A stretch of DNA of 64,000 nucleotides from a virus. Positions 1 through 64,000 of this stretch are shown here, piece after piece (within the stretch, counting starts at the first letter, position 1; each line of letters starts with the position of its first letter). Where the stretch lies: IMG/VR virus record IMGVR_UViG_3300021185_003351, positions 62,001 through 126,000 of that record. One strand, written 5' to 3'. The notes under the pieces were generated by a model. The model did not search any database, was not told the origin of the DNA, and was given only the letters and a program-made list of their open reading frames with translations. The position numbers and the translations under genes are program-made.

Positions 1-606
1 GCAATAACTTGGGATGATACCACATTAACAGTAGGATCATCAGGAGCAGGACATGTTTATGCAACTCAAGTAACTGCATCAGAAGTTAAGATATCTAGTT
101 TAGCAGCTGACAGAATTGTATTTGTTAATTCAACTAATCAATTAGAAGATTCCGCAAATTTACAGTATGATGATGATGGCGGATTAAATGTAGGCGGAAA
201 ATTATCTTTAACCGGTGATTTAATTGTTTCTCATAACTTAACAGTTCAAGGAACAGCATCGTTTCAAAACACAGAAGACTTAGACGTTAAAGACAGATTT
301 ATAAGAATGGCGTCGGGTTCTACCACAACTGGAGATGGTGGATTTGCAGTACAGCAAACAGGTCCATTAGACACAGAAGGATTTGGATATGATAGTGCTT
401 TACAAAGATGGGGAGTTACTTCATCGTTTGATGCATCACAAAATGCATTAAATCCAGCAGCATTTATGCCAATGACAATTAATGGAACAGAAAATGTACC
501 AACCTCTAATCAAGTAGCAAATGAAACTAGATACAAAAAAGCTGGTAACATGTATATTGATACAAATGCTTCCATGGAAGAAGGCGGCGTTTGGATATAC
601 GTATAA
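1..606 (+). CDS. Virion fibre-like protein, 5' end outside window
   Basis: The reading frame is open from base 1, so this is the C-terminal ~201 residues of a longer protein; the first in-frame ATG (307) is internal. It is rich in Ser, Thr, Gly and Asn and contains the LSLTGDLIVSHNLTVQGTAS type of strand repeat seen in fibres of marine T4-like phages, followed by a compact C-terminal domain ending GGVWIYV. The style matches the fibre genes downstream. Role as a tail fibre or other virion appendage is inferred from composition and context; the receptor or attachment partner is unknown. Confidence 0.7.
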   Translation, partial: AITWDDTTLTVGSSGAGHVYATQVTASEVKISSLAADRIVFVNSTNQLEDSANLQYDDDGGLNVGGKLSLTGDLIVSHNLTVQGTASFQNTEDLDVKDRFIRMASGSTTTGDGGFAVQQTGPLDTEGFGYDSALQRWGVTSSFDASQNALNPAAFMPMTINGTENVPTSNQVANETRYKKAGNMYIDTNASMEEGGVWIYV

Positions 607-609
607 TAA

Positions 610-852
610 ATGTTAAAACAGTTACAAAAATTTATGGGATTTACAGCAAAAAATATTGATGTAAAAAATCAAGAAAAAATTAAAATTAAAAAAGCCAAAG
701 TGCCAGAACCAACACAACCTATATCTCAATTAACTAACACAGAAATAGTATGGTTAATGGGGTTAATTAAATCTGGTACTTTTAAAGGTGAAGATGTTCA
801 AACTGTATATGAAACAGTTGTTAAGTTACAAATCATGTTAAATCAATCATAG
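610..852 (+). CDS. Small conserved-looking phage protein, unknown function
   Basis: 80 residues beginning three bases after the previous stop, with no clear Shine-Dalgarno site. The N-terminal third is Lys-rich (KIKIKKAKVPEP) and the C-terminal half (ISQLTNTEIVWLMGLIKSG) looks like a helical bundle. No signal peptide or membrane segment. I do not recognise a family; position among fibre genes suggests a virion or assembly role, which is only inference. Confidence 0.6.
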   Translation: MLKQLQKFMGFTAKNIDVKNQEKIKIKKAKVPEPTQPISQLTNTEIVWLMGLIKSGTFKGEDVQTVYETVVKLQIMLNQS

Positions 853-886
853 TTTGTATTTGATCTTAGAAAATAAATTATTATAA

Positions 887-899
887 TATTTATATTAAA
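887..899 (+). promoter_or_regulatory. Class-1 motif TATTTATATTAAA
   Basis: One of 13 intergenic copies of TATTTATAwwAAA in this window, mostly before structural genes. It lies 77 bases before the fibre gene at 977. Candidate late promoter; no conserved -35 element is visible. Confidence 0.5.
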
Positions 900-926
900 T
901 TGTTGTAGGCCGAAAGGAAGTAGGCA

Positions 927-946
927 TATACACGGCATAGTGTATG
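927..946 (+). other. Leader hairpin before fibre gene
   Basis: The arms ATACAC (928-933) and GTGTAT (940-945) pair around a GGCATA loop, with a possible extra T-G pair outside. No T-run follows, so it is not a typical terminator. It lies between the class-1 motif and the ATG at 977 in an otherwise gene-free 124-base gap; it could affect mRNA stability. Confidence 0.4.
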
Positions 947-976
947 TATCTAACCACAATAAATTAAAGGACATAT

Positions 977-3442
977 ATGCCAAATTGGAAAAAGGTCGTT
1001 GTATCTGGAAGTGCGGCCAATCTACATTCTTTAAACGTATCAACTGATGTCACTGCATCAAATATAAGTTCTAGCGGCAATATATTCGGAAATTTATCTG
1101 AAAACTCATCCACATCATTTAAAACAGTTGTAGTAGATCCATCTACGGGTCAATTTTATAGAACAGGTTCATATGGCACCGGCGGTGGAGGCGGAGGAGG
1201 AAGTGCATTCCCATTTACTGGAGATGCTCAAATAACAGGATCATTAATAGTATCAGGAGCATTACAATTAGATTATAATGGTAATGACAATATAATTATA
1301 GGTTCTGGTTCTGGAGAAGTATTAGACTCTGGAACAAATAATATTATATTTGGTAATAATGCAGCAACTAGTTTAACTACAGGAGGTAGCAATTTAATAA
1401 TAGGTCATAGAGCTGGAAAAAGTACAGCATTAAATCAAGAAAGTGGAAATACTCTTATAGGTATAGGTGCAGGTGAAGATGGAACTTATGATGCAAATTA
1501 TGGATCTAATACATTTATAGGATATAATGCTGGTAAAAGTTCTGCAGCAATGTATAGCACATTTGTGGGATCTGGAGTAGGACAAGGAACTACTAGTTTT
1601 AGTGTTGCCATGGGAGCAAATGGAACTTTATCCTGTACAGCTGCCCAATCTGTTGCATTAGGATATGGTAGTCAAACAAATGGTACCAATAATTACAATG
1701 TATCTCTAGGTACATCAGCTATGCGATCAGGTAATGGTGGATCTCTAAACCAATATAATGTTGCATTAGGATATCAAGCTCAATACACAAGTTATAGACT
1801 TAACAATTCTATTTCAATTGGTGCTAAAGCAGCCTATGGAACAAGTTATGCAAAAGATGATATTTTTATAGGACATGAAGCAGTTTATAGTTATGTAGGA
1901 AATACTACAGGTCGTAATCTTATCATCGGATACCAAGCGGGATATGATTTAGGAGATGCAAGTACACATAATATTTTAATTGGAGAGGGAGTAGGAGCAG
2001 AAAATGTAGTTCTAGAAAAACAATTAAAAATAGGATCTGGATCTTTAATAACAATATCAGCTTCACTAGCAACAGGTGACATAATATTCCCAAGCACGGC
2101 ATCAGCAGACTATTTTGTAGGTGATGGATCTCAATTAACAAATTTACCAGCAGCATCTGCAGGATCAACAGCAGGTAGAGTAGTATTCACAACTACCAAT
2201 GGAGAATTAACTTCTGAAACTGGATTTACATATGATGCAACTACTGACAGATTAACAGTACCTAATTTAACTACCACAACATTTACCGCATCATTTATAA
2301 CATCATCTACAATTGAAACCTCAGGTTCAAATATATTTGGAGATGAAGCTGGAGTAGATATTCAAACATTAATAGGTACTACTAAGATGACCGGTAGTGC
2401 TCAAATTACGGGTAATACACAAATAACAGGATCATTATTAGTAGCAGGAGCTAATTCTGGTATTGCTCCTACCACTTCATCTCTTAAAATAGATAGTAAT
2501 GGATATTTTTATCATTTAGGTAGATACGTTGGAAATGCAACAAATTTTGCAAATAACCAATCTAATACTGTTATAGGTAATAATATAACTAGTGATGGAG
2601 ATTATTACAATACCATAATAGGAGAATCAGCAGGAGTAGGTAGTACAACTAATCAAACCGCAATAGGTAGAGGAGCTATAGCAAATGTTGCAAGTAGTAC
2701 TGCTATTGGGTCTACATCTAAAGCTTACGGTGTTAAAAGTACAAGTATAGGAATGGGTGCTGGTAGTACAACATCAAAGGGTTTAAATATAGGCTACTAT
2801 GCAAGAGGAACTGGAGCAAAAAATATTGTTTTAAATGCTTCTGAAGGAACTGTTGGACCTACTAAAGCAAATACCTTTGGTATTTACATGACTGGTACTA
2901 GTCCTAACTTTGAAATTGAAGCAACAGGTTCATCAACACTATCCGGATCATCTTTCACAATAGAAAAATCAGGTTCAACAGTATTCGAAGTAATAGGATC
3001 AGAAGGTACATTATTTTCAGTAGACGATGATTTAGATGGAACTATATTTACAGCAAACGATAGAACAGGTCTTCCAGTACTAGAAGCATCAGCTTCAGGA
3101 GAAGTTTACATAGGAAAGAATCCACAATCTTTATATACTACAGCTGTTATAAGCTCCACTACCGCAGATGTAACACAATCATTGTATGGATTGGATACAA
3201 GTTCTTATGGAGGAGCCTTCTTTGATTATATAGCACATTCTGGGTCTAATGCACGGGGTGGAACAGTCTCATCTGTATGGACTCCTGGTGGATCTGTTGT
3301 GTTCTCAGAAACAACTACAACTCATATTGGAGACACATCCAATTTAAATTTAGTAGTACACTTTTCTCAAAGTCAAGCACAATTAGCTTGTTATGCAGAT
3401 ACATCTCAATACAATATTAAAGTTATAACACGAGCAATATAA
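977..3442 (+). CDS. Large fibre protein with YadA-head-like repeats
   Basis: 821 residues. The N-terminus (MPNWKKVVVSGSAANLHSLN) is of a type I recognise from marine T4-like phage virion proteins and is followed by a poly-Gly linker. Two blocks (about residues 100-330 and 510-620) carry short repeats such as NTFIGYNAG, SVALGYGSQ, NVALGYQAQ and TAIGRGAI, which resemble the left-handed beta-roll head repeats of YadA-type trimeric adhesins. Near residue 665 a module beginning SGSTVFEVIGSEGTLFSVDD is shared with the fibres at 6399 and 15646. The C-terminus may be a separate tip domain. An AAAGGA site precedes the ATG. Likely a trimeric tail fibre; the receptor is unknown. It ends in a TAATG overlap with the first LamG gene. 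Confidence 0.75.
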   Translation: MPNWKKVVVSGSAANLHSLNVSTDVTASNISSSGNIFGNLSENSSTSFKTVVVDPSTGQFYRTGSYGTGGGGGGGSAFPFTGDAQITGSLIVSGALQLDYNGNDNIIIGSGSGEVLDSGTNNIIFGNNAATSLTTGGSNLIIGHRAGKSTALNQESGNTLIGIGAGEDGTYDANYGSNTFIGYNAGKSSAAMYSTFVGSGVGQGTTSFSVAMGANGTLSCTAAQSVALGYGSQTNGTNNYNVSLGTSAMRSGNGGSLNQYNVALGYQAQYTSYRLNNSISIGAKAAYGTSYAKDDIFIGHEAVYSYVGNTTGRNLIIGYQAGYDLGDASTHNILIGEGVGAENVVLEKQLKIGSGSLITISASLATGDIIFPSTASADYFVGDGSQLTNLPAASAGSTAGRVVFTTTNGELTSETGFTYDATTDRLTVPNLTTTTFTASFITSSTIETSGSNIFGDEAGVDIQTLIGTTKMTGSAQITGNTQITGSLLVAGANSGIAPTTSSLKIDSNGYFYHLGRYVGNATNFANNQSNTVIGNNITSDGDYYNTIIGESAGVGSTTNQTAIGRGAIANVASSTAIGSTSKAYGVKSTSIGMGAGSTTSKGLNIGYYARGTGAKNIVLNASEGTVGPTKANTFGIYMTGTSPNFEIEATGSSTLSGSSFTIEKSGSTVFEVIGSEGTLFSVDDDLDGTIFTANDRTGLPVLEASASGEVYIGKNPQSLYTTAVISSTTADVTQSLYGLDTSSYGGAFFDYIAHSGSNARGGTVSSVWTPGGSVVFSETTTTHIGDTSNLNLVVHFSQSQAQLACYADTSQYNIKVITRAI

Positions 3443-4161
3443 TGGGAACAAGTTACTCTCCAAATATAGTAGAAGATGGATTAATATTTCAAGTAGATGC
3501 TGCAAATCAAAGATCATATCCTGGGAGTGGCACTACTGCTACTGATTTAAAAGGTCCGGCAGAAGGAACTTTATCCGCTGGAGCTAGTTTTAATTCTATA
3601 AACTTAGGAGCATTTCAATTCGATGGAATAGACGATCAATTGAATTTTGGGAATGCCGTATCAACTAATATTGCTAATGGTGAAGATTTAACTATAGATG
3701 CATGGATACGATATACTAGTGATACTGGCGGAGAATCTCAATATCCTATGATTTTTACTAGAAGAAGATCAGTTCAAAATCAATCATCTCTAACTAATTA
3801 TTATCTTTATTTACTCGACTCAACAACTTCCGGTGAGAGATCAATTAGATTCTTCACATCTTATACAGATGGAAATATTACTAGTGATCAAACTGTAAAA
3901 ATTAATACTTGGACTCATATATCAGTAACTTGTCAATCTGGACTTAATAATGGAACCTTTATGTATAAAGATACAGAACAAGTAGCTAATTTTAGAGCTG
4001 ATACTGCGGGAGCATCTAATTGTACTACAATAATAGGCGATTCTCCATATTCAAGTAACAATTTTCCAGGTCAAATAGCTAATGTAAAATTATATAATCG
4101 TGCTCTTTCGACTCAAGAAGTTAAACAAAATTACAATGCAATGAAAGCGAGGTTTAGATAA
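3442..4161 (+). CDS. LamG-like (concanavalin-fold) virion protein, array A copy 1
   Basis: 239 residues. The start ATG overlaps the stop of the upstream fibre. It has the layout of all eight LamG-like proteins here: a start motif (VEDGLIFQVDAAN), a Gly/Asp strand (FQFDGIDDQLNFG), a central beta-sandwich with the TWTHISVTCQSG strand, and an end motif (VKLYNRALSTQEVKQNYNAM). LamG/concanavalin folds bind glycans or serve as fibre-tip domains, so a receptor- or glycan-binding appendage is likely. No signal peptide or membrane segment. The family is inferred from motifs only. Confidence 0.75.
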   Translation: MGTSYSPNIVEDGLIFQVDAANQRSYPGSGTTATDLKGPAEGTLSAGASFNSINLGAFQFDGIDDQLNFGNAVSTNIANGEDLTIDAWIRYTSDTGGESQYPMIFTRRRSVQNQSSLTNYYLYLLDSTTSGERSIRFFTSYTDGNITSDQTVKINTWTHISVTCQSGLNNGTFMYKDTEQVANFRADTAGASNCTTIIGDSPYSSNNFPGQIANVKLYNRALSTQEVKQNYNAMKARFR

Positions 4162-4901
4162 TGGGTATAAGAAGAGGTTCTATATCAACTCCAATCATAT
4201 CGGATGGGCTAGTATTCAATATGGATGCTGCAAATAGGGCAAGTACTATGCCTAATACCGATACTACAACAACATTTAATACTGTAGATACTTCTATATT
4301 TGGTTCTATAATAACAGATGGTACTTGGGAAGCTGGACCACCGTTGGCTTTCGATTTTGATGGTAGCGATGGACATATACAGTTTGGTGTTCTTTCTTTT
4401 ATACGAAATGTTTCTGAATTTACTATTTCATTATGGGTTCAAATAAGTAATTTAACTAGTAATTATAGATTTTTTGGAAGTAGACAATCTAGTTCTCCAT
4501 ATGATGGTCTAGGTAGTGAAACTGGTAGCGGTGGTATGGCCGGAAAATTATTTTTTTATTCAATGGGTAATAATCAAGCATTTCCGGCAGTTGGTATAAC
4601 CATGGCTAATGAGGGAATAACTGCAAATAACTGGTTTTTATTTACATGTAGATATGGAAATTCTACACAAGAAATATTTGTAAATGGAAATCCCACAACA
4701 GTAACTCAAGGAAGCACAACAACTAATGTAGCAAGTACCACCGATAATAATTCTACAAATTTTTTGATAGGCGGAGATTCGATAAATTCAGCCGGAAAAT
4801 TAAATGGTAAAATAGGAAATTTTCAAATTTACAACCGTGCCTTATCAGCAACAGAAATCCTACACAACTACAATGCTTTAAAAGGAAGATTTGGGTTATG
4901 A
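4161..4901 (+). CDS. LamG-like virion protein, array A copy 2
   Basis: 246 residues, one-base overlap with the previous gene. Start motif SDGLVFNMDAANRAS and end motif IYNRALSATEILHNYNALKG frame a divergent middle that carries a Gly-rich stretch (GLGSETGSGGMAG) and the strand NGNPTTVTQG. Its DNA at 4201-4237 and 4865-4891 is nearly identical to the ends of the next gene, while the middles differ, as expected for cassette-like duplication or recombination. A carbohydrate-binding adhesin role is inferred. Confidence 0.75.
   Translation: MGIRRGSISTPIISDGLVFNMDAANRASTMPNTDTTTTFNTVDTSIFGSIITDGTWEAGPPLAFDFDGSDGHIQFGVLSFIRNVSEFTISLWVQISNLTSNYRFFGSRQSSSPYDGLGSETGSGGMAGKLFFYSMGNNQAFPAVGITMANEGITANNWFLFTCRYGNSTQEIFVNGNPTTVTQGSTTTNVASTTDNNSTNFLIGGDSINSAGKLNGKIGNFQIYNRALSATEILHNYNALKGRFGL
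4201..4237 (+). repeat. LamG 5' conserved DNA block, copy a
   Basis: Matches 4932-4968 with one mismatch in 37 bases, starting CGGATGGGCTAGTATTCAAT. It encodes the shared DGLVFNMDAAN start motif. Confidence 0.85.
4865..4891 (+). repeat. LamG 3' conserved DNA block, copy a
   Basis: 27 bases identical to 5593-5619 and one mismatch from 20063-20089. It encodes the NYNALKGRF end motif. Confidence 0.85.
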
Positions 4902-5626
4902 AAATAGGTAGCATAACAACAGGTATTATAGCGGATGGGCTAGTATTCAATATGGATGCGGCAAATAGAGCAAGTTATCCTAAAACTGGTACTACTGTTA
5001 CTGATACTATAGATTATGATATAAATACTAATAACACAGGGACATTTAGTAATAATAACAGTAGTACATTCTTTAGTACAGATAAGGGTGGAATATTTCT
5101 TTTTGATGGAATAGATGATTATATAACAGTTAATGGAAGTACTAATTCTGGACTAAATAGACCAGGAATAACAAACCAAATAACATTAGAAGCCTGGTGT
5201 TATACTAGAACTTTTAATAATAATTATGAAAGAATAATAGCACGAAGAATAGTAAATACTCCTTTACCTTATATGTTTGGATTTCATACTGTGTCAGGTA
5301 ATAAATATGATCTTTATTTAAGTGGTAACAGTAGTTATGGGCCTGCATCTTTAAACTCTACTACTAACGTAATATTAAATGAGTGGGTACATTTTGTAGG
5401 TACTTCTGATAATTCTACAAGAAAAATATATTTAAATGGAGTATTAGATAACTCAGATTCATATTCATCTGGGATATTTTCTACAGATATAAATCTTCAA
5501 ATAGGAGCCCAATTAAGCGGTTACAATTATAATGGAGATATAGGTGCTGTTAGAATATATGATCGCGCCTTATCAGCAAACGAAGTTTTACGCAACTACA
5601 ATGCTTTAAAAGGAAGATTCGAATAA
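4898..5626 (+). CDS. LamG-like virion protein, array A copy 3
   Basis: 242 residues; the ATG overlaps the previous stop by four bases (ATGA), suggesting coupled translation. Motifs in order: ADGLVFNMDAANRASYPKTG, FLFDGIDDYITVNG, the EWVHFVGTSDNSTRKIYLNG strand pair and IYDRALSANEVLRNYNALKG. The strand FVGTSDNSTRKIYLNG is typical of LamG/concanavalin sandwiches. A 31-base run near its 5' end is identical to the gene at 19410, about 14.5 kb away. Likely fibre-associated glycan binder. Confidence 0.75.
   Translation: MKIGSITTGIIADGLVFNMDAANRASYPKTGTTVTDTIDYDINTNNTGTFSNNNSSTFFSTDKGGIFLFDGIDDYITVNGSTNSGLNRPGITNQITLEAWCYTRTFNNNYERIIARRIVNTPLPYMFGFHTVSGNKYDLYLSGNSSYGPASLNSTTNVILNEWVHFVGTSDNSTRKIYLNGVLDNSDSYSSGIFSTDINLQIGAQLSGYNYNGDIGAVRIYDRALSANEVLRNYNALKGRFE
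4932..4994 (+). repeat. LamG 5' conserved DNA block, copy b
   Basis: 4932-4968 matches 4201-4237 with one mismatch. 4964-4994 is identical over 31 bases to 19476-19506. Confidence 0.85.
5593..5619 (+). repeat. LamG 3' conserved DNA block, copy b
   Basis: Identical to 4865-4891 over 27 bases; encodes the NYNALKGRF end motif. Confidence 0.85.
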
Positions 5627-6351
5627 TGGGATTAGCACACGGAACAAATATAGTAAAAGATGGATTAGTATTTTATATGGACGCTATGAATTTAAGAACA
5701 TGGTCTGGTCCTCCTTCATATTCAGTAAATTCATTAGTAGGAAGTGTAACGGGATCTATTTTTAATGATACCTCTGGCAGTTTTGGAAATAGAAATAGTT
5801 TTGATTTTGATGGAACTGATGATCGTATAACAACGAATATAACTGGAAATGCTCTATTAGGAAGTAACAACCCATATACTTTTTCAGCTTGGATTAAACC
5901 ATCAAACCCTGGAAGTTCATCAACCCAAGCAATTTTTGGAGGATATAGCCATTGGTCAAACTTTCATTTTTTTGGATTTTTTGTTAAAAATGGTTATGCT
6001 GGCTATTATTATTCTGGTGGCGGTGGTTTATGGGGTCCAAAGTGGGATACAGCAGCAGATACTCCTGTAACAGAAAATGTTTGGCAAAATATTACTTATA
6101 CTTGGACTGGTACTACTGACCAAACAAGAAAAATTTATATAAATAATGTTTTAAAAAAAACTCAAACTGAATCTGGTGGAGGTGGTATAGTAAGTGCGGT
6201 TTTAATGAATGTAGGATCTTTTAGATATATGTCCCAAAATAATTCACATTTTCAAGGTGATATAGGACCAATACAATTATTTAATAGAGCATTATCAACT
6301 CAAGAACTTATCCAAAACTACAACGCATTAAAAGGTAGATTTAGTTTATAA
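5626..6351 (+). CDS. LamG-like virion protein, array A copy 4
   Basis: 241 residues, one-base overlap with the previous gene; last of the first array. Start motif VKDGLVFYMDAMNLRTW, strand FDFDGTDDRITTN, TWTGTTDQTRKIYINNV strand pair, end motif LFNRALSTQELIQNYNALKG. The middle has an aromatic/Gly-rich loop (GYAGYYYSGGGGLWGPKW) absent from its neighbours, a likely binding-surface difference. It is followed by an intergenic gap with a class-1 motif. Confidence 0.75.
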   Translation: MGLAHGTNIVKDGLVFYMDAMNLRTWSGPPSYSVNSLVGSVTGSIFNDTSGSFGNRNSFDFDGTDDRITTNITGNALLGSNNPYTFSAWIKPSNPGSSSTQAIFGGYSHWSNFHFFGFFVKNGYAGYYYSGGGGLWGPKWDTAADTPVTENVWQNITYTWTGTTDQTRKIYINNVLKKTQTESGGGGIVSAVLMNVGSFRYMSQNNSHFQGDIGPIQLFNRALSTQELIQNYNALKGRFSL

Positions 6352-6354
6352 TCA

Positions 6355-6367
6355 TATTTATATTAAA
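6355..6367 (+). promoter_or_regulatory. Class-1 motif TATTTATATTAAA
   Basis: Intergenic copy, 31 bases before the fibre gene at 6399. Candidate late promoter. Confidence 0.5.
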
Positions 6368-6398
6368 GTACTTTTTGGATAGGGAAAAAAAGAACTAG

Positions 6399-9071
6399 AT
6401 GGCAAACGAATTCATAATAAAACACGGCTTTCTCTCGAAAGGCAATTCTCAAGTAACGGGATCATTAGGCATCTCCGGCTCGGTTGATATTAGTCTTCCT
6501 TCAGGTTCTGCATTTTCTATTAACGAACCAGATAATGACCAACAAGGAAGATTAGATTTTTCATTTACACAAGGTGATCCAGTATTAGAAATAGGAAGTA
6601 GATCTAATATAGCTTATTTAAATTTAAGAAAAGGCTTTACTGGAGATGCTTTTAAAATTGGTAGTGACGGAACTTTTGCAGTAGATGGAACAACTACAAT
6701 TCAATTAAATTCGTCTCAATTTAAACCAAATGCAACTAATACTATTGATTTAGGAGTATTTAATAGAAGATTTAAAGATGTATTTTTATATAATGGGGCT
6801 AAATTAGGCTGGAGTGCTAATACATCTGCAGATCTAGTTGCTTTAAAACATATTGTAGGAACTAATACTTTACAAGTAACAGGATCATCAGATATAATAT
6901 TAGATGTAAAAGGAGTAGTATCAGCTAGTAAATTCACAGCAAACTCTGGAAGTTCAGCAACTTTACCTGGATATTCATTTCATCATGCATCTGGAACTGG
7001 ATTATATTCTCAAGCAGCTGGATATCTTCAATTACAAGTTAATGGTGGCGGATCGCCAGAATTTGAATTAACTACAGGTCAAGCATTATTTAGAGTACCT
7101 ATATCATTAAACAACAATGAATTATACAATGTTAGTAGAATACGTAATCTATCAAGTATAACAGGATCTAATTCTGGAAACACTTTAAATGTATCTGCTT
7201 CATTAGATTTAGTTGGAGATTTATCTATAAGTAAAACAACTGGTACTGGTGCACCAGGCACAGGAACAACTCATTCAATAGCAGTAACTGTTTCAAATCC
7301 AGGAAGTGGTAATAAATATTATTTAGATAATGTATTAACTGATTCAATAGTAATGAATGCTGGTGATGCTTATAAATTTGATCAATCAGCTGCTAGCAAC
7401 AGTACACATCCATTTAGACTTTCAACAGGTACAGATGGATCAGGTACAGCTCCATATGAAGTAGGAGTAACATATGGTGTAGGATCACCAGGAAATGCAA
7501 ATGCATATACTCAAATATCAGTTACCACATCAACAACAGCCCCATTATATTATTATTGCACTCAACATGGTGGAATGGGAGGTTCCGGACAATTAACAGT
7601 TGATTCTGGTTCATTAAATCCAATGGCTGGATTTGCTAATATTACTGGATCTACAAATTTAACTGGATCATTAAATTTAGCAGATAATACAAAATTAAAA
7701 CTAGGAGATTCTGGTGATTTAGAAATTTATCATGACGGTAGTAATAGTTATATAGATGAAGTAGGTACAGGAGCATTATTTTATAGAGGTGGTACACAAA
7801 CATTTCAAAATGCAACTGGTACCAAAACGATGTTAACCTTAAATGCTGCATCTTCTGTAGATTTAAGATTTAACAATTTAACAAAATTATCCACAACAAA
7901 TACCGGTATTTCTGTTACAGGCGAAATTACCGCATCCGGAGCTATTAGTTCAAGTGGCATTATATCAATGGCAACTGCTTCTATTGGTGGAGGATTGTTT
8001 ACATCTGCTTCATTAGCTGCAGGAGGAGGAGGAACTACAGTAGTTGCTAATCCAGGTGGATCTCCAGGAACAGCATTATCAACAATTACAATAGGAGCAT
8101 CTGATTTTTCTGTTGGCGGAGGATCTGGATTTCCATTTGCAGGCGATGGAGTTATATCAGGATCATTATTAATATCGAGTTCTAATGCAGGTGGGGTATC
8201 TACCGCATCAATGACTTTGCAAGGTTCTGGTTCAACAATATTTGAAATACAAGGTTCTCAAGGCCAATTATTTTCAGTTACTGATGATTTAATACACGAT
8301 GTATTTAATGTTTCAGACATATCAGGAGACACATTATTAAAAGTTTCAGGGTCAGGTTTAGTCGAAGTTCCAATAGGACCAATAAGCTCTTCAGGATTAT
8401 TATTTATATCAGCATCAGAAAATGCAGGACAAAGCACATATAAAACATTGGTGCAAGATCCAGCAACCGGAAGAATTTATCATACTGGTTCTTATGGCAC
8501 TGGAGGCGGAGCTGGTGGTGGAGATACATACACCCTACAAGCAGAAGCTAAAAGTGGCACATCTGTACCTTTAAAATTAGACGCAGCTTCTGGAACAGAC
8601 TCTACTGTAAACTTAACAGAAGGCTCAAATATTACATTAACTAGAAATAGTGCAAACCAAATAACCATAGCTAGTGCAGCCGGCGGTGGAGGAGGCGAAT
8701 GGAAAGATTTAGGAACTACTATTACTTCTTCAAAAGATGTTCAAATAACAGGTTCATTAGTAGCTTCTGGATCAGTAGTTAATTTTGCATCTGCATCATC
8801 CGTTATATTACCTGCAGAAACAGTACCATTAATTAATCCTAAAGTAGAATATTTTACAATTTCAGAAATAACTGCTTCTGGAACTACAGTACCATTACCT
8901 AATTCATTAACGTTTGTATCTTCATCCGCATTTGAGTACTTGGAAATATTTATAAATGGATTAAGGTTACGTTATGATATAGATTTTGCACCAATGTCTA
9001 CTAGCACAATAAAATATTTTGTAACAATACCAAGTGGATCTGAAGTCACATATAAATCATTAAGGAGATAG
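6399..9071 (+). CDS. Large fibre protein with embedded cupredoxin-like domain
   Basis: 890 residues. The N-terminus (MANEFIIKHGFLSKGNSQVT) and Ser/Gly/Ala-rich strands are typical of marine T4-like phage fibres. About residues 285-405 form an inserted domain with H337 in a THPFRLS strand and C387, H390 and M393 in YYYCTQHGGMGG; this matches the His/Cys/His/Met ligand pattern of type-1 copper proteins. A KLGDSGDLEIYHDGSNSYI segment and the shared module SGSTIFEIQGSQGQLFSVTD follow. The C-terminus (LEIFINGLRLRYDIDF) looks like a phage tail domain. Likely a long tail fibre or virion appendage; whether metal is bound is untested. Confidence 0.75.
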   Translation: MANEFIIKHGFLSKGNSQVTGSLGISGSVDISLPSGSAFSINEPDNDQQGRLDFSFTQGDPVLEIGSRSNIAYLNLRKGFTGDAFKIGSDGTFAVDGTTTIQLNSSQFKPNATNTIDLGVFNRRFKDVFLYNGAKLGWSANTSADLVALKHIVGTNTLQVTGSSDIILDVKGVVSASKFTANSGSSATLPGYSFHHASGTGLYSQAAGYLQLQVNGGGSPEFELTTGQALFRVPISLNNNELYNVSRIRNLSSITGSNSGNTLNVSASLDLVGDLSISKTTGTGAPGTGTTHSIAVTVSNPGSGNKYYLDNVLTDSIVMNAGDAYKFDQSAASNSTHPFRLSTGTDGSGTAPYEVGVTYGVGSPGNANAYTQISVTTSTTAPLYYYCTQHGGMGGSGQLTVDSGSLNPMAGFANITGSTNLTGSLNLADNTKLKLGDSGDLEIYHDGSNSYIDEVGTGALFYRGGTQTFQNATGTKTMLTLNAASSVDLRFNNLTKLSTTNTGISVTGEITASGAISSSGIISMATASIGGGLFTSASLAAGGGGTTVVANPGGSPGTALSTITIGASDFSVGGGSGFPFAGDGVISGSLLISSSNAGGVSTASMTLQGSGSTIFEIQGSQGQLFSVTDDLIHDVFNVSDISGDTLLKVSGSGLVEVPIGPISSSGLLFISASENAGQSTYKTLVQDPATGRIYHTGSYGTGGGAGGGDTYTLQAEAKSGTSVPLKLDAASGTDSTVNLTEGSNITLTRNSANQITIASAAGGGGGEWKDLGTTITSSKDVQITGSLVASGSVVNFASASSVILPAETVPLINPKVEYFTISEITASGTTVPLPNSLTFVSSSAFEYLEIFINGLRLRYDIDFAPMSTSTIKYFVTIPSGSEVTYKSLRR
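9062..9067 (+). promoter_or_regulatory. Strong Shine-Dalgarno AAGGAG
   Basis: AAGGAG lies inside the end of the fibre gene, 7 bases before the ATG at 9075. Such a clear site is uncommon in this window and fixes the start of the small gene. Confidence 0.6.
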
Positions 9072-9074
9072 GCT

Positions 9075-9359
9075 ATGAACGAACAAGAATTATTAGATAG
9101 AATTTTAACATCATATAATATGACATTTATAGTATTTTTTAAAAATACAGATTTTGTAATAGATCATGATGCAAAAACTATTACAATGCCCGAGCAAACA
9201 TATACCAAAGAAAATATGCAAATATTAGTTGATGAAATGCAATCTAATATAAATTTGTATGAATCACAATGGGAGAACGAGAATGTTCCAGAAGAATATA
9301 AATCCACATTGCAATGGGTAAAAGAACAAGTAGAAATTTTTAAAGGATGGTTAGCATAA
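9075..9359 (+). CDS. Small acidic protein between fibre genes, unknown
   Basis: 94 residues, net acidic, mostly helical, with MNEQELLDRILTSYNMTFIV at the start and KSTLQWVKEQVEIFKGWLA at the end. No signal peptide or membrane segment. It sits between the 890- and 2090-residue appendage genes, with a strong ribosome site. A fibre chaperone or small fibre subunit would fit the position, but no motif supports a specific role. Confidence 0.6.
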   Translation: MNEQELLDRILTSYNMTFIVFFKNTDFVIDHDAKTITMPEQTYTKENMQILVDEMQSNINLYESQWENENVPEEYKSTLQWVKEQVEIFKGWLA

Positions 9360-9360
9360 T

Positions 9361-12300
9361 ATGGCAACAATAATTGCAAAATTAAATCCAGTCGATTCTA
9401 CATGGAATCCGTTAGATCCTAATAATTGGATAGGAGGAGTAGTTCCTGGTCCTGATGATATAGCACGTTTTTATACTTATACTACAAATGCAACTTATGA
9501 AACAGGTTATTATTATATAAATAAAAATCGAGGATATGGTAATAATGCGGTATATGATAGAAACCAATTTCACACAGCTATTGCATTTGGAAATGGACAA
9601 GGTGAAGGATTTTATACTAGAAGTTTTTGGGAACAAGAATATAGTAGAGATTTTTTTACAAGAAATTGGTCTGGATCATTTGATCCTACAGCTTCGGTTG
9701 CAGGAGCTGGATATAATTGGACACAAGGAAGTTCATATACATATGGATCGCCTGGAACATTTAATTCAAATAATTCATCGATATATACTCATTATGGCGA
9801 TTATTACGCTCAAACCGGCTACCAATATAAAGGTAGTTATAAATCTATGAATTTATATTATGACAATATATGGAACTACAACTACGGTTCGCCAAGAACA
9901 GACACTCCAGCATATGGCCCAATGTACTATAGATTTAAATGTTATGTATTCAGAGTAGAAAATTTGACATCTACGTCATTAACTATTGATGATGTTACTA
10001 TATCTGAAACAGACACTGAAACTTATGCAACTAAAAATCGTGCATTTGGAACAACAAAAGCTGCACATGCAGCTGCAAATCCAGGATCAGAAGTACTTAC
10101 AGATAGAATAGTAGATTTATTTACAGGTTCAGCGCTACATATTGATAATGGAGGAAAATGGCAAATTTGGGGGCCGCATAATGGAAGACAACCATATTAC
10201 AATAATAGAACTTATTTAAATAGTAACGACTTTTTTACTATTGCAATGTATACTAGTAGTGATAGTTATAGTCCTAGTGTTTCAGATACAAATTTATATA
10301 CAGCAAATTATTCAACAGCATTAGCCGGCAAATATCATTTAGGATTATTTACAGCTAGTGCCGCAGGAATAAATGACTCACTTTCAAAAATAGATTTTCC
10401 TTTAACTGTTATGGGTAATGGAGAGCCTGGAGTATATGCAACAGAAGGAACTTCTAGTTTTAGATTTTCAACTAGATTTGGAAATGAAGTTACTGCTAAA
10501 ACAGCTTCATATACAAACATAAATAATCAAAACGATCAAAATGGTGGATGGAGTTATTCTCAATATACAACTTCATCACACGGAGCCTCAGCTTTCCTTG
10601 AAGGTACTTTGCCATCATATTATAGCTGGCAAGGAGTTGGTCCTGGAAATTTAGGAAGAATTAGATGGAAACATGATGGAACGTACTCATATGACAAATT
10701 TTTAATTCATCCAACTGAAGATTATGATCCTAATAAACCTGGATCAAAACCCGGGCGTAGACAAGGCCAAGGTTTACGAATAGATCCAACATTTTCAACA
10801 TGGACTACAAGTTCTAGAATAACACATCCTATTTTTTCCAAACAACCATACACTTGGCTTGAAAATGGAAATATAGCAGGAAGTGAATTAGTTGGTGGTT
10901 ATGGTTATACCAATCATATGTATAAACAAGGTCAAATACAATATTGGGAATTAACTGGAAGTCAAGAATGGAATGTTGGTCGAATTGAAATGGGGCGGTT
11001 CACTCATTTTCATGTAAAAGATAATGCTCATATTGTATTACATGATATGCAAGGAGATTCCAATGGAACAAGTACAAGTCAAGCTCCAACTATTGATTTT
11101 GAAGATCATGGATTAAAATCTACATTATATATAACTGACGAAGCTACTATAGAAATTTCTTCTAGCAGAACAGCATATTGGAATAATGATGAAGCTGGAA
11201 TATATCTTCGAAGAAACAGTACATCTCTTATAATTTCAGGAGCAGCTAATTATTCATCTTCTAAACTAACAGAAAACGTATCTGCAGGAAGTTCAACATT
11301 ATCAATAGACAATTTATCAAATACATTTGCTCCTGGTGATATAATAAGTGTCCAATCAACAGCATCATTTAAACTTACATTTCCAGCAGCTAGAGAACAT
11401 TCTTTAGATTATGTAGATCAAAACGATCCTACTACATGGTATTCTGGATCATATGAAGAGATGTACCATAAATCATCCGGGGGTAGAAATGCAACGTACA
11501 TGAACGGCACTACCTTACCACCAGCTCATAAAGATTCTGTAGTTACAGCATTTGCTAGTTTTGAAAAACCTAGCGGCATGGAATTTGATAATCCTGTACA
11601 CACAGATGAAATAACAGTGATTGCAGCAACTTCATCAAATACTGCAACAATAAGAAAATTTTTCGGAAAAGAAGGAGAAATTCACCATGACATGGGGCTA
11701 TATAATAAGCAAGAATTTGTAGATACTTTTCCTTCGGGTGGAGCTCCAATATTTACAGGAGATAAGAGAGTTGTGCTTGTCGATAGTAATCATAAAAAAT
11801 TTGTATCTGGAGATCAATTAGAAATAAGCGGATCTGTATATACTGTATTACATAATACCACATATTTATCACAATCTTTATTTAGAGATTTTTCTAGGTC
11901 TGATAATCCTTCGTTAGATGATATGTTTTATATGAGACTCGAATCATTTTCCGGATCTTCTATATGGCCTATAGATGTTAACGCAGATGGCGTTATTAAT
12001 ACCAGTACCGAAGATGAAACTCATTTTGAACGTATTCATAAAAACAAACTATTAATAACAGGATCGTATCAAGGTTCAAGAGCAATGCTTGAAAGATATG
12101 GTAATATAGGCGTTCCTATGTTAAAAAATTCTGGCTCTAATAATGGTTATCAAGCATTACAAATTGATCCAACATTGTCCTACTACTGGCAACATTCAAT
12201 GAATCTAAACTATGATAATTTGAATAATGATTCATATAATTATCGATATAGATATTATGTAAACAATAATTATACAACGTGGTATGGAAGTGCTAATTAT

Positions 12301-15300
12301 TTACTCAAAAATACAGACAATTTTGAATTTGGTGAAATAACAATTTCAGGAAGTTTACTTAGAAATGGATTTATGGATCCAACATCTAGTATTGGCGAAT
12401 GGAATGAAAACTCATTTGGTGTTACATGGGGAAATACCGTTTATGAAGGTCCTCCAATGGCAACATGGGATGGTTATGGATATCAAGGTCGACCTGGTTA
12501 TAATAGGCCTTATCCATATGGCTCAGGATATTCAATTCATAATCGATATTATGGGGTACTAAACAACACCGGCAAGATTAGAAAAACAGGAACCCTTTTA
12601 TCTTCTAGATCAGATCAGCTTCAATATAAGCATAGTAATCCAGGAACTCCTTATAGATATTCTACTAGAGGTTATGGTAAAACTATAGAAGATGATCCCG
12701 CTAGCGGAAATTGGAGTATAGATGGATGGATGAATGATTTTACTTCTAGTTATTATAAAGTAACTCAATCTATAGAAGATAAACGTCTTCAATTTCCAGA
12801 TAAATTTGGAGGAAGTGGTACATTGCGAGTTACTATTGATGATAATACTGCATTAGCATATGTAGGAGATGGTAGAGGAAATGAACTATTACTTCAAGGA
12901 CATTATTCATATCAAGGTAGAGGCCCAATCGGATTACAGCTAAATAGATATGGATCAATACATTCAGTAAATATTAAAGAAAGATATCAACAATTAATAT
13001 TAGATACTACCAATTCTTTTAGTAAACGTGATAAAATTTATGAATCTAGATTGTTATATGACCATGACCCTAGTAAAGAAGTTAATTTTATAGGTACTTT
13101 AGTAACAGATGCTAAAGGCCATAAAAATTTATTATGGGAATATATGAGGACCAAAGGCAATACTGACATCCTTCCATATATGTTCGGAGCATGTAATCAA
13201 GGAACAACCGCTGCAGGTAATACTTCTACTAACATTAATGCTGGGGGATATTACAATCATATTTATGGTTCAAATTATAATGCATTAATACCTAAAAATA
13301 ATATAGGTACCAGTCGATTTAATAGATATCAAGCAAATGATAATTTTTATGTTATATATGATTTAGGCACCCAAGTAACATTTGATACCGTAGGAATGAT
13401 ATTTGCTAAAGATAATTATGGTTCTGAACATGTTACTAACAATCAAATGAACAATGTTGAATTTCAAGTATGTGATGATGTAGGAGTTGCGTCTCCTGCC
13501 TGGGAAATAGTTCGTGCAAAAGAAAATGATTTGCGATATTCAAATTATAGAGGTGGAATAAGATTTTATACATTTCCTTCTGGCTCAGTAAATAAACGAT
13601 ATGTAAGATATCATAGTAGAGGAGGAACAAATAGTACAGCATTTGCAATGCATTCACATTTTGGCTTATATAATTTTTCAGGATCGTGTGCAGATTCAAA
13701 TACATTGGATGCATCATCAATAGCAGGAGGATTTGCAGATCAGTTCGGCTCGCCTACAGCATCAATGTGTCAAATAGAGTTAGCTAGCACTAAAAACTGG
13801 AAAACCGGCGATATGATTTATTTCTGGTCTAAGCAAATGAATTCTAGCGGAGTATTTTATGATGAAGGATATAATACTATATCATATTATAACACTAATA
13901 ACATAACTGGATGGCAAGCAGGCACAACACCTGAAGCTCAAATACTTAATGGAAAATGGCCTATTTACACTATTACAAACATTCAAGGTAACATAGTAAC
14001 ATTAGATAGACCGGTAACACAAATGTTTATAGATGCTGGCACAATAGCTTACAAATACAATAGAGGTAAGGTTACACTTAAAGCACCTCGTCAAATGATA
14101 TTTAATCTAGGATTTTTCTATAACAATTATGTTCGAAGAACAATACGTAATATAACAGGAATTAATGCAGTTCCTCACAATTACAGTGGCCAATACTATG
14201 GAATGTATTCTATTGAAGATGCTGGTATAATGCCATTCCAAGGTAATGTAAATGCAGATGGTTGGTATCTACCCCATGGTTTATATAGAAATATGTATAC
14301 AAGTTGGATATATCCTGAAGTAAGTCATGGTAGATGGGATCAGTTTAGAGCCAAAAAATGCTTTAATTATCATACCGAGTATTCTGCTGCATCTAATGGA
14401 ATATTAGGAAGTTTAAGCGTAAATAGACCAAATGAAGTTATAAGTTTTTGCAAATCTCCTCATCAACCTTCTTATAATACTAATATATATGGAGGATGGG
14501 AATATGGACAATATTCTGCAAGAGGACATGTTTACTATCAAAATAATTGGGCTAAAGGTGACAGATACAATGGTATTGTACCAAGAAGAGTATCACCTAG
14601 ATGGGGAACTAATGATGATCATTTAATACATATAGGAGATCTTGTAACTGTAGATAATCATCAAGCAAGCGTCGGAGGATGGTGGGATAGTAGTAGAAAT
14701 CCTGGATATAATGATAAAATTTATAAAACTAATAATAATACTAGAGATTATAATTTAATTCAATATTTTACATGGTGGAATCCATATGCAACTAATCCTA
14801 AAACTAATCCATCTCATTTAAGACACAATGATTATACCGAATTCCCAACAAATAATAATGGAAGTTATTTTGATAAAGATGACGTTCCAATTTTATATCG
14901 AAAAAATAAACAATCACTTTTCCCAGGCAGAGACATGATTGCTGCTAAAATGCATTATTATGGTATAACACATATTGTTCCAACTAACACACACGCTGAT
15001 GATAAAATGTATGAATTACATGTATGTCCAAATTATGAGTTTAGTATGACATATTCAACCGGAGCCAGTTACCTAAGCCTTCCGTTTAAAGCAGAATTTA
15101 CAGTTCTAGAAGACGCAGATGTTCGTTTAGATATTAGTATGATATATAAAATGATGGCATCTCAAGTATATAATTTTGGCGAAACTTATAGCAATAGTAC
15201 CCTTTATAATAATTTCGGTAATAGTATGCCTTGTATTTTTGTTGAAAATTTAACTACCCAAGAAATGATATATAATGAACCTATATATAAAATGGATAGC

Positions 15301-15633
15301 AGCATAAACATGCAAGAAATATTTAGTCTACCTGCAGGTCATTATAGAGTTGCTTTTAGAGTCAGCAGCGTATATCAATCTGCTAATCCTGGACTAGTAA
15401 TGTTTTTCAAAGATTTAAAATTTAAATTGGTAACTACTAATAAAAATAATATTGTAGTAATACATAATAATTGGGATATGGTAAAAATGCTAGAACAACC
15501 AGGAAGAGGAGAAAATTATTCAAACGTTAATAATTTACCATATACAGAAAATACAGGTCCAAATTCAGTAGTAAGACAAGCAAATAATTTAACAAATACC
15601 AAAACAATTAAATTTAATAAAATTAAACTATAA
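9361..15633 (+). CDS. Giant mosaic appendage protein (2090 aa)
   Basis: 2090 residues starting one base after the previous stop. The N-terminus (WNPLDPNNWIGGVVPGPDDI) resembles the start of G8/beta-helix-type extracellular proteins. Residues ~545-660 contain beta-helix-like strands (STLYITDEATIEISSSR), followed by TLSIDNLSNTFAPGDIISV. Around 1320-1430 a segment with YVIYDLGTQVTFDTVGMIFA, VEFQVCDD and KRYVRYHSRGG resembles an F5/8 type C (discoidin) carbohydrate-binding domain. A second GD.I/TITNIQGNIVTLDRPV region lies at ~1475-1560. The protein is rich in Tyr, Asn, Trp and Gly, as in secreted glycan-binding proteins. No signal peptide. Probably a large adhesin or depolymerase-like appendage; no catalytic residues were identified. 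Confidence 0.7.
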   Translation: MATIIAKLNPVDSTWNPLDPNNWIGGVVPGPDDIARFYTYTTNATYETGYYYINKNRGYGNNAVYDRNQFHTAIAFGNGQGEGFYTRSFWEQEYSRDFFTRNWSGSFDPTASVAGAGYNWTQGSSYTYGSPGTFNSNNSSIYTHYGDYYAQTGYQYKGSYKSMNLYYDNIWNYNYGSPRTDTPAYGPMYYRFKCYVFRVENLTSTSLTIDDVTISETDTETYATKNRAFGTTKAAHAAANPGSEVLTDRIVDLFTGSALHIDNGGKWQIWGPHNGRQPYYNNRTYLNSNDFFTIAMYTSSDSYSPSVSDTNLYTANYSTALAGKYHLGLFTASAAGINDSLSKIDFPLTVMGNGEPGVYATEGTSSFRFSTRFGNEVTAKTASYTNINNQNDQNGGWSYSQYTTSSHGASAFLEGTLPSYYSWQGVGPGNLGRIRWKHDGTYSYDKFLIHPTEDYDPNKPGSKPGRRQGQGLRIDPTFSTWTTSSRITHPIFSKQPYTWLENGNIAGSELVGGYGYTNHMYKQGQIQYWELTGSQEWNVGRIEMGRFTHFHVKDNAHIVLHDMQGDSNGTSTSQAPTIDFEDHGLKSTLYITDEATIEISSSRTAYWNNDEAGIYLRRNSTSLIISGAANYSSSKLTENVSAGSSTLSIDNLSNTFAPGDIISVQSTASFKLTFPAAREHSLDYVDQNDPTTWYSGSYEEMYHKSSGGRNATYMNGTTLPPAHKDSVVTAFASFEKPSGMEFDNPVHTDEITVIAATSSNTATIRKFFGKEGEIHHDMGLYNKQEFVDTFPSGGAPIFTGDKRVVLVDSNHKKFVSGDQLEISGSVYTVLHNTTYLSQSLFRDFSRSDNPSLDDMFYMRLESFSGSSIWPIDVNADGVINTSTEDETHFERIHKNKLLITGSYQGSRAMLERYGNIGVPMLKNSGSNNGYQALQIDPTLSYYWQHSMNLNYDNLNNDSYNYRYRYYVNNNYTTWYGSANYLLKNTDNFEFGEITISGSLLRNGFMDPTSSIGEWNENSFGVTWGNTVYEGPPMATWDGYGYQGRPGYNRPYPYGSGYSIHNRYYGVLNNTGKIRKTGTLLSSRSDQLQYKHSNPGTPYRYSTRGYGKTIEDDPASGNWSIDGWMNDFTSSYYKVTQSIEDKRLQFPDKFGGSGTLRVTIDDNTALAYVGDGRGNELLLQGHYSYQGRGPIGLQLNRYGSIHSVNIKERYQQLILDTTNSFSKRDKIYESRLLYDHDPSKEVNFIGTLVTDAKGHKNLLWEYMRTKGNTDILPYMFGACNQGTTAAGNTSTNINAGGYYNHIYGSNYNALIPKNNIGTSRFNRYQANDNFYVIYDLGTQVTFDTVGMIFAKDNYGSEHVTNNQMNNVEFQVCDDVGVASPAWEIVRAKENDLRYSNYRGGIRFYTFPSGSVNKRYVRYHSRGGTNSTAFAMHSHFGLYNFSGSCADSNTLDASSIAGGFADQFGSPTASMCQIELASTKNWKTGDMIYFWSKQMNSSGVFYDEGYNTISYYNTNNITGWQAGTTPEAQILNGKWPIYTITNIQGNIVTLDRPVTQMFIDAGTIAYKYNRGKVTLKAPRQMIFNLGFFYNNYVRRTIRNITGINAVPHNYSGQYYGMYSIEDAGIMPFQGNVNADGWYLPHGLYRNMYTSWIYPEVSHGRWDQFRAKKCFNYHTEYSAASNGILGSLSVNRPNEVISFCKSPHQPSYNTNIYGGWEYGQYSARGHVYYQNNWAKGDRYNGIVPRRVSPRWGTNDDHLIHIGDLVTVDNHQASVGGWWDSSRNPGYNDKIYKTNNNTRDYNLIQYFTWWNPYATNPKTNPSHLRHNDYTEFPTNNNGSYFDKDDVPILYRKNKQSLFPGRDMIAAKMHYYGITHIVPTNTHADDKMYELHVCPNYEFSMTYSTGASYLSLPFKAEFTVLEDADVRLDISMIYKMMASQVYNFGETYSNSTLYNNFGNSMPCIFVENLTTQEMIYNEPIYKMDSSINMQEIFSLPAGHYRVAFRVSSVYQSANPGLVMFFKDLKFKLVTTNKNNIVVIHNNWDMVKMLEQPGRGENYSNVNNLPYTENTGPNSVVRQANNLTNTKTIKFNKIKL

Positions 15634-15646
15634 TATTTATAATAAA
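15634..15646 (+). promoter_or_regulatory. Class-1 motif TATTTATAATAAA abutting a start codon
   Basis: The last A of the motif is the first base of the ATG at 15646. If this is a promoter for that gene, the mRNA would be essentially leaderless, which makes this copy a test case for the motif's function. Confidence 0.45.
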
Positions 15647-16830
15647 TGAATTTTGATATATTAAATAATAAACCACTAGAATTCTTCAATCAAGATGGCG
15701 AATTAATGGGTAAAATATTCATCTCCGGATCAACTGGTGATTTATATTTAACTCCCGTATCTGGTAGTGATGGTGATGTTATTCTAGGAAATAGAGATAC
15801 AGTTGGCGATGTTGAAATAGGATTACCATCTGCAGAAACATCATTAAAATTAATGGGCGGCGGAATCATATCTGCAAATGGAAATACTTTAACTATAGGA
15901 GATGTTGCTGCTGGTGATTCTGTTATAGTAAACGGCCCTATAACTGCATCTAATATATTATCTGCTTCATATGCGTTAACTGCATCACATGCACTTAATA
16001 GTAGTGGAGGAGGCTCTGGAATATTTGAAGCAACTGGATCTATATTTGCAACCACAAATGTTTTAGAAGTCACCGGATCAATGACGCTAATTAACACAGC
16101 TTCAAATTCAACCTCATCAAACACACTATCTATAGAAGGATCAGGATCAGTAAGTGGATCTGGAATATTTGACGTTCGTGGATCTGTTGGACAACTATTT
16201 GAAGTTGCAGACGGATTAGATGGAGTATTGATGTCCGTTAATGATATATCAGGTATTCCTATATTAACAGTATCATCATCAGGTAATGTTATTTTAGCAG
16301 AAGGATCAACATTAATAGGAACAGCATCATTTGCATCTACTAGTCCAGCAGGAGCACCTTTTCCTCATACTGGTACAGCTCGTATTGATGGTAATTTAGA
16401 TGTTACTGGATCTGGAGATGATATATTCAAAGTAAGATCAAGATCCGGATCATTGTTTTCAGTTGATGATGGATTAGATGGTATCTTAATGTCAGTTAAT
16501 GACATATCCGGATTACCATTATTTGAAATTTCATCTTCTGGTAATGTAGAATTAATTGAAGGTAATATATCTGGATCTGCAGCATCAACCGCATCATTTG
16601 GAAAACTAGAATCATATGGTGGATTACATGTAGAAAGCTCCGGTTCAACAGTATTTGAAGTAGTAGGATCTGAAGGATCATTGTTTGCAATAGACGATTC
16701 ATTGTCTGGATCATTGTTTGCAGTAACAAATAAATCAGGTATTCCTAGATTTGAAGTGTTTTCAGACGGCAAAATAGAAAAACAAGGTAATAATATTCAA
16801 GACGAATCATTTACATGGTTCATGGCATAA
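15646..16830 (+). CDS. Fibre protein with three copies of the shared module
   Basis: 394 residues. After an N-terminal domain (LEFFNQDGELMGKIFISGS) it contains three tandem copies of a ~55-residue module: SGIFDVRGSVGQLFEVADG, DDIFKVRSRSGSLFSVDDG and SGSTVFEVVGSEGSLFAIDD, each followed by a V/F..ND(I/K)SGIP.. strand. The same module occurs once each in the fibres at 977 and 6399. It is Ser/Gly-rich with no Cys cluster. Likely a rod-like virion fibre. The start at 15646 is assigned by frame; no ribosome site is visible because the class-1 motif runs into the ATG. Confidence 0.7.
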   Translation: MNFDILNNKPLEFFNQDGELMGKIFISGSTGDLYLTPVSGSDGDVILGNRDTVGDVEIGLPSAETSLKLMGGGIISANGNTLTIGDVAAGDSVIVNGPITASNILSASYALTASHALNSSGGGSGIFEATGSIFATTNVLEVTGSMTLINTASNSTSSNTLSIEGSGSVSGSGIFDVRGSVGQLFEVADGLDGVLMSVNDISGIPILTVSSSGNVILAEGSTLIGTASFASTSPAGAPFPHTGTARIDGNLDVTGSGDDIFKVRSRSGSLFSVDDGLDGILMSVNDISGLPLFEISSSGNVELIEGNISGSAASTASFGKLESYGGLHVESSGSTVFEVVGSEGSLFAIDDSLSGSLFAVTNKSGIPRFEVFSDGKIEKQGNNIQDESFTWFMA

Positions 16831-16831
16831 T

Positions 16832-17542
16832 ATGAAAAAATACGGATTAAATAATGGATATATTGGTAAAGATCGTTTAAGATCATTTGCTTCTGGCATA
16901 ATCTCACAACATAAACATGCAACTCTTAGGACAGCCGGGTTAATGAAACTAGCTGGATCAGGTATAATCCAAGAAGGTCTTCGAATAAATTATAATATTG
17001 ATTCTGTTACAGACACATATCCTGAAACATGGACTGATTTAAGCGGAGCTGGAATACATGCAACAATATTGGGAGCACCGCAGTTAACAGACGACGGTGG
17101 TGTAAATTATTTAGCTTTTGATTCTATAACTGATGGATTTGAACCGTCATCTGGATATTCATTTACTAATGGTACTGGAACCGTTGCATTGGTTATGAAA
17201 ACAGTTGATGTACAAGGCTTGTTTTTTGGTAATTTTTTGGGAGCTTATAGATCCGGAAATAAATTTTATAATAACGGATTTGGATCTCCTACTTTTCATA
17301 TGGACACTGATCAAAAATCTAATATCTATGATCATTTGCGTACTGGTAATTGGCATTATGTAGAATTTAAAAATATACAAAATTCTTCTACGTCTACTGC
17401 TACATGGCGATTTTCCAAATATGGCAGTTATGAAATACAGTGTGATTTAAGAGCTGTAATAGCATATGATCACAACTTAACCGCTGAAGAAAGCCTACAA
17501 AATTACAATTATTATTATAACAGCGGTTATTTATCTGATTAA
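16832..17542 (+). CDS. LamG-like virion protein, divergent
   Basis: 236 residues, starting one base after the previous stop. It has an extra N-terminal segment (GYIGKDRLRSFASGIISQHK) before the concanavalin-like part, which starts GLRINYNIDSVTDTYPETW and ends YDHNLTAEESLQNYNYYYN, a weaker form of the family's end motif. The strand HYVEFKNIQNSSTSTATW replaces the usual TWT.I strand. Its divergence suggests it is not a recent copy of the array genes. Likely a fibre-tip or glycan-binding protein. Confidence 0.65.
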   Translation: MKKYGLNNGYIGKDRLRSFASGIISQHKHATLRTAGLMKLAGSGIIQEGLRINYNIDSVTDTYPETWTDLSGAGIHATILGAPQLTDDGGVNYLAFDSITDGFEPSSGYSFTNGTGTVALVMKTVDVQGLFFGNFLGAYRSGNKFYNNGFGSPTFHMDTDQKSNIYDHLRTGNWHYVEFKNIQNSSTSTATWRFSKYGSYEIQCDLRAVIAYDHNLTAEESLQNYNYYYNSGYLSD

Positions 17543-17556
17543 TATTTATATATAAA
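17543..17556 (+). promoter_or_regulatory. Class-1 motif TATTTATATATAAA
   Basis: Class-1 variant with one extra base, 10 bases before the ATG at 17567. Candidate late promoter giving a very short leader. Confidence 0.45.
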
Positions 17557-17566
17557 GAAATGAATT

Positions 17567-17953
17567 ATGGCAACAACATATCATAACGCAGGTTTAAATA
17601 TATCACAATCAACAACCATCAACATGAATTATTCTGCATCTGGAGATTTTTTAACTGCAGGTTCTGGCGAAACATATATATTAAAAAATATTCAAATTGC
17701 AAATACATCAGAACCGGTTGCAGGTACTTATTATGATACAAATATAACTGCAAGATTTATAGATTTTAGTACTTCAACGACACATAGTTTAGCAAAATTT
17801 ATATCACTACCAAAAAATTCGTCAATTGATATATTGTCAGATAATTTAGTTTTAGAATCAGGAGATAAAATACAATTACAAATAACAGGATCTTCTGAAG
17901 CTACTATAAATTATGAGGTAAATGCAGTAGGAAGTTATTTGAAAATTACATAA
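17567..17953 (+). CDS. Small beta-rich virion protein, unknown
   Basis: 128 residues with alternating hydrophobic/polar strands (TYILKNIQIANTSEPVAG; LVLESGDKIQLQITGSSE) and no Cys. The pattern suggests a single beta-sandwich domain, as in phage tail adaptors or fibre caps. It lies between LamG-like genes. No known family was recognised. Confidence 0.6.
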   Translation: MATTYHNAGLNISQSTTINMNYSASGDFLTAGSGETYILKNIQIANTSEPVAGTYYDTNITARFIDFSTSTTHSLAKFISLPKNSSIDILSDNLVLESGDKIQLQITGSSEATINYEVNAVGSYLKIT

Positions 17954-17962
17954 GGGTTCACC

Positions 17963-18676
17963 ATGGCAATTCGTAGAGGTGAAATAATTACTAGAATTAT
18001 AGAAACCGGTTTAACTCATAATATAGACGCTTCAAATCGTGTAACATATCCTAGATCAGGAGTCAAAGTTTATAATACTGTAGACACAGACATTACCGGA
18101 TCATTTATTAATGATGTAGCATATAACAGTGTATCGCCAGACAATTTTCAATTTGGATTAGATGGAGTAGATGATATAATTAGATTTGAATCTCATTTTG
18201 CTGCTTATGGACAAACAGACATCACATTGTCATATTGGTTTAGATTATTAGGATCTCCTGCATCAGTTTGGCACGGGTTGTCCAACGAAATTGCTACTCA
18301 ACTACCTTTTAGATCAAGAATATTAATCAAAGAAAATTTAGCTCAGTTGTTATACACATTAACTTTAAATGGACAGAAATCAATTACTCCTATTAGTTTT
18401 TCTTTGAATACATGGCATAATGTAGTTATAACCAAAGACAGCATAGTTGGTACCAAAGTATATTTAGACAATGTATATAAAGGTGGTCACTCAACGGAAA
18501 CAGGTGCTATAACTGGAACTAGTAGCACAACAGTAGGAGGTACTGACGTTGGACGTGGTTATGAATCTGGATATTACATGAACGGAAACATGGCCAGTAT
18601 ACATGTTTACGACAGAGCATTATCAGCAACAGAATTAACTCATAATTATAATGCAATGATTGGGAGATTTTCATGA
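17963..18676 (+). CDS. LamG-like virion protein, array B copy 1
   Basis: 237 residues. Start motif IETGLTHNIDASNRVTYPRS, strand FGLDGVDDIIRFE, central TWHNVVITKDSIVGTKVYLD pair, end motif VYDRALSATELTHNYNAMIG. This is the classic LamG layout with the conserved strand NVVITKD..V...VYLDNV. First of three overlapping genes of array B. A glycan- or receptor-binding appendage is the likely role. Confidence 0.75.
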   Translation: MAIRRGEIITRIIETGLTHNIDASNRVTYPRSGVKVYNTVDTDITGSFINDVAYNSVSPDNFQFGLDGVDDIIRFESHFAAYGQTDITLSYWFRLLGSPASVWHGLSNEIATQLPFRSRILIKENLAQLLYTLTLNGQKSITPISFSLNTWHNVVITKDSIVGTKVYLDNVYKGGHSTETGAITGTSSTTVGGTDVGRGYESGYYMNGNMASIHVYDRALSATELTHNYNAMIGRFS

Positions 18677-19413
18677 GTGGAAGAGCCGGCGAAATTATTA
18701 CGGATATTGTTGAAGATGGACTAGTGTTTAATATGGACGCTGCTAATAGAGCAAGCTATTCTAAAACTGGGACTTCTGTCAAAGATACTTTAAATAATTC
18801 ATCTGGAACTTTAACAAATGGATCATCTTTTCAATCTACATTACCTTTAAGTTTTGATTTTGATGGAGCTGATGATGAATTAATTTTTTCAAATAATACT
18901 GCTATTAATAGTTTAGGCACTTTAACTACAGATTTAACATTATCTATATGGTTTAGAAATGAAGGAGCATCTAATGTAGAACAAAGAATATTTGGTATGT
19001 CGACTAATCAAAGCTATACAGGAGGAAGATCAATTTCTGCAGTAATTTATTCAAATAATTTACAATCATATTATCGAGACAATAATGGATATAAATATAG
19101 AAATATTAGCTTTTCAGGTCAACAAAATGAATGGCTTAGTTATACAATTGTATTTCATTCAGGTGATGAAAATGCTACTACTCAATATTTAAATAACGTA
19201 GCTTACTCCGGGATGACAGCAGGACAATCAGGCGTAATATTTCCATCTTCATTTAATTTTGCAGATACTACAATATATCTAGGAAACAATTCTTCGCATT
19301 CAACGCTAGCTTTAGATGGTCAAATTGGCTGTTTTCAAATGTATACAAGAGCATTAAGTGATAATGAAAGAACACACAATTACAACGCATTAAGAAGTAG
19401 ATTTGGAGTATGA
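18673..19413 (+). CDS. LamG-like virion protein, array B copy 2
   Basis: 246 residues; ATGA overlap with the upstream stop. Start motif VEDGLVFNMDAANRASYSKT, strand FDFDGADDELIFS, LSYTIVFHSGDENATTQYLN strand and MYTRALSDNERTHNYNALRS end motif. The central loop region (YSNNLQSYYRDNNGYKYRN) is aromatic and polar, as expected of a ligand-contacting surface, and differs from its neighbours. Confidence 0.75.
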   Translation: MSGRAGEIITDIVEDGLVFNMDAANRASYSKTGTSVKDTLNNSSGTLTNGSSFQSTLPLSFDFDGADDELIFSNNTAINSLGTLTTDLTLSIWFRNEGASNVEQRIFGMSTNQSYTGGRSISAVIYSNNLQSYYRDNNGYKYRNISFSGQQNEWLSYTIVFHSGDENATTQYLNNVAYSGMTAGQSGVIFPSSFNFADTTIYLGNNSSHSTLALDGQIGCFQMYTRALSDNERTHNYNALRSRFGV

Positions 19414-20099
19414 GATTAGGAGAAATTAAAACGGATATCATTGAGAATGGGCTAGTATTCAACATGGATCCAGCTAATAGAGCAAGTTATCCTAAAACTG
19501 GTACTATTGTTACTAATACAATAAACAACAGTACTAGTACCTTAACCAATGGCCCAACATTTTCGGACAGTAATAGTGGAATTATGCACTTTGATGGAAA
19601 TGATGATTATATTAATACTCCATCCAGCTGGACATCATTAGGAACCGGAGATTTTACAGTTTGTAGTTGGTTTAGAGTAGAAGAGGTGCCAGCTGGGAGT
19701 GGTTTTGTTTGGGTAATGGTCGATGCAGGCGGTAATTCTAATTATGCAAATTTAAGAGTTCGATTAAACAATCAAATTCAATTTCAAGCTAGACAAGGAG
19801 GAGGAGGAAGTGTTGAACTAACTTATGGTACTACTTATAGTACAGATACCTGGTATCAAGCAACATGCACAAGAACAGGTACTACAGGAACATTATACCT
19901 TAATGGTATTAATCCTTCATCTCAAACTAATTCTGAGTTTGGTGTAGATCTAGGAGATGAACTTTATATAGGAAATTGGCGAATATTTTCATATGCTTTA
20001 AGTGGGGACATAGGACCAATTCATATCTACAACCGAGTATTATCAGCAAATGAAGTCCTACACAACTACAATGCTTTAAAAGGTAGATTTGGAGTTTAG
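19410..20099 (+). CDS. LamG-like virion protein, array B copy 3
   Basis: 229 residues; ATGA overlap with the previous gene. Start motif IENGLVFNMDPANRASYPKT, strand MHFDGNDDYINTPSSW, TWYQATCTRTGTTGTLYLNG pair and IYNRVLSANEVLHNYNALKG end motif. Its 5' 31-base block is identical to the gene at 4898 and its 3' block nearly so, although the genes are ~14.5 kb apart and their centres differ. This suggests recombination between arrays A and B. Confidence 0.75.
   Translation: MRLGEIKTDIIENGLVFNMDPANRASYPKTGTIVTNTINNSTSTLTNGPTFSDSNSGIMHFDGNDDYINTPSSWTSLGTGDFTVCSWFRVEEVPAGSGFVWVMVDAGGNSNYANLRVRLNNQIQFQARQGGGGSVELTYGTTYSTDTWYQATCTRTGTTGTLYLNGINPSSQTNSEFGVDLGDELYIGNWRIFSYALSGDIGPIHIYNRVLSANEVLHNYNALKGRFGV
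19476..19506 (+). repeat. LamG 5' conserved DNA block, distant copy
   Basis: 31 bases identical to 4964-4994, encoding the NRASYPKTGT segment. Confidence 0.85.
20063..20089 (+). repeat. LamG 3' conserved DNA block, distant copy
   Basis: 27 bases with one mismatch to 4865-4891 and 5593-5619, encoding the NYNALKGRF end motif. Confidence 0.8.
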
Positions 20100-20103
20100 G
20101 TTA

Positions 20104-20116
20104 TATTTATAATAAA
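20104..20116 (+). promoter_or_regulatory. Class-1 motif TATTTATAATAAA
   Basis: Intergenic copy, 14 bases before the ATG at 20131. Candidate late promoter. Confidence 0.5.
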
Positions 20117-20130
20117 CCAAAGAAACTACA

Positions 20131-20592
20131 ATGGCAAATACATTATCAAGCACCGGAATATCTAATGGAAGTAGAATACTTCCAGCTCATATATCACAAA
20201 TAACTGATGCATTATCAAAACAAGAAGCATATGATATAACAATATCAGGATCTTTAGTTGTAACTGGATCAGCAAAATTTGATAGTACACTATCAGCTGT
20301 TTCAATGTCAGGAGATGGATCTGCAATAACAGGTATATTAAATGCAGTAACTGCATCTCATTCTTTATTCAATGATTCATCATCAATTGCAACATTAGCT
20401 AACACAGCTAGTTTAGCTTTATCTGGCAATGGAGTATTTAGTGGATCATTTTCAGGATCACATACAGGTATCGTATTAACCTCAGTTTCAGAAAGTTTAA
20501 ATTTTGCAGATGATAGTGCAGCAGCTGCTGGAGGCGTTGCATTGGGCGGATTATATAGAAGTGCAAGTTTTGTAAAAATTAGGATTTCATAA
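20131..20592 (+). CDS. Short Ser/Ala-rich fibre-type protein
   Basis: 153 residues. N-terminus MANTLSSTGISNGSRILPAH and later ITISGSLVVTGSAKFDSTLS and NAVTASHSLFNDSSSIATLA, repeats of the same style as the large fibres and rich in Ser, Ala and Gly. It probably forms a small beta-fibre or fibre-base component. Last of the fibre block before the tail-sheath region. Confidence 0.65.
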   Translation: MANTLSSTGISNGSRILPAHISQITDALSKQEAYDITISGSLVVTGSAKFDSTLSAVSMSGDGSAITGILNAVTASHSLFNDSSSIATLANTASLALSGNGVFSGSFSGSHTGIVLTSVSESLNFADDSAAAAGGVALGGLYRSASFVKIRIS

Positions 20593-20608
20593 AAAAATTT
20601 ATTATAAT
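20580..20608 (+). promoter_or_regulatory. Class-2 promoter TAGGAT-N17-TATAAT
   Basis: TAGGAT (20580-20585) is 17 bases from TATAAT (20603-20608). The -35-like box overlaps the end of the previous gene. The small gene at 20661 begins 52 bases further, so this copy has a longer leader than most of its class. Confidence 0.5.
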
Positions 20609-20660
20609 AAATTATTATAGTTTACAAATAAATACAAACAAATAAAAATAAAGTTATATT

Positions 20661-20945
20661 ATGGCAAAAAAAGAAACAACAAAAAAACTAGAGCAAGTAG
20701 ATATTGATTCAATAGTAGAATTAAGACAAAAATATGCTGAAAACACAAATGCATTAGGTTTAATAACAACTGATGAATATGCAATTAATCAACAATTAGA
20801 ACAACTTAAATTACAAAAAGAAAAAATGTTTTCTTCATTAAATGAATTAAGAGAATCTGAAATCAAATTAATGGATTCACTTAAAGAAAAGTATGGAGAC
20901 GGACAAATAAATATTGAAGACGGAACATTCACTTCAATTTCATAG
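20661..20945 (+). CDS. Small coiled-coil protein before tail sheath
   Basis: 94 residues, strongly helical, with heptad-like Leu/Ile spacing across ELRQKYAENTNALGLITTDE and QQLEQLKLQKEKMFSSLNEL. Charged, no Cys, no membrane segment. It directly precedes the tail-sheath gene and has a class-2 promoter. A tail assembly or structural accessory role is possible; no family was recognised. Confidence 0.6.
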   Translation: MAKKETTKKLEQVDIDSIVELRQKYAENTNALGLITTDEYAINQQLEQLKLQKEKMFSSLNELRESEIKLMDSLKEKYGDGQINIEDGTFTSIS

Positions 20946-20965
20946 GTTTTTCCGTTAATGAATCA

Positions 20966-20978
20966 TATTTATAATAAA
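20966..20978 (+). promoter_or_regulatory. Class-1 motif before tail sheath
   Basis: TATTTATAATAAA, 21 bases before the sheath ATG. It is a clean example of the class in front of an abundant late protein. Confidence 0.55.
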
Positions 20979-20985
20979 CATAATT

Positions 20986-20992
20986 AGAGGAG
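20986..20992 (+). promoter_or_regulatory. Shine-Dalgarno AGAGGAG of tail sheath
   Basis: AGAGGAG ends 7 bases before the ATG at 21000. It is the strongest ribosome-binding site noticed in the window, consistent with high expression of the sheath. Confidence 0.65.
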
Positions 20993-20999
20993 ACAACTA

Positions 21000-23462
21000 A
21001 TGGCCGAAAGAATAGTATCGCCAGGTGTATTTACAATAGAAAAAGATCAATCATTTTTACAACGAGGAGTTAGTGAAATTGGAGCATCAATAGTAGGATC
21101 AACATTAAAAGGTCCAGCTCAAGTTCCTACAAAGATAGGATCATTTTCTGAATTCCAAGAAATATTTGGAGGATATACCGATGAATCATATGTACCATTT
21201 ACAGTACAAGAATATTTAAAAAATGCAGGTACCATTACAGTAACAAGATTATTGTATGAAAATGGATATAATTTACAAAATGGCGTATTAGCTATTGTAG
21301 CTGAATCAGGATCTGTTTCAGAAGTGACTCATTTATTACATCCAACACAACCAGTATCAACTACAGGTGATTCAAATGTATTTGAAGAGTCATTATTTGA
21401 AAATTTAAATTCTGGATCTTTTAAACTAAAAGTTTCTGGAGCATTTGCGACGGATTCATCAATACCAGGATATTCGGCATATTTAACTACTGACTTTATT
21501 TCTGCATCATTAGATTCAACATCTAATAGTTATATCACAAAGATATTTGGAAATAATCCTAAATCAGTAAATTATCCAGTTTATGTGCAATACGAAAACA
21601 AAAATGCATTTTCATTATTTAATCAAAGTAGTGAAATATCAATGAGTTTAGCAATTGTAGATAAGTATCAATTTCTTCAAGATTTTCAAGCAGCATCTAC
21701 TCCGTATATAACATCACAACAAATAACAGGTGGGTCTTCTATAGACTTATTTAAATTTCATACATTATCTCATGGTAACGTAGAAAATTTTGATGTTAAA
21801 GTTGGAGTAAGAGATATTAAAGTTTCATCAGAAGTATCAGATCCAAATGGATATGGAACATTTACATTAGAAGTAAGAAGAGTAAATAATCAACATTTAC
21901 CTACTTCCCCTTTTGATTCTGATGACACAGACAAATCACCAGACATAGTAGAACAATTTACCAATCTTAATTTAGATCCAGATTCTCCTAATTATATAGT
22001 TAGAAGAATTGGCGATCAATTTAGAACTATTGATAGTGACGGTAAAATATATGATAATGGTGATTATCCAAACTTATCAAAATATATAAGAATCGAAGTA
22101 ACTGAAAATGTTAAAGCAAAAGCGATAGACGCATCTTTAATACCATTTGGTTTTAGAGCAACAAATTCTCCAATTCCAGATGTATCAGGATCTGCAGGTA
22201 ATTTAAACCTAGGTGCAGTATCATATATATCATCTCAAGTAATAGGAAGTTCATATAGTTCAAAAAATTATTTTGGATTTGATTATACAAATTTAAATAA
22301 CTTAAATTATTTAGCACCATTACCAACTTCAGGTTCAAATACAGGTTCAAATACTGATTTTTACTTAGGAAATGTATCACAAGCAGCTGAAGCTAATTTT
22401 CCAAGTATAGCTGGTGCCTATTCTGGATCCATAGGAACATCATTAGACGCCGGTAGGTTAGCAACAGAAATATCAATTAATACTAGAAAATTTATGGTAC
22501 CATTCCAAGGTGGATTTGATGGATCAAAACCTAATTTACCTAAAATGATTGGAACTAATATTAAATCTTCAAATACATTAGGATTTGATTGTAGCACTTC
22601 AACCTCAACTGGAACATTAGCATATAGAAAAGCATTTGCAGCACTATCAAATACCGATTTCTTTGATATGAACATGTTAATTACACCTGGATTAATAGAC
22701 AGATTACATTCAAGTGTAACAGCAGAAGCTAGACAATTAGCAGAAGATAGACAAGACACATTTTACATAATGGATGCAGGAGCTGTAACAGATTCAATTT
22801 CAACCGTTGTTAATCAAGTTAATTCAATTGATTCAAATTACACTGCAACATATTTCCCATGGGTGAGAATAGTTGATCCAGGAAAGAATAAGCCAATGTT
22901 TGTTCCACCATCTGTAGTAGTACCTGGAGCATTATCATTTAACGATACAGTAGCAGCACCATGGTATGCACCTGCAGGATTAAATAGAGGAAGTTTAACG
23001 TCTGTAATTAATACATATGAAAAATTGACTCAATCAAATAGAGATGAGTTATATGAATCTAGAGTTAATCCAATAGCAAATTTTCCAAATCAAGGAATTT
23101 GTATATGGGGACAAAAAACTCTTCAATCTAGACCATCTGCATTGGATAGAGTTAATGTTAGAAGACTATTGATAACTGTTAAGAAATTTATTGCTTCGTC
23201 AACTAAATTTTTAGTATTTGAACAAAATACAACCGCAACTAGAAATAGATTTTTAGCTATAGCAAATCCGTATTTAGAAAGTGTTAGATCACAACAAGGA
23301 CTTCATGCATTTAGAGTTGTAATGGATGCAAGTAATAATACACCAGATTTAATAGATCAAAATATATTATACGGACAAATATTTTTACAACCAACTAGAA
23401 CGGCAGAATTTATAGTATTAGACTTTAATATTCAACCAACTGGTGCTTCATTCCCAGAATAA
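21000..23462 (+). CDS. 18: Contractile tail sheath protein (gp18-like)
   Basis: 820 residues. The N-terminus (MAERIVSPGVFTIEKDQSFL) and GSTLKGPAQVPTKIGSFSEF match T4-like sheath subunits, as does the C-terminal region with FLFEQNTTATRNRFLAIANP-like sequence and the ending TRTAEFIVLDFNIQPTGASF. The subunit polymerises around the tube and contracts during DNA injection. It is longer than T4 gp18 (659 residues); the extra length is in the middle (about residues 100-480), where sheath proteins carry surface domains. Preceded by a class-1 motif and a strong ribosome site, and followed by the tube gene. Confidence 0.92.
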   Translation: MAERIVSPGVFTIEKDQSFLQRGVSEIGASIVGSTLKGPAQVPTKIGSFSEFQEIFGGYTDESYVPFTVQEYLKNAGTITVTRLLYENGYNLQNGVLAIVAESGSVSEVTHLLHPTQPVSTTGDSNVFEESLFENLNSGSFKLKVSGAFATDSSIPGYSAYLTTDFISASLDSTSNSYITKIFGNNPKSVNYPVYVQYENKNAFSLFNQSSEISMSLAIVDKYQFLQDFQAASTPYITSQQITGGSSIDLFKFHTLSHGNVENFDVKVGVRDIKVSSEVSDPNGYGTFTLEVRRVNNQHLPTSPFDSDDTDKSPDIVEQFTNLNLDPDSPNYIVRRIGDQFRTIDSDGKIYDNGDYPNLSKYIRIEVTENVKAKAIDASLIPFGFRATNSPIPDVSGSAGNLNLGAVSYISSQVIGSSYSSKNYFGFDYTNLNNLNYLAPLPTSGSNTGSNTDFYLGNVSQAAEANFPSIAGAYSGSIGTSLDAGRLATEISINTRKFMVPFQGGFDGSKPNLPKMIGTNIKSSNTLGFDCSTSTSTGTLAYRKAFAALSNTDFFDMNMLITPGLIDRLHSSVTAEARQLAEDRQDTFYIMDAGAVTDSISTVVNQVNSIDSNYTATYFPWVRIVDPGKNKPMFVPPSVVVPGALSFNDTVAAPWYAPAGLNRGSLTSVINTYEKLTQSNRDELYESRVNPIANFPNQGICIWGQKTLQSRPSALDRVNVRRLLITVKKFIASSTKFLVFEQNTTATRNRFLAIANPYLESVRSQQGLHAFRVVMDASNNTPDLIDQNILYGQIFLQPTRTAEFIVLDFNIQPTGASFPE

Positions 23463-23477
23463 AAGTTAAGGAATGAA

Positions 23478-23490
23478 TATTTATATAAAA
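23478..23490 (+). promoter_or_regulatory. Class-1 motif before tail tube
   Basis: TATTTATATAAAA, 15 bases before the ATG at 23506. Candidate late promoter. Confidence 0.5.
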
Positions 23491-23505
23491 GAAATAGGAT
23501 AAAAC

Positions 23506-24015
23506 ATGGCATTAGAGCAAGAATTAGATGGAATTAATCAAAATGAACTATTTGATAGTGCATTTGATTGGGAACCTAAATATACCAATAGATTTATTAT
23601 GTATATAGGAGATATTCCTACTTATATTATAAAAGCTGCAGCTAGACCTTCTTTAACTAATGGTGAAGTTATTCTTGATCATATTAATGTTGAGCGAAAG
23701 CTAAAAGGTAAAACTAGATGGCAAGACATTTCGATCACATTATATGATCCAATTGTACCATCAGGAGCACAGTCGGTAATGGAGTGGGTAAGATTACATC
23801 ACGAATCTTTAACAGGTAGAGATGGATATAGTACTCAATACAAAAAAGATATTAGATTTAATTCACTTTCACCAACCGGAGAAATTATTGAAGAATGGTT
23901 GTTGAAAGGAGCATTCATTGCAGATTCAAACTTTGGATCAATGGATTGGTCGACAGAAGAATCAGTTCAAATTGAATTAACATTGAAATATGATTACGCT
24001 GTATTAGAATTTTAA
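23506..24015 (+). CDS. 19: Tail tube protein (gp19-like)
   Basis: 169 residues, a usual length for T4-like tail tube subunits. Features: FDWEPKYTNRFIMYIGDIPT near the start, WQDISITLYDPIVPSGAQSV in the middle and VQIELTLKYDYAVLEF at the end, all typical of the gp19 fold. It forms the inner tube that the sheath surrounds and through which DNA passes. It directly follows the sheath gene, as in T4-like phages, and is followed by a terminator. Confidence 0.92.
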   Translation: MALEQELDGINQNELFDSAFDWEPKYTNRFIMYIGDIPTYIIKAAARPSLTNGEVILDHINVERKLKGKTRWQDISITLYDPIVPSGAQSVMEWVRLHHESLTGRDGYSTQYKKDIRFNSLSPTGEIIEEWLLKGAFIADSNFGSMDWSTEESVQIELTLKYDYAVLEF

Positions 24016-24031
24016 AATAAATTATAAAAAT

Positions 24032-24057
24032 AATGGGAGTTTAGGCTCCCATTTTTA
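24032..24057 (+). terminator. Rho-independent terminator after tail tube
   Basis: ATGGGAG (24033-24039) pairs perfectly with CTCCCAT (24046-24052) around a 6-base loop, followed by a T-run to 24056. It separates tube transcription from the next gene. Confidence 0.8.
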
Positions 24058-24068
24058 CGATCTAAAAA

Positions 24069-24081
24069 TATTTATTATAAA
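24069..24081 (+). promoter_or_regulatory. Class-1 motif variant TATTTATTATAAA
   Basis: Lies just after the terminator, 44 bases before the ATG at 24126. One base differs from the class consensus. Confidence 0.4.
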
Positions 24082-24125
24082 TAAGTCATTCCAATCATAT
24101 TGTTACATTTAAACCTAGGTAACAT

Positions 24126-24698
24126 ATGAATCGTATATTTATTATATTTTTAACTTTATTAACTTGCAATATATTCTGTCAAGATACTATTTTTAGATTT
24201 GAAGAAGAGCCATTAACTGGAAAGATAGTATTTATTGATAATAACATTATATTATATAATAAAAATAATTTTATAAAAGATATACCAACAGAAGTTGTAT
24301 TTGGATATAAAAAAGACAACAAACTATCAATATTATATAAAGAAAATAAACAACCATTTTCCACAATACAAATGAATGATTATGTAACGGGTAGAACAAA
24401 AGGATATCAAGATCATACTCCAGGAATACCATTTGCAATAGGATTTTTTAGTTCTTATTTTTATACATATTACAATACTAGAGGTTTAACTAGAAATCCA
24501 AAATTTTCATCATTAGCATTTACTGCAGTACCATCAATTGTATTTACATATGTAAAACCTAAGGCTAATAAAAAATGGAGTTTAGAAAAAAGAACAGGTT
24601 ATCAATTATCTAGATCTGAAAAAAATCAAGTTTCATCATGGTGGGGTGCAGTATTAGGCACTGCTACTATATTTACTCTCTATTTTTCAAGTAACTAA
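24126..24698 (+). CDS. Predicted exported/membrane protein, Bacteroidetes-like
   Basis: 190 residues. The N-terminal ~18 residues (MNRIFIIFLTLLTCNIFC) form a signal peptide, possibly with a lipobox Cys. The mature part begins with beta-strands typical of Bacteroidetes secreted proteins (GKIVFIDNNIILYNKNNF). A second hydrophobic stretch (IPFAIGFFSSYFYTYY) and a C-terminal one (WGAVLGTATIFTLYF) suggest membrane association. It sits between tail tube and baseplate genes with its own promoter-like motif and an upstream terminator, as expected for a host-derived moron. Surface modification or superinfection exclusion is possible but unproven. Confidence 0.6.
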   Translation: MNRIFIIFLTLLTCNIFCQDTIFRFEEEPLTGKIVFIDNNIILYNKNNFIKDIPTEVVFGYKKDNKLSILYKENKQPFSTIQMNDYVTGRTKGYQDHTPGIPFAIGFFSSYFYTYYNTRGLTRNPKFSSLAFTAVPSIVFTYVKPKANKKWSLEKRTGYQLSRSEKNQVSSWWGAVLGTATIFTLYFSSN

Positions 24699-24711
24699 TA
24701 TTTATAATAAA
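24699..24711 (+). promoter_or_regulatory. Class-1 motif TATTTATAATAAA
   Basis: 18 bases before the ATG at 24730; an AAGGAAAG-like ribosome site lies between. Candidate late promoter for the hub/tape-measure operon. Confidence 0.5.
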
Positions 24712-24729
24712 GTTTTAAAAAGGAAAGTT

Positions 24730-25485
24730 ATGACAAAATTAACAGATCGTTATTCAAATGAAAATCTAATAAACTTAGCAACTCAAAATTACGACAAAAC
24801 AAAAAAAAGTACTTTACCAACTGAAGTAGTAACATTAGCTTCAGGAGGAAAGGTATATTCAAAAACAAATCCATTAAGTTCCGGCAAAATTGAAATGCGT
24901 TATATGACCGCTTATGACGAAGATATACTAACAAATGCATCATATATAAAAGAAGGAATTGTTTTAGATAAGCTGTTAGAAGCACTTATAATATCGGATA
25001 TCAATATAAATGATATAGCAACTGTCGACAAAGATGGATTAATTATACATGCAAGAATAGTTAGTTACGGAAAAATATATCCAGTACTGGTAACAGATCC
25101 AAAAACTAATAATAATTTAAAAAGAGAAGTTGATTTATCAAAACTAAATGCGTTTGATTTTAAACTAGAGCCTGATGAAAACGGTGAATTTGATTATCAA
25201 ATTAATGAAGATTTCAAACTAAAATTTCAATATACAAAAAAAGAAACAACAGGTACAGTATCAGAAGTATTAACAAAAAGTATTACTCAAATTAATAAAT
25301 CTAGAAAAGTAGAAGATATAGAACATTTTATAAAATATGAATTTTTAGCAAAAGATGCTAAAGAATTTAGATTATATATCTCAGAAAATGCGCCAGGAAT
25401 AAATTATGAATATGAATTTGAAGGTGAAGATGGAGGCACCTTCATTTCAAGGTTTCAACCTGGAACAGACCTTTTTTGGTTTTAA
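24730..25485 (+). CDS. 26: Baseplate hub / tail assembly protein (gp26-type, T4_baseplate family)
   Basis: 251 residues. TLPTEVVTLASGGKVYSKTN and KIEMRYMTAYDEDILTNASY, followed by VLDKLLEALIISDININDIA, are the family's signature (T4 gp26-like hub proteins: 'RYMTA..EDILTN'). The C-terminus (DLFWF) overlaps the next frame by 80 bases and ends at UUU UAA G, a good +1 frameshift site. Placement before a tape-measure-like gene mirrors the tail assembly chaperone position of other long-tailed phages. Confidence 0.8.
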   Translation: MTKLTDRYSNENLINLATQNYDKTKKSTLPTEVVTLASGGKVYSKTNPLSSGKIEMRYMTAYDEDILTNASYIKEGIVLDKLLEALIISDININDIATVDKDGLIIHARIVSYGKIYPVLVTDPKTNNNLKREVDLSKLNAFDFKLEPDENGEFDYQINEDFKLKFQYTKKETTGTVSEVLTKSITQINKSRKVEDIEHFIKYEFLAKDAKEFRLYISENAPGINYEYEFEGEDGGTFISRFQPGTDLFWF

Positions 25486-25702
25486 GCCAGAACATCGTGT
25501 TGATTTACATGATCAATTATTTAATATTTTATGGGCTGGTGAAGGCAGATGGACATGGAGTGATATATATTATATGCCATTATTTCTAAGAAAGTTTTAT
25601 ATAAAAAAGTTGAATTCTATACATGAAAAGAAAAACTCTGCAGAAAAACAAAGAAAAAAGAAGCCAACAGCAAAAGATAAGATCGCAAAACCTCCTATGT
25701 AA
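25406..25702 (+). CDS. Downstream part of hub/assembly pair, probably read by +1 frameshift
   Basis: 98 residues if started at 25406, but the first ~26 codons overlap the gp26-like gene. The recognisable part begins near KPEHRVDLHDQLFNILWAGE and contains WTWSDIYYMPLFLRKFYIKK, similar to small proteins found after gp26-like genes in T4-like phages. It ends with a basic tail. Its frame is +1 relative to the upstream gene, and slipping at UUU UAA G would join them into a ~323-residue protein. ATG codons at 25406, 25412 and 25430 offer independent starts instead. Confidence 0.65.
   Translation: MNMNLKVKMEAPSFQGFNLEQTFFGFKPEHRVDLHDQLFNILWAGEGRWTWSDIYYMPLFLRKFYIKKLNSIHEKKNSAEKQRKKKPTAKDKIAKPPM
25480..25486 (+). 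other. Candidate +1 programmed frameshift site TTT TAA G
   Basis: At the stop of the gp26-like gene, tRNA-Phe on UUU can slip +1 to an identical UUU and then read AAG (Lys), entering the downstream frame. This resembles the stop-codon +1 logic of the RF2 gene. Order is assembly protein, frameshift, tape measure. Confidence 0.45.
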
Positions 25703-25703
25703 A

Positions 25704-25716
25704 TATTTATATAAAA
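25704..25716 (+). promoter_or_regulatory. Class-1 motif TATTTATATAAAA
   Basis: 10 bases before the ATG at 25727. Candidate late promoter with a very short leader. Confidence 0.45.
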
Positions 25717-25726
25717 AGATATTTGC

Positions 25727-27604
25727 ATGAATATTCCGTATAATTACATACAATCGTTAAAACAACTTCCTAAACAGAGCGCACAAGTACCTCTTAACCC
25801 CGGCAGCGACAACCTAAATACTAAACTTGCTGACTTAGATGTTGGCGATATAGCACCCGGGTATGACGAGTTAAATAAGCTTATTGTAAAATTTCAAGAT
25901 AATATTTCCAAATCAAACAATTTGTTTGAAGCTCAAATTGATCAACTTCGTAAAAATCAAAAAGCTGTACTTTCATATACAAAATCACTTACTGCATTTG
26001 AACAAAGAAATGTAAGAATACAAAAAATATTTAAACTAAATACAGAAGAATCTGCTGTATTAGGGAAAGAAATTGATAAAATTGCAGTTCGATTTAATAG
26101 ATCTGGAGCAACTGTAAGAAAGTATACAAGTGATTTAAATAAATTAATACCTGGATTCCAAAACACAATCACTTCTGGGGGTAAAGCCGGCGATAGTTTG
26201 TTAAAAATACAAGATGCATTTCAACAACAATTAGGTTTATCTGGAGATTTAGCTAATTCATTTGCTTTATTCTCCGGAGGAAATGAAGAAGTATTAACAT
26301 CACAATTACAAATAGTTAAAGGTATAGAAGCTCAAACAAATGGACTTATAAATGCTAGAGATATAGTTGGTGATATATCCGGATTATCTGCAAACTTGCA
26401 ACTGCAATTTGGAAAGATACCTGGAAATTTAGAATTAGCTGTTTTAAAAGCTAGAACATTAGGTGTTTCATTTGCTGATATAGCAAAAACAGGAAATGAA
26501 TTATTAAATGTAGAGTCATCTATTAATAATGAATTAGAGTACCAATTGTTATCAGGAAAGCGATTAGTAGATCAAAATGGCAAAAGCTTAACACAACAAT
26601 TCAGAACAGCTGCAATTCAAGGAGATGCAAATGCACAAGCAGACGCATTAACCAAAATCATAGAAACTCAAGGATCTACTATAGAAAATAATGTATTTGC
26701 ACGACAACAGTTAGCTAAAACATTAGGAATGGAAGAAGGACAATTATCAAAAATTGTTCAACAACGAAAATTAGTATCTAAACTTGGAGCAGAAAGTTTA
26801 TTAGGATTACAAGGAGCTGATTTAGAAGAAGGCATAGAAAAATTTAAAAAAGGATTTAAAGGAGACATAAATGATTTAGATGATTTATTAAGCTCCTTTG
26901 ATAATAGATCAACTGACCAAATGCTTGTAGAAGTACTTGGAAAACTTGAAGCACAACTAGGAGCTGGTACTAATACAGCCGAAGTTCTAAAGCAACAAAA
27001 AAAAATATTAAAAGAAGCTAGAATTGTAACACCAGCAAGAACTGAAAAAGATGCACAAACTGGAGAAGAAATTAAAATTCCAGCTGTAGAAGGAGACATT
27101 TTAAGTTTTGTTAATTCTGGAAAAAAACTTATTGAGAAAATACAAAATGAAGTCGGCCCATCAATAACTGCTTATACCACAATCGGCCCTGTAATAGCAG
27201 ATATTCAAAGCAAAGTTCCACTACTTGGAAAAAGCCTTGCTCTAATAACAAACAGCATCATCACTAGTGCAAAAAAATTAGGAACCGGCACTTTAGAAAC
27301 AGATCCTGTAGCAGATGCAACGGCTGCAGAAACAACAGATTCAAACGATTCGATAATACGAGTAAATGATGCTATATTATTTAATCCAAACGACAAATTT
27401 AATATAGTAGCATCAACAAGTCCCGGAGCATTAGATCAAGCAACTGCAGATATAACGGGAGCAGGCAAAGGATCGTCATCAGGCCCTTCAGCACAAGAAA
27501 TAGGAGCAGCTGTTGCAAACGCTCTACAAGGAGTTAATTTATATGTATCACCAAACGAATTAGCAGCAGAAATGGCTTTTAATTCTTATAATATAAACGC
27601 TTAA
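25727..27604 (+). CDS. Tape-measure-like tail protein (gp29-type)
   Basis: 625 residues. Residues 40-560 are predominantly helical with coiled-coil tendency (YDELNKLIVKFQDNISKSNN; QLRKNQKAVLSYTKSLTAFE), a hydrophobic Ala/Gly/Leu middle, and a C-terminal IIRVNDAILFNPNDKFNIVA segment typical of tail tape measures in Bacteroidetes phages. Length is close to T4 gp29 (590 residues), which implies a T4-sized tail. It follows the gp26-like assembly pair and precedes baseplate tube-cap genes. The role, setting tail length and filling the tube lumen, is inferred. Confidence 0.7.
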   Translation: MNIPYNYIQSLKQLPKQSAQVPLNPGSDNLNTKLADLDVGDIAPGYDELNKLIVKFQDNISKSNNLFEAQIDQLRKNQKAVLSYTKSLTAFEQRNVRIQKIFKLNTEESAVLGKEIDKIAVRFNRSGATVRKYTSDLNKLIPGFQNTITSGGKAGDSLLKIQDAFQQQLGLSGDLANSFALFSGGNEEVLTSQLQIVKGIEAQTNGLINARDIVGDISGLSANLQLQFGKIPGNLELAVLKARTLGVSFADIAKTGNELLNVESSINNELEYQLLSGKRLVDQNGKSLTQQFRTAAIQGDANAQADALTKIIETQGSTIENNVFARQQLAKTLGMEEGQLSKIVQQRKLVSKLGAESLLGLQGADLEEGIEKFKKGFKGDINDLDDLLSSFDNRSTDQMLVEVLGKLEAQLGAGTNTAEVLKQQKKILKEARIVTPARTEKDAQTGEEIKIPAVEGDILSFVNSGKKLIEKIQNEVGPSITAYTTIGPVIADIQSKVPLLGKSLALITNSIITSAKKLGTGTLETDPVADATAAETTDSNDSIIRVNDAILFNPNDKFNIVASTSPGALDQATADITGAGKGSSSGPSAQEIGAAVANALQGVNLYVSPNELAAEMAFNSYNINA

Positions 27605-27611
27605 GGAAATC

Positions 27612-29096
27612 ATGTTAATAACATATACTAGTAAAAGATTATCAGATTTAAGTGAAGAAGAATATAGAAAAGCTACTATAGAAACTCCAACTAATTTTGG
27701 ACGATCTAATACTATAGATTTAGTTGGCGCAGACAAAAATCAACAAATAGGACAAACATTAAATAGTGATACAATTTCTAGTTTAGATAGAATTGTTTCA
27801 AATCACACAAATGCAACTGATGCAACAGCATTAGGATCAATTGGAGCAGCAGCTGGAGCAGGACTTGCTAGCAACTTAGGTATTCCAACTCTAGGACAAG
27901 GACTAGGTGCAGTTGCAGGAGGATTATTACCTCCAGTATATGCAACAGTGCCATTTTTAAACTTAGGAAAATTACCAGAGTTAGGTGGAATGACTCAAGA
28001 CTTTAGATCAAGAAAAGGTTTTGGAAGTGTTTCTGATTTTGTAGGCAAACGGTTAGACGGAGCAGCTGCAGCAGTATCAATTGAAGGAAAAGGTCGAGCT
28101 AGAGCAGCAGCGTACGCAGCAGCTAGTATTGCACCAGGAGGAGCATATACATTATTTAATCGTGAAACGTTATATGGAGAAGGAAATTTTGGATCTCCAA
28201 TGGCATTACGAAATGATTTCACTGCAAAATCAACTGTAACAACAAAATGGGATCAAGCAGCAAATGATGGAAAAGGCAAATGGATTCCTACAAAAAATCC
28301 ATTGCAAAAAGCTTTGGAATTCCGAGGAGACAAAGTAAATGTTATTGATTTTCAAAAAGGAACATTTGCAGATACATATAGATGGAAACCAAATATAAAT
28401 CTAGGAAAAGTAGGAGATGTATTAGGCGCAGTAATTAATGATCCTGGAGTAACTCAAGATTATATTAAATTCTTTTTTACTGGTCCTAATATAAAATTTG
28501 GAGATACAAACTCAGTTGATGATATTATGACATTCCGAGCTAGTATAACTAGTTTAACAGACACATTTAATCCACAATGGAATCCTGTACAGATGATTGG
28601 CCGAGCAGACCCAAATTATCATTATTCCGGATATAGTCGTGATATGAACCTAGATTTTACTATATATGCAACAGATCGAGATGAATTAAAACCAATTTGG
28701 AGAAAATTAAATGCATTAGCTAGTTATACTGCTCCTGAATACACTAAAGATAGTATTGCAATGAAAGGCCCATGGATGCGTGTAACAATTGGAGATTTAT
28801 ATAAACAAACCCCAGTATTTATTTCTAGTTTATTTTATACATTAGTAGACAACGAAACAACATGGGATATTAATATCGAGCAAGATCCGACTAGAATGCA
28901 AGTACCAAACAAAGTACAAGTCTCCATGGGATTAACAGTAATTACAGATTACTTACCAGAAAAAGGAGGAAGAATGTATTCATTAAATAATGGTAATGCG
29001 TTAGATGAACTAGGAGATAATAATTGGTTAAGTGACAGTGTTAATTCTGCCCCTACATTTAATGTAGATATTGAAAAAATTAAAGAAAACAAATGA
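27612..29096 (+). CDS. Baseplate / tail tube initiation protein (gp48/gp54-like)
   Basis: 494 residues. After an Ala/Gly-rich segment (~70-110 and 145-185) the C-terminal half contains DIMTFRASITSLTDTFNPQW, YHYSGYSRDMNLDFTIYATD, and FISSLFYTLVDNETTWDINI. These are hallmarks of the baseplate proteins that cap or nucleate the tail tube in T4-like marine phages. It overlaps the next gene by four bases. Assignment to gp48 versus gp54 cannot be made from the sequence alone. Confidence 0.65.
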   Translation: MLITYTSKRLSDLSEEEYRKATIETPTNFGRSNTIDLVGADKNQQIGQTLNSDTISSLDRIVSNHTNATDATALGSIGAAAGAGLASNLGIPTLGQGLGAVAGGLLPPVYATVPFLNLGKLPELGGMTQDFRSRKGFGSVSDFVGKRLDGAAAAVSIEGKGRARAAAYAAASIAPGGAYTLFNRETLYGEGNFGSPMALRNDFTAKSTVTTKWDQAANDGKGKWIPTKNPLQKALEFRGDKVNVIDFQKGTFADTYRWKPNINLGKVGDVLGAVINDPGVTQDYIKFFFTGPNIKFGDTNSVDDIMTFRASITSLTDTFNPQWNPVQMIGRADPNYHYSGYSRDMNLDFTIYATDRDELKPIWRKLNALASYTAPEYTKDSIAMKGPWMRVTIGDLYKQTPVFISSLFYTLVDNETTWDINIEQDPTRMQVPNKVQVSMGLTVITDYLPEKGGRMYSLNNGNALDELGDNNWLSDSVNSAPTFNVDIEKIKENK

Positions 29097-29392
29097 GTAG
29101 ATATACAACAACAAAACAAATAAAAGATGCATCAGGTAAAAGAAAAGCAGAAACGACTATTTTACCAGTAGTACCATTGTCAGATGATGATATATACATA
29201 CAAGTAACATCGCCAGAGCGATTAGATTTGTTAGCTAATAAATTTTATAATGATGTTAGTCTATGGTGGGTAATCGCAACTGCAAATGCTCTAGGGAAAG
29301 GATCATTATATGTCCCGGAAAATACAAGACTACGAATACCTGCAGCTACAAAAATACAAGATACTATAGAATTATTAAATAATTCAAGATAA
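29093..29392 (+). CDS. 53: LysM-type baseplate protein (gp53-like)
   Basis: 99 residues. The core VTSPERLDLLANKFYNDVSL followed by WWVIATANALGKGSLYVPEN and RLRIPA is a LysM-like domain as found in T4 gp53 and P2 gpX; the WW at the helix start and the P-E-N turn are typical. It would sit in the baseplate wedge/hub junction. Four-base overlap with the previous gene; the hub gene follows. Confidence 0.75.
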   Translation: MSRYTTTKQIKDASGKRKAETTILPVVPLSDDDIYIQVTSPERLDLLANKFYNDVSLWWVIATANALGKGSLYVPENTRLRIPAATKIQDTIELLNNSR

Positions 29393-29396
29393 CATT

Positions 29397-31670
29397 ATGA
29401 CAGGTGATATATTTTATACAAATGTTGATGAAAATTTAAAAACTGAATTAAATGCTCGTGGTAGATCCGGATTTAATCGATCAAATCCAGATCAAAATTC
29501 TAGAAGTTTACATTTCATGTTAGACAAAGTAGCTAATGTAAGCTTAGCTGCATATGAAGGACAAGACCGTAAAATAATTAAAGACGGCTCTTTTATTGGA
29601 CCAATTAAAACAACATCATTAGAATCTGATGATGGAGTAAAATCATTTGAAACATTTGTAAAATCAACATTTTTGCCAAATAGCTATTTAGATCCAAAAA
29701 AAAGAAGTAGAGAAATTGTTACAGATATAGACTTAAAGTCATTTCAAATAGAACCAAAAGACGGAAAATTAAGTGTATCAGGCGAAGCTAAAAAAGATAT
29801 TGAAACGTTTAATAATGTCAGTCAACGAATACCTCCGGTGATAACTGCTTGTAGTATGACTATTGGAGATAATTCACAAGGAACATTAAATAAAGCAGAG
29901 ATACAAATTTTAATACCAAATGCAGACGTTGATCTAGATGAGATAGAAAAAATATATTTTAGACCAGGTCGATTAATTCAATTACGAATAGTACATCCCG
30001 AATCCGCAGTAATAACAAAGCAACGATTAACTACTGAAAATATACTTCCAAGTTTGGCACAATTAAAAAAACAAAATCCAAATATGCAATTAGAAACATT
30101 GAATAAAATCAATGAAACACATTTTGAAGGAGTTATAACATCATTTGAATTTAGTTATGAGCAAGATGCATCTGTATCAGCTACAATTTATACGACTGGT
30201 ATTAGCAATGTATATACAGATTTAAGTATGCTAATAAACGAACAAGATTTTATTACCGGATCCTTAGGATTTTCATATACTGGCGGAGATAAAAATAAAA
30301 AGAAAGTAATATCAGGTTCTGCAGACGCAAAAGAAAAAAAACAAAAACAACGTAATACATTTTATGAAGGTTTATTAAACGAACATGCTGAATTATTAGG
30401 TGATTTTGAAAATAATAAAAAAGGAGCTCAAACAGTTGGATTTGCATATGGTAAAAATGCAAATGAAAAAGAAAATTCTGATGTATATATGGCATTTGTA
30501 GACGGATTAGCTCAAAATGAAGATGAAGATGGCAAAGATTTTATTAGATATATATCATTAGGATATTTAATTGATTATATTAATCGTAAAATAGTATCAA
30601 AAAATAAAACAATTGCGAATGCTAAAATTACATGCGATGATATTATTTGTAAAAGTAATTATTATGAACATATTAAATCTGCAGATCCTAGATCAGTATT
30701 ACTACCAGGATCTTCAACTCAATTATATGATTATGAAGCATATGTAGTTTTTGCAAAACTATTAACATCTCCATCTGCAGCAGAAGGATTAAAACCATTC
30801 TATGAAAATTCATTAGGACATCCTTCTAGAATTTTATTATCATTAGATATGATAAAATTAGTATTACTTAATATTGATCCTATAGAAGAAGTAACAGATA
30901 ATAAAGCAGAAATACAATCAGGAGTTCAGATTAAACATTTTTTACGACGAATCTCTGATAAAATTTCAATTTCAACTGGTAGAGCTATTGACATGAAATT
31001 AATATGCCATCCTAATGATGATAGTCAATCTTCTTTATGTTTTTATGATGCTAATTTTGCAGGAACTCCAGAAAGTCAAAAAGCAGTCAAACCATTTTCA
31101 GTTCCAATGTTTGCAAATCATCCAAATGGAACTATAGTTAGAGAGTTTTCAATTAAAGCAAAATTACCTGGATCTGCAAAAAACTTGGCATTTGTATTAA
31201 ATGATGGAACTGATGTATCAGAAGCAAAAATAGCACCATTTCTTCAATTCATGTACCAAGACAATACAGATGCAGCAACTGAAGCAGTTAAAAAAATGTT
31301 GAAAGATTATGCAGAAAAACATTATGCTGCAGTTGAAACATTACGAGAAACACAAATAAAGTTAACAGAAAATTTTGCAGATCAAGAAAGACAAACTGCG
31401 TTAAATAATGCGTTAAAAGAATATATAAAATATCCAAAAGAAAGAATGTCGGATAGTGTGCTAATTGGATCTCCACAATTTCCATATGAAGTTTCATTTA
31501 CTATTGATGGAGTAAGCGGATTTAGATACGGAGATGTTTTAGATTTTGAAGGAATACCAAAAAGATACAGAAACACTACAGTTTTTAGTATCACAAATAT
31601 TCAACACAATGTAGATACATCTGGAATGTGGACAACAAAAATAACTTGTATAATGAGACCAAAAATATGA
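29397..31670 (+). CDS. Baseplate hub protein (gp27-like)
   Basis: 757 residues. The region ~140-290 (VITACSMTIGDNSQGTLNKA, ...YFRPGRLIQLRIVHP, HFEGVITSFEFSYEQDASVS) matches the tail-tube-like barrel of hub proteins. The C-terminus (FRYGDVLDFEGIPKRYRNTT; FSITNIQHNVDTSGMWTTKI) is typical of hub proteins in T4-like marine phages. No lysozyme motif is visible. It would form the trimeric hub at the tail tip. The stop overlaps the next start (ATGA). Confidence 0.75.
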   Translation: MTGDIFYTNVDENLKTELNARGRSGFNRSNPDQNSRSLHFMLDKVANVSLAAYEGQDRKIIKDGSFIGPIKTTSLESDDGVKSFETFVKSTFLPNSYLDPKKRSREIVTDIDLKSFQIEPKDGKLSVSGEAKKDIETFNNVSQRIPPVITACSMTIGDNSQGTLNKAEIQILIPNADVDLDEIEKIYFRPGRLIQLRIVHPESAVITKQRLTTENILPSLAQLKKQNPNMQLETLNKINETHFEGVITSFEFSYEQDASVSATIYTTGISNVYTDLSMLINEQDFITGSLGFSYTGGDKNKKKVISGSADAKEKKQKQRNTFYEGLLNEHAELLGDFENNKKGAQTVGFAYGKNANEKENSDVYMAFVDGLAQNEDEDGKDFIRYISLGYLIDYINRKIVSKNKTIANAKITCDDIICKSNYYEHIKSADPRSVLLPGSSTQLYDYEAYVVFAKLLTSPSAAEGLKPFYENSLGHPSRILLSLDMIKLVLLNIDPIEEVTDNKAEIQSGVQIKHFLRRISDKISISTGRAIDMKLICHPNDDSQSSLCFYDANFAGTPESQKAVKPFSVPMFANHPNGTIVREFSIKAKLPGSAKNLAFVLNDGTDVSEAKIAPFLQFMYQDNTDAATEAVKKMLKDYAEKHYAAVETLRETQIKLTENFADQERQTALNNALKEYIKYPKERMSDSVLIGSPQFPYEVSFTIDGVSGFRYGDVLDFEGIPKRYRNTTVFSITNIQHNVDTSGMWTTKITCIMRPKI

Positions 31671-32287
31671 GCAGAAAAAAATTAAGATATACAAAAGATG
31701 AAATAACAAATAATCTTTATACAACTGGTCAAGAGTGGATGACTACAGATAATGAAGATTATATAGGATTATACCATCGATATGCAACTGGCGAAGTATA
31801 TACTAATGCAAAATGGAATGTTAATTCGTCTATATCATTAATTAAATATAAACAAACACCAACTGCTAATAAATCATATAAAAAAATAAAATTTGATATT
31901 GAAACAACATATAAATCATTGCAACCAATTAAAATTAAAATAACTCAAACAAATATCAATAATGGATATGTTGATCGTTATTTTGTACAAAATATTGTAA
32001 CAAATAATATTATTGAAATTAATACTGATCAACAACAAAAATTAAATGAAAACAAATTTGATCCAAACTTATATATTTCTACATCAATTCGATGGTATAT
32101 TACCGGTAACTTAGAAACAATCATAAAAAATGGCGTAACATTAAAATCTGTAACAGATAAAAACTTAGATCAAATAAATATAGCTGCACGAACTATTCCT
32201 ACTATTAGTACTTATTTAACTAATTTATCTGAATATTTTTCTGACACTACATATATAGTTCCCAAAGACATTAATCCAATTGGATAA
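31667..32287 (+). CDS. Baseplate-associated protein, unknown
   Basis: 206 residues from the ATG that overlaps the hub stop (ATGA); an in-frame ATG at 31628 lies inside the hub gene and is less likely. It begins MSRKKLRYTKDEITNNLYTT and has WMTTDNEDYIGLYHRYATGE, a pattern seen in short tail proteins of marine T4-like phages. It is rich in Thr, Asn and Ile with beta-strands (KIKFDIETTYKSLQPIKIKI). Translation coupling to the hub suggests a tail-tip role. Confidence 0.6.
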   Translation: MSRKKLRYTKDEITNNLYTTGQEWMTTDNEDYIGLYHRYATGEVYTNAKWNVNSSISLIKYKQTPTANKSYKKIKFDIETTYKSLQPIKIKITQTNINNGYVDRYFVQNIVTNNIIEINTDQQQKLNENKFDPNLYISTSIRWYITGNLETIIKNGVTLKSVTDKNLDQINIAARTIPTISTYLTNLSEYFSDTTYIVPKDINPIG

Positions 32288-32308
32288 TTCAAAAAATTTT
32301 ATTATTAT
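32280..32308 (+). promoter_or_regulatory. Class-2 promoter TTGGAT-N17-TATTAT
   Basis: TTGGAT (32280-32285) overlaps the end of the tail gene; TATTAT (32303-32308) follows after 17 bases. The ATG at 32317 is only 8 bases after the -10-like box, so a 0-3 base leader is predicted. Confidence 0.55.
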
Positions 32309-32316
32309 AGTAATGT

Positions 32317-33645
32317 ATGATAATAATTGACGATGTAGTAGAACTAGATTCGTTGTTACATGAGATTGAAAAAGAAAAATATGTTTTAGTAGTTCCTATA
32401 CTATCAGATCATCAACTTCACCCGATATGTAATAAAATCTCATGTATATACGTATATACTAGTAATGAATTAGAATTCGTTATTCCAATACATCATACAG
32501 AACAAATAACCGGATTTTCAGAACAGTTACACCGTGTTCTCAACTTAGAATCTATATTTGTACATGACAAAAAGTTATGGCTACAAATGGGCGGAAATAA
32601 TAATGTATATGATGTGAAAACTCTATGGTGGTATACATATGGAGAATCATATAATGAAAATCATTATTATACATCAGCTCATAATTTTTATTGGAGGCGA
32701 CATACTAATTTACAACATGTTAATACAATTATTCCATTAATGAAACATGCAGAAATGTGTCAAAAAATACGCAAGTATGCAATGCCAATGATTGTTAATT
32801 CAAAATTAAGTAAGTCATATAAACAATTCAATGAATATTATCCAAAAATATTTTCTGAAATTGAATCTAACGGAATGCAAGTTGATAATTCTTTTAAAAT
32901 GAAAGAGTTAATTACAAATGGACGAGTTTATTCTAATTATCATTATCATACAACTACAGGTCGACCGTCTAATGCATTCCGTGGATTTAATTATGCAGCT
33001 ATGAATAAAGAAGATGGAACAAGAGATGCTTTTTGTAGTAGGTTTGACGCAGGAGCATTAGTGGAATTTGATTTTGATGCATATCATGTAAGATTAATTG
33101 CACAACTAATTGGATATAAATTACCAGCTGGATCAATACATACATATTTTGGTAAATTTTATTTTGGAACCGATTCATTGACTGTAGAACAATATGAACA
33201 AAGCAAACAAATAACATTTAGATTGTTATATGGACATATAGAAAAAGAATTTTTAAAAATTCCATTTTTTAATGAAGTAAATAATTTTGTATATTCGTTA
33301 TGGTCAAAATGGAAATCAAACAAGTATATACAAACTCCAATATTAAAAAGATCTTTAAGTTCAGACAATTTGTCTAACATGAATCAAAATAAATTATTTA
33401 ATTATTATCTTCAAGCATTAGAGACAGAATTTACAGCAAGTCGACTAAATGAATTATCAATACTACTTAAAAATTATAAAACATGTATAATATTATATAC
33501 ATATGATTCTGTACTCTTCGATGTTCCAATTCATGAAGCTAAAGAAATATTACCACAAATTAAAACACAATTAGAAAGAAATAATTTCCCTGTTAAATGT
33601 AAAGTAGGCAATATTTATAGTAAAATGAATGACATCAAGTTATGA
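32317..33645 (+). CDS. Divergent family-A DNA polymerase-like protein
   Basis: 442 residues. The C-terminal ~250 residues align by motif with family A polymerases: TGRPSN (214-219) before motif A; motif A VEFDFDAYHVRLIAQ with D252 at the catalytic Asp; motif B SKQITFRLLYG (K297, F301, Y305, G306); motif C YTYDSVLFDVP with D397. The His and Glu of the usual HDE motif are replaced by Tyr and Ser, and the motif-A Glu by His. The N-terminal ~150 residues may be a degenerate exonuclease domain, since no DxE is seen. The replicative polymerase is the family B gp43 at 49081, so this is a second polymerase. It overlaps the next gene by four bases. Confidence 0.7.
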   Translation: MIIIDDVVELDSLLHEIEKEKYVLVVPILSDHQLHPICNKISCIYVYTSNELEFVIPIHHTEQITGFSEQLHRVLNLESIFVHDKKLWLQMGGNNNVYDVKTLWWYTYGESYNENHYYTSAHNFYWRRHTNLQHVNTIIPLMKHAEMCQKIRKYAMPMIVNSKLSKSYKQFNEYYPKIFSEIESNGMQVDNSFKMKELITNGRVYSNYHYHTTTGRPSNAFRGFNYAAMNKEDGTRDAFCSRFDAGALVEFDFDAYHVRLIAQLIGYKLPAGSIHTYFGKFYFGTDSLTVEQYEQSKQITFRLLYGHIEKEFLKIPFFNEVNNFVYSLWSKWKSNKYIQTPILKRSLSSDNLSNMNQNKLFNYYLQALETEFTASRLNELSILLKNYKTCIILYTYDSVLFDVPIHEAKEILPQIKTQLERNNFPVKCKVGNIYSKMNDIKL

Positions 33646-34901
33646 TAGATAAAATTATTAATGAATGGACATATCAATTAGACGCTGGATATCCAACAAA
33701 AGATTCTGACTATGAAGTTCTTCGTTCTGTTTTACAAGAAACTGATATACTTTCTGAACAAGAAATTGATCAAACAATTCGTCAGGCAAAAGGATTATAT
33801 GAACAAGATCCGGAGTTAGAAAATACACAACTTTTATTGGAAGATGATTTAAGATCAAGACTATTAGATATAAAAATACCTAATGATTTAATTAACATAA
33901 TCATAACTATATATTCTGGATTATCAGATACAGAGAAACGAGAATTTTCAGAAAATTTTAGAATACATTCAATTGAATCATTTGTACAAACAGGATATAT
34001 TCCATTTCGAAAATTTTATAATGTTATACCTGGAGGTGCTGCCTCCGGAATGGGAAGAGGAGAAATGATGGCACTATTAGCAGTAAAAGATTCTGCACCA
34101 GGCGGTACTGAACGTCATGATATTGTTATGTCAAATGGCGAATGGGAAGTTAAAGAATTAGAAAAGAAAGCATTTAGACCAGCAAAAAAAGGAATGGCAT
34201 TTGCTTTTGATTTTGCTCCAAAAATTATAAAATTTTATAATGATATCATTGTTCCATTTTCAAGAATAGGCGATCCTGGAGATGAATTAATACCAATGGT
34301 AGATGATAGATCAAAACCATTAGTAAAAAAATTAATTGACATATTAGAATCTAGATTTGAATCTCTTGCTGATATGAATAAAATTAAAAGTGCTAATGAA
34401 TGGAAACTAATGTTATTTCATAATTGGTATGAAGGATTTAAAGAATTAAATCAATTATTTTATCAAACAAAATTTGATAGTGATGTAAAAGATACAAGAT
34501 TAGTTGTTAAAACCGGAGGCAAAGAAAAAGCATATTGGATATCAGATACAGACGCTGATAATATTGAACTAAAATCAGGAGAAGATGAACCAGCAAATAT
34601 TAATATTGGCGATGCTATTGATAATGTAAATCAAAATATACAAATTTGGTTCAAACGAATTGAATTTAATGAATTTATTAAGAATCCACGAATTTTTATA
34701 GAAGAATTAAATACTGTTAAAAATACATTTTTTAAAGGAGTATTAGGAGTTGTATATTATTTAAAAGAAGCTAAAGATCAAAAACCATATTTATCTAGTC
34801 CTTCTGATTTTCTAATATATCAAATTTCACAAGGTCAATATCGTTTTAGATTAACAAATCATAGTGCTAATAATAAACCATATCAATTAGATCAAAATTA
34901 G
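33642..34901 (+). CDS. Possible PD-(D/E)XK nuclease-fold protein coupled to PolA-like gene
   Basis: 419 residues, ATGA overlap with the polymerase-like gene. A central segment reads GRGEMMALLAVKDS, then ERHDIVMSNGEWEVKELE: a Glu-containing helix, an Asp, then ExK, spaced as in PD-(D/E)XK nucleases. The rest is helical and charged with no other known motif. The remaining C-terminal half (WFKRIEFNEFIKNPRIFIEE) is unassigned. Nuclease activity is an inference from motif pattern only. Coupling suggests joint action with the polymerase, perhaps in DNA repair or end processing. Confidence 0.45.
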   Translation: MIDKIINEWTYQLDAGYPTKDSDYEVLRSVLQETDILSEQEIDQTIRQAKGLYEQDPELENTQLLLEDDLRSRLLDIKIPNDLINIIITIYSGLSDTEKREFSENFRIHSIESFVQTGYIPFRKFYNVIPGGAASGMGRGEMMALLAVKDSAPGGTERHDIVMSNGEWEVKELEKKAFRPAKKGMAFAFDFAPKIIKFYNDIIVPFSRIGDPGDELIPMVDDRSKPLVKKLIDILESRFESLADMNKIKSANEWKLMLFHNWYEGFKELNQLFYQTKFDSDVKDTRLVVKTGGKEKAYWISDTDADNIELKSGEDEPANINIGDAIDNVNQNIQIWFKRIEFNEFIKNPRIFIEELNTVKNTFFKGVLGVVYYLKEAKDQKPYLSSPSDFLIYQISQGQYRFRLTNHSANNKPYQLDQN

Positions 34902-34909
34902 GATAACGA

Positions 34910-35293
34910 GTGAGGACACAACTATTGTGCACATTTGCACATAAAACAAATTTAGACATAGTTACAGAATATATCAAGCAAAACTTCGAAATTCCAGAAA
35001 ACCGAATATTTGTATTTGCAAACTATGAAAACAGAAATGATTTATATTGCACATTCAATGCTGCAGATAACGGATATCGTGGAAAAAATACAATATCAAT
35101 TCACAGAAAAAAAGAAACTAACACATTATATACGGTTAATGCTTTAAATGAAGTTATCAAAGATTTAAACAATGGTATACTAGATAAAACAATGATTTTA
35201 CCATGGGAAGCATTTGAAAATTCTTTTTTATTAACTGATGATAATGGTTATCGCAGGATAGACTTAGTATTTTTTAAAAGAATTAATTTTTAA
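34910..35293 (+). CDS. Conserved T4-like phage protein, unknown
   Basis: 127 residues starting at a GTG 8 bases after the previous stop, with AGGATAACGA just upstream. Contains IFVFANYENRNDLYCTFNAA and KNTISIHRKKETNTLYTVNA, a pattern I recall from uncharacterised small proteins of T4-like cyanophages. No catalytic motif, signal or membrane segment. Function unknown; the context is at the boundary between the polymerase pair and putative head proteins. Confidence 0.6.
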   Translation: MRTQLLCTFAHKTNLDIVTEYIKQNFEIPENRIFVFANYENRNDLYCTFNAADNGYRGKNTISIHRKKETNTLYTVNALNEVIKDLNNGILDKTMILPWEAFENSFLLTDDNGYRRIDLVFFKRINF

Positions 35294-35296
35294 CTA

Positions 35297-35304
35297 TATT
35301 TATA
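35297..35304 (+). promoter_or_regulatory. Class-1-like motif TATTTATA
   Basis: TATTTATA followed by TATGTAATAAAG; the 3' part departs from the consensus. 23 bases before the ATG at 35328. Candidate late promoter of the putative head-protein set. Confidence 0.4.
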
Positions 35305-35327
35305 TATGTAATAAAGAAAATACTATC

Positions 35328-36023
35328 ATGATTAAATTAAAAAATTTACTAAAAGAAGGATTTGCATGGGAAAGAAATGCAGATGGATCATTACCCACAT
35401 TAGCAGACGCTACTAGAAATCATCAAAAAAATCTTCAAGAACAATCTTTCAATAGATTACAACCATTAATTGATATGGGATTTGAACTTAAAAAATTAGA
35501 AAATGGTCAAACTGTAGCTACAATCGGTGATAAATCTAATAATGTTGCATTAATAATAGGAACAAATGCTGTATTTAAAGGATTGTATAAAATTAACGGA
35601 CAACAAGGAATGTTAGCTGGAACAATTCCTGCAGGCCCTGGAGACGATGATAAATACATACAACTGATTAAGTCTAAAATTGCAAAAATGGGTATAACAG
35701 AAGTCTTAAAAGACAAAGACGGAAATGTACGAACAGATTTAAAATATAAAGACAATCAAAACTATCAGCCAAGAATTGAATTGAAAAATACAAAAATGGG
35801 TAGTGGTACAAATCTTACAATAACAGTTAGTATAGATGGAAGTTCACCATTTGATATAGAATTTGATGATTATGAAGAAACAGATGATCATGGATATGAA
35901 AAAGCAATCTACTTAATGGGAGCTGACGATGGCGGTAATGAATGGGGTATGGAAGGATCAATGGCATTTCATGGAGAATTGGAAGATTTTAATATTGACA
36001 CATTAGAAAAAATGGAAAAATAA
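35328..36023 (+). CDS. Putative internal head protein 1 (targeting-peptide type)
   Basis: 231 residues. The N-terminus MIKLKNLLKEGFAW is a short basic, amphipathic peptide ending in L-K-E, which fits the (L/I)-x-E cleavage rule of T4 prohead protease gp21 and resembles T4 capsid targeting peptides. The remainder has a beta-rich middle (LNIT V-type strands such as NLTITVSIDGSSPFDIEFDD) and an acidic C-terminus. It overlaps the next gene by one base. A packaged internal or core protein is the favoured inference; function is unknown. Confidence 0.45.
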   Translation: MIKLKNLLKEGFAWERNADGSLPTLADATRNHQKNLQEQSFNRLQPLIDMGFELKKLENGQTVATIGDKSNNVALIIGTNAVFKGLYKINGQQGMLAGTIPAGPGDDDKYIQLIKSKIAKMGITEVLKDKDGNVRTDLKYKDNQNYQPRIELKNTKMGSGTNLTITVSIDGSSPFDIEFDDYEETDDHGYEKAIYLMGADDGGNEWGMEGSMAFHGELEDFNIDTLEKMEK

Positions 36024-36343
36024 TGAATTTAAAAGAATCAATGAAAAGATTTGGTACAAAAAATCTTAAAGAATCTAATTTAATAACTGAAGCTGCAGCA
36101 AATCAACAAAATTGGCTTAAAGGATATTTCAAGAAAAAAGAAGGCGATACAGGCGAATGGAAAATTGGCCAAAACGGAGACTTGGAAATTTATGTTGATG
36201 GAAAATTGGCAGGAGAATTTTTAGCAGACGATAAGTTATACATTCCAAACTCATTAATGGGAGATCTTCGAAAAGGTAATTATGATAAATCATATCAAAA
36301 ACCTAGAAATACGTTTGATGATGATTTTGAACTTGAACGATAA
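36023..36343 (+). CDS. Putative internal head protein 2 (targeting-peptide type)
   Basis: 106 residues. N-terminus MNLKESMKRFGTKNLKESNL then ITEAAAN: similar to the next gene's start, with an I-T-E site at the end of the shared peptide. The remaining ~80 residues include NWLKGYFKKKEGDTGEWKIG and a small beta-strand set (LEIYVDGKLAGEFLADDKLY). It probably has a common targeting signal and a distinct cargo domain. Confidence 0.45.
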   Translation: MNLKESMKRFGTKNLKESNLITEAAANQQNWLKGYFKKKEGDTGEWKIGQNGDLEIYVDGKLAGEFLADDKLYIPNSLMGDLRKGNYDKSYQKPRNTFDDDFELER

Positions 36344-36348
36344 AACTA

Positions 36349-36978
36349 ATGAATTTTAAAAAGTTAATGAAAAGAATTGGTACTAAAAATCTTCAGGAAC
36401 AAGAAGATCTTTCAATACCATCATTAGGTTTTGATATAGCAGATAAAATTCAAGATGCAGTAGGAGTTTTAAATGACAAAGAAGATGTCATGCAAGAAGA
36501 AATAGCAAGAATTACTGATACCAAAATACTAAAAGAAGTTGAAAAAAATTTAGGAAAGTCTTTAGTCAGTTGGTTAATGGATAATTATTCAAATCCTTCC
36601 TTACTAAATATATCGCTAGCATCATTAACAACTATTACAGATGTAGCGTGGATAACAAAGTCAGTAGAAGATTATACTGCAGATAATGTTGGAGACGGAA
36701 AGATACCTAGTATATTTACATCATTAAAAAAACTAGGGATATTAAATCAAAGATCTTTGGGTAAAGAAATATTAGTATCTATGAAACAATTGAGGTTTAC
36801 ACGAAGTCCGTATAATTCTAAAGGAGGATATTACTATTATGCTCCTCCATCTGAAACATATGCTACTAGGAATAAAGATATAGAAACAACATGGAATAGT
36901 GACATACTTCCAAAAATTGATATGGATGCAGATAAACCGACACTTCAACGTGGTGATATCAAACATACAAATTTATAA
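36349..36978 (+). CDS. Putative internal head protein 3 (targeting-peptide type)
   Basis: 209 residues. N-terminus MNFKKLMKRIGTKNLQEQED resembles gene 36023 (MKR.GTKNL) with an L-Q-E site. The rest is helical (DIADKIQDAVGVLNDKEDVM; KILKEVEKNLGKSLVSWLMD), and the C-terminus has a Tyr/Gly segment (SKGGYYYYAPPSETYA). No enzyme motif was found. The two shared N-termini in tandem are the main evidence for targeting to the prohead. Confidence 0.45.
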   Translation: MNFKKLMKRIGTKNLQEQEDLSIPSLGFDIADKIQDAVGVLNDKEDVMQEEIARITDTKILKEVEKNLGKSLVSWLMDNYSNPSLLNISLASLTTITDVAWITKSVEDYTADNVGDGKIPSIFTSLKKLGILNQRSLGKEILVSMKQLRFTRSPYNSKGGYYYYAPPSETYATRNKDIETTWNSDILPKIDMDADKPTLQRGDIKHTNL

Positions 36979-36996
36979 ACAATTACACAATTAACT

Positions 36997-37029
36997 TTGA
37001 ATTAACGAATTAATTACTTATAATATAAT
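36997..37029 (+). promoter_or_regulatory. Promoter region of gp32
   Basis: TTGAAT (36997-37002) is followed by two overlapping TATAAT boxes (37019-37024 and 37024-37029), 16 or 21 bases away. About 46 bases of A-rich leader precede the gp32 ATG; T4 gp32 represses its own translation by binding its leader, so a similar control is possible. Confidence 0.5.
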
Positions 37030-37075
37030 TAATAAATAAACAAATAATAACAATTAAACAATTAAAGGATACAAT

Positions 37076-37849
37076 ATGAGTTTAGACTTAAACGCCATAA
37101 AGGCGAAACTTAACCAATTAACAACAACTAACGACAGAAGAAATAACTATTTCAAGCCAGAACCTGGCAAACAAAGAGTAAGAATTGTCCCTTACGTTCA
37201 CAGAAAAGAAAACCCTTTCCTAGAAATGTATTTCCATTATGATATTGCAAAGAGAAGTATGCTCTCTCCAATAACATTTGGTAATGCTGATCCAGTAGTA
37301 GAATTTGCTGAAAAGCTTAAGAAAACTGGTGATAAAGATGACTGGTTAATGGGTAGAAAAATTGAACCAAAAATGAGAACGTACGTTCCTGTTATAGTAA
37401 GAGGTAAAGAATCTGAAGGTGTTAAATTTTGGGGATTCGGAAAAACAATTTATTCTGAATTATTATCTATTATAGCAGACCCTGATTATGGTGATATTAC
37501 CGACTTAATGAATGGAAGAGACATTGACGTTGAATTTACTCCATCAGAAGGTCCTGGTCAATATCCAAAAACAGCTATTAGAGTTAAACCTAATACATCA
37601 GCAGCTACTGAAGATAAAGCAATTGCAAAATCAATAATGGATCAACCTAAAATAACAGATCTATTTCCAGAGCCAACATATGAAGAATTAGAAAAAGCAT
37701 TAAATGATTGGATGAATCCAGAAAGTGCTGACTCTGATACGTCAACTCCAAAAGCTGCAGCAACTCCTGCAACTGAAACAAAATCGAATGATACTGTTAC
37801 TAAAAAAACAGACGTAGCAGAAGCATTTGACGATTTATTCAATAATTAA
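37076..37849 (+). CDS. 32: Single-stranded DNA-binding protein (gp32-like)
   Basis: 257 residues. The start (MSLDLNAIKAKLNQLTTTND) and PGKQRVRIVPYVHRKENPFL, then FWGFGKTIYSELLSIIADPD are typical gp32 core segments. The C-terminus is acidic (DVAEAFDDLFNN), as in T4 gp32 where it recruits partner proteins. There is no cysteine anywhere, so the zinc site of T4 gp32 is absent. It coats single strands during replication and recombination with UvsX and gp41 encoded downstream. Confidence 0.88.
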   Translation: MSLDLNAIKAKLNQLTTTNDRRNNYFKPEPGKQRVRIVPYVHRKENPFLEMYFHYDIAKRSMLSPITFGNADPVVEFAEKLKKTGDKDDWLMGRKIEPKMRTYVPVIVRGKESEGVKFWGFGKTIYSELLSIIADPDYGDITDLMNGRDIDVEFTPSEGPGQYPKTAIRVKPNTSAATEDKAIAKSIMDQPKITDLFPEPTYEELEKALNDWMNPESADSDTSTPKAAATPATETKSNDTVTKKTDVAEAFDDLFNN

Positions 37850-37860
37850 GAAAGTTATAT

Positions 37861-39018
37861 ATGGGAAAGAAAAAGAGCGAACTGGAAGATTCGTTAGCAT
37901 CAGCGCTAGCAGATAGCATTAATAAACAATTTAAAGGACAAAATTACAAGTCAGCATTTTTTCTAGATGGTGATGATGATGCTCCTACAAATGTTAATGA
38001 ATGGATATCTACCGGATGCTCAATGTTAGATTTAGCCATTTCAAATCGTCCTAATGGAGGTTTTCCTGTTGGTAGAATTACCGAAATAACAGGACTTGAA
38101 GCTTCTGGTAAATCATTACTAGCAGCTCATACCTTAGCAGAGACGCAAAAGAAAAATGGATTAGCAGTATATATTGATACAGAATCAGCTAGTAGTGCAG
38201 AATTCTTAACAGCAATTGGCGTAGATTTAAAAACTATGTTATATGTTCCATTAGAAACAATTGAAGAAATATTTGAAACTATTGAAACAATTGTTGAAAA
38301 TGTTAGAAAGTCTGACAAAGATAGGTTAGTAACTATAGTAGTAGACTCAGTAATGGGAGCATCTACTAAAATAGAAATGGCAATGGAATATGATAAAGAT
38401 GGATATGCAACATCCAAATCTATTATATTAAGTAAAGCTATGAGAAAAGTTACTAATTGGATAGCTAGAGAAAGAATATGTTTAATCTTCACTAATCAGT
38501 TAAGAACTAAATTAGGCGTATCTTTTGGAGATCCATGGACAACTGCAGGTGGTAAAGCTTTACCATTTCATTCATCGGTTAGACTTCGTTTAAAAAATAC
38601 TGGTATGATAAAGGCCAGAGTAAACGGAACAGATCAAGTAGTTGGAAATAAAACTAATGTACATGTTGTAAAAAACAGAATGGGGCCTCCTAACAGAAAA
38701 ATTGATTATGAAATATATTATGATAGTGGAATTGACAACTATGGCGGTTGGTTAAATATCATGAAGAATTTCAAATTAGTTTCTCAATCAGGAGCTTGGT
38801 ATTCATTAGATGATGTTGATCCAGATACTGGCGAAGTTCTAGAAACTATCAAATTTCAAAGTAAAGATTTCATAGAAAAGGTAATACAAAATTCCGAAAT
38901 GAAAGATAGACTGTATAATAGAATTTGTGAAGCATATATATTTAAATACAGAGCCGGAATAGATGGTGGTATTGACGATGTAGTAGTTGATGAAGAAGTT
39001 ATAAATGAAGAAGGATAA
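37861..39018 (+). CDS. uvsX: UvsX/RecA-like recombinase
   Basis: 385 residues. Walker A GLEASGKS at 78-85 and a Walker-B-like DRLVTIVVDSVMGAS strand, plus IFTNQLRTKLGVSFGDPWTT (L2-type region) identify a RecA-fold strand-exchange protein of T4 UvsX size. The acidic C-terminus is also seen in the family. It drives recombination-dependent replication and repair together with gp32 and gp41. The next gene's ATG overlaps the stop by one base. Confidence 0.92.
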   Translation: MGKKKSELEDSLASALADSINKQFKGQNYKSAFFLDGDDDAPTNVNEWISTGCSMLDLAISNRPNGGFPVGRITEITGLEASGKSLLAAHTLAETQKKNGLAVYIDTESASSAEFLTAIGVDLKTMLYVPLETIEEIFETIETIVENVRKSDKDRLVTIVVDSVMGASTKIEMAMEYDKDGYATSKSIILSKAMRKVTNWIARERICLIFTNQLRTKLGVSFGDPWTTAGGKALPFHSSVRLRLKNTGMIKARVNGTDQVVGNKTNVHVVKNRMGPPNRKIDYEIYYDSGIDNYGGWLNIMKNFKLVSQSGAWYSLDDVDPDTGEVLETIKFQSKDFIEKVIQNSEMKDRLYNRICEAYIFKYRAGIDGGIDDVVVDEEVINEEG

Positions 39019-40067
39019 TGAATAAATATCAAGAATTATTTAAGCAACTTCAAAAAGAAAAAGAAAGTATTAATCAGAGTCCTGATGATCATATTATGAT
39101 TTTTGATGGACTCAATACTTTTATTAGATCATTTTCAGCAACTCCTTCAACTAACGAAGATGGAGAACATATAGGAGGGATTACAGGATTTTTATATAGC
39201 ATTGGAAAATGTGTTAGAGATTTTAAGCCTTCTAGATGTATCATTGTATTTGATGGGGTTGGTGGATCTAAACGAAGAAAAAAGATTTATAAAGATTATA
39301 AAGGTAATCGTGTTAATAAAACAAGATTGCGAAGACATGATCATCATATGCCTAGTATAGAACATGAGCAAGAAGCTATGAGACATCAATTCAGCAGATT
39401 AGTTTCATATTTAGATGCATTACCAGTTACATTTTTATCAATGGATGGAATTGAAGCAGATGACACAATTGCATATATTACTGAAATGTATGAAGCTAAA
39501 AGTAAAAAAATGACAATTGTATCAACTGATAGAGATTTTTATCAATTAATTAATGATAAAATTCAAATTTGGTCTCCTATTAAAAAGAAATTATATGATA
39601 CAGAAAAATTATTAGATGAGTTTCAGGTACATCCTAAAAACTATGTATTATATAGAGCATTTACAGGTGATAAGTCAGATAATATTCCTGGAGTAATGGG
39701 AATTGGTCCAAAAACTTTATTAAAACATGTTCCTAACTTGGATAAAGAACAAGAATATGAATTAGATGATTTATGGGAAACATGTTATAATAATGTAACA
39801 GAATCAAAAACATATAATAAAATAATAGATAACAAAAATATTATTTCAGATAATTGGAAACTAATGAATCTAAAACTATTAGATATTCCAGCACAAACAA
39901 AAAGTAATATTAGAAAAATTATGGAATCATCAGTATCAGAATTAAATAAGATTGAATTTAGAAGATTATTTATGGAAGACAAAATGTGGTCTGTAATGAA
40001 AAATATGCCAGACTGGTTAAATAACACCTGGTTATCATTGAGTGCATTTGCACAAAAAACAAAATAA
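39018..40067 (+). CDS. rnh: T4-type RNase H (5' nuclease, PIN/FEN fold)
   Basis: 349 residues. Asp-rich FEN-fold sites: IMIFDGLNTFIRSF near residue 27, CIIVFDGVGGSKRRKKIYKD, GIEADDTIAYI, MTIVSTDRDFYQLIND, and the helix-hairpin-helix GDKSDNIPGVMGIGPKTLLK. T4 RNase H removes RNA primers and flap ends on the lagging strand. One-base overlap with uvsX. A 5'-3' exonuclease of Pol I type would be an alternative name for the same fold. Confidence 0.88.
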   Translation: MNKYQELFKQLQKEKESINQSPDDHIMIFDGLNTFIRSFSATPSTNEDGEHIGGITGFLYSIGKCVRDFKPSRCIIVFDGVGGSKRRKKIYKDYKGNRVNKTRLRRHDHHMPSIEHEQEAMRHQFSRLVSYLDALPVTFLSMDGIEADDTIAYITEMYEAKSKKMTIVSTDRDFYQLINDKIQIWSPIKKKLYDTEKLLDEFQVHPKNYVLYRAFTGDKSDNIPGVMGIGPKTLLKHVPNLDKEQEYELDDLWETCYNNVTESKTYNKIIDNKNIISDNWKLMNLKLLDIPAQTKSNIRKIMESSVSELNKIEFRRLFMEDKMWSVMKNMPDWLNNTWLSLSAFAQKTK

Positions 40068-40068
40068 A

Positions 40069-40097
40069 TTGGATTTATTATTTATTTTTTATATAAT
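40069..40097 (+). promoter_or_regulatory. Class-2 promoter TTGGAT-N17-TATAAT
   Basis: TTGGAT (40069-40074) and TATAAT (40092-40097), 17 bases apart. The gp41 ATG (40103) is 5 bases after the -10 box, where transcription would start at about the ATG itself. Confidence 0.6.
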
Positions 40098-40102
40098 AAT
40101 TT

Positions 40103-41458
40103 ATGACAGATAAGTTAAGTGAGTATGGATGGTCGTTTCAAATTAAAGTTTTGGCAGCTATGTTTGTGGATAGAACATTTTTACAACAAATTGCTGATAT
40201 TATACAGTCAGAGTATTTCGAATCTGATGCTAATAGTTGGTTATTAGATATATTACTAGAACATTTCCGTGAGTATAAAACTCCACCTTCAAAAGATGTA
40301 TTAAAAGTTAAAGTAACAGAAATAGATAATGATGTTCTTAAAACTGCAATATTAGAACAATTAAAAGAAGTATTTCGATTTATGGAGTCAGATGATTTAG
40401 ACTTTGTTAAAAATGAAATACTTAAGTTTTGTAAGAATCAAGAAATTAAGCGAGCAATAATGGATTCGGTTAATTTGCTCAAAATGGGTAGTTATGATGA
40501 AATTAAAAGTAAAATAGATTCAGCAATGAAAGCTGGTGCTGACACTGACATCGGTCATGAATATAAAAAAGATGTTATTGCTAGATATACTGAATCAGCT
40601 AGAAACACTATTAGCACCGGATGGGATGTAATAGATGATTTAATGGATGGTGGATTAGCTGCCGGCGAATTAGGAGTAGTTATGGCTCCAGCTGGTATTG
40701 GGAAATCATGGATGCTTATTAATATAGGAGCAAATGCTGTTAAAAAAGGTAAAACAGTTATACACTATACGTTAGAGTTAAATGATAATTATGTAGGTCA
40801 ACGTTATGATTCTGTAGTTACTGGTATTGCTGCTCAGAATTTAAAAAATTACACTGATGATATACAAGAAAAATTAGAGACATTATCTGGAGAATTAATT
40901 ATAAAATATTATCCAACTAAGTCTACTGGTGTTATGGGAATAAAAGCACATATTGAAAAAACAATTATGCTAGGAAATACTCCAGATTTAATTGTAATAG
41001 ATTATGGTGATTTATTAAAAGTAAATACTAAAAAAGATAAGCATGAAGCTTTAGAAGAGTTATATGAAGAAATGCGAGGTATGGCCGGGGAATATAATGT
41101 TCCAGTTTGGACAGCATCTCAAGCAGGTAGATCTGCATTAGAAGATGATGTTATTGAAGCAGATAAAATTGCATCATCATATGGTAAAGTAATGGTTGCA
41201 GATTTCTTAATGTCATTATCAAGAAAAGTTGAAGATAAATTATCTGGTACTGGTAGAGGCCATGTTATTAAAAATAGATTTGGCCCAGATGGTATTACAT
41301 TACCAAGTAAAATTAACACAAATAACGGGCAGTTTGATTTCTTTGAGCCACAAACATCTCAAGGAAGACAGACTACCCAAACAATGAAAACAGGAGAAAC
41401 ATTGGTAAAGAAAAATTTAGCACAAAAATTTAAAGATTTAGGCGGAAGTTTAGGATAA
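40103..41458 (+). CDS. 41: Replicative DnaB-type helicase (gp41-like)
   Basis: 451 residues. Walker A at about 194-203 (MAPAGIGKSWM), LIVIDYGDLLKVNTKKDKHE (Walker B region), VPVWTASQAGRSALEDD (H3) and a RFGPDGI end motif are DnaB/RecA-fold hallmarks. The N-terminal ~150 residues are helical. It unwinds the fork with the primase (not in this window). Class-2 promoter with a near-leaderless start; followed by a terminator. Confidence 0.92.
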   Translation: MTDKLSEYGWSFQIKVLAAMFVDRTFLQQIADIIQSEYFESDANSWLLDILLEHFREYKTPPSKDVLKVKVTEIDNDVLKTAILEQLKEVFRFMESDDLDFVKNEILKFCKNQEIKRAIMDSVNLLKMGSYDEIKSKIDSAMKAGADTDIGHEYKKDVIARYTESARNTISTGWDVIDDLMDGGLAAGELGVVMAPAGIGKSWMLINIGANAVKKGKTVIHYTLELNDNYVGQRYDSVVTGIAAQNLKNYTDDIQEKLETLSGELIIKYYPTKSTGVMGIKAHIEKTIMLGNTPDLIVIDYGDLLKVNTKKDKHEALEELYEEMRGMAGEYNVPVWTASQAGRSALEDDVIEADKIASSYGKVMVADFLMSLSRKVEDKLSGTGRGHVIKNRFGPDGITLPSKINTNNGQFDFFEPQTSQGRQTTQTMKTGETLVKKNLAQKFKDLGGSLG

Positions 41459-41464
41459 CATTTA

Positions 41465-41477
41465 TATTTATATTAAA
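41465..41477 (+). promoter_or_regulatory. Class-1 motif before a terminator and nrdJ
   Basis: TATTTATATTAAA, 8 bases upstream of the terminator hairpin and 60 bases before the ATG at 41538. If it initiates transcription, the transcript meets a terminator within ~10-30 bases. Confidence 0.4.
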
Positions 41478-41485
41478 TTAATCTT

Positions 41486-41511
41486 AGACCTCTATAAGGG
41501 GTCTATTTTTG
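41486..41511 (+). terminator. Rho-independent terminator between gp41 and nrdJ
   Basis: AGACCTCT (41486-41493) pairs with AGGGGTCT (41497-41504) with one G-U pair and a 3-base loop, followed by ATTTTT. Typical intrinsic terminator. Confidence 0.8.
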
Positions 41512-41537
41512 TCTAAAATAAAAAAAGTAGGAGTCAT

Positions 41538-43397
41538 ATGAACATATCAAATAAAATTTTATCAGATATAACAGTATACATGAAGTATGCAAAATTTATA
41601 CCAGAATTAAACAGAAGAGAAACTTGGGAAGAGTTAGTTACACGTAATAAGAATATGCATATTAAAAGATATCCTGCTTTAACAGATGAAATTGAAGATG
41701 TTTATAAATTAGTATATTCTAAAAAAATACTTCCTTCGATGAGATCGTTACAATTTGGTGGTAAACCAATTGAAATATCTCCTAATAGAGTTTATAATTG
41801 TGCTTACCTACCTATAGATCATATTGATGCATTTAGCGAAACAATGTTTTTATTATTAGGCGGAACTGGAGTAGGATATTCAGTTCAACGACACCATGTA
41901 ACAAATTTACCTCCAGTAAATAAACCATATCAAAAAAGAAAAAGAAGATTTTTAATTGGCGATAGTATTGAAGGCTGGGCAGATGCAATTAAAGTGTTAA
42001 TGAAGTCATATTTAAATGGTAAAAGTTCAAGAATAGAATTTGATTATTCTGATATTAGAGCCAAAGGCGCCCAACTAGTTACATCTGGTGGCAAAGCACC
42101 GGGACCGCAACCATTAAAAGAATGCATTCTTAAGATAACAGGTATATTAGAATCAAAAGAAGATGGTGATAAATTATCAACATTAGAAACTCATGACATA
42201 GTTTGTCATATAGCAGACGCAGTTTTAGCAGGAGGTATTAGAAGAGCAGCTTTGATTAGTTTGTTTTCTGCAGATGATGATGCTATGATAGGATGTAAAG
42301 CAGGACATTGGTGGGAAGAAGCTCCGCAAAGAGGTAGAGCTAATAACTCAGCTGTGTTAATGAGACACAAAGTAACTAAAGAGTTCTTTATGGAGTTATG
42401 GAAAAGAGTTGAATTATCAGGAGCAGGAGAGCCTGGCATATATTTAAACAACGACAAAGATTGGGGAACTAATCCATGTTGTGAAATAGCATTAAGACCT
42501 TTTCAATTCTGCAATTTATGTGAAGTAAATGCTTCAGATATTGAATCGCAGGATGATTTAAATAAACGAGTAAAAGCTGCTTCGTTTATAGGAACATTAC
42601 AAGCAGGTTACACTGACTTTCATTATTTAAGGGACATATGGAGAGAAACAACAGAAAAAGATGCTCTGATAGGAGTATCTATGACGGGAATCGGTTCTGG
42701 CACCGTTCTAGGTTACGACTTGAAGAAAGCCGCTCAATTAGTAAAACGAGAAAACGTAAGAGTCGCCAAACTAATTGGTATAAATCCTGCAGCTAGATGT
42801 ACGACAGTTAAACCAGCTGGAACAACATCTCTAGCATTAGGAACTTCATCTGGCATTCATGCATGGCACAATGATTATTATATCAGAAGAGTTAGGGTTG
42901 GAAAAAATGAGTCAATGTATAAGCACTTAAGTGTACATCATCCAGAATTAATTGAAGATGAATATTTTAGACCACATGATACAGCTGTGATTAGTATACC
43001 ACAAAAAGCACCAGATGGAGCAATAATGCGAACAGAGTCTCCATTTCAATTGTTAGAAAGAATTAAAAAAATAGCAATGGAATGGGTAGTTCCAGGACAT
43101 AGAAATGGATCTAATACTCATAATGTTTCAGCAACTGTTAGTTTGAAAGCAGAAGAATGGGAAACAGCAGGAGATTGGATGTGGGATAATAGAAAACATT
43201 ATAATGGTCTATCTGTATTACCGTATGACGGAGGAACATATACCCAAGCGCCTTTCGAAGATATAACAGAAGACAAATATAACGAATTAATGGAAACGTT
43301 GAAAGATGTAGATTTAACTCAAATTATTGAAACTGAAGATGAAACAGATTTAGCAGGAGAGTTAGCTTGTGCTGGTGGAGCGTGTGAGATACAATAA
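41538..43397 (+). CDS. nrdJ: Class II (B12-dependent) ribonucleotide reductase
   Basis: 619 residues, close to single-chain B12-dependent reductases of the Lactobacillus RTPR type. Motifs: RVYNCAYLPIDHIDAFSETM, LLGGTGVGYSVQ, ATP/substrate loop GGIRRAALISLFSADDDAM, NPCCEIALRPFQFCNLCEVN (active-site Cys and Glu in NPC.E), and the C-terminal redox pair CAGGAC. It makes deoxynucleotides for phage DNA. T4 uses a class I enzyme instead, so this is a replacement. Requires adenosylcobalamin from the host. The downstream small gene overlaps its stop. Confidence 0.88.
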   Translation: MNISNKILSDITVYMKYAKFIPELNRRETWEELVTRNKNMHIKRYPALTDEIEDVYKLVYSKKILPSMRSLQFGGKPIEISPNRVYNCAYLPIDHIDAFSETMFLLLGGTGVGYSVQRHHVTNLPPVNKPYQKRKRRFLIGDSIEGWADAIKVLMKSYLNGKSSRIEFDYSDIRAKGAQLVTSGGKAPGPQPLKECILKITGILESKEDGDKLSTLETHDIVCHIADAVLAGGIRRAALISLFSADDDAMIGCKAGHWWEEAPQRGRANNSAVLMRHKVTKEFFMELWKRVELSGAGEPGIYLNNDKDWGTNPCCEIALRPFQFCNLCEVNASDIESQDDLNKRVKAASFIGTLQAGYTDFHYLRDIWRETTEKDALIGVSMTGIGSGTVLGYDLKKAAQLVKRENVRVAKLIGINPAARCTTVKPAGTTSLALGTSSGIHAWHNDYYIRRVRVGKNESMYKHLSVHHPELIEDEYFRPHDTAVISIPQKAPDGAIMRTESPFQLLERIKKIAMEWVVPGHRNGSNTHNVSATVSLKAEEWETAGDWMWDNRKHYNGLSVLPYDGGTYTQAPFEDITEDKYNELMETLKDVDLTQIIETEDETDLAGELACAGGACEIQ

Positions 43398-43555
43398 TGA
43401 GAGCAGACGACTGGATATCAGAACTAGATCTCAAAGAAAAAATTAATTCGTTACAGGATTTCTATTGGGAAGGTGGAATGATGATAATGACAAAACAATA
43501 TCATTTGAAACGAGGATATTGTTGCACAAATGGCTGCTATCATTGTCCATATTAA
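43397..43555 (+). CDS. Tiny Cys-rich protein (DUF5522-like)
   Basis: 52 residues, overlapping the nrdJ stop (TAATG). The C-terminus QYHLKRGYCCTNGCYHCPY has a closely packed set of cysteines and matches a short uncharacterised protein I recognise from many Bacteroidetes genomes (YCCGNGCRHCPY type). The four Cys could bind a metal. It may be a host-derived accessory factor; no function is known. Confidence 0.65.
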   Translation: MRADDWISELDLKEKINSLQDFYWEGGMMIMTKQYHLKRGYCCTNGCYHCPY

Positions 43556-43556
43556 T

Positions 43557-43585
43557 TTGGATAATTAATATAATTTTATTATAAT
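43557..43585 (+). promoter_or_regulatory. Class-2 promoter TTGGAT-N17-TATAAT
   Basis: TTGGAT (43557-43562) and TATAAT (43580-43585), 17 bases apart; the ATG at 43598 follows after 12 bases. Drives the FolE-QueD-QueE group via the small gene at 43598. Confidence 0.6.
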
Positions 43586-43597
43586 AAAATAAAAAGA

Positions 43598-43909
43598 ATG
43601 AGTTTTAATTTCTTAAATCCATCTGATGTAGATAGAAGCATGTTTTTTCGATGTGTAAAAATACTTTCAAAAAAAGATGGTATTGATCTTCATATATTAA
43701 ATGATGCGGTTATGAAAGAATATAACAGAACTATCAATGAATTTTTATCATATTTAATTTCAGTTGGAGAACAACTAGAAGAATATGAAAAATGTAGTGA
43801 GTTAATATTACAGCAAAAAAAATATAAAAAGTGGTTAACAGTTAATTTAGAAACAGTTAAATCGATTTCAAACTTATTAAAAGACTTAAAACATAAATAT
43901 GACAACTAA
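43598..43909 (+). CDS. Small helical protein before folE, unknown
   Basis: 103 residues, mostly helical, with DVDRSMFFRCVKILSKKDGI and a Lys-rich C-terminus (SNLLKDLKHKYDN). The stop lies 11 bases inside folE, so translation may be coupled. No enzyme motif. First gene of the operon that contains folE, queD and queE; a role in that operon is possible but unsupported. Confidence 0.6.
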   Translation: MSFNFLNPSDVDRSMFFRCVKILSKKDGIDLHILNDAVMKEYNRTINEFLSYLISVGEQLEEYEKCSELILQQKKYKKWLTVNLETVKSISNLLKDLKHKYDN

Positions 43910-44558
43910 AAAAAGTATTGAATTAGTAAAAGAAGGATTTGCAAATGGTGTAGCATCCGGAGGCCCATTAGATGATTATCAAAAAAATGATATGATTCAA
44001 AAAGCTGCAAAAGCGTATGGTGAGTTTTTAGATGCTTTAAAATGCGATTGGAGAAATGATCCTAATTCAAATGATACTCCTAGAAGAGTAGCAAAAGCAT
44101 ATGTAAATGATTTATGGGCTGGAAGATATAATGGAGCTCCTAATATTACAGCATTTCCATCTGATGGATATGATGGTATGGTATTTGAAGGTGGTATTCC
44201 ATTAACATCAATGTGTTCTCACCATCATCAAACTATTATGGGTAAAGTTCATGTAGCTTATATTCCAGGTAAAGACAGTAAAGTTATTGGATTATCAAAA
44301 TTAAATAGATTAGTAGAACATTTTGGTAGAAGAGGAGCAATACAAGAACAATTAACAGTTGCAATTCATAATTCAATTAATACTATTATTAATGATAATA
44401 ATGGTGTTGCTGTTATGATAGATGCAACTCATAATTGTGTTTCATGTAGAGGAGTTAAACATGGCGGAGCATCAATGAAAACAAGTAAGCTTACAGGCGC
44501 ATTTAAAAATGATCCTGCAACTAGAAATGAGTTTTATGAATTTATAAGAAGTTATTAA
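43899..44558 (+). CDS. folE: GTP cyclohydrolase I (FolE-like)
   Basis: 219 residues. Zinc ligands C106 and H109 in SMCSHHH and C180 in HNCVSCRGVKHGG match GTP cyclohydrolase I; the helix IGLSKLNRLVEHFGRRGAIQ with RLVEHF, and the Q151L region, are also family signatures. It converts GTP to dihydroneopterin triphosphate, the first step toward 7-deazaguanine. In phages this gene usually accompanies QueD and QueE for DNA base modification. It overlaps the genes on both sides. Confidence 0.93.
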   Translation: MTTKKSIELVKEGFANGVASGGPLDDYQKNDMIQKAAKAYGEFLDALKCDWRNDPNSNDTPRRVAKAYVNDLWAGRYNGAPNITAFPSDGYDGMVFEGGIPLTSMCSHHHQTIMGKVHVAYIPGKDSKVIGLSKLNRLVEHFGRRGAIQEQLTVAIHNSINTIINDNNGVAVMIDATHNCVSCRGVKHGGASMKTSKLTGAFKNDPATRNEFYEFIRSY

Positions 44559-44713
44559 TGAATCAACCAAATGCAAAAAAACATCAAACAATAAGTTTTA
44601 TTAAAAGTTGTATTAGAATAATAGGTTATTTTTTTATACCATTTAGTTTAATAACAGCAACAATAATATTAGTAATAAGTGAAATTATAGGAATAATAGA
44701 AGAATTAGTATAA
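44558..44713 (+). CDS. Tiny membrane protein between folE and queD
   Basis: 51 residues, starting in the folE stop (TAATG) and ending one base into the queD ATG. A hydrophobic segment of ~30 residues (IRIIGYFFIPFSLITATIIL) follows a short charged N-terminus, so a single membrane span is likely. Not recognised. Its tight packing within the pathway operon is notable, but it may be unrelated to base synthesis. Confidence 0.5.
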   Translation: MNQPNAKKHQTISFIKSCIRIIGYFFIPFSLITATIILVISEIIGIIEELV

Positions 44714-45180
44714 TGAGTAAATTTAAATCAACAAAAATATTTGACGGATTTAGTACAGTATTTCGTCAATTTGGAGCTATTGAAACACACTGCAGATTTT
44801 TACATGGATATGCAATTGAATTTAAAGTAACATTTGAAGGAGAATTAGATCACAGAAATTGGGTATGGGATTTCGGAGGAATGAAAAGGTCTAAAACAAA
44901 AATTGATGGAATGTCTGCAAAAGAATGGATGGATTATATGTTTGATCATACTACAATAATAGCAGAAGATGATCCATACCTAGAAACATTTTTAAAAATG
45001 CAAGATGATGGACTTATTCAATTAAGAGTTATGGAAGGACCGACTGGAGCAGAAAAGTTTGCAGAATACATATTTAATAAATTAAATGATTTTGTAAAAG
45101 AAGAAACTACAGATAGAGTAAAAATAGCTCGAGTAGAATTTTTTGAAAATAAAAAAAATACAGCTATATATGGAGAATAA
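44713..45180 (+). CDS. queD: 6-carboxytetrahydropterin synthase (QueD-like)
   Basis: 155 residues. The HCRFLHGYAIEFKVTF segment (H26, H31) is a variant of the family's zinc HGH motif (HGY here), preceded by FSTVFRQFGAIE and followed by WVWDFGGMK (the V.DF..LK motif). A DHTTIIAED motif and EGPTGAEKFAEYI also fit the fold. It converts dihydroneopterin triphosphate to 6-carboxytetrahydropterin. Sits between folE and queE, matching pathway order. Confidence 0.85.
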   Translation: MSKFKSTKIFDGFSTVFRQFGAIETHCRFLHGYAIEFKVTFEGELDHRNWVWDFGGMKRSKTKIDGMSAKEWMDYMFDHTTIIAEDDPYLETFLKMQDDGLIQLRVMEGPTGAEKFAEYIFNKLNDFVKEETTDRVKIARVEFFENKKNTAIYGE

Positions 45181-46033
45181 CCTAATATATGAATCTCCTA
45201 ATGGAGGCAAAACAGTATATCAACGAGAAATTGGATCTTCTAAAAGAAAGATACAAAGTAGATTAAAAAGAATAGAAGATTATAATAAAGTATTACCAGT
45301 TTTAGAAGTATATAGATGTGTACAATCAGAAGGTTCTAGATTTGGTAGACCAACTATTGCAGTTAGAACTACAGGCTGTACCCATAGATGTTATTTTGGA
45401 GAAGGCGGTTGGTGTGATTCTTGGTATACAAGCATTCACCCAGAAAAAGGTACATTTACTTTTAATGATATTATTAAGATATATGATGATAATCCCCATG
45501 TAAAGGAAATGATGTTAACAGGTGGTTCACCTACAATGCATCCTGCTTTAGTAAATGAAATAACACATTTTGCAAATGAAAGAAACATTTTGGTTACAAT
45601 TGAAACAGAAGGCTCTCACTTTCTTGAAACAGACTATCCTTTGGATCTTATTAGTCTTAGTCCTAAATTTAGTAACAGTGTGCCTGTACTTGGTGCTGTT
45701 ACACCTAACGGGGCTATCGCCGATGAGCGAATGATTAAAGTTCACAATAGACTTAGATTAAATAAGGAAGCTATTAGTAAAACAATTGCATATCATAAAG
45801 ATTATCATTTCAAGCCAGTATGGGATGGCACAAATGAAAATCTAGAAGAAATTGAGACATTTAGAGTTGAAATGGATATTCCAAAAAATAAAACATTTAT
45901 AATGCCAGCTGGTGATACTAGAGAAACATTAGTAAAAATGTATCCATTAGTATTTGAATTATGTGCTGAAAAAGGATATAATATGACAGGTAGAGACCAC
46001 ATTATAGCATATGACACAGAAAGAGGAGTGTAA
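45170..46033 (+). CDS. queE: 7-carboxy-7-deazaguanine synthase (QueE-like radical SAM)
   Basis: 287 residues from the ATG at 45170, which gives the phage QueE-type start ENNLIYESPNGGKTVYQRE; the in-frame ATG at 45143 lies deeper inside queD and is less likely. Radical SAM cysteines C70, C74 and C82 appear in TGCTHRCYFGEGGWCDSWYT, a CX3CX7C spacing rather than the common CX3CX2C. MMLTGGSPTM (GGEP-type) and SLSPKFSNSVP follow. It contracts 6-carboxytetrahydropterin to 7-carboxy-7-deazaguanine. No QueC follows. Confidence 0.88.
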   Translation: MENNLIYESPNGGKTVYQREIGSSKRKIQSRLKRIEDYNKVLPVLEVYRCVQSEGSRFGRPTIAVRTTGCTHRCYFGEGGWCDSWYTSIHPEKGTFTFNDIIKIYDDNPHVKEMMLTGGSPTMHPALVNEITHFANERNILVTIETEGSHFLETDYPLDLISLSPKFSNSVPVLGAVTPNGAIADERMIKVHNRLRLNKEAISKTIAYHKDYHFKPVWDGTNENLEEIETFRVEMDIPKNKTFIMPAGDTRETLVKMYPLVFELCAEKGYNMTGRDHIIAYDTERGV

Positions 46034-46164
46034 TGGATGAAGCATTATTACTACTGGATGAAATAGAAGAAAATGTTAATATTTGTTGTGCAATAACAAT
46101 GGATCCTGATGAAGTTCAGGAAATGATAGATAAATTACGAAGTATATTAGAAAACATAAAATAA
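46033..46164 (+). CDS. Tiny acidic helical protein after queE
   Basis: 43 residues overlapping the queE stop (TAATG). Acidic, two predicted helices (MDEALLLLDEIEENVNICCA and EVQEMIDKLRSILENIK) with a CC pair. No family recognised. It is read in the same operon and ends 10 bases before the GroES-like gene. Confidence 0.5.
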   Translation: MDEALLLLDEIEENVNICCAITMDPDEVQEMIDKLRSILENIK

Positions 46165-46174
46165 AGGAAAAGTT

Positions 46175-46471
46175 ATGAAAATGAAACCAATTGGAGATCA
46201 AGTTTTAATAAAAGAACAAGAAAAAGCTGATAAAACAGAAAGTGGAATAATATTAGTAGATGGTATAGACGGAGAATTTATATATGCAGATGTTATATCT
46301 GTAGGTAATGGATTATTTACTCAAACTGGAAATAGAATACCAATGTCAGTCTCTCCGGGAGATACTGTTTTAATACATAAAAATAATACTGGTGCACAAA
46401 AGAAAGTAAAAATTGATGGTACGGAATATATATTAGTAAGAGAAATGGAAATATCCATGGTTTCAAACTAA
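46175..46471 (+). CDS. GroES-type co-chaperonin
   Basis: 98 residues. MKPIGDQVLIKEQEKADKTE with a mobile-loop-like KTESGIILVDG segment, then VSPGDTVLIHKN and GTEYILVREMEI, are standard GroES features. T4 encodes an analogous co-chaperonin, gp31, to help host GroEL fold the capsid protein; this one is closer to GroES in sequence. AAAGGAAAAGTT lies just before the ATG. Confidence 0.88.
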   Translation: MKMKPIGDQVLIKEQEKADKTESGIILVDGIDGEFIYADVISVGNGLFTQTGNRIPMSVSPGDTVLIHKNNTGAQKKVKIDGTEYILVREMEISMVSN

Positions 46472-46472
46472 T

Positions 46473-47111
46473 ATGTTAAAAATAAAAAAAGATAAAAATG
46501 TTATAAAGTCTAAAATGCCAAAGGGGCAAGCAACTGTTGTAGCATTTATTTATTACATCCTAATAATGTCTTTATATTTTTTATTTACGTCATGTAAAAA
46601 AATAGACGAAAATGGATTTAAAACATATATTATCGATCAAGGAAGTCATTATTCAAATGGTAAACTAGATAAATTATATGGCAATGATAATAAAGAAAAT
46701 TCATGGCAATGGCAAGTTATTTTTGATAGCTCAGCTATATACGAAACGCAGAATCCATTAAATCAATTAGATGTTAATAAATTAATAGGATTTTCAGATT
46801 GCGGAAATCATCATTCAACATCATCTCATCGAATTGGATGGAGATATAATAACGGATTAGAATTATTATCATATAATCGCAATGATGGCAATTTTTTGTT
46901 TCAATCAATTAGTACGATTACTATTAATGACATTATAAATATTGAGATGTCATTCTCAAATGAAACCTATATAGTATGTATAGATGGAATTTGTGACACA
47001 ATGCCAAGATATTGTTCAAATTGGTCCGGTCGTAAGTTTGCACTTTGGCCATATTTTGGAGGAGACGAACCAGCTCCTCATGATATAACGATTAAAATAA
47101 AAAATATATAA
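46473..47111 (+). CDS. Bacteroidetes-type lipoprotein with lectin-like domain
   Basis: 212 residues. A hydrophobic segment (VVAFIYYILIMSLYFLFTS) is followed by Cys41 in an LFTSC lipobox, so a lipoprotein is likely; a start at 46515 would give a shorter signal peptide. The mature domain has KTYIIDQGSHYSNGKLDKLY, DSSAIYETQNPLNQLDVNKL and the ending LWPYFGGDEPAPHDITI, which match a family common in Bacteroidetes genomes. Likely acquired from the host lineage; possibly displayed on the cell surface during infection. One-base overlap with phoH. Confidence 0.7.
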   Translation: MLKIKKDKNVIKSKMPKGQATVVAFIYYILIMSLYFLFTSCKKIDENGFKTYIIDQGSHYSNGKLDKLYGNDNKENSWQWQVIFDSSAIYETQNPLNQLDVNKLIGFSDCGNHHSTSSHRIGWRYNNGLELLSYNRNDGNFLFQSISTITINDIINIEMSFSNETYIVCIDGICDTMPRYCSNWSGRKFALWPYFGGDEPAPHDITIKIKNI

Positions 47112-47773
47112 TGCCAGATAATAAAGACAAAAATCCTCCGAAAGGAAACATAAAATTTAATATTACATTATCAGATGAACAAAAATTAGCTAAAGCTGAG
47201 ATATTACACCATCCTTACAATTTTATTATAGGTAAGGCTGGAAGTGGAAAAACCTTATTAGCAGTACAGGTTGCATTGGATATGTTTTTTAAAAGAAGTG
47301 TTAATCAAATTATTATTACTAGACCAACTGTATCAAATGAAGATAATGGTTATTTACCTGGATCATTAAATGAAAAAATGGAACCTTGGTTAGTACCAAT
47401 TCGTTCTAATATGAGAAAAGTTTATAATAAACCAGCTATACTTGAAAAAATGGAAAATGATGAAAATATTGAGTTAGTATCGTTATCCCATTTTAGAGGC
47501 AGGACATTTGAAAATGCTTGTGTGATTATAGACGAGTTTCAAAATTTAACTAAACAACAACTAGGGATGGTATTAGGTAGATTAGGTAAAAACTCAACTA
47601 TGATATTAACAGGCGACCCACAACAAATAGATTTAAAATTTGGTAATGACTCAGCTATACATGATGTTCCTAAAGTAAAAGATTCAAAATTTGTTCATGC
47701 TGTTACTTTAAAGGATAATCATCGACATTCAGCACTAAACGAAGTATTGAGATTATTACAATCATATTCATAA
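47111..47773 (+). CDS. phoH: PhoH-like ATPase
   Basis: 220 residues. Walker A GKAGSGKT (41-48), TRPTVSNEDNGYLPGSLNEK, SHFRGRTFENACVIIDEFQN (Walker B DEF 141-143) and MILTGDPQQIDL are the PhoH family pattern. PhoH genes are frequent in marine phages and are linked to phosphate stress or RNA metabolism; the actual role in phage is unsettled. Confidence 0.92.
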   Translation: MPDNKDKNPPKGNIKFNITLSDEQKLAKAEILHHPYNFIIGKAGSGKTLLAVQVALDMFFKRSVNQIIITRPTVSNEDNGYLPGSLNEKMEPWLVPIRSNMRKVYNKPAILEKMENDENIELVSLSHFRGRTFENACVIIDEFQNLTKQQLGMVLGRLGKNSTMILTGDPQQIDLKFGNDSAIHDVPKVKDSKFVHAVTLKDNHRHSALNEVLRLLQSYS

Positions 47774-47775
47774 AC

Positions 47776-47804
47776 TTGGATATTACATAATTATTTCTTA
47801 TTAT
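47776..47804 (+). promoter_or_regulatory. Class-2 promoter TTGGAT-N17-TATTAT
   Basis: TTGGAT (47776-47781) and TATTAT (47799-47804), 17 bases apart, with an alternative TATAAT at 47804-47809. The uvdE ATG (47816) is 6-11 bases after the -10 boxes. Confidence 0.55.
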
Positions 47805-47815
47805 ATAATAAAAAT

Positions 47816-48850
47816 ATGATTAGATATGGTTATGCATGTGTCAATCAGACACTAACAAGTAGACCCAAGAATGAAGGTGGTAGAGTTACTACTTCAAGGA
47901 CTGCACGTAAAGCTTCTTGGTATCCCGATAATTTACAGCTTATTTCAGATAAAGCATTAGACAATGCTAAAGATTTACTTACTTATCTGAAATGGAATGA
48001 CGACCATGGTATTACTTTATTTCGTGTAGGCTCCGAATTATTTCCATGGCATGATCAATATGAATTACATGATTTACCTGACTTTGAAGAAATTGCTTAT
48101 CACTTGCATGCAGCTGGAGAATTTGCTAGAGACAATGGACATAGACTAACTACTCATCCTGGACCGTTCCATGTATTAGGTTCTCCTAGGCAAGATGTTG
48201 TAGAAAAAAGTATTATTGGTCTAGAACGACACTCTGAAATGTTTGATATTATGGGTTATGAGCCGTCCTTTGAGAATAAGATTAATATACATGTTGCTGG
48301 CGCATATGGTGATCGTGAAGCTACTGCTAAGCGGTGGATCAAGACCTGGAGACGATTATCTGAGTCTTGTAGATCTAGATTAGTACTAGAGAATGATGAT
48401 AAGGCATCTATGTATAGTGTAAGGCATCTATACGAGCTTATACACCAAGAAATTGGTATTCCCATTACATTTGACTATTGGCATCATACCTTTTGTACAG
48501 GCGATTTATCTGAACGTGAGGCATTCTTTATGGCAAGATCTACTTGGGAGAAGTATGGTGTAACTCAATGTACTCATTATTCTGAGTCTAGACGAAACGA
48601 AAAAAAAGCTTTCTTGAATGAAGTATGTAGCAAGCATGGTATTTCGTGGGATGAAATTGATAGCTGGCCTACCTTTGCAAAGTTCAAGAAAGAATTCTCA
48701 AAGATAAAAGAGCCTGCCCATGCAGATTATATTGTGAATACTCCTAATACTTATAATGTTGATAATCTAGACATAGTAGTTGAAGCTAAGGCAAAAGAGT
48801 TAGCTATTTTACCGGTATTGGAAAAACAAAAAGAATTACTTATATTATAA
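47816..48850 (+). CDS. uvsE: UV-damage endonuclease (UvdE/UvsE family)
   Basis: 344 residues. MIRYGYACVNQTLTSRPK, the HLHAAGEFARDNGHRLTTHP segment, INIHVAGAYGDR, LVLENDDKAS, FDYWHHTF and CTHYSES are the TIM-barrel metal-binding segments of UVDE. It nicks DNA 5' of UV photoproducts. T4 uses the unrelated pyrimidine-dimer glycosylase DenV. By eye the gene is less A+T-rich than its neighbours, which may reflect later acquisition; this was not measured. Confidence 0.92.
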   Translation: MIRYGYACVNQTLTSRPKNEGGRVTTSRTARKASWYPDNLQLISDKALDNAKDLLTYLKWNDDHGITLFRVGSELFPWHDQYELHDLPDFEEIAYHLHAAGEFARDNGHRLTTHPGPFHVLGSPRQDVVEKSIIGLERHSEMFDIMGYEPSFENKINIHVAGAYGDREATAKRWIKTWRRLSESCRSRLVLENDDKASMYSVRHLYELIHQEIGIPITFDYWHHTFCTGDLSEREAFFMARSTWEKYGVTQCTHYSESRRNEKKAFLNEVCSKHGISWDEIDSWPTFAKFKKEFSKIKEPAHADYIVNTPNTYNVDNLDIVVEAKAKELAILPVLEKQKELLIL

Positions 48851-48852
48851 TT

Positions 48853-49080
48853 ATGATAGACTTATTAGGATGGATTAGTACTGGATTAGTATTATTAGGG
48901 TATGTTTATAATGCTCGCCAATTAACTATATATGCAATGATTGCATGGATTATAGGAGATACAGGATGGATAATATATGATTTCTTTATCGATAATTTTA
49001 GTCATCTAGTACTAAGTTTTGTTATTATATCAATTAATATATACGGAATGTATAACATAAAAAAAGCAGAAAAACAATAA
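48853..49080 (+). CDS. Small three-helix membrane protein
   Basis: 75 residues with three hydrophobic helices (IDLLGWISTGLVLLGYVYNA; LTIYAMIAWIIGDTGWIIYD; SHLVLSFVIISINIYGMYNI). The GW/GDTGW..Y pattern is reminiscent of half-size PQ-loop/SemiSWEET-like or PnuC-like transporters, but this is a loose resemblance. It sits between uvsE and DNA polymerase with direct adjacency. Unknown substrate. Confidence 0.55.
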   Translation: MIDLLGWISTGLVLLGYVYNARQLTIYAMIAWIIGDTGWIIYDFFIDNFSHLVLSFVIISINIYGMYNIKKAEKQ

Positions 49081-51600
49081 ATGTATCAAAATATAGCATA
49101 TCATAAGAAAACTGGCACAATGCATGTATGGGATGACGAATTAGGTCATAAAACTTTTAAGTTTACTCCATATGGATATATTCCAGATACAAATGGAGAA
49201 TATGTATCACTAAATGGCACTAAATTATCAAAGACTCCAGGCAATCATAGAGATAATTCAGATGCATATGAATCTGATTTAAATGAAGAGGTTAGAACAT
49301 TAATAGACTTATATTATGAGTCTGATTTAGTATCCACTGGTCATTCCGACTTCTTTTTTGATATTGAAACAGCAAAAGATGCAGATGGATATTCTACTCC
49401 AGAAGATGTTAGAACCGAAATAACATCAATAGCATATTATGACAAAGTTGGCAAAGATAGGAGAGTATTAGTATTGGATAAAGCAAACAGATTATCTGAT
49501 GACATTATATACGGTGATAACTATACTGTTGAGGTATTTGATAATGAAGCAAATTTGCTAATTAAATTTATTAACTATTTTTCAGAAATACAACCTACTG
49601 TTATAACTGGCTGGAATACTGATGGGTATGATATTCCATATCTTATTAATAGAATTAAAAAAGTATTAGGTCCTAAGTCTGCCAATAAATTATCTCCAGC
49701 TGGAATTGTAGAATGGAATAAACATCGTGAAAGATATAAAATATTTGGAGTTTCTAGTTTAGATTATATTAAATTATATAAAAACTTCACATATACAGAA
49801 CTTCCTAATTATAGATTAGATACAGTAGGTAAAACAGAGTTAGGTAAAGGTAAAATTGAATATGATGGTGACTTAGATGATTTATTTGTTTCAGACATTA
49901 ACAAGTTCATAGAATATAATATGACTGATGTTGATCTTGTATATGAGTTGGATGAAAAATTACAATTAATCAACTTAGCAAGAACTATATGCCATAAAGG
50001 ACATGTTCCATATGAAGATGTTTATTACGCATCTAAATATCTTGATGGTGCAGCTATTGTAGATTTAAAAAGAAACGGATTAGTAGCTCCAAATAAACAA
50101 TTTAGATTTGTTGAAGATGAAGAGCAGAATAAATTAGCCGGTGCATATGTTATGCCTCCTATACCAGGCCTATATAAATGGATATACGATTTAGATTTAA
50201 CATCTCTATATCCATCCATCATAATGAGCCTTAATATATCTCCAGAAACTAAAATAGGTGTTATTCCAAATTGGAAACAAGAATCATTGCTAAGTAAAGA
50301 GCCTGTTAGTGTAGTATGTAACGGCCAGACTATTCCAGATATTAAACAATGGCTAATTGATAATAAATTTACTGTTGCAAGTAATGGAGTAGTATATGAT
50401 ACTAGAAGTAAAGGATTCTTACCAAAGATATTAGAAAAATGGTTTGATGAACGTGTTAAATTTAAAAATGAACGAGATAATCATGAAGTAGGAAGTGATA
50501 AGTATAAATTTTATGATGCAATGCAATTAACACAAAAAGTATTGTTAAATTCATTTTATGGAGTATTAGGATTAAAGACATTTAGATTTCATGATTTAGA
50601 TAACGCAGGAGCTATCACAGCAACTGGCCAAAGTGTTATTAAATTTTCTGCAAAAGTTATTAATGGGTACTATAAGAAAGAAGTTGGTAAAGATTATTTT
50701 ATTAATGCTAATGGCAATAAAGCAGAATTTTCATTCTATACAGATACAGATTCAACATTTGTATCTAGTTTACCTTTAATAGAAAAAAGATATCCTGGAT
50801 TTGATGAATCTGATGAAAAGTTTATGATTGAAAAAACAAATGAAATAGCATCTGAAATACAATCGCATGTAAATAAAATGTATGATCAATATGCAGTTCA
50901 TTTTCATAATACATTTGATCATAGATGGCAAATTAAACAAGAATATGTTGCTAAGTCTGGTCTGTGGATAGCAAAAAAGAGATATGCTCAGTGGGTAATA
51001 TTTAAAGAAGGTAAACCTACGGATAAAATGGATATAAAAGGATTAGACGTAGTCAGATCATCTTTCCCTACTGAATTTAAAACTATAATGAAAGAAACAT
51101 TATGGTATATACTCAAAGAAAAGTCAAAGAATGCCACAACTAACTTAATAATGGATTTCAAAGACAAAATACAAGATTCTCCAATATTGGATGTCATGAA
51201 GAATACAGGTGTTAAAAATATCACAAAGTATACTAAAGGAAGAAAAACATTATCTGGATATCCATTAGGAACCCCAGTACATGTTAAATCTTCAATAAAT
51301 TACAATGATATGCTTAAACATTTAGGTATAAATAAAAATGCAAAAAACTTTGCAGATATACAAAATGGAGATAAGATTAAATGGGCGTATCTTAAAACAA
51401 ATCAAATGGGGTTTGATACCATTGCACTTAGAGGTTATGAAGATCCAACCCAAATAACAGAATTTGTTGAAAAATTTATTGATAGAAATAAAATATTTGA
51501 CAGAGAGATACGTGGAAAGTTAGATGACTTTTACGCATCAATGAATTGGGATAAACTTCCTGAAAATAATAATATGAATAAGTTCTTTTCATTTGGATAA
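49081..51600 (+). CDS. 43: DNA polymerase, family B (gp43-like)
   Basis: 839 residues, near T4 gp43 (898). Exonuclease motif I FFFDIETAKDADG (D94, E96), TGWNTDGYDIPYL (motif II), polymerase motif A DLDLTSLYPSII (~370-380), motif B KVLLNSFYGVLG and motif C YTDTDST (D555, D557). The C-terminal MNKFFSFG resembles a clamp-binding tail. It is the replicative polymerase used with gp45/gp44/gp62 encoded downstream. The stop overlaps a class-2 promoter. Confidence 0.95.
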   Translation: MYQNIAYHKKTGTMHVWDDELGHKTFKFTPYGYIPDTNGEYVSLNGTKLSKTPGNHRDNSDAYESDLNEEVRTLIDLYYESDLVSTGHSDFFFDIETAKDADGYSTPEDVRTEITSIAYYDKVGKDRRVLVLDKANRLSDDIIYGDNYTVEVFDNEANLLIKFINYFSEIQPTVITGWNTDGYDIPYLINRIKKVLGPKSANKLSPAGIVEWNKHRERYKIFGVSSLDYIKLYKNFTYTELPNYRLDTVGKTELGKGKIEYDGDLDDLFVSDINKFIEYNMTDVDLVYELDEKLQLINLARTICHKGHVPYEDVYYASKYLDGAAIVDLKRNGLVAPNKQFRFVEDEEQNKLAGAYVMPPIPGLYKWIYDLDLTSLYPSIIMSLNISPETKIGVIPNWKQESLLSKEPVSVVCNGQTIPDIKQWLIDNKFTVASNGVVYDTRSKGFLPKILEKWFDERVKFKNERDNHEVGSDKYKFYDAMQLTQKVLLNSFYGVLGLKTFRFHDLDNAGAITATGQSVIKFSAKVINGYYKKEVGKDYFINANGNKAEFSFYTDTDSTFVSSLPLIEKRYPGFDESDEKFMIEKTNEIASEIQSHVNKMYDQYAVHFHNTFDHRWQIKQEYVAKSGLWIAKKRYAQWVIFKEGKPTDKMDIKGLDVVRSSFPTEFKTIMKETLWYILKEKSKNATTNLIMDFKDKIQDSPILDVMKNTGVKNITKYTKGRKTLSGYPLGTPVHVKSSINYNDMLKHLGINKNAKNFADIQNGDKIKWAYLKTNQMGFDTIALRGYEDPTQITEFVEKFIDRNKIFDREIRGKLDDFYASMNWDKLPENNNMNKFFSFG

Positions 51601-51621
51601 TTCAATAAAATTAATTATAAT
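51593..51621 (+). promoter_or_regulatory. Class-2 promoter TTGGAT-N17-TATAAT
   Basis: TTGGAT (51593-51598), within the last codons of the polymerase gene, and TATAAT (51616-51621), 17 bases apart. The ATG at 51633 follows 11 bases after the -10 box. Confidence 0.6.
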
Positions 51622-51632
51622 AAAGAAAAAAT

Positions 51633-52085
51633 ATGTACGGTAAGCATCAATGGAAAGGTAGAGAAGTAGAAGGTCGTTATTCAGATCTTATGACTTTCTT
51701 CGTAAGAGACTTAAATCATAATATTAAAAAAACTTATGGTTTAGAAGTAGAAAATTTTAATGAATATCCTCATTATTATTTTACAATTGAATTCATGAAA
51801 AAGTCTATGAAAGACGAAAAATATTTGGAAAGTATTAGACGTATATTAGATGAATCAAATTGTGCTGTAACTATAGAAGCTACTAAAGACACTTTAGACA
51901 CAATTAAACCAGACTTATTTAATAGATGTCATATTATATATAGAATTTCAGATCCTTATTTAGAAATGCTTAAAGACACTGACACATTATCAATCGATGC
52001 AGGTTGGTATAGAGTTCATCAAGTAACTAAATGTAATATGATGGAAATTCAACCAGATAACTATAAATTTGACGAAGAAATATGA
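51633..52085 (+). CDS. Conserved-looking T4-like phage protein, unknown
   Basis: 150 residues: KGREVEGRYSDLMTFFVRDL, YPHYYFTIEFMKKSMKDEKY, RCHIIYRISDPYLEMLKDTD and LSIDAGWYRVHQVTK. The pattern of alternating strands and helices suggests a compact alpha/beta fold; I recall similar uncharacterised proteins in marine T4-like phages. Its position right after the polymerase gene resembles that of T4 regulatory genes, but there is no motif evidence. It overlaps the QueD-like gene by four bases. Confidence 0.55.
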   Translation: MYGKHQWKGREVEGRYSDLMTFFVRDLNHNIKKTYGLEVENFNEYPHYYFTIEFMKKSMKDEKYLESIRRILDESNCAVTIEATKDTLDTIKPDLFNRCHIIYRISDPYLEMLKDTDTLSIDAGWYRVHQVTKCNMMEIQPDNYKFDEEI

Positions 52086-52429
52086 AATATTCAGTAGTTG
52101 TATCATTTAGCGTAGAAGGATTTCATTGTTGGCCAGAAGCTAAAGAAATTTTCCCGGAAGTTGGATTTTTATCTGACAGACATAGGCATATGTTTGGATT
52201 CCGTTGCTATGCAAAAGTAACACATACAGATAGAGATGAAGAATTTATTTTAATGCAAAGAAAATTAAAAAAACAACTAAGAACTAATTTTGGTGGTAAT
52301 ATATTAGAATTTGGTAGAATGAGTTGTGAAGATATAGGCGCTTGGATTTTAGAACAAAATAATAATTTGTATAAAGTAGAAGTTTGGGAAGATTGGGAAA
52401 ACGGAGCAATAGTAGAATTAGGTTATTAA
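52082..52429 (+). CDS. Small QueD/6-PTPS-like protein (second copy)
   Basis: 115 residues. VSFSVEGFHCWPEA (H15) and the SDRHRHMFGFRCYA segment (H34, H36) match the His zinc-site pattern of the QueD/pterin synthase fold, with SCEDIGAWIL (C82) and EVWEDWENGAIV at the end. It is a small family of QueD-like proteins found in phages near 7-deazaguanine genes. It is shorter than queD at 44713 and may have a different substrate. Four-base overlap with the previous gene; followed by a glycosyltransferase and dpdA. Confidence 0.7.
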   Translation: MKYSVVVSFSVEGFHCWPEAKEIFPEVGFLSDRHRHMFGFRCYAKVTHTDRDEEFILMQRKLKKQLRTNFGGNILEFGRMSCEDIGAWILEQNNNLYKVEVWEDWENGAIVELGY

Positions 52430-52430
52430 T

Positions 52431-53618
52431 ATGAAAAAAGTATTTTATTTTGGTTTAGAGCCTTTAAAGGCTAGATATACATATCAGTTATCTAAAGAAT
52501 GGATGCCGGCAACATTCCAGCCATATGTTGATGCAGGTAAAATTGAATATATTGATGTAGAAGGAGAATTTGATCCAGATCAACAAATTAAAATTGGAGC
52601 TGTATTAGATGCAGTAGGTAGAGGTAAGTTTGCTATGAGTCAATGTAGCAACTTTTTAGATATGATGAATCGAGATGAGGTTAGAGACGGAGATGTTATA
52701 TTTTTACAAGACTATTGGCATCCAGGTATCGGATCTATTTTGTATGCAGCTGATTTATATGGTATTAAATTGGAAATATATGCAATGTTACATGCTCAAA
52801 GTGTAGATGAATATGATTTTACATATCCTATGAGAACATGGATGCGAGGTTTTGAATTAGGTTTAGACAAAAGAATGACAGGTATATTTGTAGGATCTAG
52901 TATTCATAAAGAACAACTACGAGTAGCTGGATTTGAATCTCCAATACATGTTGTTTCATTACCAATTCATAAACAAGCTACATTAGACAAATTGCCTAGT
53001 TATAACTCCGGTGCAGAAAGAAAACCATTTGTTGTATACTCTAGCAGATTAGACAAAGAGAAAAATCCATTTTTCATGATGGAAGTAGCAACAGAATTTC
53101 TACAAGAATATACAGATTGGGAATGGCACATAACTACCTCAGGCAAAGAGTTTAGATCAATGTTACCAGGCGTTATTGATAAATTAAGATCATTAGCAAA
53201 ACAAGAGCCTAGATTTAAATTATTAGAAGGATTAACAAAAGAAGAATATTATACAGAGTTATCTACTTGCAGTATACAGTTTAATTCAGCTTTACAAGAT
53301 TATGTATCATGGACTGTAATTGAAGCTACTGCTTTTGGAGCAGATATTGTATATCCTAATTTTAGATCATTTCCAGAATTTATTGACAGTAAAAGAATGT
53401 ATAAACCATTTAATGTACAATCTGCATTAGATACATTTAGTGATGTAATGCTGTTTCCTAATAGACACAATGAAATAGTAGATATATCTGATCTAGGTAG
53501 ACAAATGGAAGGATACATTGTAGCAAATGGTATTAATCAAGAAATTAATGTTTGGCATGAAGCCGAATATTGTAAAATTTTATTAAATAAAAAAGAGGAA
53601 AAACATGAAAATAGATAA
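52431..53618 (+). CDS. GT-B glycosyltransferase-like protein
   Basis: 395 residues. FYFGLEPLKARYTYQLSKEW opens an N-terminal Rossmann domain; the C-terminal domain starts KPFVVYSSRLDKEKNPFFMM and carries SWTVIEATAFGADIVYPNFR, the E-x-x-A-x-G type donor-sugar site of GT4-like enzymes. It lies between a QueD-like gene and dpdA and overlaps the small gene at 53605. Attachment of sugar to DNA, virion or lipopolysaccharide cannot be decided from sequence. Confidence 0.7.
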   Translation: MKKVFYFGLEPLKARYTYQLSKEWMPATFQPYVDAGKIEYIDVEGEFDPDQQIKIGAVLDAVGRGKFAMSQCSNFLDMMNRDEVRDGDVIFLQDYWHPGIGSILYAADLYGIKLEIYAMLHAQSVDEYDFTYPMRTWMRGFELGLDKRMTGIFVGSSIHKEQLRVAGFESPIHVVSLPIHKQATLDKLPSYNSGAERKPFVVYSSRLDKEKNPFFMMEVATEFLQEYTDWEWHITTSGKEFRSMLPGVIDKLRSLAKQEPRFKLLEGLTKEEYYTELSTCSIQFNSALQDYVSWTVIEATAFGADIVYPNFRSFPEFIDSKRMYKPFNVQSALDTFSDVMLFPNRHNEIVDISDLGRQMEGYIVANGINQEINVWHEAEYCKILLNKKEEKHENR

Positions 53619-53784
53619 ACAAGGTTTAGAAGAAATTAGAAGTACTATTGAAACTCCCTTTAAAGCTTTAGCAGAACAGCTAAGTGATAAAGGATGTTTA
53701 GATAAACAATCTGCAGAAATAGTAACATTTATATTTTCGAAAATTGAAACTCTCGGAGATTCATCATGGGAAGTAATTGATTAA
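53605..53784 (+). CDS. Small acidic protein between GT and DpdA
   Basis: 59 residues, overlapping both neighbours (14 bases with the GT, one base with dpdA), so translation is probably coupled. Helical, with FKALAEQLSDKGCLDKQSAE and an acidic end (SSWEVID). No family recognised. Its position makes it a candidate accessory factor for the base-modification genes, with no direct evidence. Confidence 0.55.
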   Translation: MKIDKQGLEEIRSTIETPFKALAEQLSDKGCLDKQSAEIVTFIFSKIETLGDSSWEVID

Positions 53785-55034
53785 TGGATAAAAATTTTAT
53801 ATATTATCCATCGTTATCAGCTGGTAGTATGGTGTCTGCATTCAAAAAGAATACAAAATTTGAGGATGGAACTACAACAAGATTCTTTTCAAAAGAGTAT
53901 CCTGCAGAATGGAGACATCCATATTTCTTAATCACTGCTGGACATCATTTCAAAAAGATGGATTTTCGTGATCAGTTAGGTTTAGATGATGAGGTATTAG
54001 TATTCGGAGATTCAGGCGGATTCCAAATAGCAACAGGAGCTTTAAAGTGGGACGGTACTATTCGTGAAAGAATATTTGAATGGTTAGAACATAATTCAGA
54101 TGTAGCAGCAAATTTAGATATTCCACCAAGAGCAAAATATGAAAATAGATTTGCCGAATCCATGGATATTAGTTTTGATAATTTTAAATATTTTGAATCT
54201 AAACAAACTGGAAAAACTGATTTCTTAAATGTTATACAAGGAACATATACAGAAGAATATGAAGAATGGTATCATAAGTTTAAGGATTTTGCATTTAATG
54301 GTTGGTGTATCGGAGGCCCTAAGAAATTAGTAGATTTCATGTATGTTATTGCTTTAATGTTAAAGGAACGAGAATTTGAAAAGAATCATGTAAAGTATAT
54401 ACATTTACTAGGAATATCAAAAATATCAGACTTTTTTATATTAGCAACATTACAAAAGTTAATTAACAAATTAACTGATAACAGAGTATTATTCTCAACA
54501 GATTCTAGTTCACCAGGACAATATCCAGTATTTGGAACATATTTACATTCTGGGAATTATAAAACTCAAACATTTACAGAATTATACTTTCCAAAAAATA
54601 ATGAATATAGAAGAAAATCTCATGCTAATAGATCTAATAAAACAGTAGCCATTGACACTACTAAACACGTGCCATGTAGTTTAGGCTGCCCTGCTTGTAA
54701 TGATTTTACATATGATTATTTAGGAGGCCAGACAGCAACTGGGTTAGATAGATATAGCCAAGAAGGTATGCCTAGAATGGTTATACATAATACTCATTTA
54801 TATGTCGACATTGCAAAAGATGTAAGCAAACTAGTAAATAATCATGTTGAATTGTTAGAAACAGCAATTCCAAAACCATTATACGATGTTATATTATCAT
54901 TACACGATATGTTTGCCGATCCAGACAATGCAATGAGAGTATATGCGACTTATAAAAAAACATACAAAAAGTTTGGTGGTGATAGTATATCAACTACTGA
55001 CGCAAATCAATTCAATAAATTCTTTAAATTTTAA
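53784..55034 (+). CDS. dpdA: DpdA-like 7-deazaguanine DNA transglycosylase (TGT fold)
   Basis: 416 residues. DSGGFQ at 76-81 (D76) is the substrate-site signature of tRNA-guanine transglycosylases. D240 in VLFSTDSSSP is placed as the catalytic nucleophile after LLGIS, by analogy with the family. Zinc ligands C298, C302 and C305 (CSLGCPAC; CX3CX2C) and H335 in VIHNTHLYVD match the C-terminal zinc site. With FolE, QueD and QueE encoded nearby, exchange of DNA guanine for a 7-deazaguanine base is the likely role. tRNA modification is less likely but not excluded. Confidence 0.85.
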   Translation: MDKNFIYYPSLSAGSMVSAFKKNTKFEDGTTTRFFSKEYPAEWRHPYFLITAGHHFKKMDFRDQLGLDDEVLVFGDSGGFQIATGALKWDGTIRERIFEWLEHNSDVAANLDIPPRAKYENRFAESMDISFDNFKYFESKQTGKTDFLNVIQGTYTEEYEEWYHKFKDFAFNGWCIGGPKKLVDFMYVIALMLKEREFEKNHVKYIHLLGISKISDFFILATLQKLINKLTDNRVLFSTDSSSPGQYPVFGTYLHSGNYKTQTFTELYFPKNNEYRRKSHANRSNKTVAIDTTKHVPCSLGCPACNDFTYDYLGGQTATGLDRYSQEGMPRMVIHNTHLYVDIAKDVSKLVNNHVELLETAIPKPLYDVILSLHDMFADPDNAMRVYATYKKTYKKFGGDSISTTDANQFNKFFKF

Positions 55035-55046
55035 AAATAAAAGCAA

Positions 55047-55754
55047 ATGGAAAAAAGTAAATTACAATCGTTTATTAACAGATATTATCTAGCAGGAAAT
55101 TGCGAAGCTGTAACTGTTAAAGCAAATGGTCAGTCTGTTAATTGTGAATTAATAGATGTTGATCAAACAGTAGTCGGAAAAATAAAATGGAAAACAGATC
55201 CATTTATGTCTGGCGAATTAGGTATTAATCATACAGGTGGATTAACAAAAATGTTATCCGCAGTAGGTGAAAATATCGATATCAATGTACAAGAGTCTGC
55301 AGGTAAGAATTATGCTATGAAGATCAAAGAAGGAAGTACCACAATGACTTTCATGTTAGCTGATACTTCTGTTATACCAGCAGTTCCTGCAATTAACGCA
55401 GAACCAGAATATAATGTTACAATTGATATTGATGAATTATTTGTTAATAAATTTATAAAAGCAAAAAATGCATTACCAGACGCAAAGAATTTTGCAGTAC
55501 AAGTACAAAACGGTAAAATAAAGTTTATTATTAATTATACAACTATTAATTCAGACAATGTTACATTTGAAATAGATGGTGGTACAGAAGCAATGGAACC
55601 AATTTGTTTCTCTGCAGATAAACTAAAAGAAGTATTAACTGCAAATAAAGGAGATAAAGGTACAATGCATTTTTCATCTAAAGGATTAGCTAGAATAGAT
55701 TTTACAGGTCCTGACTTTGATTCAAATTATTGGTTAGTTCAATTACAAAATTAA
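55047..55754 (+). CDS. 45: Sliding clamp (gp45-like)
   Basis: 235 residues, near T4 gp45 (228). GELGINHTGGLTKMLSAVGE, VTIDIDELFVNKFIKAKNAL and PICFSADKLKEVLTANKGDK are typical clamp segments, and DSNYWLVQLQN is the usual end. It forms the ring that holds gp43 on DNA and, in T4, also activates late transcription. It is followed by dut, gp44 and gp62, giving a clamp/clamp-loader cluster. Confidence 0.88.
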   Translation: MEKSKLQSFINRYYLAGNCEAVTVKANGQSVNCELIDVDQTVVGKIKWKTDPFMSGELGINHTGGLTKMLSAVGENIDINVQESAGKNYAMKIKEGSTTMTFMLADTSVIPAVPAINAEPEYNVTIDIDELFVNKFIKAKNALPDAKNFAVQVQNGKIKFIINYTTINSDNVTFEIDGGTEAMEPICFSADKLKEVLTANKGDKGTMHFSSKGLARIDFTGPDFDSNYWLVQLQN

Positions 55755-55755
55755 T

Positions 55756-56184
55756 ATGGAAGTACGAGTAATAAATAAATCAGACAACGATCTTCCTGGC
55801 TATGAAACTATAGGTAGTGCCGGATGTGATGTTAGATCAACTCATGGAGCAATAATAGGACCTGGATTGAGTACTTTAATTAAAACTGGGTTATATGTAG
55901 AAATACCAGTAGGTTATGAAATACAAGTGAGGCCAAGAAGTGGATTAGCATATAAAAAACAAATAACGGTTTTAAATAGTCCTGGCACTATAGACGCAGA
56001 TTATAGAGGAGAAATTGGAGTAATTATAATTAATCACGGATTATCAAAAGTTACTTTAGAAAAAGGCGAACGAATAGGACAATTAGTATTAAATAAAGTT
56101 GAACAAATAAAATGGAATCCTGTATTAGCATTAGCCGACACTACGAGAGGTTCTGGAGGATTTGGATCAACAGGAAAACAATAA
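55756..56184 (+). CDS. dut: dUTPase (dUTP diphosphatase)
   Basis: 142 residues. The five dUTPase motifs are present: AGCDVRS (I), RPRSGLA (II), GTIDADYRGE (III), ERIGQLV (IV), and RGSGGFGSTG (V). It hydrolyses dUTP to dUMP, limiting uracil incorporation and supplying dTTP synthesis. Starts one base after the clamp gene. Confidence 0.95.
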   Translation: MEVRVINKSDNDLPGYETIGSAGCDVRSTHGAIIGPGLSTLIKTGLYVEIPVGYEIQVRPRSGLAYKKQITVLNSPGTIDADYRGEIGVIIINHGLSKVTLEKGERIGQLVLNKVEQIKWNPVLALADTTRGSGGFGSTGKQ

Positions 56185-56187
56185 ATT

Positions 56188-57114
56188 ATGTTTGGAGTAA
56201 CAGAAAATACACTTTGGGTAGAAGCATTTAGACCTGATACATTAGATGGATATATTGGTAATGAGCATATCATTGATAAAGTTAAAATATTCATTGAAAA
56301 TGGAGATGTTCCACATTTGCTATTTTATGGAGGAGCAGGCACAGGTAAGACTACATTAGCAAAAATTATTGCAAATAATGTAGATGCAGATTTAATGTAC
56401 ATTAATGCATCTGATGAAAACTCAGTAGACGCAGTAAGAGATAAAATAAAAAGATATGCATCTACAGTAGGATTTAAAAGATGGAAAATTGTTATATTAG
56501 ATGAAGCTGATTATCTTACCCCAAATGCACAAGCAGCATTGAGAAATATAATGGAAACATATAGTAAAACTACTAGATTTATTCTAACATGTAACTATGT
56601 TGAAAAAATTATAGATCCAATTCAAAGTAGATGTCAAACATTTGGTATTGCACCTCCTAGCAAAAAAGATGTAGCTCAACGATTAGTTACAGTATTAGAA
56701 GAAAAACAAGTTGAATATGACATTAAAGATGTTGCAGCTATTATTAATTCTTCATATCCTGATATACGTAGAGCAATTAATGCAGCACAAAGCCATGTAG
56801 TTAAAGGTAAGTTAACATTAGACAAAAATAGCGTTGTACAAGCTAATTATATGACTAAATTACTAGAGTTATTAAAGAATGTAACAGATAAAAAAGAAAC
56901 ATTTAAAAGTATCCGACAAATTATAGCAGATAGCAAAGTTAAAGATTTTACACCGCTATATACTTATTTGTATGAAAATTTAGATGAATTTGCAACTGGA
57001 TCTATTGCTTCTTGTATATTAATTATAGCAGAATCTCAGTATACTGATTCTCATGTAGTAGATAAAGAAATAAATATAATGGCAATGTTTGTTAAATTAA
57101 TGAATGAATTATGA
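56188..57114 (+). CDS. 44: Clamp loader ATPase subunit (gp44-like)
   Basis: 308 residues. Walker A GGAGTGKT (48-55), VILDEADYLTPNAQAALRNI (Walker B/DEAD and sensor), and QSRCQTF (the SRC arginine-finger motif) identify the AAA+ clamp-loader subunit, near T4 gp44 (319). It loads gp45 with gp62, which is encoded at 57541. Four-base overlap with the next gene. Confidence 0.93.
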   Translation: MFGVTENTLWVEAFRPDTLDGYIGNEHIIDKVKIFIENGDVPHLLFYGGAGTGKTTLAKIIANNVDADLMYINASDENSVDAVRDKIKRYASTVGFKRWKIVILDEADYLTPNAQAALRNIMETYSKTTRFILTCNYVEKIIDPIQSRCQTFGIAPPSKKDVAQRLVTVLEEKQVEYDIKDVAAIINSSYPDIRRAINAAQSHVVKGKLTLDKNSVVQANYMTKLLELLKNVTDKKETFKSIRQIIADSKVKDFTPLYTYLYENLDEFATGSIASCILIIAESQYTDSHVVDKEINIMAMFVKLMNEL

Positions 57115-57332
57115 TGAATCCAAATCAACCAAATATCAATCCTGCAGATTTAAAACCAATGATCTGTACAGAATGCGGAGGAATGTATTTTAGACAAGTA
57201 ATGAGTATTAACAAAGTATCTAGATTTGTAACTGGTGCAGACAAAGACACAGTAGTCCCAATACCAGTATTTAGATGTGACGATTGTGGACATGTTCCAG
57301 AAGAGTTTAGACCAGTAATACCTAGTAAGTAA
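57111..57332 (+). CDS. Small zinc-ribbon protein
   Basis: 73 residues. ICTECGGMYFRQV and FRCDDCGHVPEEF provide two CXXC pairs forming a zinc ribbon. It sits in the clamp-loader cluster between gp44 and gp62. It resembles small zinc-ribbon proteins in marine T4-like phages; function unknown. The stop is read one base into the next ATG. Confidence 0.65.
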   Translation: MMNPNQPNINPADLKPMICTECGGMYFRQVMSINKVSRFVTGADKDTVVPIPVFRCDDCGHVPEEFRPVIPSK

Positions 57333-57544
57333 TGGGAGCTCCATATCCAAAAGAACCAGTAGTCTTAGTTTTCAAAACATCAAATAGGTCAAATGCTCGA
57401 ACTAAAATGAAAGTTTATAAAAATAAAAATGTTGATTATGTAAACGAAAAGAAACTTCCAGGAGTGCCAGAAAATTCAATATTTTTGGAATTAGCTATTG
57501 GAGAACATTATATTGAAAAATACAAACAAAAATATAAATTATGA
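57332..57544 (+). CDS. Small basic protein in clamp-loader operon, unknown
   Basis: 70 residues, basic, with PVVLVFKTSNRSNARTKMKV and a C-terminal helix (LAIGEHYIEKYKQKYKL). No family recognised. Overlaps neighbours on both sides, so it is certainly translated with gp44/gp62. Confidence 0.5.
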   Translation: MGAPYPKEPVVLVFKTSNRSNARTKMKVYKNKNVDYVNEKKLPGVPENSIFLELAIGEHYIEKYKQKYKL

Positions 57545-57984
57545 CAAAGAAACCTGCAACTATTTTCGATTTCATTGATGGGATGACTCATAAGAAGAAA
57601 GCTTGGTCTGAATATACAGAAATAGACCATAAAAAGTTTTCTCCTTTTCTAATTAATAGATGGTTATCAATGAGAATAGAACTAATTGAAGTTATCAATC
57701 AGTTACAGAAATACACAATAGGGTTACTATCCCATGAGAATACTTATCGTCTCTATCACGGCCTCTTACCAGCCCAGAGAACCTTTGCTAAGTACGTAAA
57801 AGGAAAAAAGGAAGATAAGTATGACAAACAGTTAGTTTCACACATTGCAGACCACTACCTAATAAGTAAAGCAGAGGCCATTGATTATATCGAGTTAATG
57901 CCAAAAGATAGTTGCAGTTCTTTGTTATCATTATATGGATATACAGAAAAAGAAATTAAAAAAATGCTAAAAGGTAAAAAATGA
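57541..57984 (+). CDS. 62: Clamp loader small subunit (gp62-like)
   Basis: 147 residues. HKKFSPFLINRWLSMRIELI and YRLYHGLLPAQRTFAKYVKG, then LVSHIADHYLISKAEAIDYI follow the order of T4 gp62 motifs (KFM.ENALS..; YL...PRGKR..KW; LAKRYQVNTNDAINY). It is shorter than T4 gp62 (187). It forms the clamp loader with gp44. Four-base overlap with the next gene. Confidence 0.82.
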   Translation: MTKKPATIFDFIDGMTHKKKAWSEYTEIDHKKFSPFLINRWLSMRIELIEVINQLQKYTIGLLSHENTYRLYHGLLPAQRTFAKYVKGKKEDKYDKQLVSHIADHYLISKAEAIDYIELMPKDSCSSLLSLYGYTEKEIKKMLKGKK

Positions 57985-58208
57985 CATTTGAATCAGATAA
58001 CACAGAATCAATAAATACACAATATCATTATGTTGGTAAATCTAGTTTATACAAATTTTCAGAAGAATGGGAGTTAAACTCATATGAATTTGATATTATT
58101 AAAAGAATTGTCAGGTGTAGGAAAAAAGGTCAATTTGAAGAAGACTTAAAAAAATCAAAGGATTTAATAGATATATATCTTACTGAACATTTGGATCAAT
58201 CCGAATAA
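57981..58208 (+). CDS. Small helical protein after gp62, unknown
   Basis: 75 residues. SYEFDIIKRIVRCRKKGQFE then EDLKKSKDLIDIYLTEH suggests a basic helix and an amphipathic C-terminus. I considered the T4 late coactivator gp33, which is of similar size, but the sequence evidence is too weak. Overlaps gp62 by four bases. Its end contains a class-2 promoter -35 box. Confidence 0.5.
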   Translation: MTFESDNTESINTQYHYVGKSSLYKFSEEWELNSYEFDIIKRIVRCRKKGQFEEDLKKSKDLIDIYLTEHLDQSE

Positions 58209-58219
58209 TTTCTTATAAT
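58191..58219 (+). promoter_or_regulatory. Class-2 promoter TTGGAT-N17-TATAAT
   Basis: TTGGAT (58191-58196) lies in the last codons of the previous gene and TATAAT (58214-58219) follows after 17 bases. The ATG at 58235 is 15 bases after the -10 box. Confidence 0.6.
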
Positions 58220-58234
58220 ATAATAAAAAAGAAT

Positions 58235-58819
58235 ATGGCAAATAACGTATATACAGTTGTGAGTATAGAAGCTTCTAAAGAAGTTCTTAAGAATTTTGTA
58301 GACAAAATATTTACTCCAGAAGTAGAAGAAGCCAATTGGCAGAAAAAAAGTGATTTATTAGCTGACAATTTATATGGACTATTATATAAAGATTATCCAA
58401 AAGACAATTTAACTAGAGATTGGATGACTGAAAATGTAGGAGCAAAATGGTGTTTTGTACACGATTGGCAAATAGATGATGATATAATTGATTTGACATT
58501 TAATTCAGCATGGTATCCACCTGAAGAGTTGTTTCATGAAATTGCAGATTGGTTTATAAAGCGAGGAGAATTTGAAATGGAAGCTAGAAGTGAAGATGAG
58601 GCGTATTTACATGTTTCAGGAGGATATGCTAATCAAAACGGATCTGAATTTATAATGGAAGATGACAATTTGCCAGAATATCCGGATGAAGATGACTTTG
58701 AGGATAACGAAGATGAATATGCATATGATGAAGCTGTTGATAAGTTTTATGATAAAATTTCTGAAATAAAAGACGACCTTATATTAGAATGTAAACAAGA
58801 TCTTATAGTATACCCATAA
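58235..58819 (+). CDS. Api92-like/DUF1281-type protein
   Basis: 194 residues. NVYTVVSIEASKEVLKNFVD at the start and HDWQIDDDIIDLTFNSAWYP with WFIKRGEFEMEARSEDEA resemble the ferredoxin-like fold of Api92-type phage proteins. The C-terminal third is very acidic (DDFEDNEDEYAYDEAVDKFY). Function unknown. First gene of the class-2-promoter operon that includes the Cas4-like nuclease. Confidence 0.55.
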   Translation: MANNVYTVVSIEASKEVLKNFVDKIFTPEVEEANWQKKSDLLADNLYGLLYKDYPKDNLTRDWMTENVGAKWCFVHDWQIDDDIIDLTFNSAWYPPEELFHEIADWFIKRGEFEMEARSEDEAYLHVSGGYANQNGSEFIMEDDNLPEYPDEDDFEDNEDEYAYDEAVDKFYDKISEIKDDLILECKQDLIVYP

Positions 58820-58820
58820 T

Positions 58821-59774
58821 ATGAAAAGCGGTTACATAAATCCAGTATACAAACTATCATTAAATGATGTATCTAAAGTTCCTGCAAAGATATCTTATTC
58901 ACAATGGTCTATGTTTGAAAAGTGTCCTAGACAATGGAAGCTTTCTTATATTGACAAATTAGCTCCATTTACTCATAGTATAGCAACATGTTTTGGAACA
59001 GCATTTCATGAAACATTGCAAGAATATTTAACTGTGATGTATACTGACTCGGTTAAAGCAGCAAATGAAATTGACTTTCGTGATATGTTGCTAACATGTT
59101 TAAAGATGGAATATCAAAAAGGCGTCAAGGCAAATAATGGCGAACATTTTTCTACTCCAACTGAGTTAGCAGAACATTTAGAAGATGGTGTACAAATACT
59201 AGAATGGTTTACTAAAAGAAGAGCTCAATATTTTTCAACAAAGAATCAAGAGCTTGTTGGAATAGAAGTAGAATTAGGAGTCCCTGCTTCTCCTAGCAAT
59301 AAAAATGTATACTGGTACGGATTTATAGATATAGTAGTTAGAGATACCGTTCAGAATAAAATAAAGATACTAGATATTAAAACTAGTAGAATGGGTTGGA
59401 ATAAATGGCAAAAAGCAGACAAGTTAAAAGCTGCTCAATTGGTTGCATATAAAAAGTACTTTTCAGACCAATTTGGCACTCCAATTGATAATATTGATAT
59501 TGAGTTTTTCATAGTTAAACGAAAACTATTAGAAGAGTCAATGTTTCCTCAAAAAAGGATACAATTACTTAATCCAGCGTCTGGCTCTGTTACTAGAAAA
59601 AAAATACAACGAAGTATTGACACATTTATTGAGTATTGTTTTGATAAAGATGGTAACAAGCAAACAGATAAAAATTATTTAGCTATAGCTGGTAAAGGTG
59701 CAAAACATTGCAAATGGTGTCCTTTTAAAACAGACTATGATAATTGTCCTAAAGAAAATAGGATTCGTGAATAA
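58821..59774 (+). CDS. Cas4/RecB-like PD-(D/E)XK nuclease with Fe-S cluster
   Basis: 317 residues. ISYSQWSMFEKCPRQWKLSY (C35), FHETLQEYL (H63), IEVELG, YGFIDIVV (D170) and ILDIKTSRMGWNKW (D185, K187) match the RecB-family nuclease core; the C-terminal HCKWCPFKTDYDNCPKEN adds three Cys that with C35 can hold a 4Fe-4S cluster, as in Cas4 and AddB. It probably processes DNA ends in recombination or packaging. No CRISPR array is present. Confidence 0.85.
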   Translation: MKSGYINPVYKLSLNDVSKVPAKISYSQWSMFEKCPRQWKLSYIDKLAPFTHSIATCFGTAFHETLQEYLTVMYTDSVKAANEIDFRDMLLTCLKMEYQKGVKANNGEHFSTPTELAEHLEDGVQILEWFTKRRAQYFSTKNQELVGIEVELGVPASPSNKNVYWYGFIDIVVRDTVQNKIKILDIKTSRMGWNKWQKADKLKAAQLVAYKKYFSDQFGTPIDNIDIEFFIVKRKLLEESMFPQKRIQLLNPASGSVTRKKIQRSIDTFIEYCFDKDGNKQTDKNYLAIAGKGAKHCKWCPFKTDYDNCPKENRIRE

Positions 59775-59787
59775 TTTTTATTATAAT
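59759..59787 (+). promoter_or_regulatory. Class-2 promoter TAGGAT-N17-TATAAT
   Basis: TAGGAT (59759-59764), overlapping the end of the nuclease gene, and TATAAT (59782-59787), 17 bases apart. The gene at 59827 starts 39 bases after the -10 box. Confidence 0.5.
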
Positions 59788-59826
59788 AATAATAAGTAGT
59801 TTAACAAATAAAAAAGAAACAAATAT

Positions 59827-60180
59827 ATGAAAAAATCAATAATTACAATAGGCTTGTTTTTAATAGCAATTTCATTTTCTGCACAAGAAAAAGGACACAA
59901 AAACACTACCCCTATCAAAGATACTAAGGTTGTAGTTAACCCAATTAAACCAAATGTATTTAATCAAAAAAATAATATGGTTGTAGTCCCAGTTGCTAAT
60001 GTAAAATATCAAACATCAACTACAAGAGCAACATCATCAACTAACAGACCAGAACAGGTTAAAGGTGAAAGAAAAGACAATGTAAAAGTTGTAAATAACA
60101 GATCCAAAAATGCTCCAAAGCCAACTGGTTTAAATCCTGAAAAAGTTAAAGAAGTAACTAAAGAAAGAAACGATAAATAA
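59827..60180 (+). CDS. Small secreted protein, flavobacterial-style signal peptide
   Basis: 117 residues. A classical signal peptide (MKKSIITIGLFLIAISFSAQ), of the kind common in Flavobacteria, is followed by a basic, Asn/Thr/Lys-rich tail (TSTTRATSSTNRPEQVKGER) with no fold signature. It is probably exported to the periplasm or cell surface during infection, perhaps for interference with superinfection or envelope change. Function unknown. Confidence 0.6.
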   Translation: MKKSIITIGLFLIAISFSAQEKGHKNTTPIKDTKVVVNPIKPNVFNQKNNMVVVPVANVKYQTSTTRATSSTNRPEQVKGERKDNVKVVNNRSKNAPKPTGLNPEKVKEVTKERNDK

Positions 60181-60181
60181 T

Positions 60182-60427
60182 ATGAATGGGTTATTATTAG
60201 ACGCGTTATATGCAAAATATCATGCAGATAAAGCTGATGCAGTTGCTAGATTAGATATTTACCTAAACAATTCTGTTGGTATTGGAGAACATCCGCAACA
60301 TACAGAAGAAATGGATAATATAGTAGCACAATTTGCAGACGCACAAGACAAATTAGAATCTTTAAAAATGATGCTTTCTCATATAAGCAACGGAAATATG
60401 TCACAAAAAGAACTTTTAAATGACTAA
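60182..60427 (+). CDS. Small conserved-looking protein, unknown
   Basis: 81 residues. MNGLLLDALYAKYHADKADA, LDIYLNNSVGIGEHPQHTEE and IVAQFADAQDKLESLKMMLS: the NPVGIGEHPQ-type loop I recall from small proteins in T4-like marine and Bacteroidetes phages. It overlaps the following gene by eight bases. Function unknown. Confidence 0.6.
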   Translation: MNGLLLDALYAKYHADKADAVARLDIYLNNSVGIGEHPQHTEEMDNIVAQFADAQDKLESLKMMLSHISNGNMSQKELLND

Positions 60428-60824
60428 AATTGCAGTTGTTGGAAATAAAGAATGGCAAAATAAAAGAAAAATACAAAAAGTACTGTTAGAACTAAGACAA
60501 AAATTTAAAGAAGAATTAATATTAATTGGAGCTGGCGGGTCTGAAGGAGCAAATTATATGATTAGAAAATTTGCATTAGAATTTGGAATTAAATATCAAG
60601 AATATAATGCATCATATACTGGATATAATTTGTATTCAGCATTACCAGAATCATATTATGGAAAGAATTATCACTTTTCTCAGTTATTACATCGAATGAA
60701 AATTTTAGCTGAAAATTGTGATTATTTAATGATTTTAAATAACCAAATAGATTTGAACCCACAACTGCAAACAGCATATAATAAAGTTACAAAGTTAAAT
60801 AAGCCTGTTGTTGTATTAGGTTGA
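60420..60824 (+). CDS. SLOG-family (DUF2493/YpsA-like) protein
   Basis: 134 residues. KIAVVGNKEWQNKRKIQKVL begins a Rossmann-like fold; GAGGSEGANYMIRKFALEFG is the GG.GAD-type nucleotide-binding loop of SLOG proteins, and YLMILNNQ and NKPVVVLG complete the pattern. Members bind nucleotide-derived ligands; in phages the substrate is unknown. Confidence 0.65.
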   Translation: MTKIAVVGNKEWQNKRKIQKVLLELRQKFKEELILIGAGGSEGANYMIRKFALEFGIKYQEYNASYTGYNLYSALPESYYGKNYHFSQLLHRMKILAENCDYLMILNNQIDLNPQLQTAYNKVTKLNKPVVVLG

Positions 60825-60837
60825 TATTTATATTAAA
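60825..60837 (+). promoter_or_regulatory. Class-1 motif before glycosyltransferases
   Basis: TATTTATATTAAA, 22 bases before the ATG at 60860. It lies in a replication/modification region, so class-1 use is not restricted to structural genes. Confidence 0.45.
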
Positions 60838-60859
60838 TAAGTTATAAATAAGGACATAA

Positions 60860-62350
60860 ATGGAGTTACCAAAGTTAAAAAAAATAGACTCAAACAAACA
60901 AAAAAAGAAAAAGATATTATTACTAGCTGATGATTTAAGATTACCATCAGGCATAGGAACAATATCAAAAGAAATTGTGTTGAACACAGTACGCCAATAT
61001 GATTGGGTACAAATTGGAGCAGCAATGAATCATCCAGATGCTGGTAAAATGTTCGACGTTTCAAAAGACGTAGCAAAAGAATCTGGAATAGAAGATGCAG
61101 TTGTTAAAATTATTCCATCAAATGGATATGGTGATAGAAACTTATTATTTGCTGTATTACATCAAGAGAAACCAGATGCTATATTTCATTTCACAGATCC
61201 TAGATATTGGGAATGGTTATATGCTATTGAACATGAAATAAAAACAACATTTAATATTCCAATCATATATTATTCAATTTGGGACGATCTACCATATCCA
61301 ATGTGGAATGCGCCCTTTTATGCGAGCTGTGACCTAATAATGGGAATTTCTAAGCAATCTGATAATATACATCGAGAAGTGTTGTTACAGAACGATTATG
61401 GGGTGTATGACTTTGATGCAGAAGAAAATAAAGAAGATCCTGAATTAGAGTGGGATGAAGTTGTAACAGGATATGTTCCACACGGATTAAATCACAACGC
61501 TTACAAGACATTATTAGAGTCTGATGAGTTATATGAAAGATTCTATACTGATATAAAAGTGAAAAATGATGTCGACTTTGTTGTATTTTGGAATAATAGG
61601 AATATTAGAAGAAAACAGCCAGGCGATGTTGTACTAGCTTTCCAGCATTTCAGAAACATGTTACCAAAAGATAAAAAAGATCGAGTAGCTTTATTAATGC
61701 ATACTCAACCGTCTGATTCAAACGGTACAGATATAAGAGCTGTTTGGAAAAACATAGCACCAGAATGTAAAGTTATATTTTCTGAAAAGAAATTAACATT
61801 ACAAGAATTAAATGCAATGTATAATATTTCAGATGTTGTATTAAATATTGCTTCAAACGAAGGATGGGGGTTAAGTAGCACAGAAGCATTATTATCAGGT
61901 ACTCCAATTGTTAATAATGTAACTGGAGGGTTACAAGATCAATGTAGATTTGAAGATGAAAATGGAGAATGGATTACATTTGACGGTACATTCTCGACAA
62001 ATCATAAAGGAAGATATAAAAAACATGGAAAGTGGGTAAGACCAGTATTTCCTTCAAATAGATCATGCCAAGGATCGCCAGTCACTCCTTATATATTTGA
62101 CGATCGTGCACAATTCGAGGATGTAGGAGATGCATTATTATATTGGTGGAATATGCCAAAAGAACAACGAGAAGAATGTGGAGAAGCTGGAAGAGAGTTT
62201 TGTTTAAATCATGGATTAACAGCAAAACAAATGGGTGACAAAATGATAGAAATAATGGATTTCTTATTTAAATATCCAAAAAAATCTAGGCCTAAATATA
62301 CATTAAGAAAAGTAACAAATAAACAATATAAAGAAATGGGAATAGTATGA
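60860..62350 (+). CDS. Glycosyltransferase 1 of cluster (GT4-like)
   Basis: 496 residues. The N-terminus (MELPKLKKIDSNKQKKKKIL) is basic, then ILLLADDLRLPSGIGTISKE opens a Rossmann domain. The C-terminal domain has VLNIASNEGWGLSSTEALLS and GTPIVNNVTGGLQDQ, the E-x7-E donor site of GT4 enzymes. An AAGGA site precedes the ATG. Acceptor unknown: modified DNA, virion protein or host surface glycan are options. Four-base overlap with the next GT. Confidence 0.8.
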   Translation: MELPKLKKIDSNKQKKKKILLLADDLRLPSGIGTISKEIVLNTVRQYDWVQIGAAMNHPDAGKMFDVSKDVAKESGIEDAVVKIIPSNGYGDRNLLFAVLHQEKPDAIFHFTDPRYWEWLYAIEHEIKTTFNIPIIYYSIWDDLPYPMWNAPFYASCDLIMGISKQSDNIHREVLLQNDYGVYDFDAEENKEDPELEWDEVVTGYVPHGLNHNAYKTLLESDELYERFYTDIKVKNDVDFVVFWNNRNIRRKQPGDVVLAFQHFRNMLPKDKKDRVALLMHTQPSDSNGTDIRAVWKNIAPECKVIFSEKKLTLQELNAMYNISDVVLNIASNEGWGLSSTEALLSGTPIVNNVTGGLQDQCRFEDENGEWITFDGTFSTNHKGRYKKHGKWVRPVFPSNRSCQGSPVTPYIFDDRAQFEDVGDALLYWWNMPKEQREECGEAGREFCLNHGLTAKQMGDKMIEIMDFLFKYPKKSRPKYTLRKVTNKQYKEMGIV

Positions 62351-63636
62351 GAAAATGTGTAATATCAAGTCCATTAGCAACACAATCGGGATATGGACAC
62401 CATGCAAGAGAAGTTATAGAAAATATAATTGAACAACGAGGAAAAGAATGGAATATTAAATTGTTATCAATGCCATGGGGCAATACACCATTAACATTTC
62501 CAATATCAAACGAAATGCGAACTAGAGTAGTTCCATTACCATTAACAGAACAACCAGATATATGGATACAAATAACAATCCCAAATGAATTTCAACCGGT
62601 TGGAAAATTTAATATCGGAGTAACTGCAGTAACCGAAGGCGATATATGTTCAAAAGAATGGATTGATTCTATTAATAAAATGCAAGTTATCATAGTTCCA
62701 TCTGAATTTACTAAATCAGTATTAACAAAAACTGCAGAAAAACATAATATTGCAATTTCGACAGAAATACATGTTATATCAGAATATTTTAATAAAGATA
62801 TATACAATAAAAATAATAGAGCTGAATCAATTGATTTGAGTGAAGTACATGAATCATTTTGTTATTTGTTTGTAGGACATTGGCTTCAGGGATCATTAGG
62901 AGAAGATAGAAAAAATATAACTGGATTACTTCACAATTTTTTAGAAACATTTAAAAACAAAGAAAAAACTCCAGGATTAATATTAAAAACTAGTTCTGCA
63001 ACATACTCTGTTACTGACAGAAGTAAAATGGAACAATATATTAATTCAATTCGTGACTTATTTCCTAAAACTGCTAAACTTCCAAATATATATTTATTAC
63101 ATGGAGATTTATCTGACAATGAAATGAATTCATTATATAATCATTCCAAAGTTAAAGCAATGGTTTCATATACTAAAGGAGAAGGATTTGGAAGACCTTT
63201 ATTAGAATTTGCATCTACAGGAAAACCTATTATAGCACCACACTATTCAGGCCAAGCAGATTTCTTAAAGAAAGAGCATATAGTTGCATTAGCAGGAGGA
63301 TTAACAGAAGTACATCCATCGGCTAGAAATCAATGGATTATTGAAGGATCTAAATGGTTTACTCCCGATTATGCATATTCAAAAAAAGCATTAAAAGAAG
63401 TACATAAACATTACAGCAAATTTATTCCTGGAGCTAGAGAGCAAAAGAAATTTGTTACAGAAAATTTTACGAAAATTGCAATTGCTCCTAGTTATACAAA
63501 GTTAATAGAATTAATTGAAAGTAGAGTAGTAGAAGGTCCTAGTATGCAGCAATTAAAATTGCCACAGCTTAATAAACCAAATCTTAAAACAGTTGAACTT
63601 CCTAAGTTAAAATTACCTAAACTAAATAAAGTATGA
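62347..63636 (+). CDS. Glycosyltransferase 2 of cluster (GT4-like)
   Basis: 429 residues, ATGA overlap with the previous gene. CVISSPLATQSGYGHHAREV, then VSYTKGEGFGRPLLEFASTG and KPIIAPHYSGQADFL define a GT-B enzyme. The C-terminus has repeated LPKL/LPQL motifs (KLPQLNKPNLKTVELPKLKL) resembling the N-terminus of the preceding GT, perhaps a docking element. Acceptor unknown. Confidence 0.8.
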   Translation: MRKCVISSPLATQSGYGHHAREVIENIIEQRGKEWNIKLLSMPWGNTPLTFPISNEMRTRVVPLPLTEQPDIWIQITIPNEFQPVGKFNIGVTAVTEGDICSKEWIDSINKMQVIIVPSEFTKSVLTKTAEKHNIAISTEIHVISEYFNKDIYNKNNRAESIDLSEVHESFCYLFVGHWLQGSLGEDRKNITGLLHNFLETFKNKEKTPGLILKTSSATYSVTDRSKMEQYINSIRDLFPKTAKLPNIYLLHGDLSDNEMNSLYNHSKVKAMVSYTKGEGFGRPLLEFASTGKPIIAPHYSGQADFLKKEHIVALAGGLTEVHPSARNQWIIEGSKWFTPDYAYSKKALKEVHKHYSKFIPGAREQKKFVTENFTKIAIAPSYTKLIELIESRVVEGPSMQQLKLPQLNKPNLKTVELPKLKLPKLNKV

Positions 63637-64000
63637 AAATAGGATATTTCATAACAGCCTGTAATGAATATGAAGAGTTAAAAAAACTTTTAATATTGTT
63701 ACGAACTAATATAGACAAAAATGACTGTATTGGTGTTTTATTAGATGAAAAAAACGTGACAGATGAAGTTGATTCATTATGCAATCAATTTTTAGTTCCA
63801 AATAATGAGTCTTTTCGGGTAATATACAGTAACTTAGACAATGACTTTGCATCATTTAAAAACTTAGGATATCATTTATTTGATGATTGTGATTGGATTT
63901 TTAATATAGATGCTGATGAATTACCATCTTCAATTTTAATACAAAATATTAAACAAGTTATAAATTTAAATCCAGAAACAGAATTAATATATGTTCCAAG
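63633..64000 (+). CDS. Glycosyltransferase 3 of cluster (GT2/GT-A-like), cut by window end
   Basis: About 122 residues are visible; the frame stays open at base 64000. MKIGYFITACNEYEELKKLL and IFNIDADELPS (DxD-type) mark a GT-A family-2 glycosyltransferase. The ATG overlaps the preceding stop. With the previous two genes it forms an operon of sequence-diverse glycosyltransferases. Confidence 0.75.
   Translation, partial: MKIGYFITACNEYEELKKLLILLRTNIDKNDCIGVLLDEKNVTDEVDSLCNQFLVPNNESFRVIYSNLDNDFASFKNLGYHLFDDCDWIFNIDADELPSSILIQNIKQVINLNPETELIYVP

Follow-up and report, generated by a model that had tools for sequence, protein, structure and literature searches.

Two largely independent elements appear to lie side by side in the T4-like phage described here: an accessory family-A DNA polymerase of the divPolA1 family and, directly behind it, a slot for interchangeable nucleases that would be packaged in the head and injected, a reading to which we assign a probability of about 0.5. 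The window, that is, the whole stretch of 64,000 nucleotides analyzed, comprises bases 62001–126000 of a 172,973-base virus record; positions below refer to the window unless stated otherwise, and the genes and elements placed between 32299 and 41458 lie on its plus strand. PHROG and Pfam matches in the genome include a gp21-type prohead protease (PHROG 207, E=6.7e-57), a clamp, a clamp loader-like protein, a ligase, SSB, UvsX and PolB, and the portal, scaffold and major capsid protein were named by reading the sequence. The family-B replicase, to which the earlier note on this DNA had pointed, is encoded at 49081–51600, and a Toprim_2 (DnaG-type primase-like) gene is also present. Clusters of paralogues of about 240 aa starting ..IVEDGLVFNMDAANRASYPKTGT.. 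were observed at 3442–6351 and 17963–20099, and also at genome bases 150551–152639. The novelty lies in the second gene and not in the polymerase: the polymerase belongs to an already published family, and the exchangeable, nuclease-like and head-targeting-like slot protein is undescribed as far as literature searches reach.

The gene behind the polymerase is a cassette slot with an exchangeable body. As the earlier note had stated, an open reading frame of 442 residues (32317..33645) is followed by a second one (33642..34901), and the two share a four-base overlap, ATGA. Alignments and locus comparisons divide the 419-aa product of the second into a conserved N-terminal domain (residues 1–51; 33642..33794), which starts with the capsid-targeting sequence (CTS)-like M-I-D-K-I-I-N-E and forms three helices in the AF2 model (residues 2–12, 21–34 and 39–49), and a swapped body (33840..34898). 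In loci collected by similarity, which form a non-random sample, this N-domain of about 52 residues recurs behind divPolA1 in 92 of the 107 with enough downstream sequence, while the remainder of the protein does not; BLAST linkage sorts the bodies into at least 16 unrelated families. Loci L150 and L149 have polymerases and N-domains that are both 100% identical and bodies that are unrelated, and the same holds for L132 and L027 at 99.1% polymerase and 98% N-domain identity. L132 also shares a 78%-identical body with L143, with polymerases only 39% identical. Identity at the nucleotide level breaks off within about 15 codons past the L-x-E region; it picks up again either at the stop codon or in the 127-aa gene that follows. 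Mapped onto a maximum-likelihood polymerase tree, the body types switch at least 29 times, against a possible minimum of 12. Assembly chimeras are an unlikely source of the swapping because the junctions are in frame, use the same linker and recur across many lineages and samples. One copy, L084/L197, is frame-broken. New bodies would enter by recombination, anchored by the constant sequence on both flanks.

Extra GIY-YIG/HNH homing endonuclease-like ORFs, named by reading, were observed between divPolA1 and the slot gene in L023, L050, L126, L134 and L136, and a ferritin-like ORF occupies the left border of the slot instead in L140 and L166. T4-like intronless homing and marker-exclusion endonucleases resemble the slot bodies as variable nucleases at a fixed site that are spread by recombination. 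The bodies might accordingly be free-standing nucleases of this kind, cutting other slot alleles and being copied in by recombination, with selfish spread driving their diversity. The many alleles at a single site with conserved flanks would fit this, as would a tract of 80% identity between L132 and L143 that spans the body through the 127-aa gene in a co-conversion-like manner and the insertion of GIY-YIG/HNH-like ORFs at the slot too. However, a homing nuclease has no need to be fused in frame to a constant N-domain with a protease-like site at its end, and homing would not account for a structural-class promoter; in these two features the slot gene differs from T4-like homing endonucleases. 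Lineages with an empty slot also persist. We consider this explanation unlikely.

The slot is embedded in a kept gene order, namely a 757-aa gene, a 219-aa gene, divPolA1, the slot, a 127-aa gene, ssb, uvsX, a 5'-3' exonuclease gene and dnaB. The downstream order is conserved for ssb in 59/60 loci, uvsX in 50/51, the exonuclease in 23/23 and dnaB in 16/16; in the window, the ssb–uvsX–5'-3' exonuclease–DnaB helicase cluster, assigned by PHROGs and this conserved order, occupies 37076..41458. The 127-aa gene (34910..35293) delimits the slot on the right and is present in 100/103 loci. In some lineages, the polymerase and the 127-aa gene have nothing in between. The 127-aa gene (conserved ..IHRKKETNTLYTVNALN..) was observed to adjoin divPolA1 even at such empty slots; the actual partner of the polymerase may be this gene.

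The earlier note had proposed that the polymerase and the second protein form a repair or defense-evasion pair. In such a joint action, the N-domain might dock any nuclease onto divPolA1 or the replisome. A search with the N-domain alone, for which a subfamily profile was used since the all-subfamily profile was too diverse for a collection scan, found the polymerase directly upstream in 47/48 loci, and a search with the body alone found N-domain and polymerase in front in 42/42 untruncated cases. This near-exclusive adjacency and the four-base overlap favor docking; placement directly behind and overlapping the polymerase in nearly all loci could mean coupling and not chance. Some functional coupling is therefore possible, and the tight link keeps the docking explanation alive. 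Nevertheless, several lineages keep the polymerase without a slot gene, bodies swap freely beside polymerases that remain unchanged (99–100% identical), and the slot gene has its own promoter, of a separate, structural class. Furthermore, the Flavobacterium phage immuto encodes its N-domain protein far from divPolA1, a few genes upstream of terminase. This protein, gp078 (L180:4992–6053), combines the N-domain with an E..D..IEIK body in an isolated, cultivable phage. Taken together, joint action of the two proteins is decidedly unlikely.

Two promoter-like classes were observed: TATTTATA..TAAA, which stands mostly ahead of structural genes, and TTATTATAxTAATA, which precedes replication genes. 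The earlier note had given the pair a class-2 promoter of its own. A class-2-like AT-rich element, TTATTATTATAG, does precede the polymerase (32299..32310; consensus only), and similar elements are found before ssb and some other replication genes, but the second gene has its own class-1 promoter-like TATTTATA (33612..33619), located inside the polymerase 3' end, 30 bases before the slot-gene start. In the window, the tail sheath, tail tube and baseplate hub genes are among the structural genes that TATTTATA also precedes, and elsewhere it stands before the portal gene. Of 119 nonredundant loci, 104 have TATTTAT in the interval -75..+60 around the polymerase stop, as compared with 6.7% and 4.0% in control windows; at loci with a different coding sequence, the motif is located past the stop codon. 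The class-1 motif stays at its position when the slot is empty and is thus tied to the site no less than to the slot gene. Early transcription of the slot gene from the promoter of the polymerase is another possibility.

The proposal that the slot protein is delivered from the head draws on T4, which injects a small number of internal proteins, most of them unexplained. T4 gp21 cleaves after L/I-x-E, thereby stripping N-terminal targeting sequences off the injected internal proteins (PMC9026906). The gp21-type protease encoded in the present genome is one hint towards the head, and the structural-class element before the slot gene is another. A prohead-protease-like site following this motif, L52-Y-E↓Q55 (33795..33806), lies in a disordered linker of the slot protein and falls in residues 53–61, the sole segment of the model with pLDDT<50. 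The motif [LIV]xE[AQSG] is present in the linker behind the N-domain in 36/50 linker-nonredundant proteins; the corresponding figures are 8.9% for equal windows elsewhere in these proteins and 20.7% for shuffled linkers. The strict L/I-x-E-type motif is missing from 14/50 linkers. An [ILV][ILV]xE start is shared by 106/112 distinct N-domains and, within this phage, by gp21, gp22 and the set of genes starting MIKLK(D/N)ILxE. The capsid-targeting likeness of the N-domain is limited to its first 8 residues, and Trp comes directly after the first L/I-x-E; both points count against the head-targeting reading.

Other genes with comparable starts were observed. A gene with a short capsid-targeting-like N-terminus, MIKLKNLLKE↓G, and a class-1 promoter is located at 35328..36023, and one with a CTS-like N-terminus ending NLQE↓Q, recognized from the sequence, at 36349..36978. 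A battery of genes at L063:103–6145 (genome bases, outside the window) and in L068 has near-identical N-termini, MIKLK(D/N/S)(I/L)LxE, on unrelated bodies; these genes look like those of capsid-targeted internal proteins, and several have a class-1 promoter. In Microcystis phage Mel-JY01, near the same place (L059:10976–12262), the start MQFKQYILGE↓SS is joined to an S-adenosylmethionine lyase domain (Pfam E=4.4e-10), making this protein a candidate head-delivered anti-restriction enzyme.

Under the proposed mechanism, the slot gene would be made late, from the structural-class promoter within the polymerase end, and the N-terminus would steer the precursor into the prohead core. There, the gp21-type prohead protease would cut after L-x-E and free the nuclease within the head, and the freed nuclease would be injected with the genome and cut host or rival-phage DNA. 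The swapping of bodies behind a constant N-domain is evident from the locus comparisons, whereas we infer the nuclease fold, the cleavage, the packaging and the target. T4 IPI, IPII, IPIII and Alt are likewise capsid-targeted, gp21-processed and injected. The slot protein shares with them a head-targeting-like N-terminus and the L/I-x-E site, bodies that vary between related phages and a likely role in host conflict. In contrast to T4 internal proteins, its bodies are large and nuclease-like, its packaging is putative, and its folded N-domain spans 52 residues as opposed to a T4 CTS of 10–19 aa. Given that it lacks such a short CTS, the slot protein is classed as working like the T4 internal proteins and not as a member of that group. 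The layout, with a constant N-terminal delivery part and an exchangeable toxic or enzymatic C-terminal part, is that of polymorphic toxins and polyvalent proteins (PMC5512222). Unlike polymorphic toxins, the slot is a phage gene with a prohead-protease-like site and a structural-class promoter, and no immunity gene was seen.

The bodies are likely nucleases, mostly PD-(D/E)XK-like. The E...D...ExK pattern reported for the second protein was recovered in its body family, in which E141, D160 and K171 are invariant and E169 is conserved in more than 90% of 23 sequences. The second largest family has the pattern SEL..SD..SLK; profile comparison joined several families, including that of immuto gp078, by a G[RK]GE..D..VK core. 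Visual inspection pointed to D..[ES]xK-like patterns in many other families and to HNH-like segments in one. The bodies resemble PD-(D/E)XK and type II restriction enzymes (weakly LlaMI) in the E..D..(E/S)xK core, a likeness that extends to the predicted helix-strand-strand order around it. The slot-protein model (pTM 0.69) shows an order of elements compatible with a restriction-endonuclease-like core. Conversely, the bodies differ from PD-(D/E)XK enzymes in having no significant family or fold match, and for this reason the nuclease reading is held as likely and not more. Pfam and NCBIfam scans of all body types gave no significant family, just scattered weak matches, the best being RE_LlaMI (E=0.009). 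Profile searches of the PDB with the bodies returned nothing, and Foldseek against the PDB with the model of the slot protein in the window found no match below E=0.6. GTDB genomes searched with this body type yielded 18 pattern matches, none of them confirmed as a relative.

The same lack of family or fold matches would suit a body that is a structural or DNA-binding internal head protein, with variability arising from anti-restriction or packaging roles as for T4 IPI. Variability is a trait of the T4 internal proteins, some of which inhibit restriction (PMC9026906); the Mel-JY01 SAM lyase with its CTS-like N-terminus near the same place points in a similar direction. However, the two largest body families each have an E/D/K triad without variation, and D..[ES]xK-like patterns recur in many others. 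A non-nuclease internal protein seems unlikely.

The polymerase itself (32317..33645) is an accessory family-A DNA polymerase with a truncated thumb and a degenerate exonuclease domain. Pfam DNA_pol_A matches it at E=1.2e-7 (31.4 bits, slightly below the cut-off of 34.3), PHROG 17 DNA polymerase at 7.8e-13 and a Klenow profile at 5.5e-8 over residues 181–422. Structure models were built from alignment rows of the window and IMG/VR only, and the AF2 model of the polymerase (pLDDT 91.9, pTM 0.89) matches Klenow in Foldseek with E=6e-22 and TM 0.80, bearing out the PolA-like fold expected in the earlier note. The motifs listed there were found as well: TGRPSN at residues 214–219, both catalytic Asp residues and K..F..YG of motif B. 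Relative to Klenow, D705 (D252), D882 (D397), R668 (R216), H734 (H275), K758 (K297), F762 (F301), Y766 (Y305) and Q849 (Q366) are kept, whereas E710 is changed to H257, R754 to Y and the HDE, noted earlier as missing, to YDS (YD[S/A] across relatives). R216, D252, H257, K297, F301, Y305, Q366 and D397 show no variation among 40 relatives with identity down to 36% or in three outgroups, and the residue equivalent to H734 is likewise invariant in the 40 relatives, which argues for selection on catalysis. Motif A (D252-F-D-A-Y-H257; 33070..33087) retains the catalytic Asp and places His at the Glu710 (steric gate) position; in motif C (D397; 33505..33507), YTYDS replaces VHDE. The Klenow alignment predicts that these motifs converge in the palm. 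In keeping with the truncated thumb, Pfam DNA_pol_A positions 1–94 are without a match, IESNG leads almost straight into GRVYSNY, and residues 186–217 of the AF2 model contain no thumb helices. In agreement with the reported lack of a clear exonuclease, no conserved exonuclease carboxylates (DxE or another set) were apparent when the N-terminal 140 residues of 22–40 relatives were read.

These properties are those of divPolA1, which was published from 14 phages including immuto as a polymerase with a truncated thumb and an inactivated 3'-5' exonuclease, accessory beside a regular replicase and located upstream of ssb-uvsX-exonuclease-DnaB (Yutin et al. 2024, PMC11348598). The polymerase in the window is 30% identical over 92% to that of immuto (gp001). 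The two share the family-A palm with catalytic Asp, the truncated thumb, the dead exonuclease and the downstream replication genes, with no essential difference. The earlier view that no such module was known therefore does not hold for the polymerase. No mention of the invariant His at the steric gate, or of the slot gene behind divPolA1, was seen in the consulted text of that description (PMC11348598). divPolA1 is encoded on at least 549 IMG/VR contigs. It co-occurs with PolB in the genome studied here, Mel-JY01 and four other IMG/VR records, and in immuto it stands alongside a separate canonical 778-aa PolA. A match in Bacillus SBSphiJ was rejected: it is the C-terminal half of a PolA that is split but looks ordinary, and it lies outside the divPolA1 family.

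The polymerase occupies its conserved location with an intact active site, and an accessory gap-filling and recombination role would be the simplest reading. It most likely fills gaps in lagging-strand maturation and recombination together with the neighboring SSB, UvsX and 5'-3' exonuclease, with PolB as the probable genome replicator and divPolA1 as accessory. Replacement of the steric-gate Glu by a His (H257) that is invariant across the family could instead suggest a primer-making or RNA-synthesizing enzyme, and PolA folds have been co-opted as RNA polymerases in T7-like phages (PMC11348598). Nevertheless, the TGR, O-helix and Gln849-type residues are of the DNA polymerase type, and the Toprim_2 gene already present makes a primase role unnecessary. 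RNA or primer synthesis is thus very improbable.

Overall, the observation behind the earlier note was confirmed and its interpretation gains partial support, with the reading as a pair tentatively replaced for the most part; the slot reading explains the pair-like look of the polymerase neighborhood. The analysis also enlarges the divPolA1 family, from 14 genomes to environmental phages in the hundreds. We further propose, tentatively and at somewhat under even odds, that marine and freshwater T4-like phages use one dedicated late locus to arm the capsid with a nuclease of interchangeable type, which would be injected to strike first at the host chromosome or at rival phages. If true, the slot bodies would be a source of nuclease families matching nothing in Pfam, the N-domain would offer a natural tag by which enzymes could be brought into T4-like heads, and these phages would possess a modular arsenal for injection that compares with the polymorphic toxins of bacteria.
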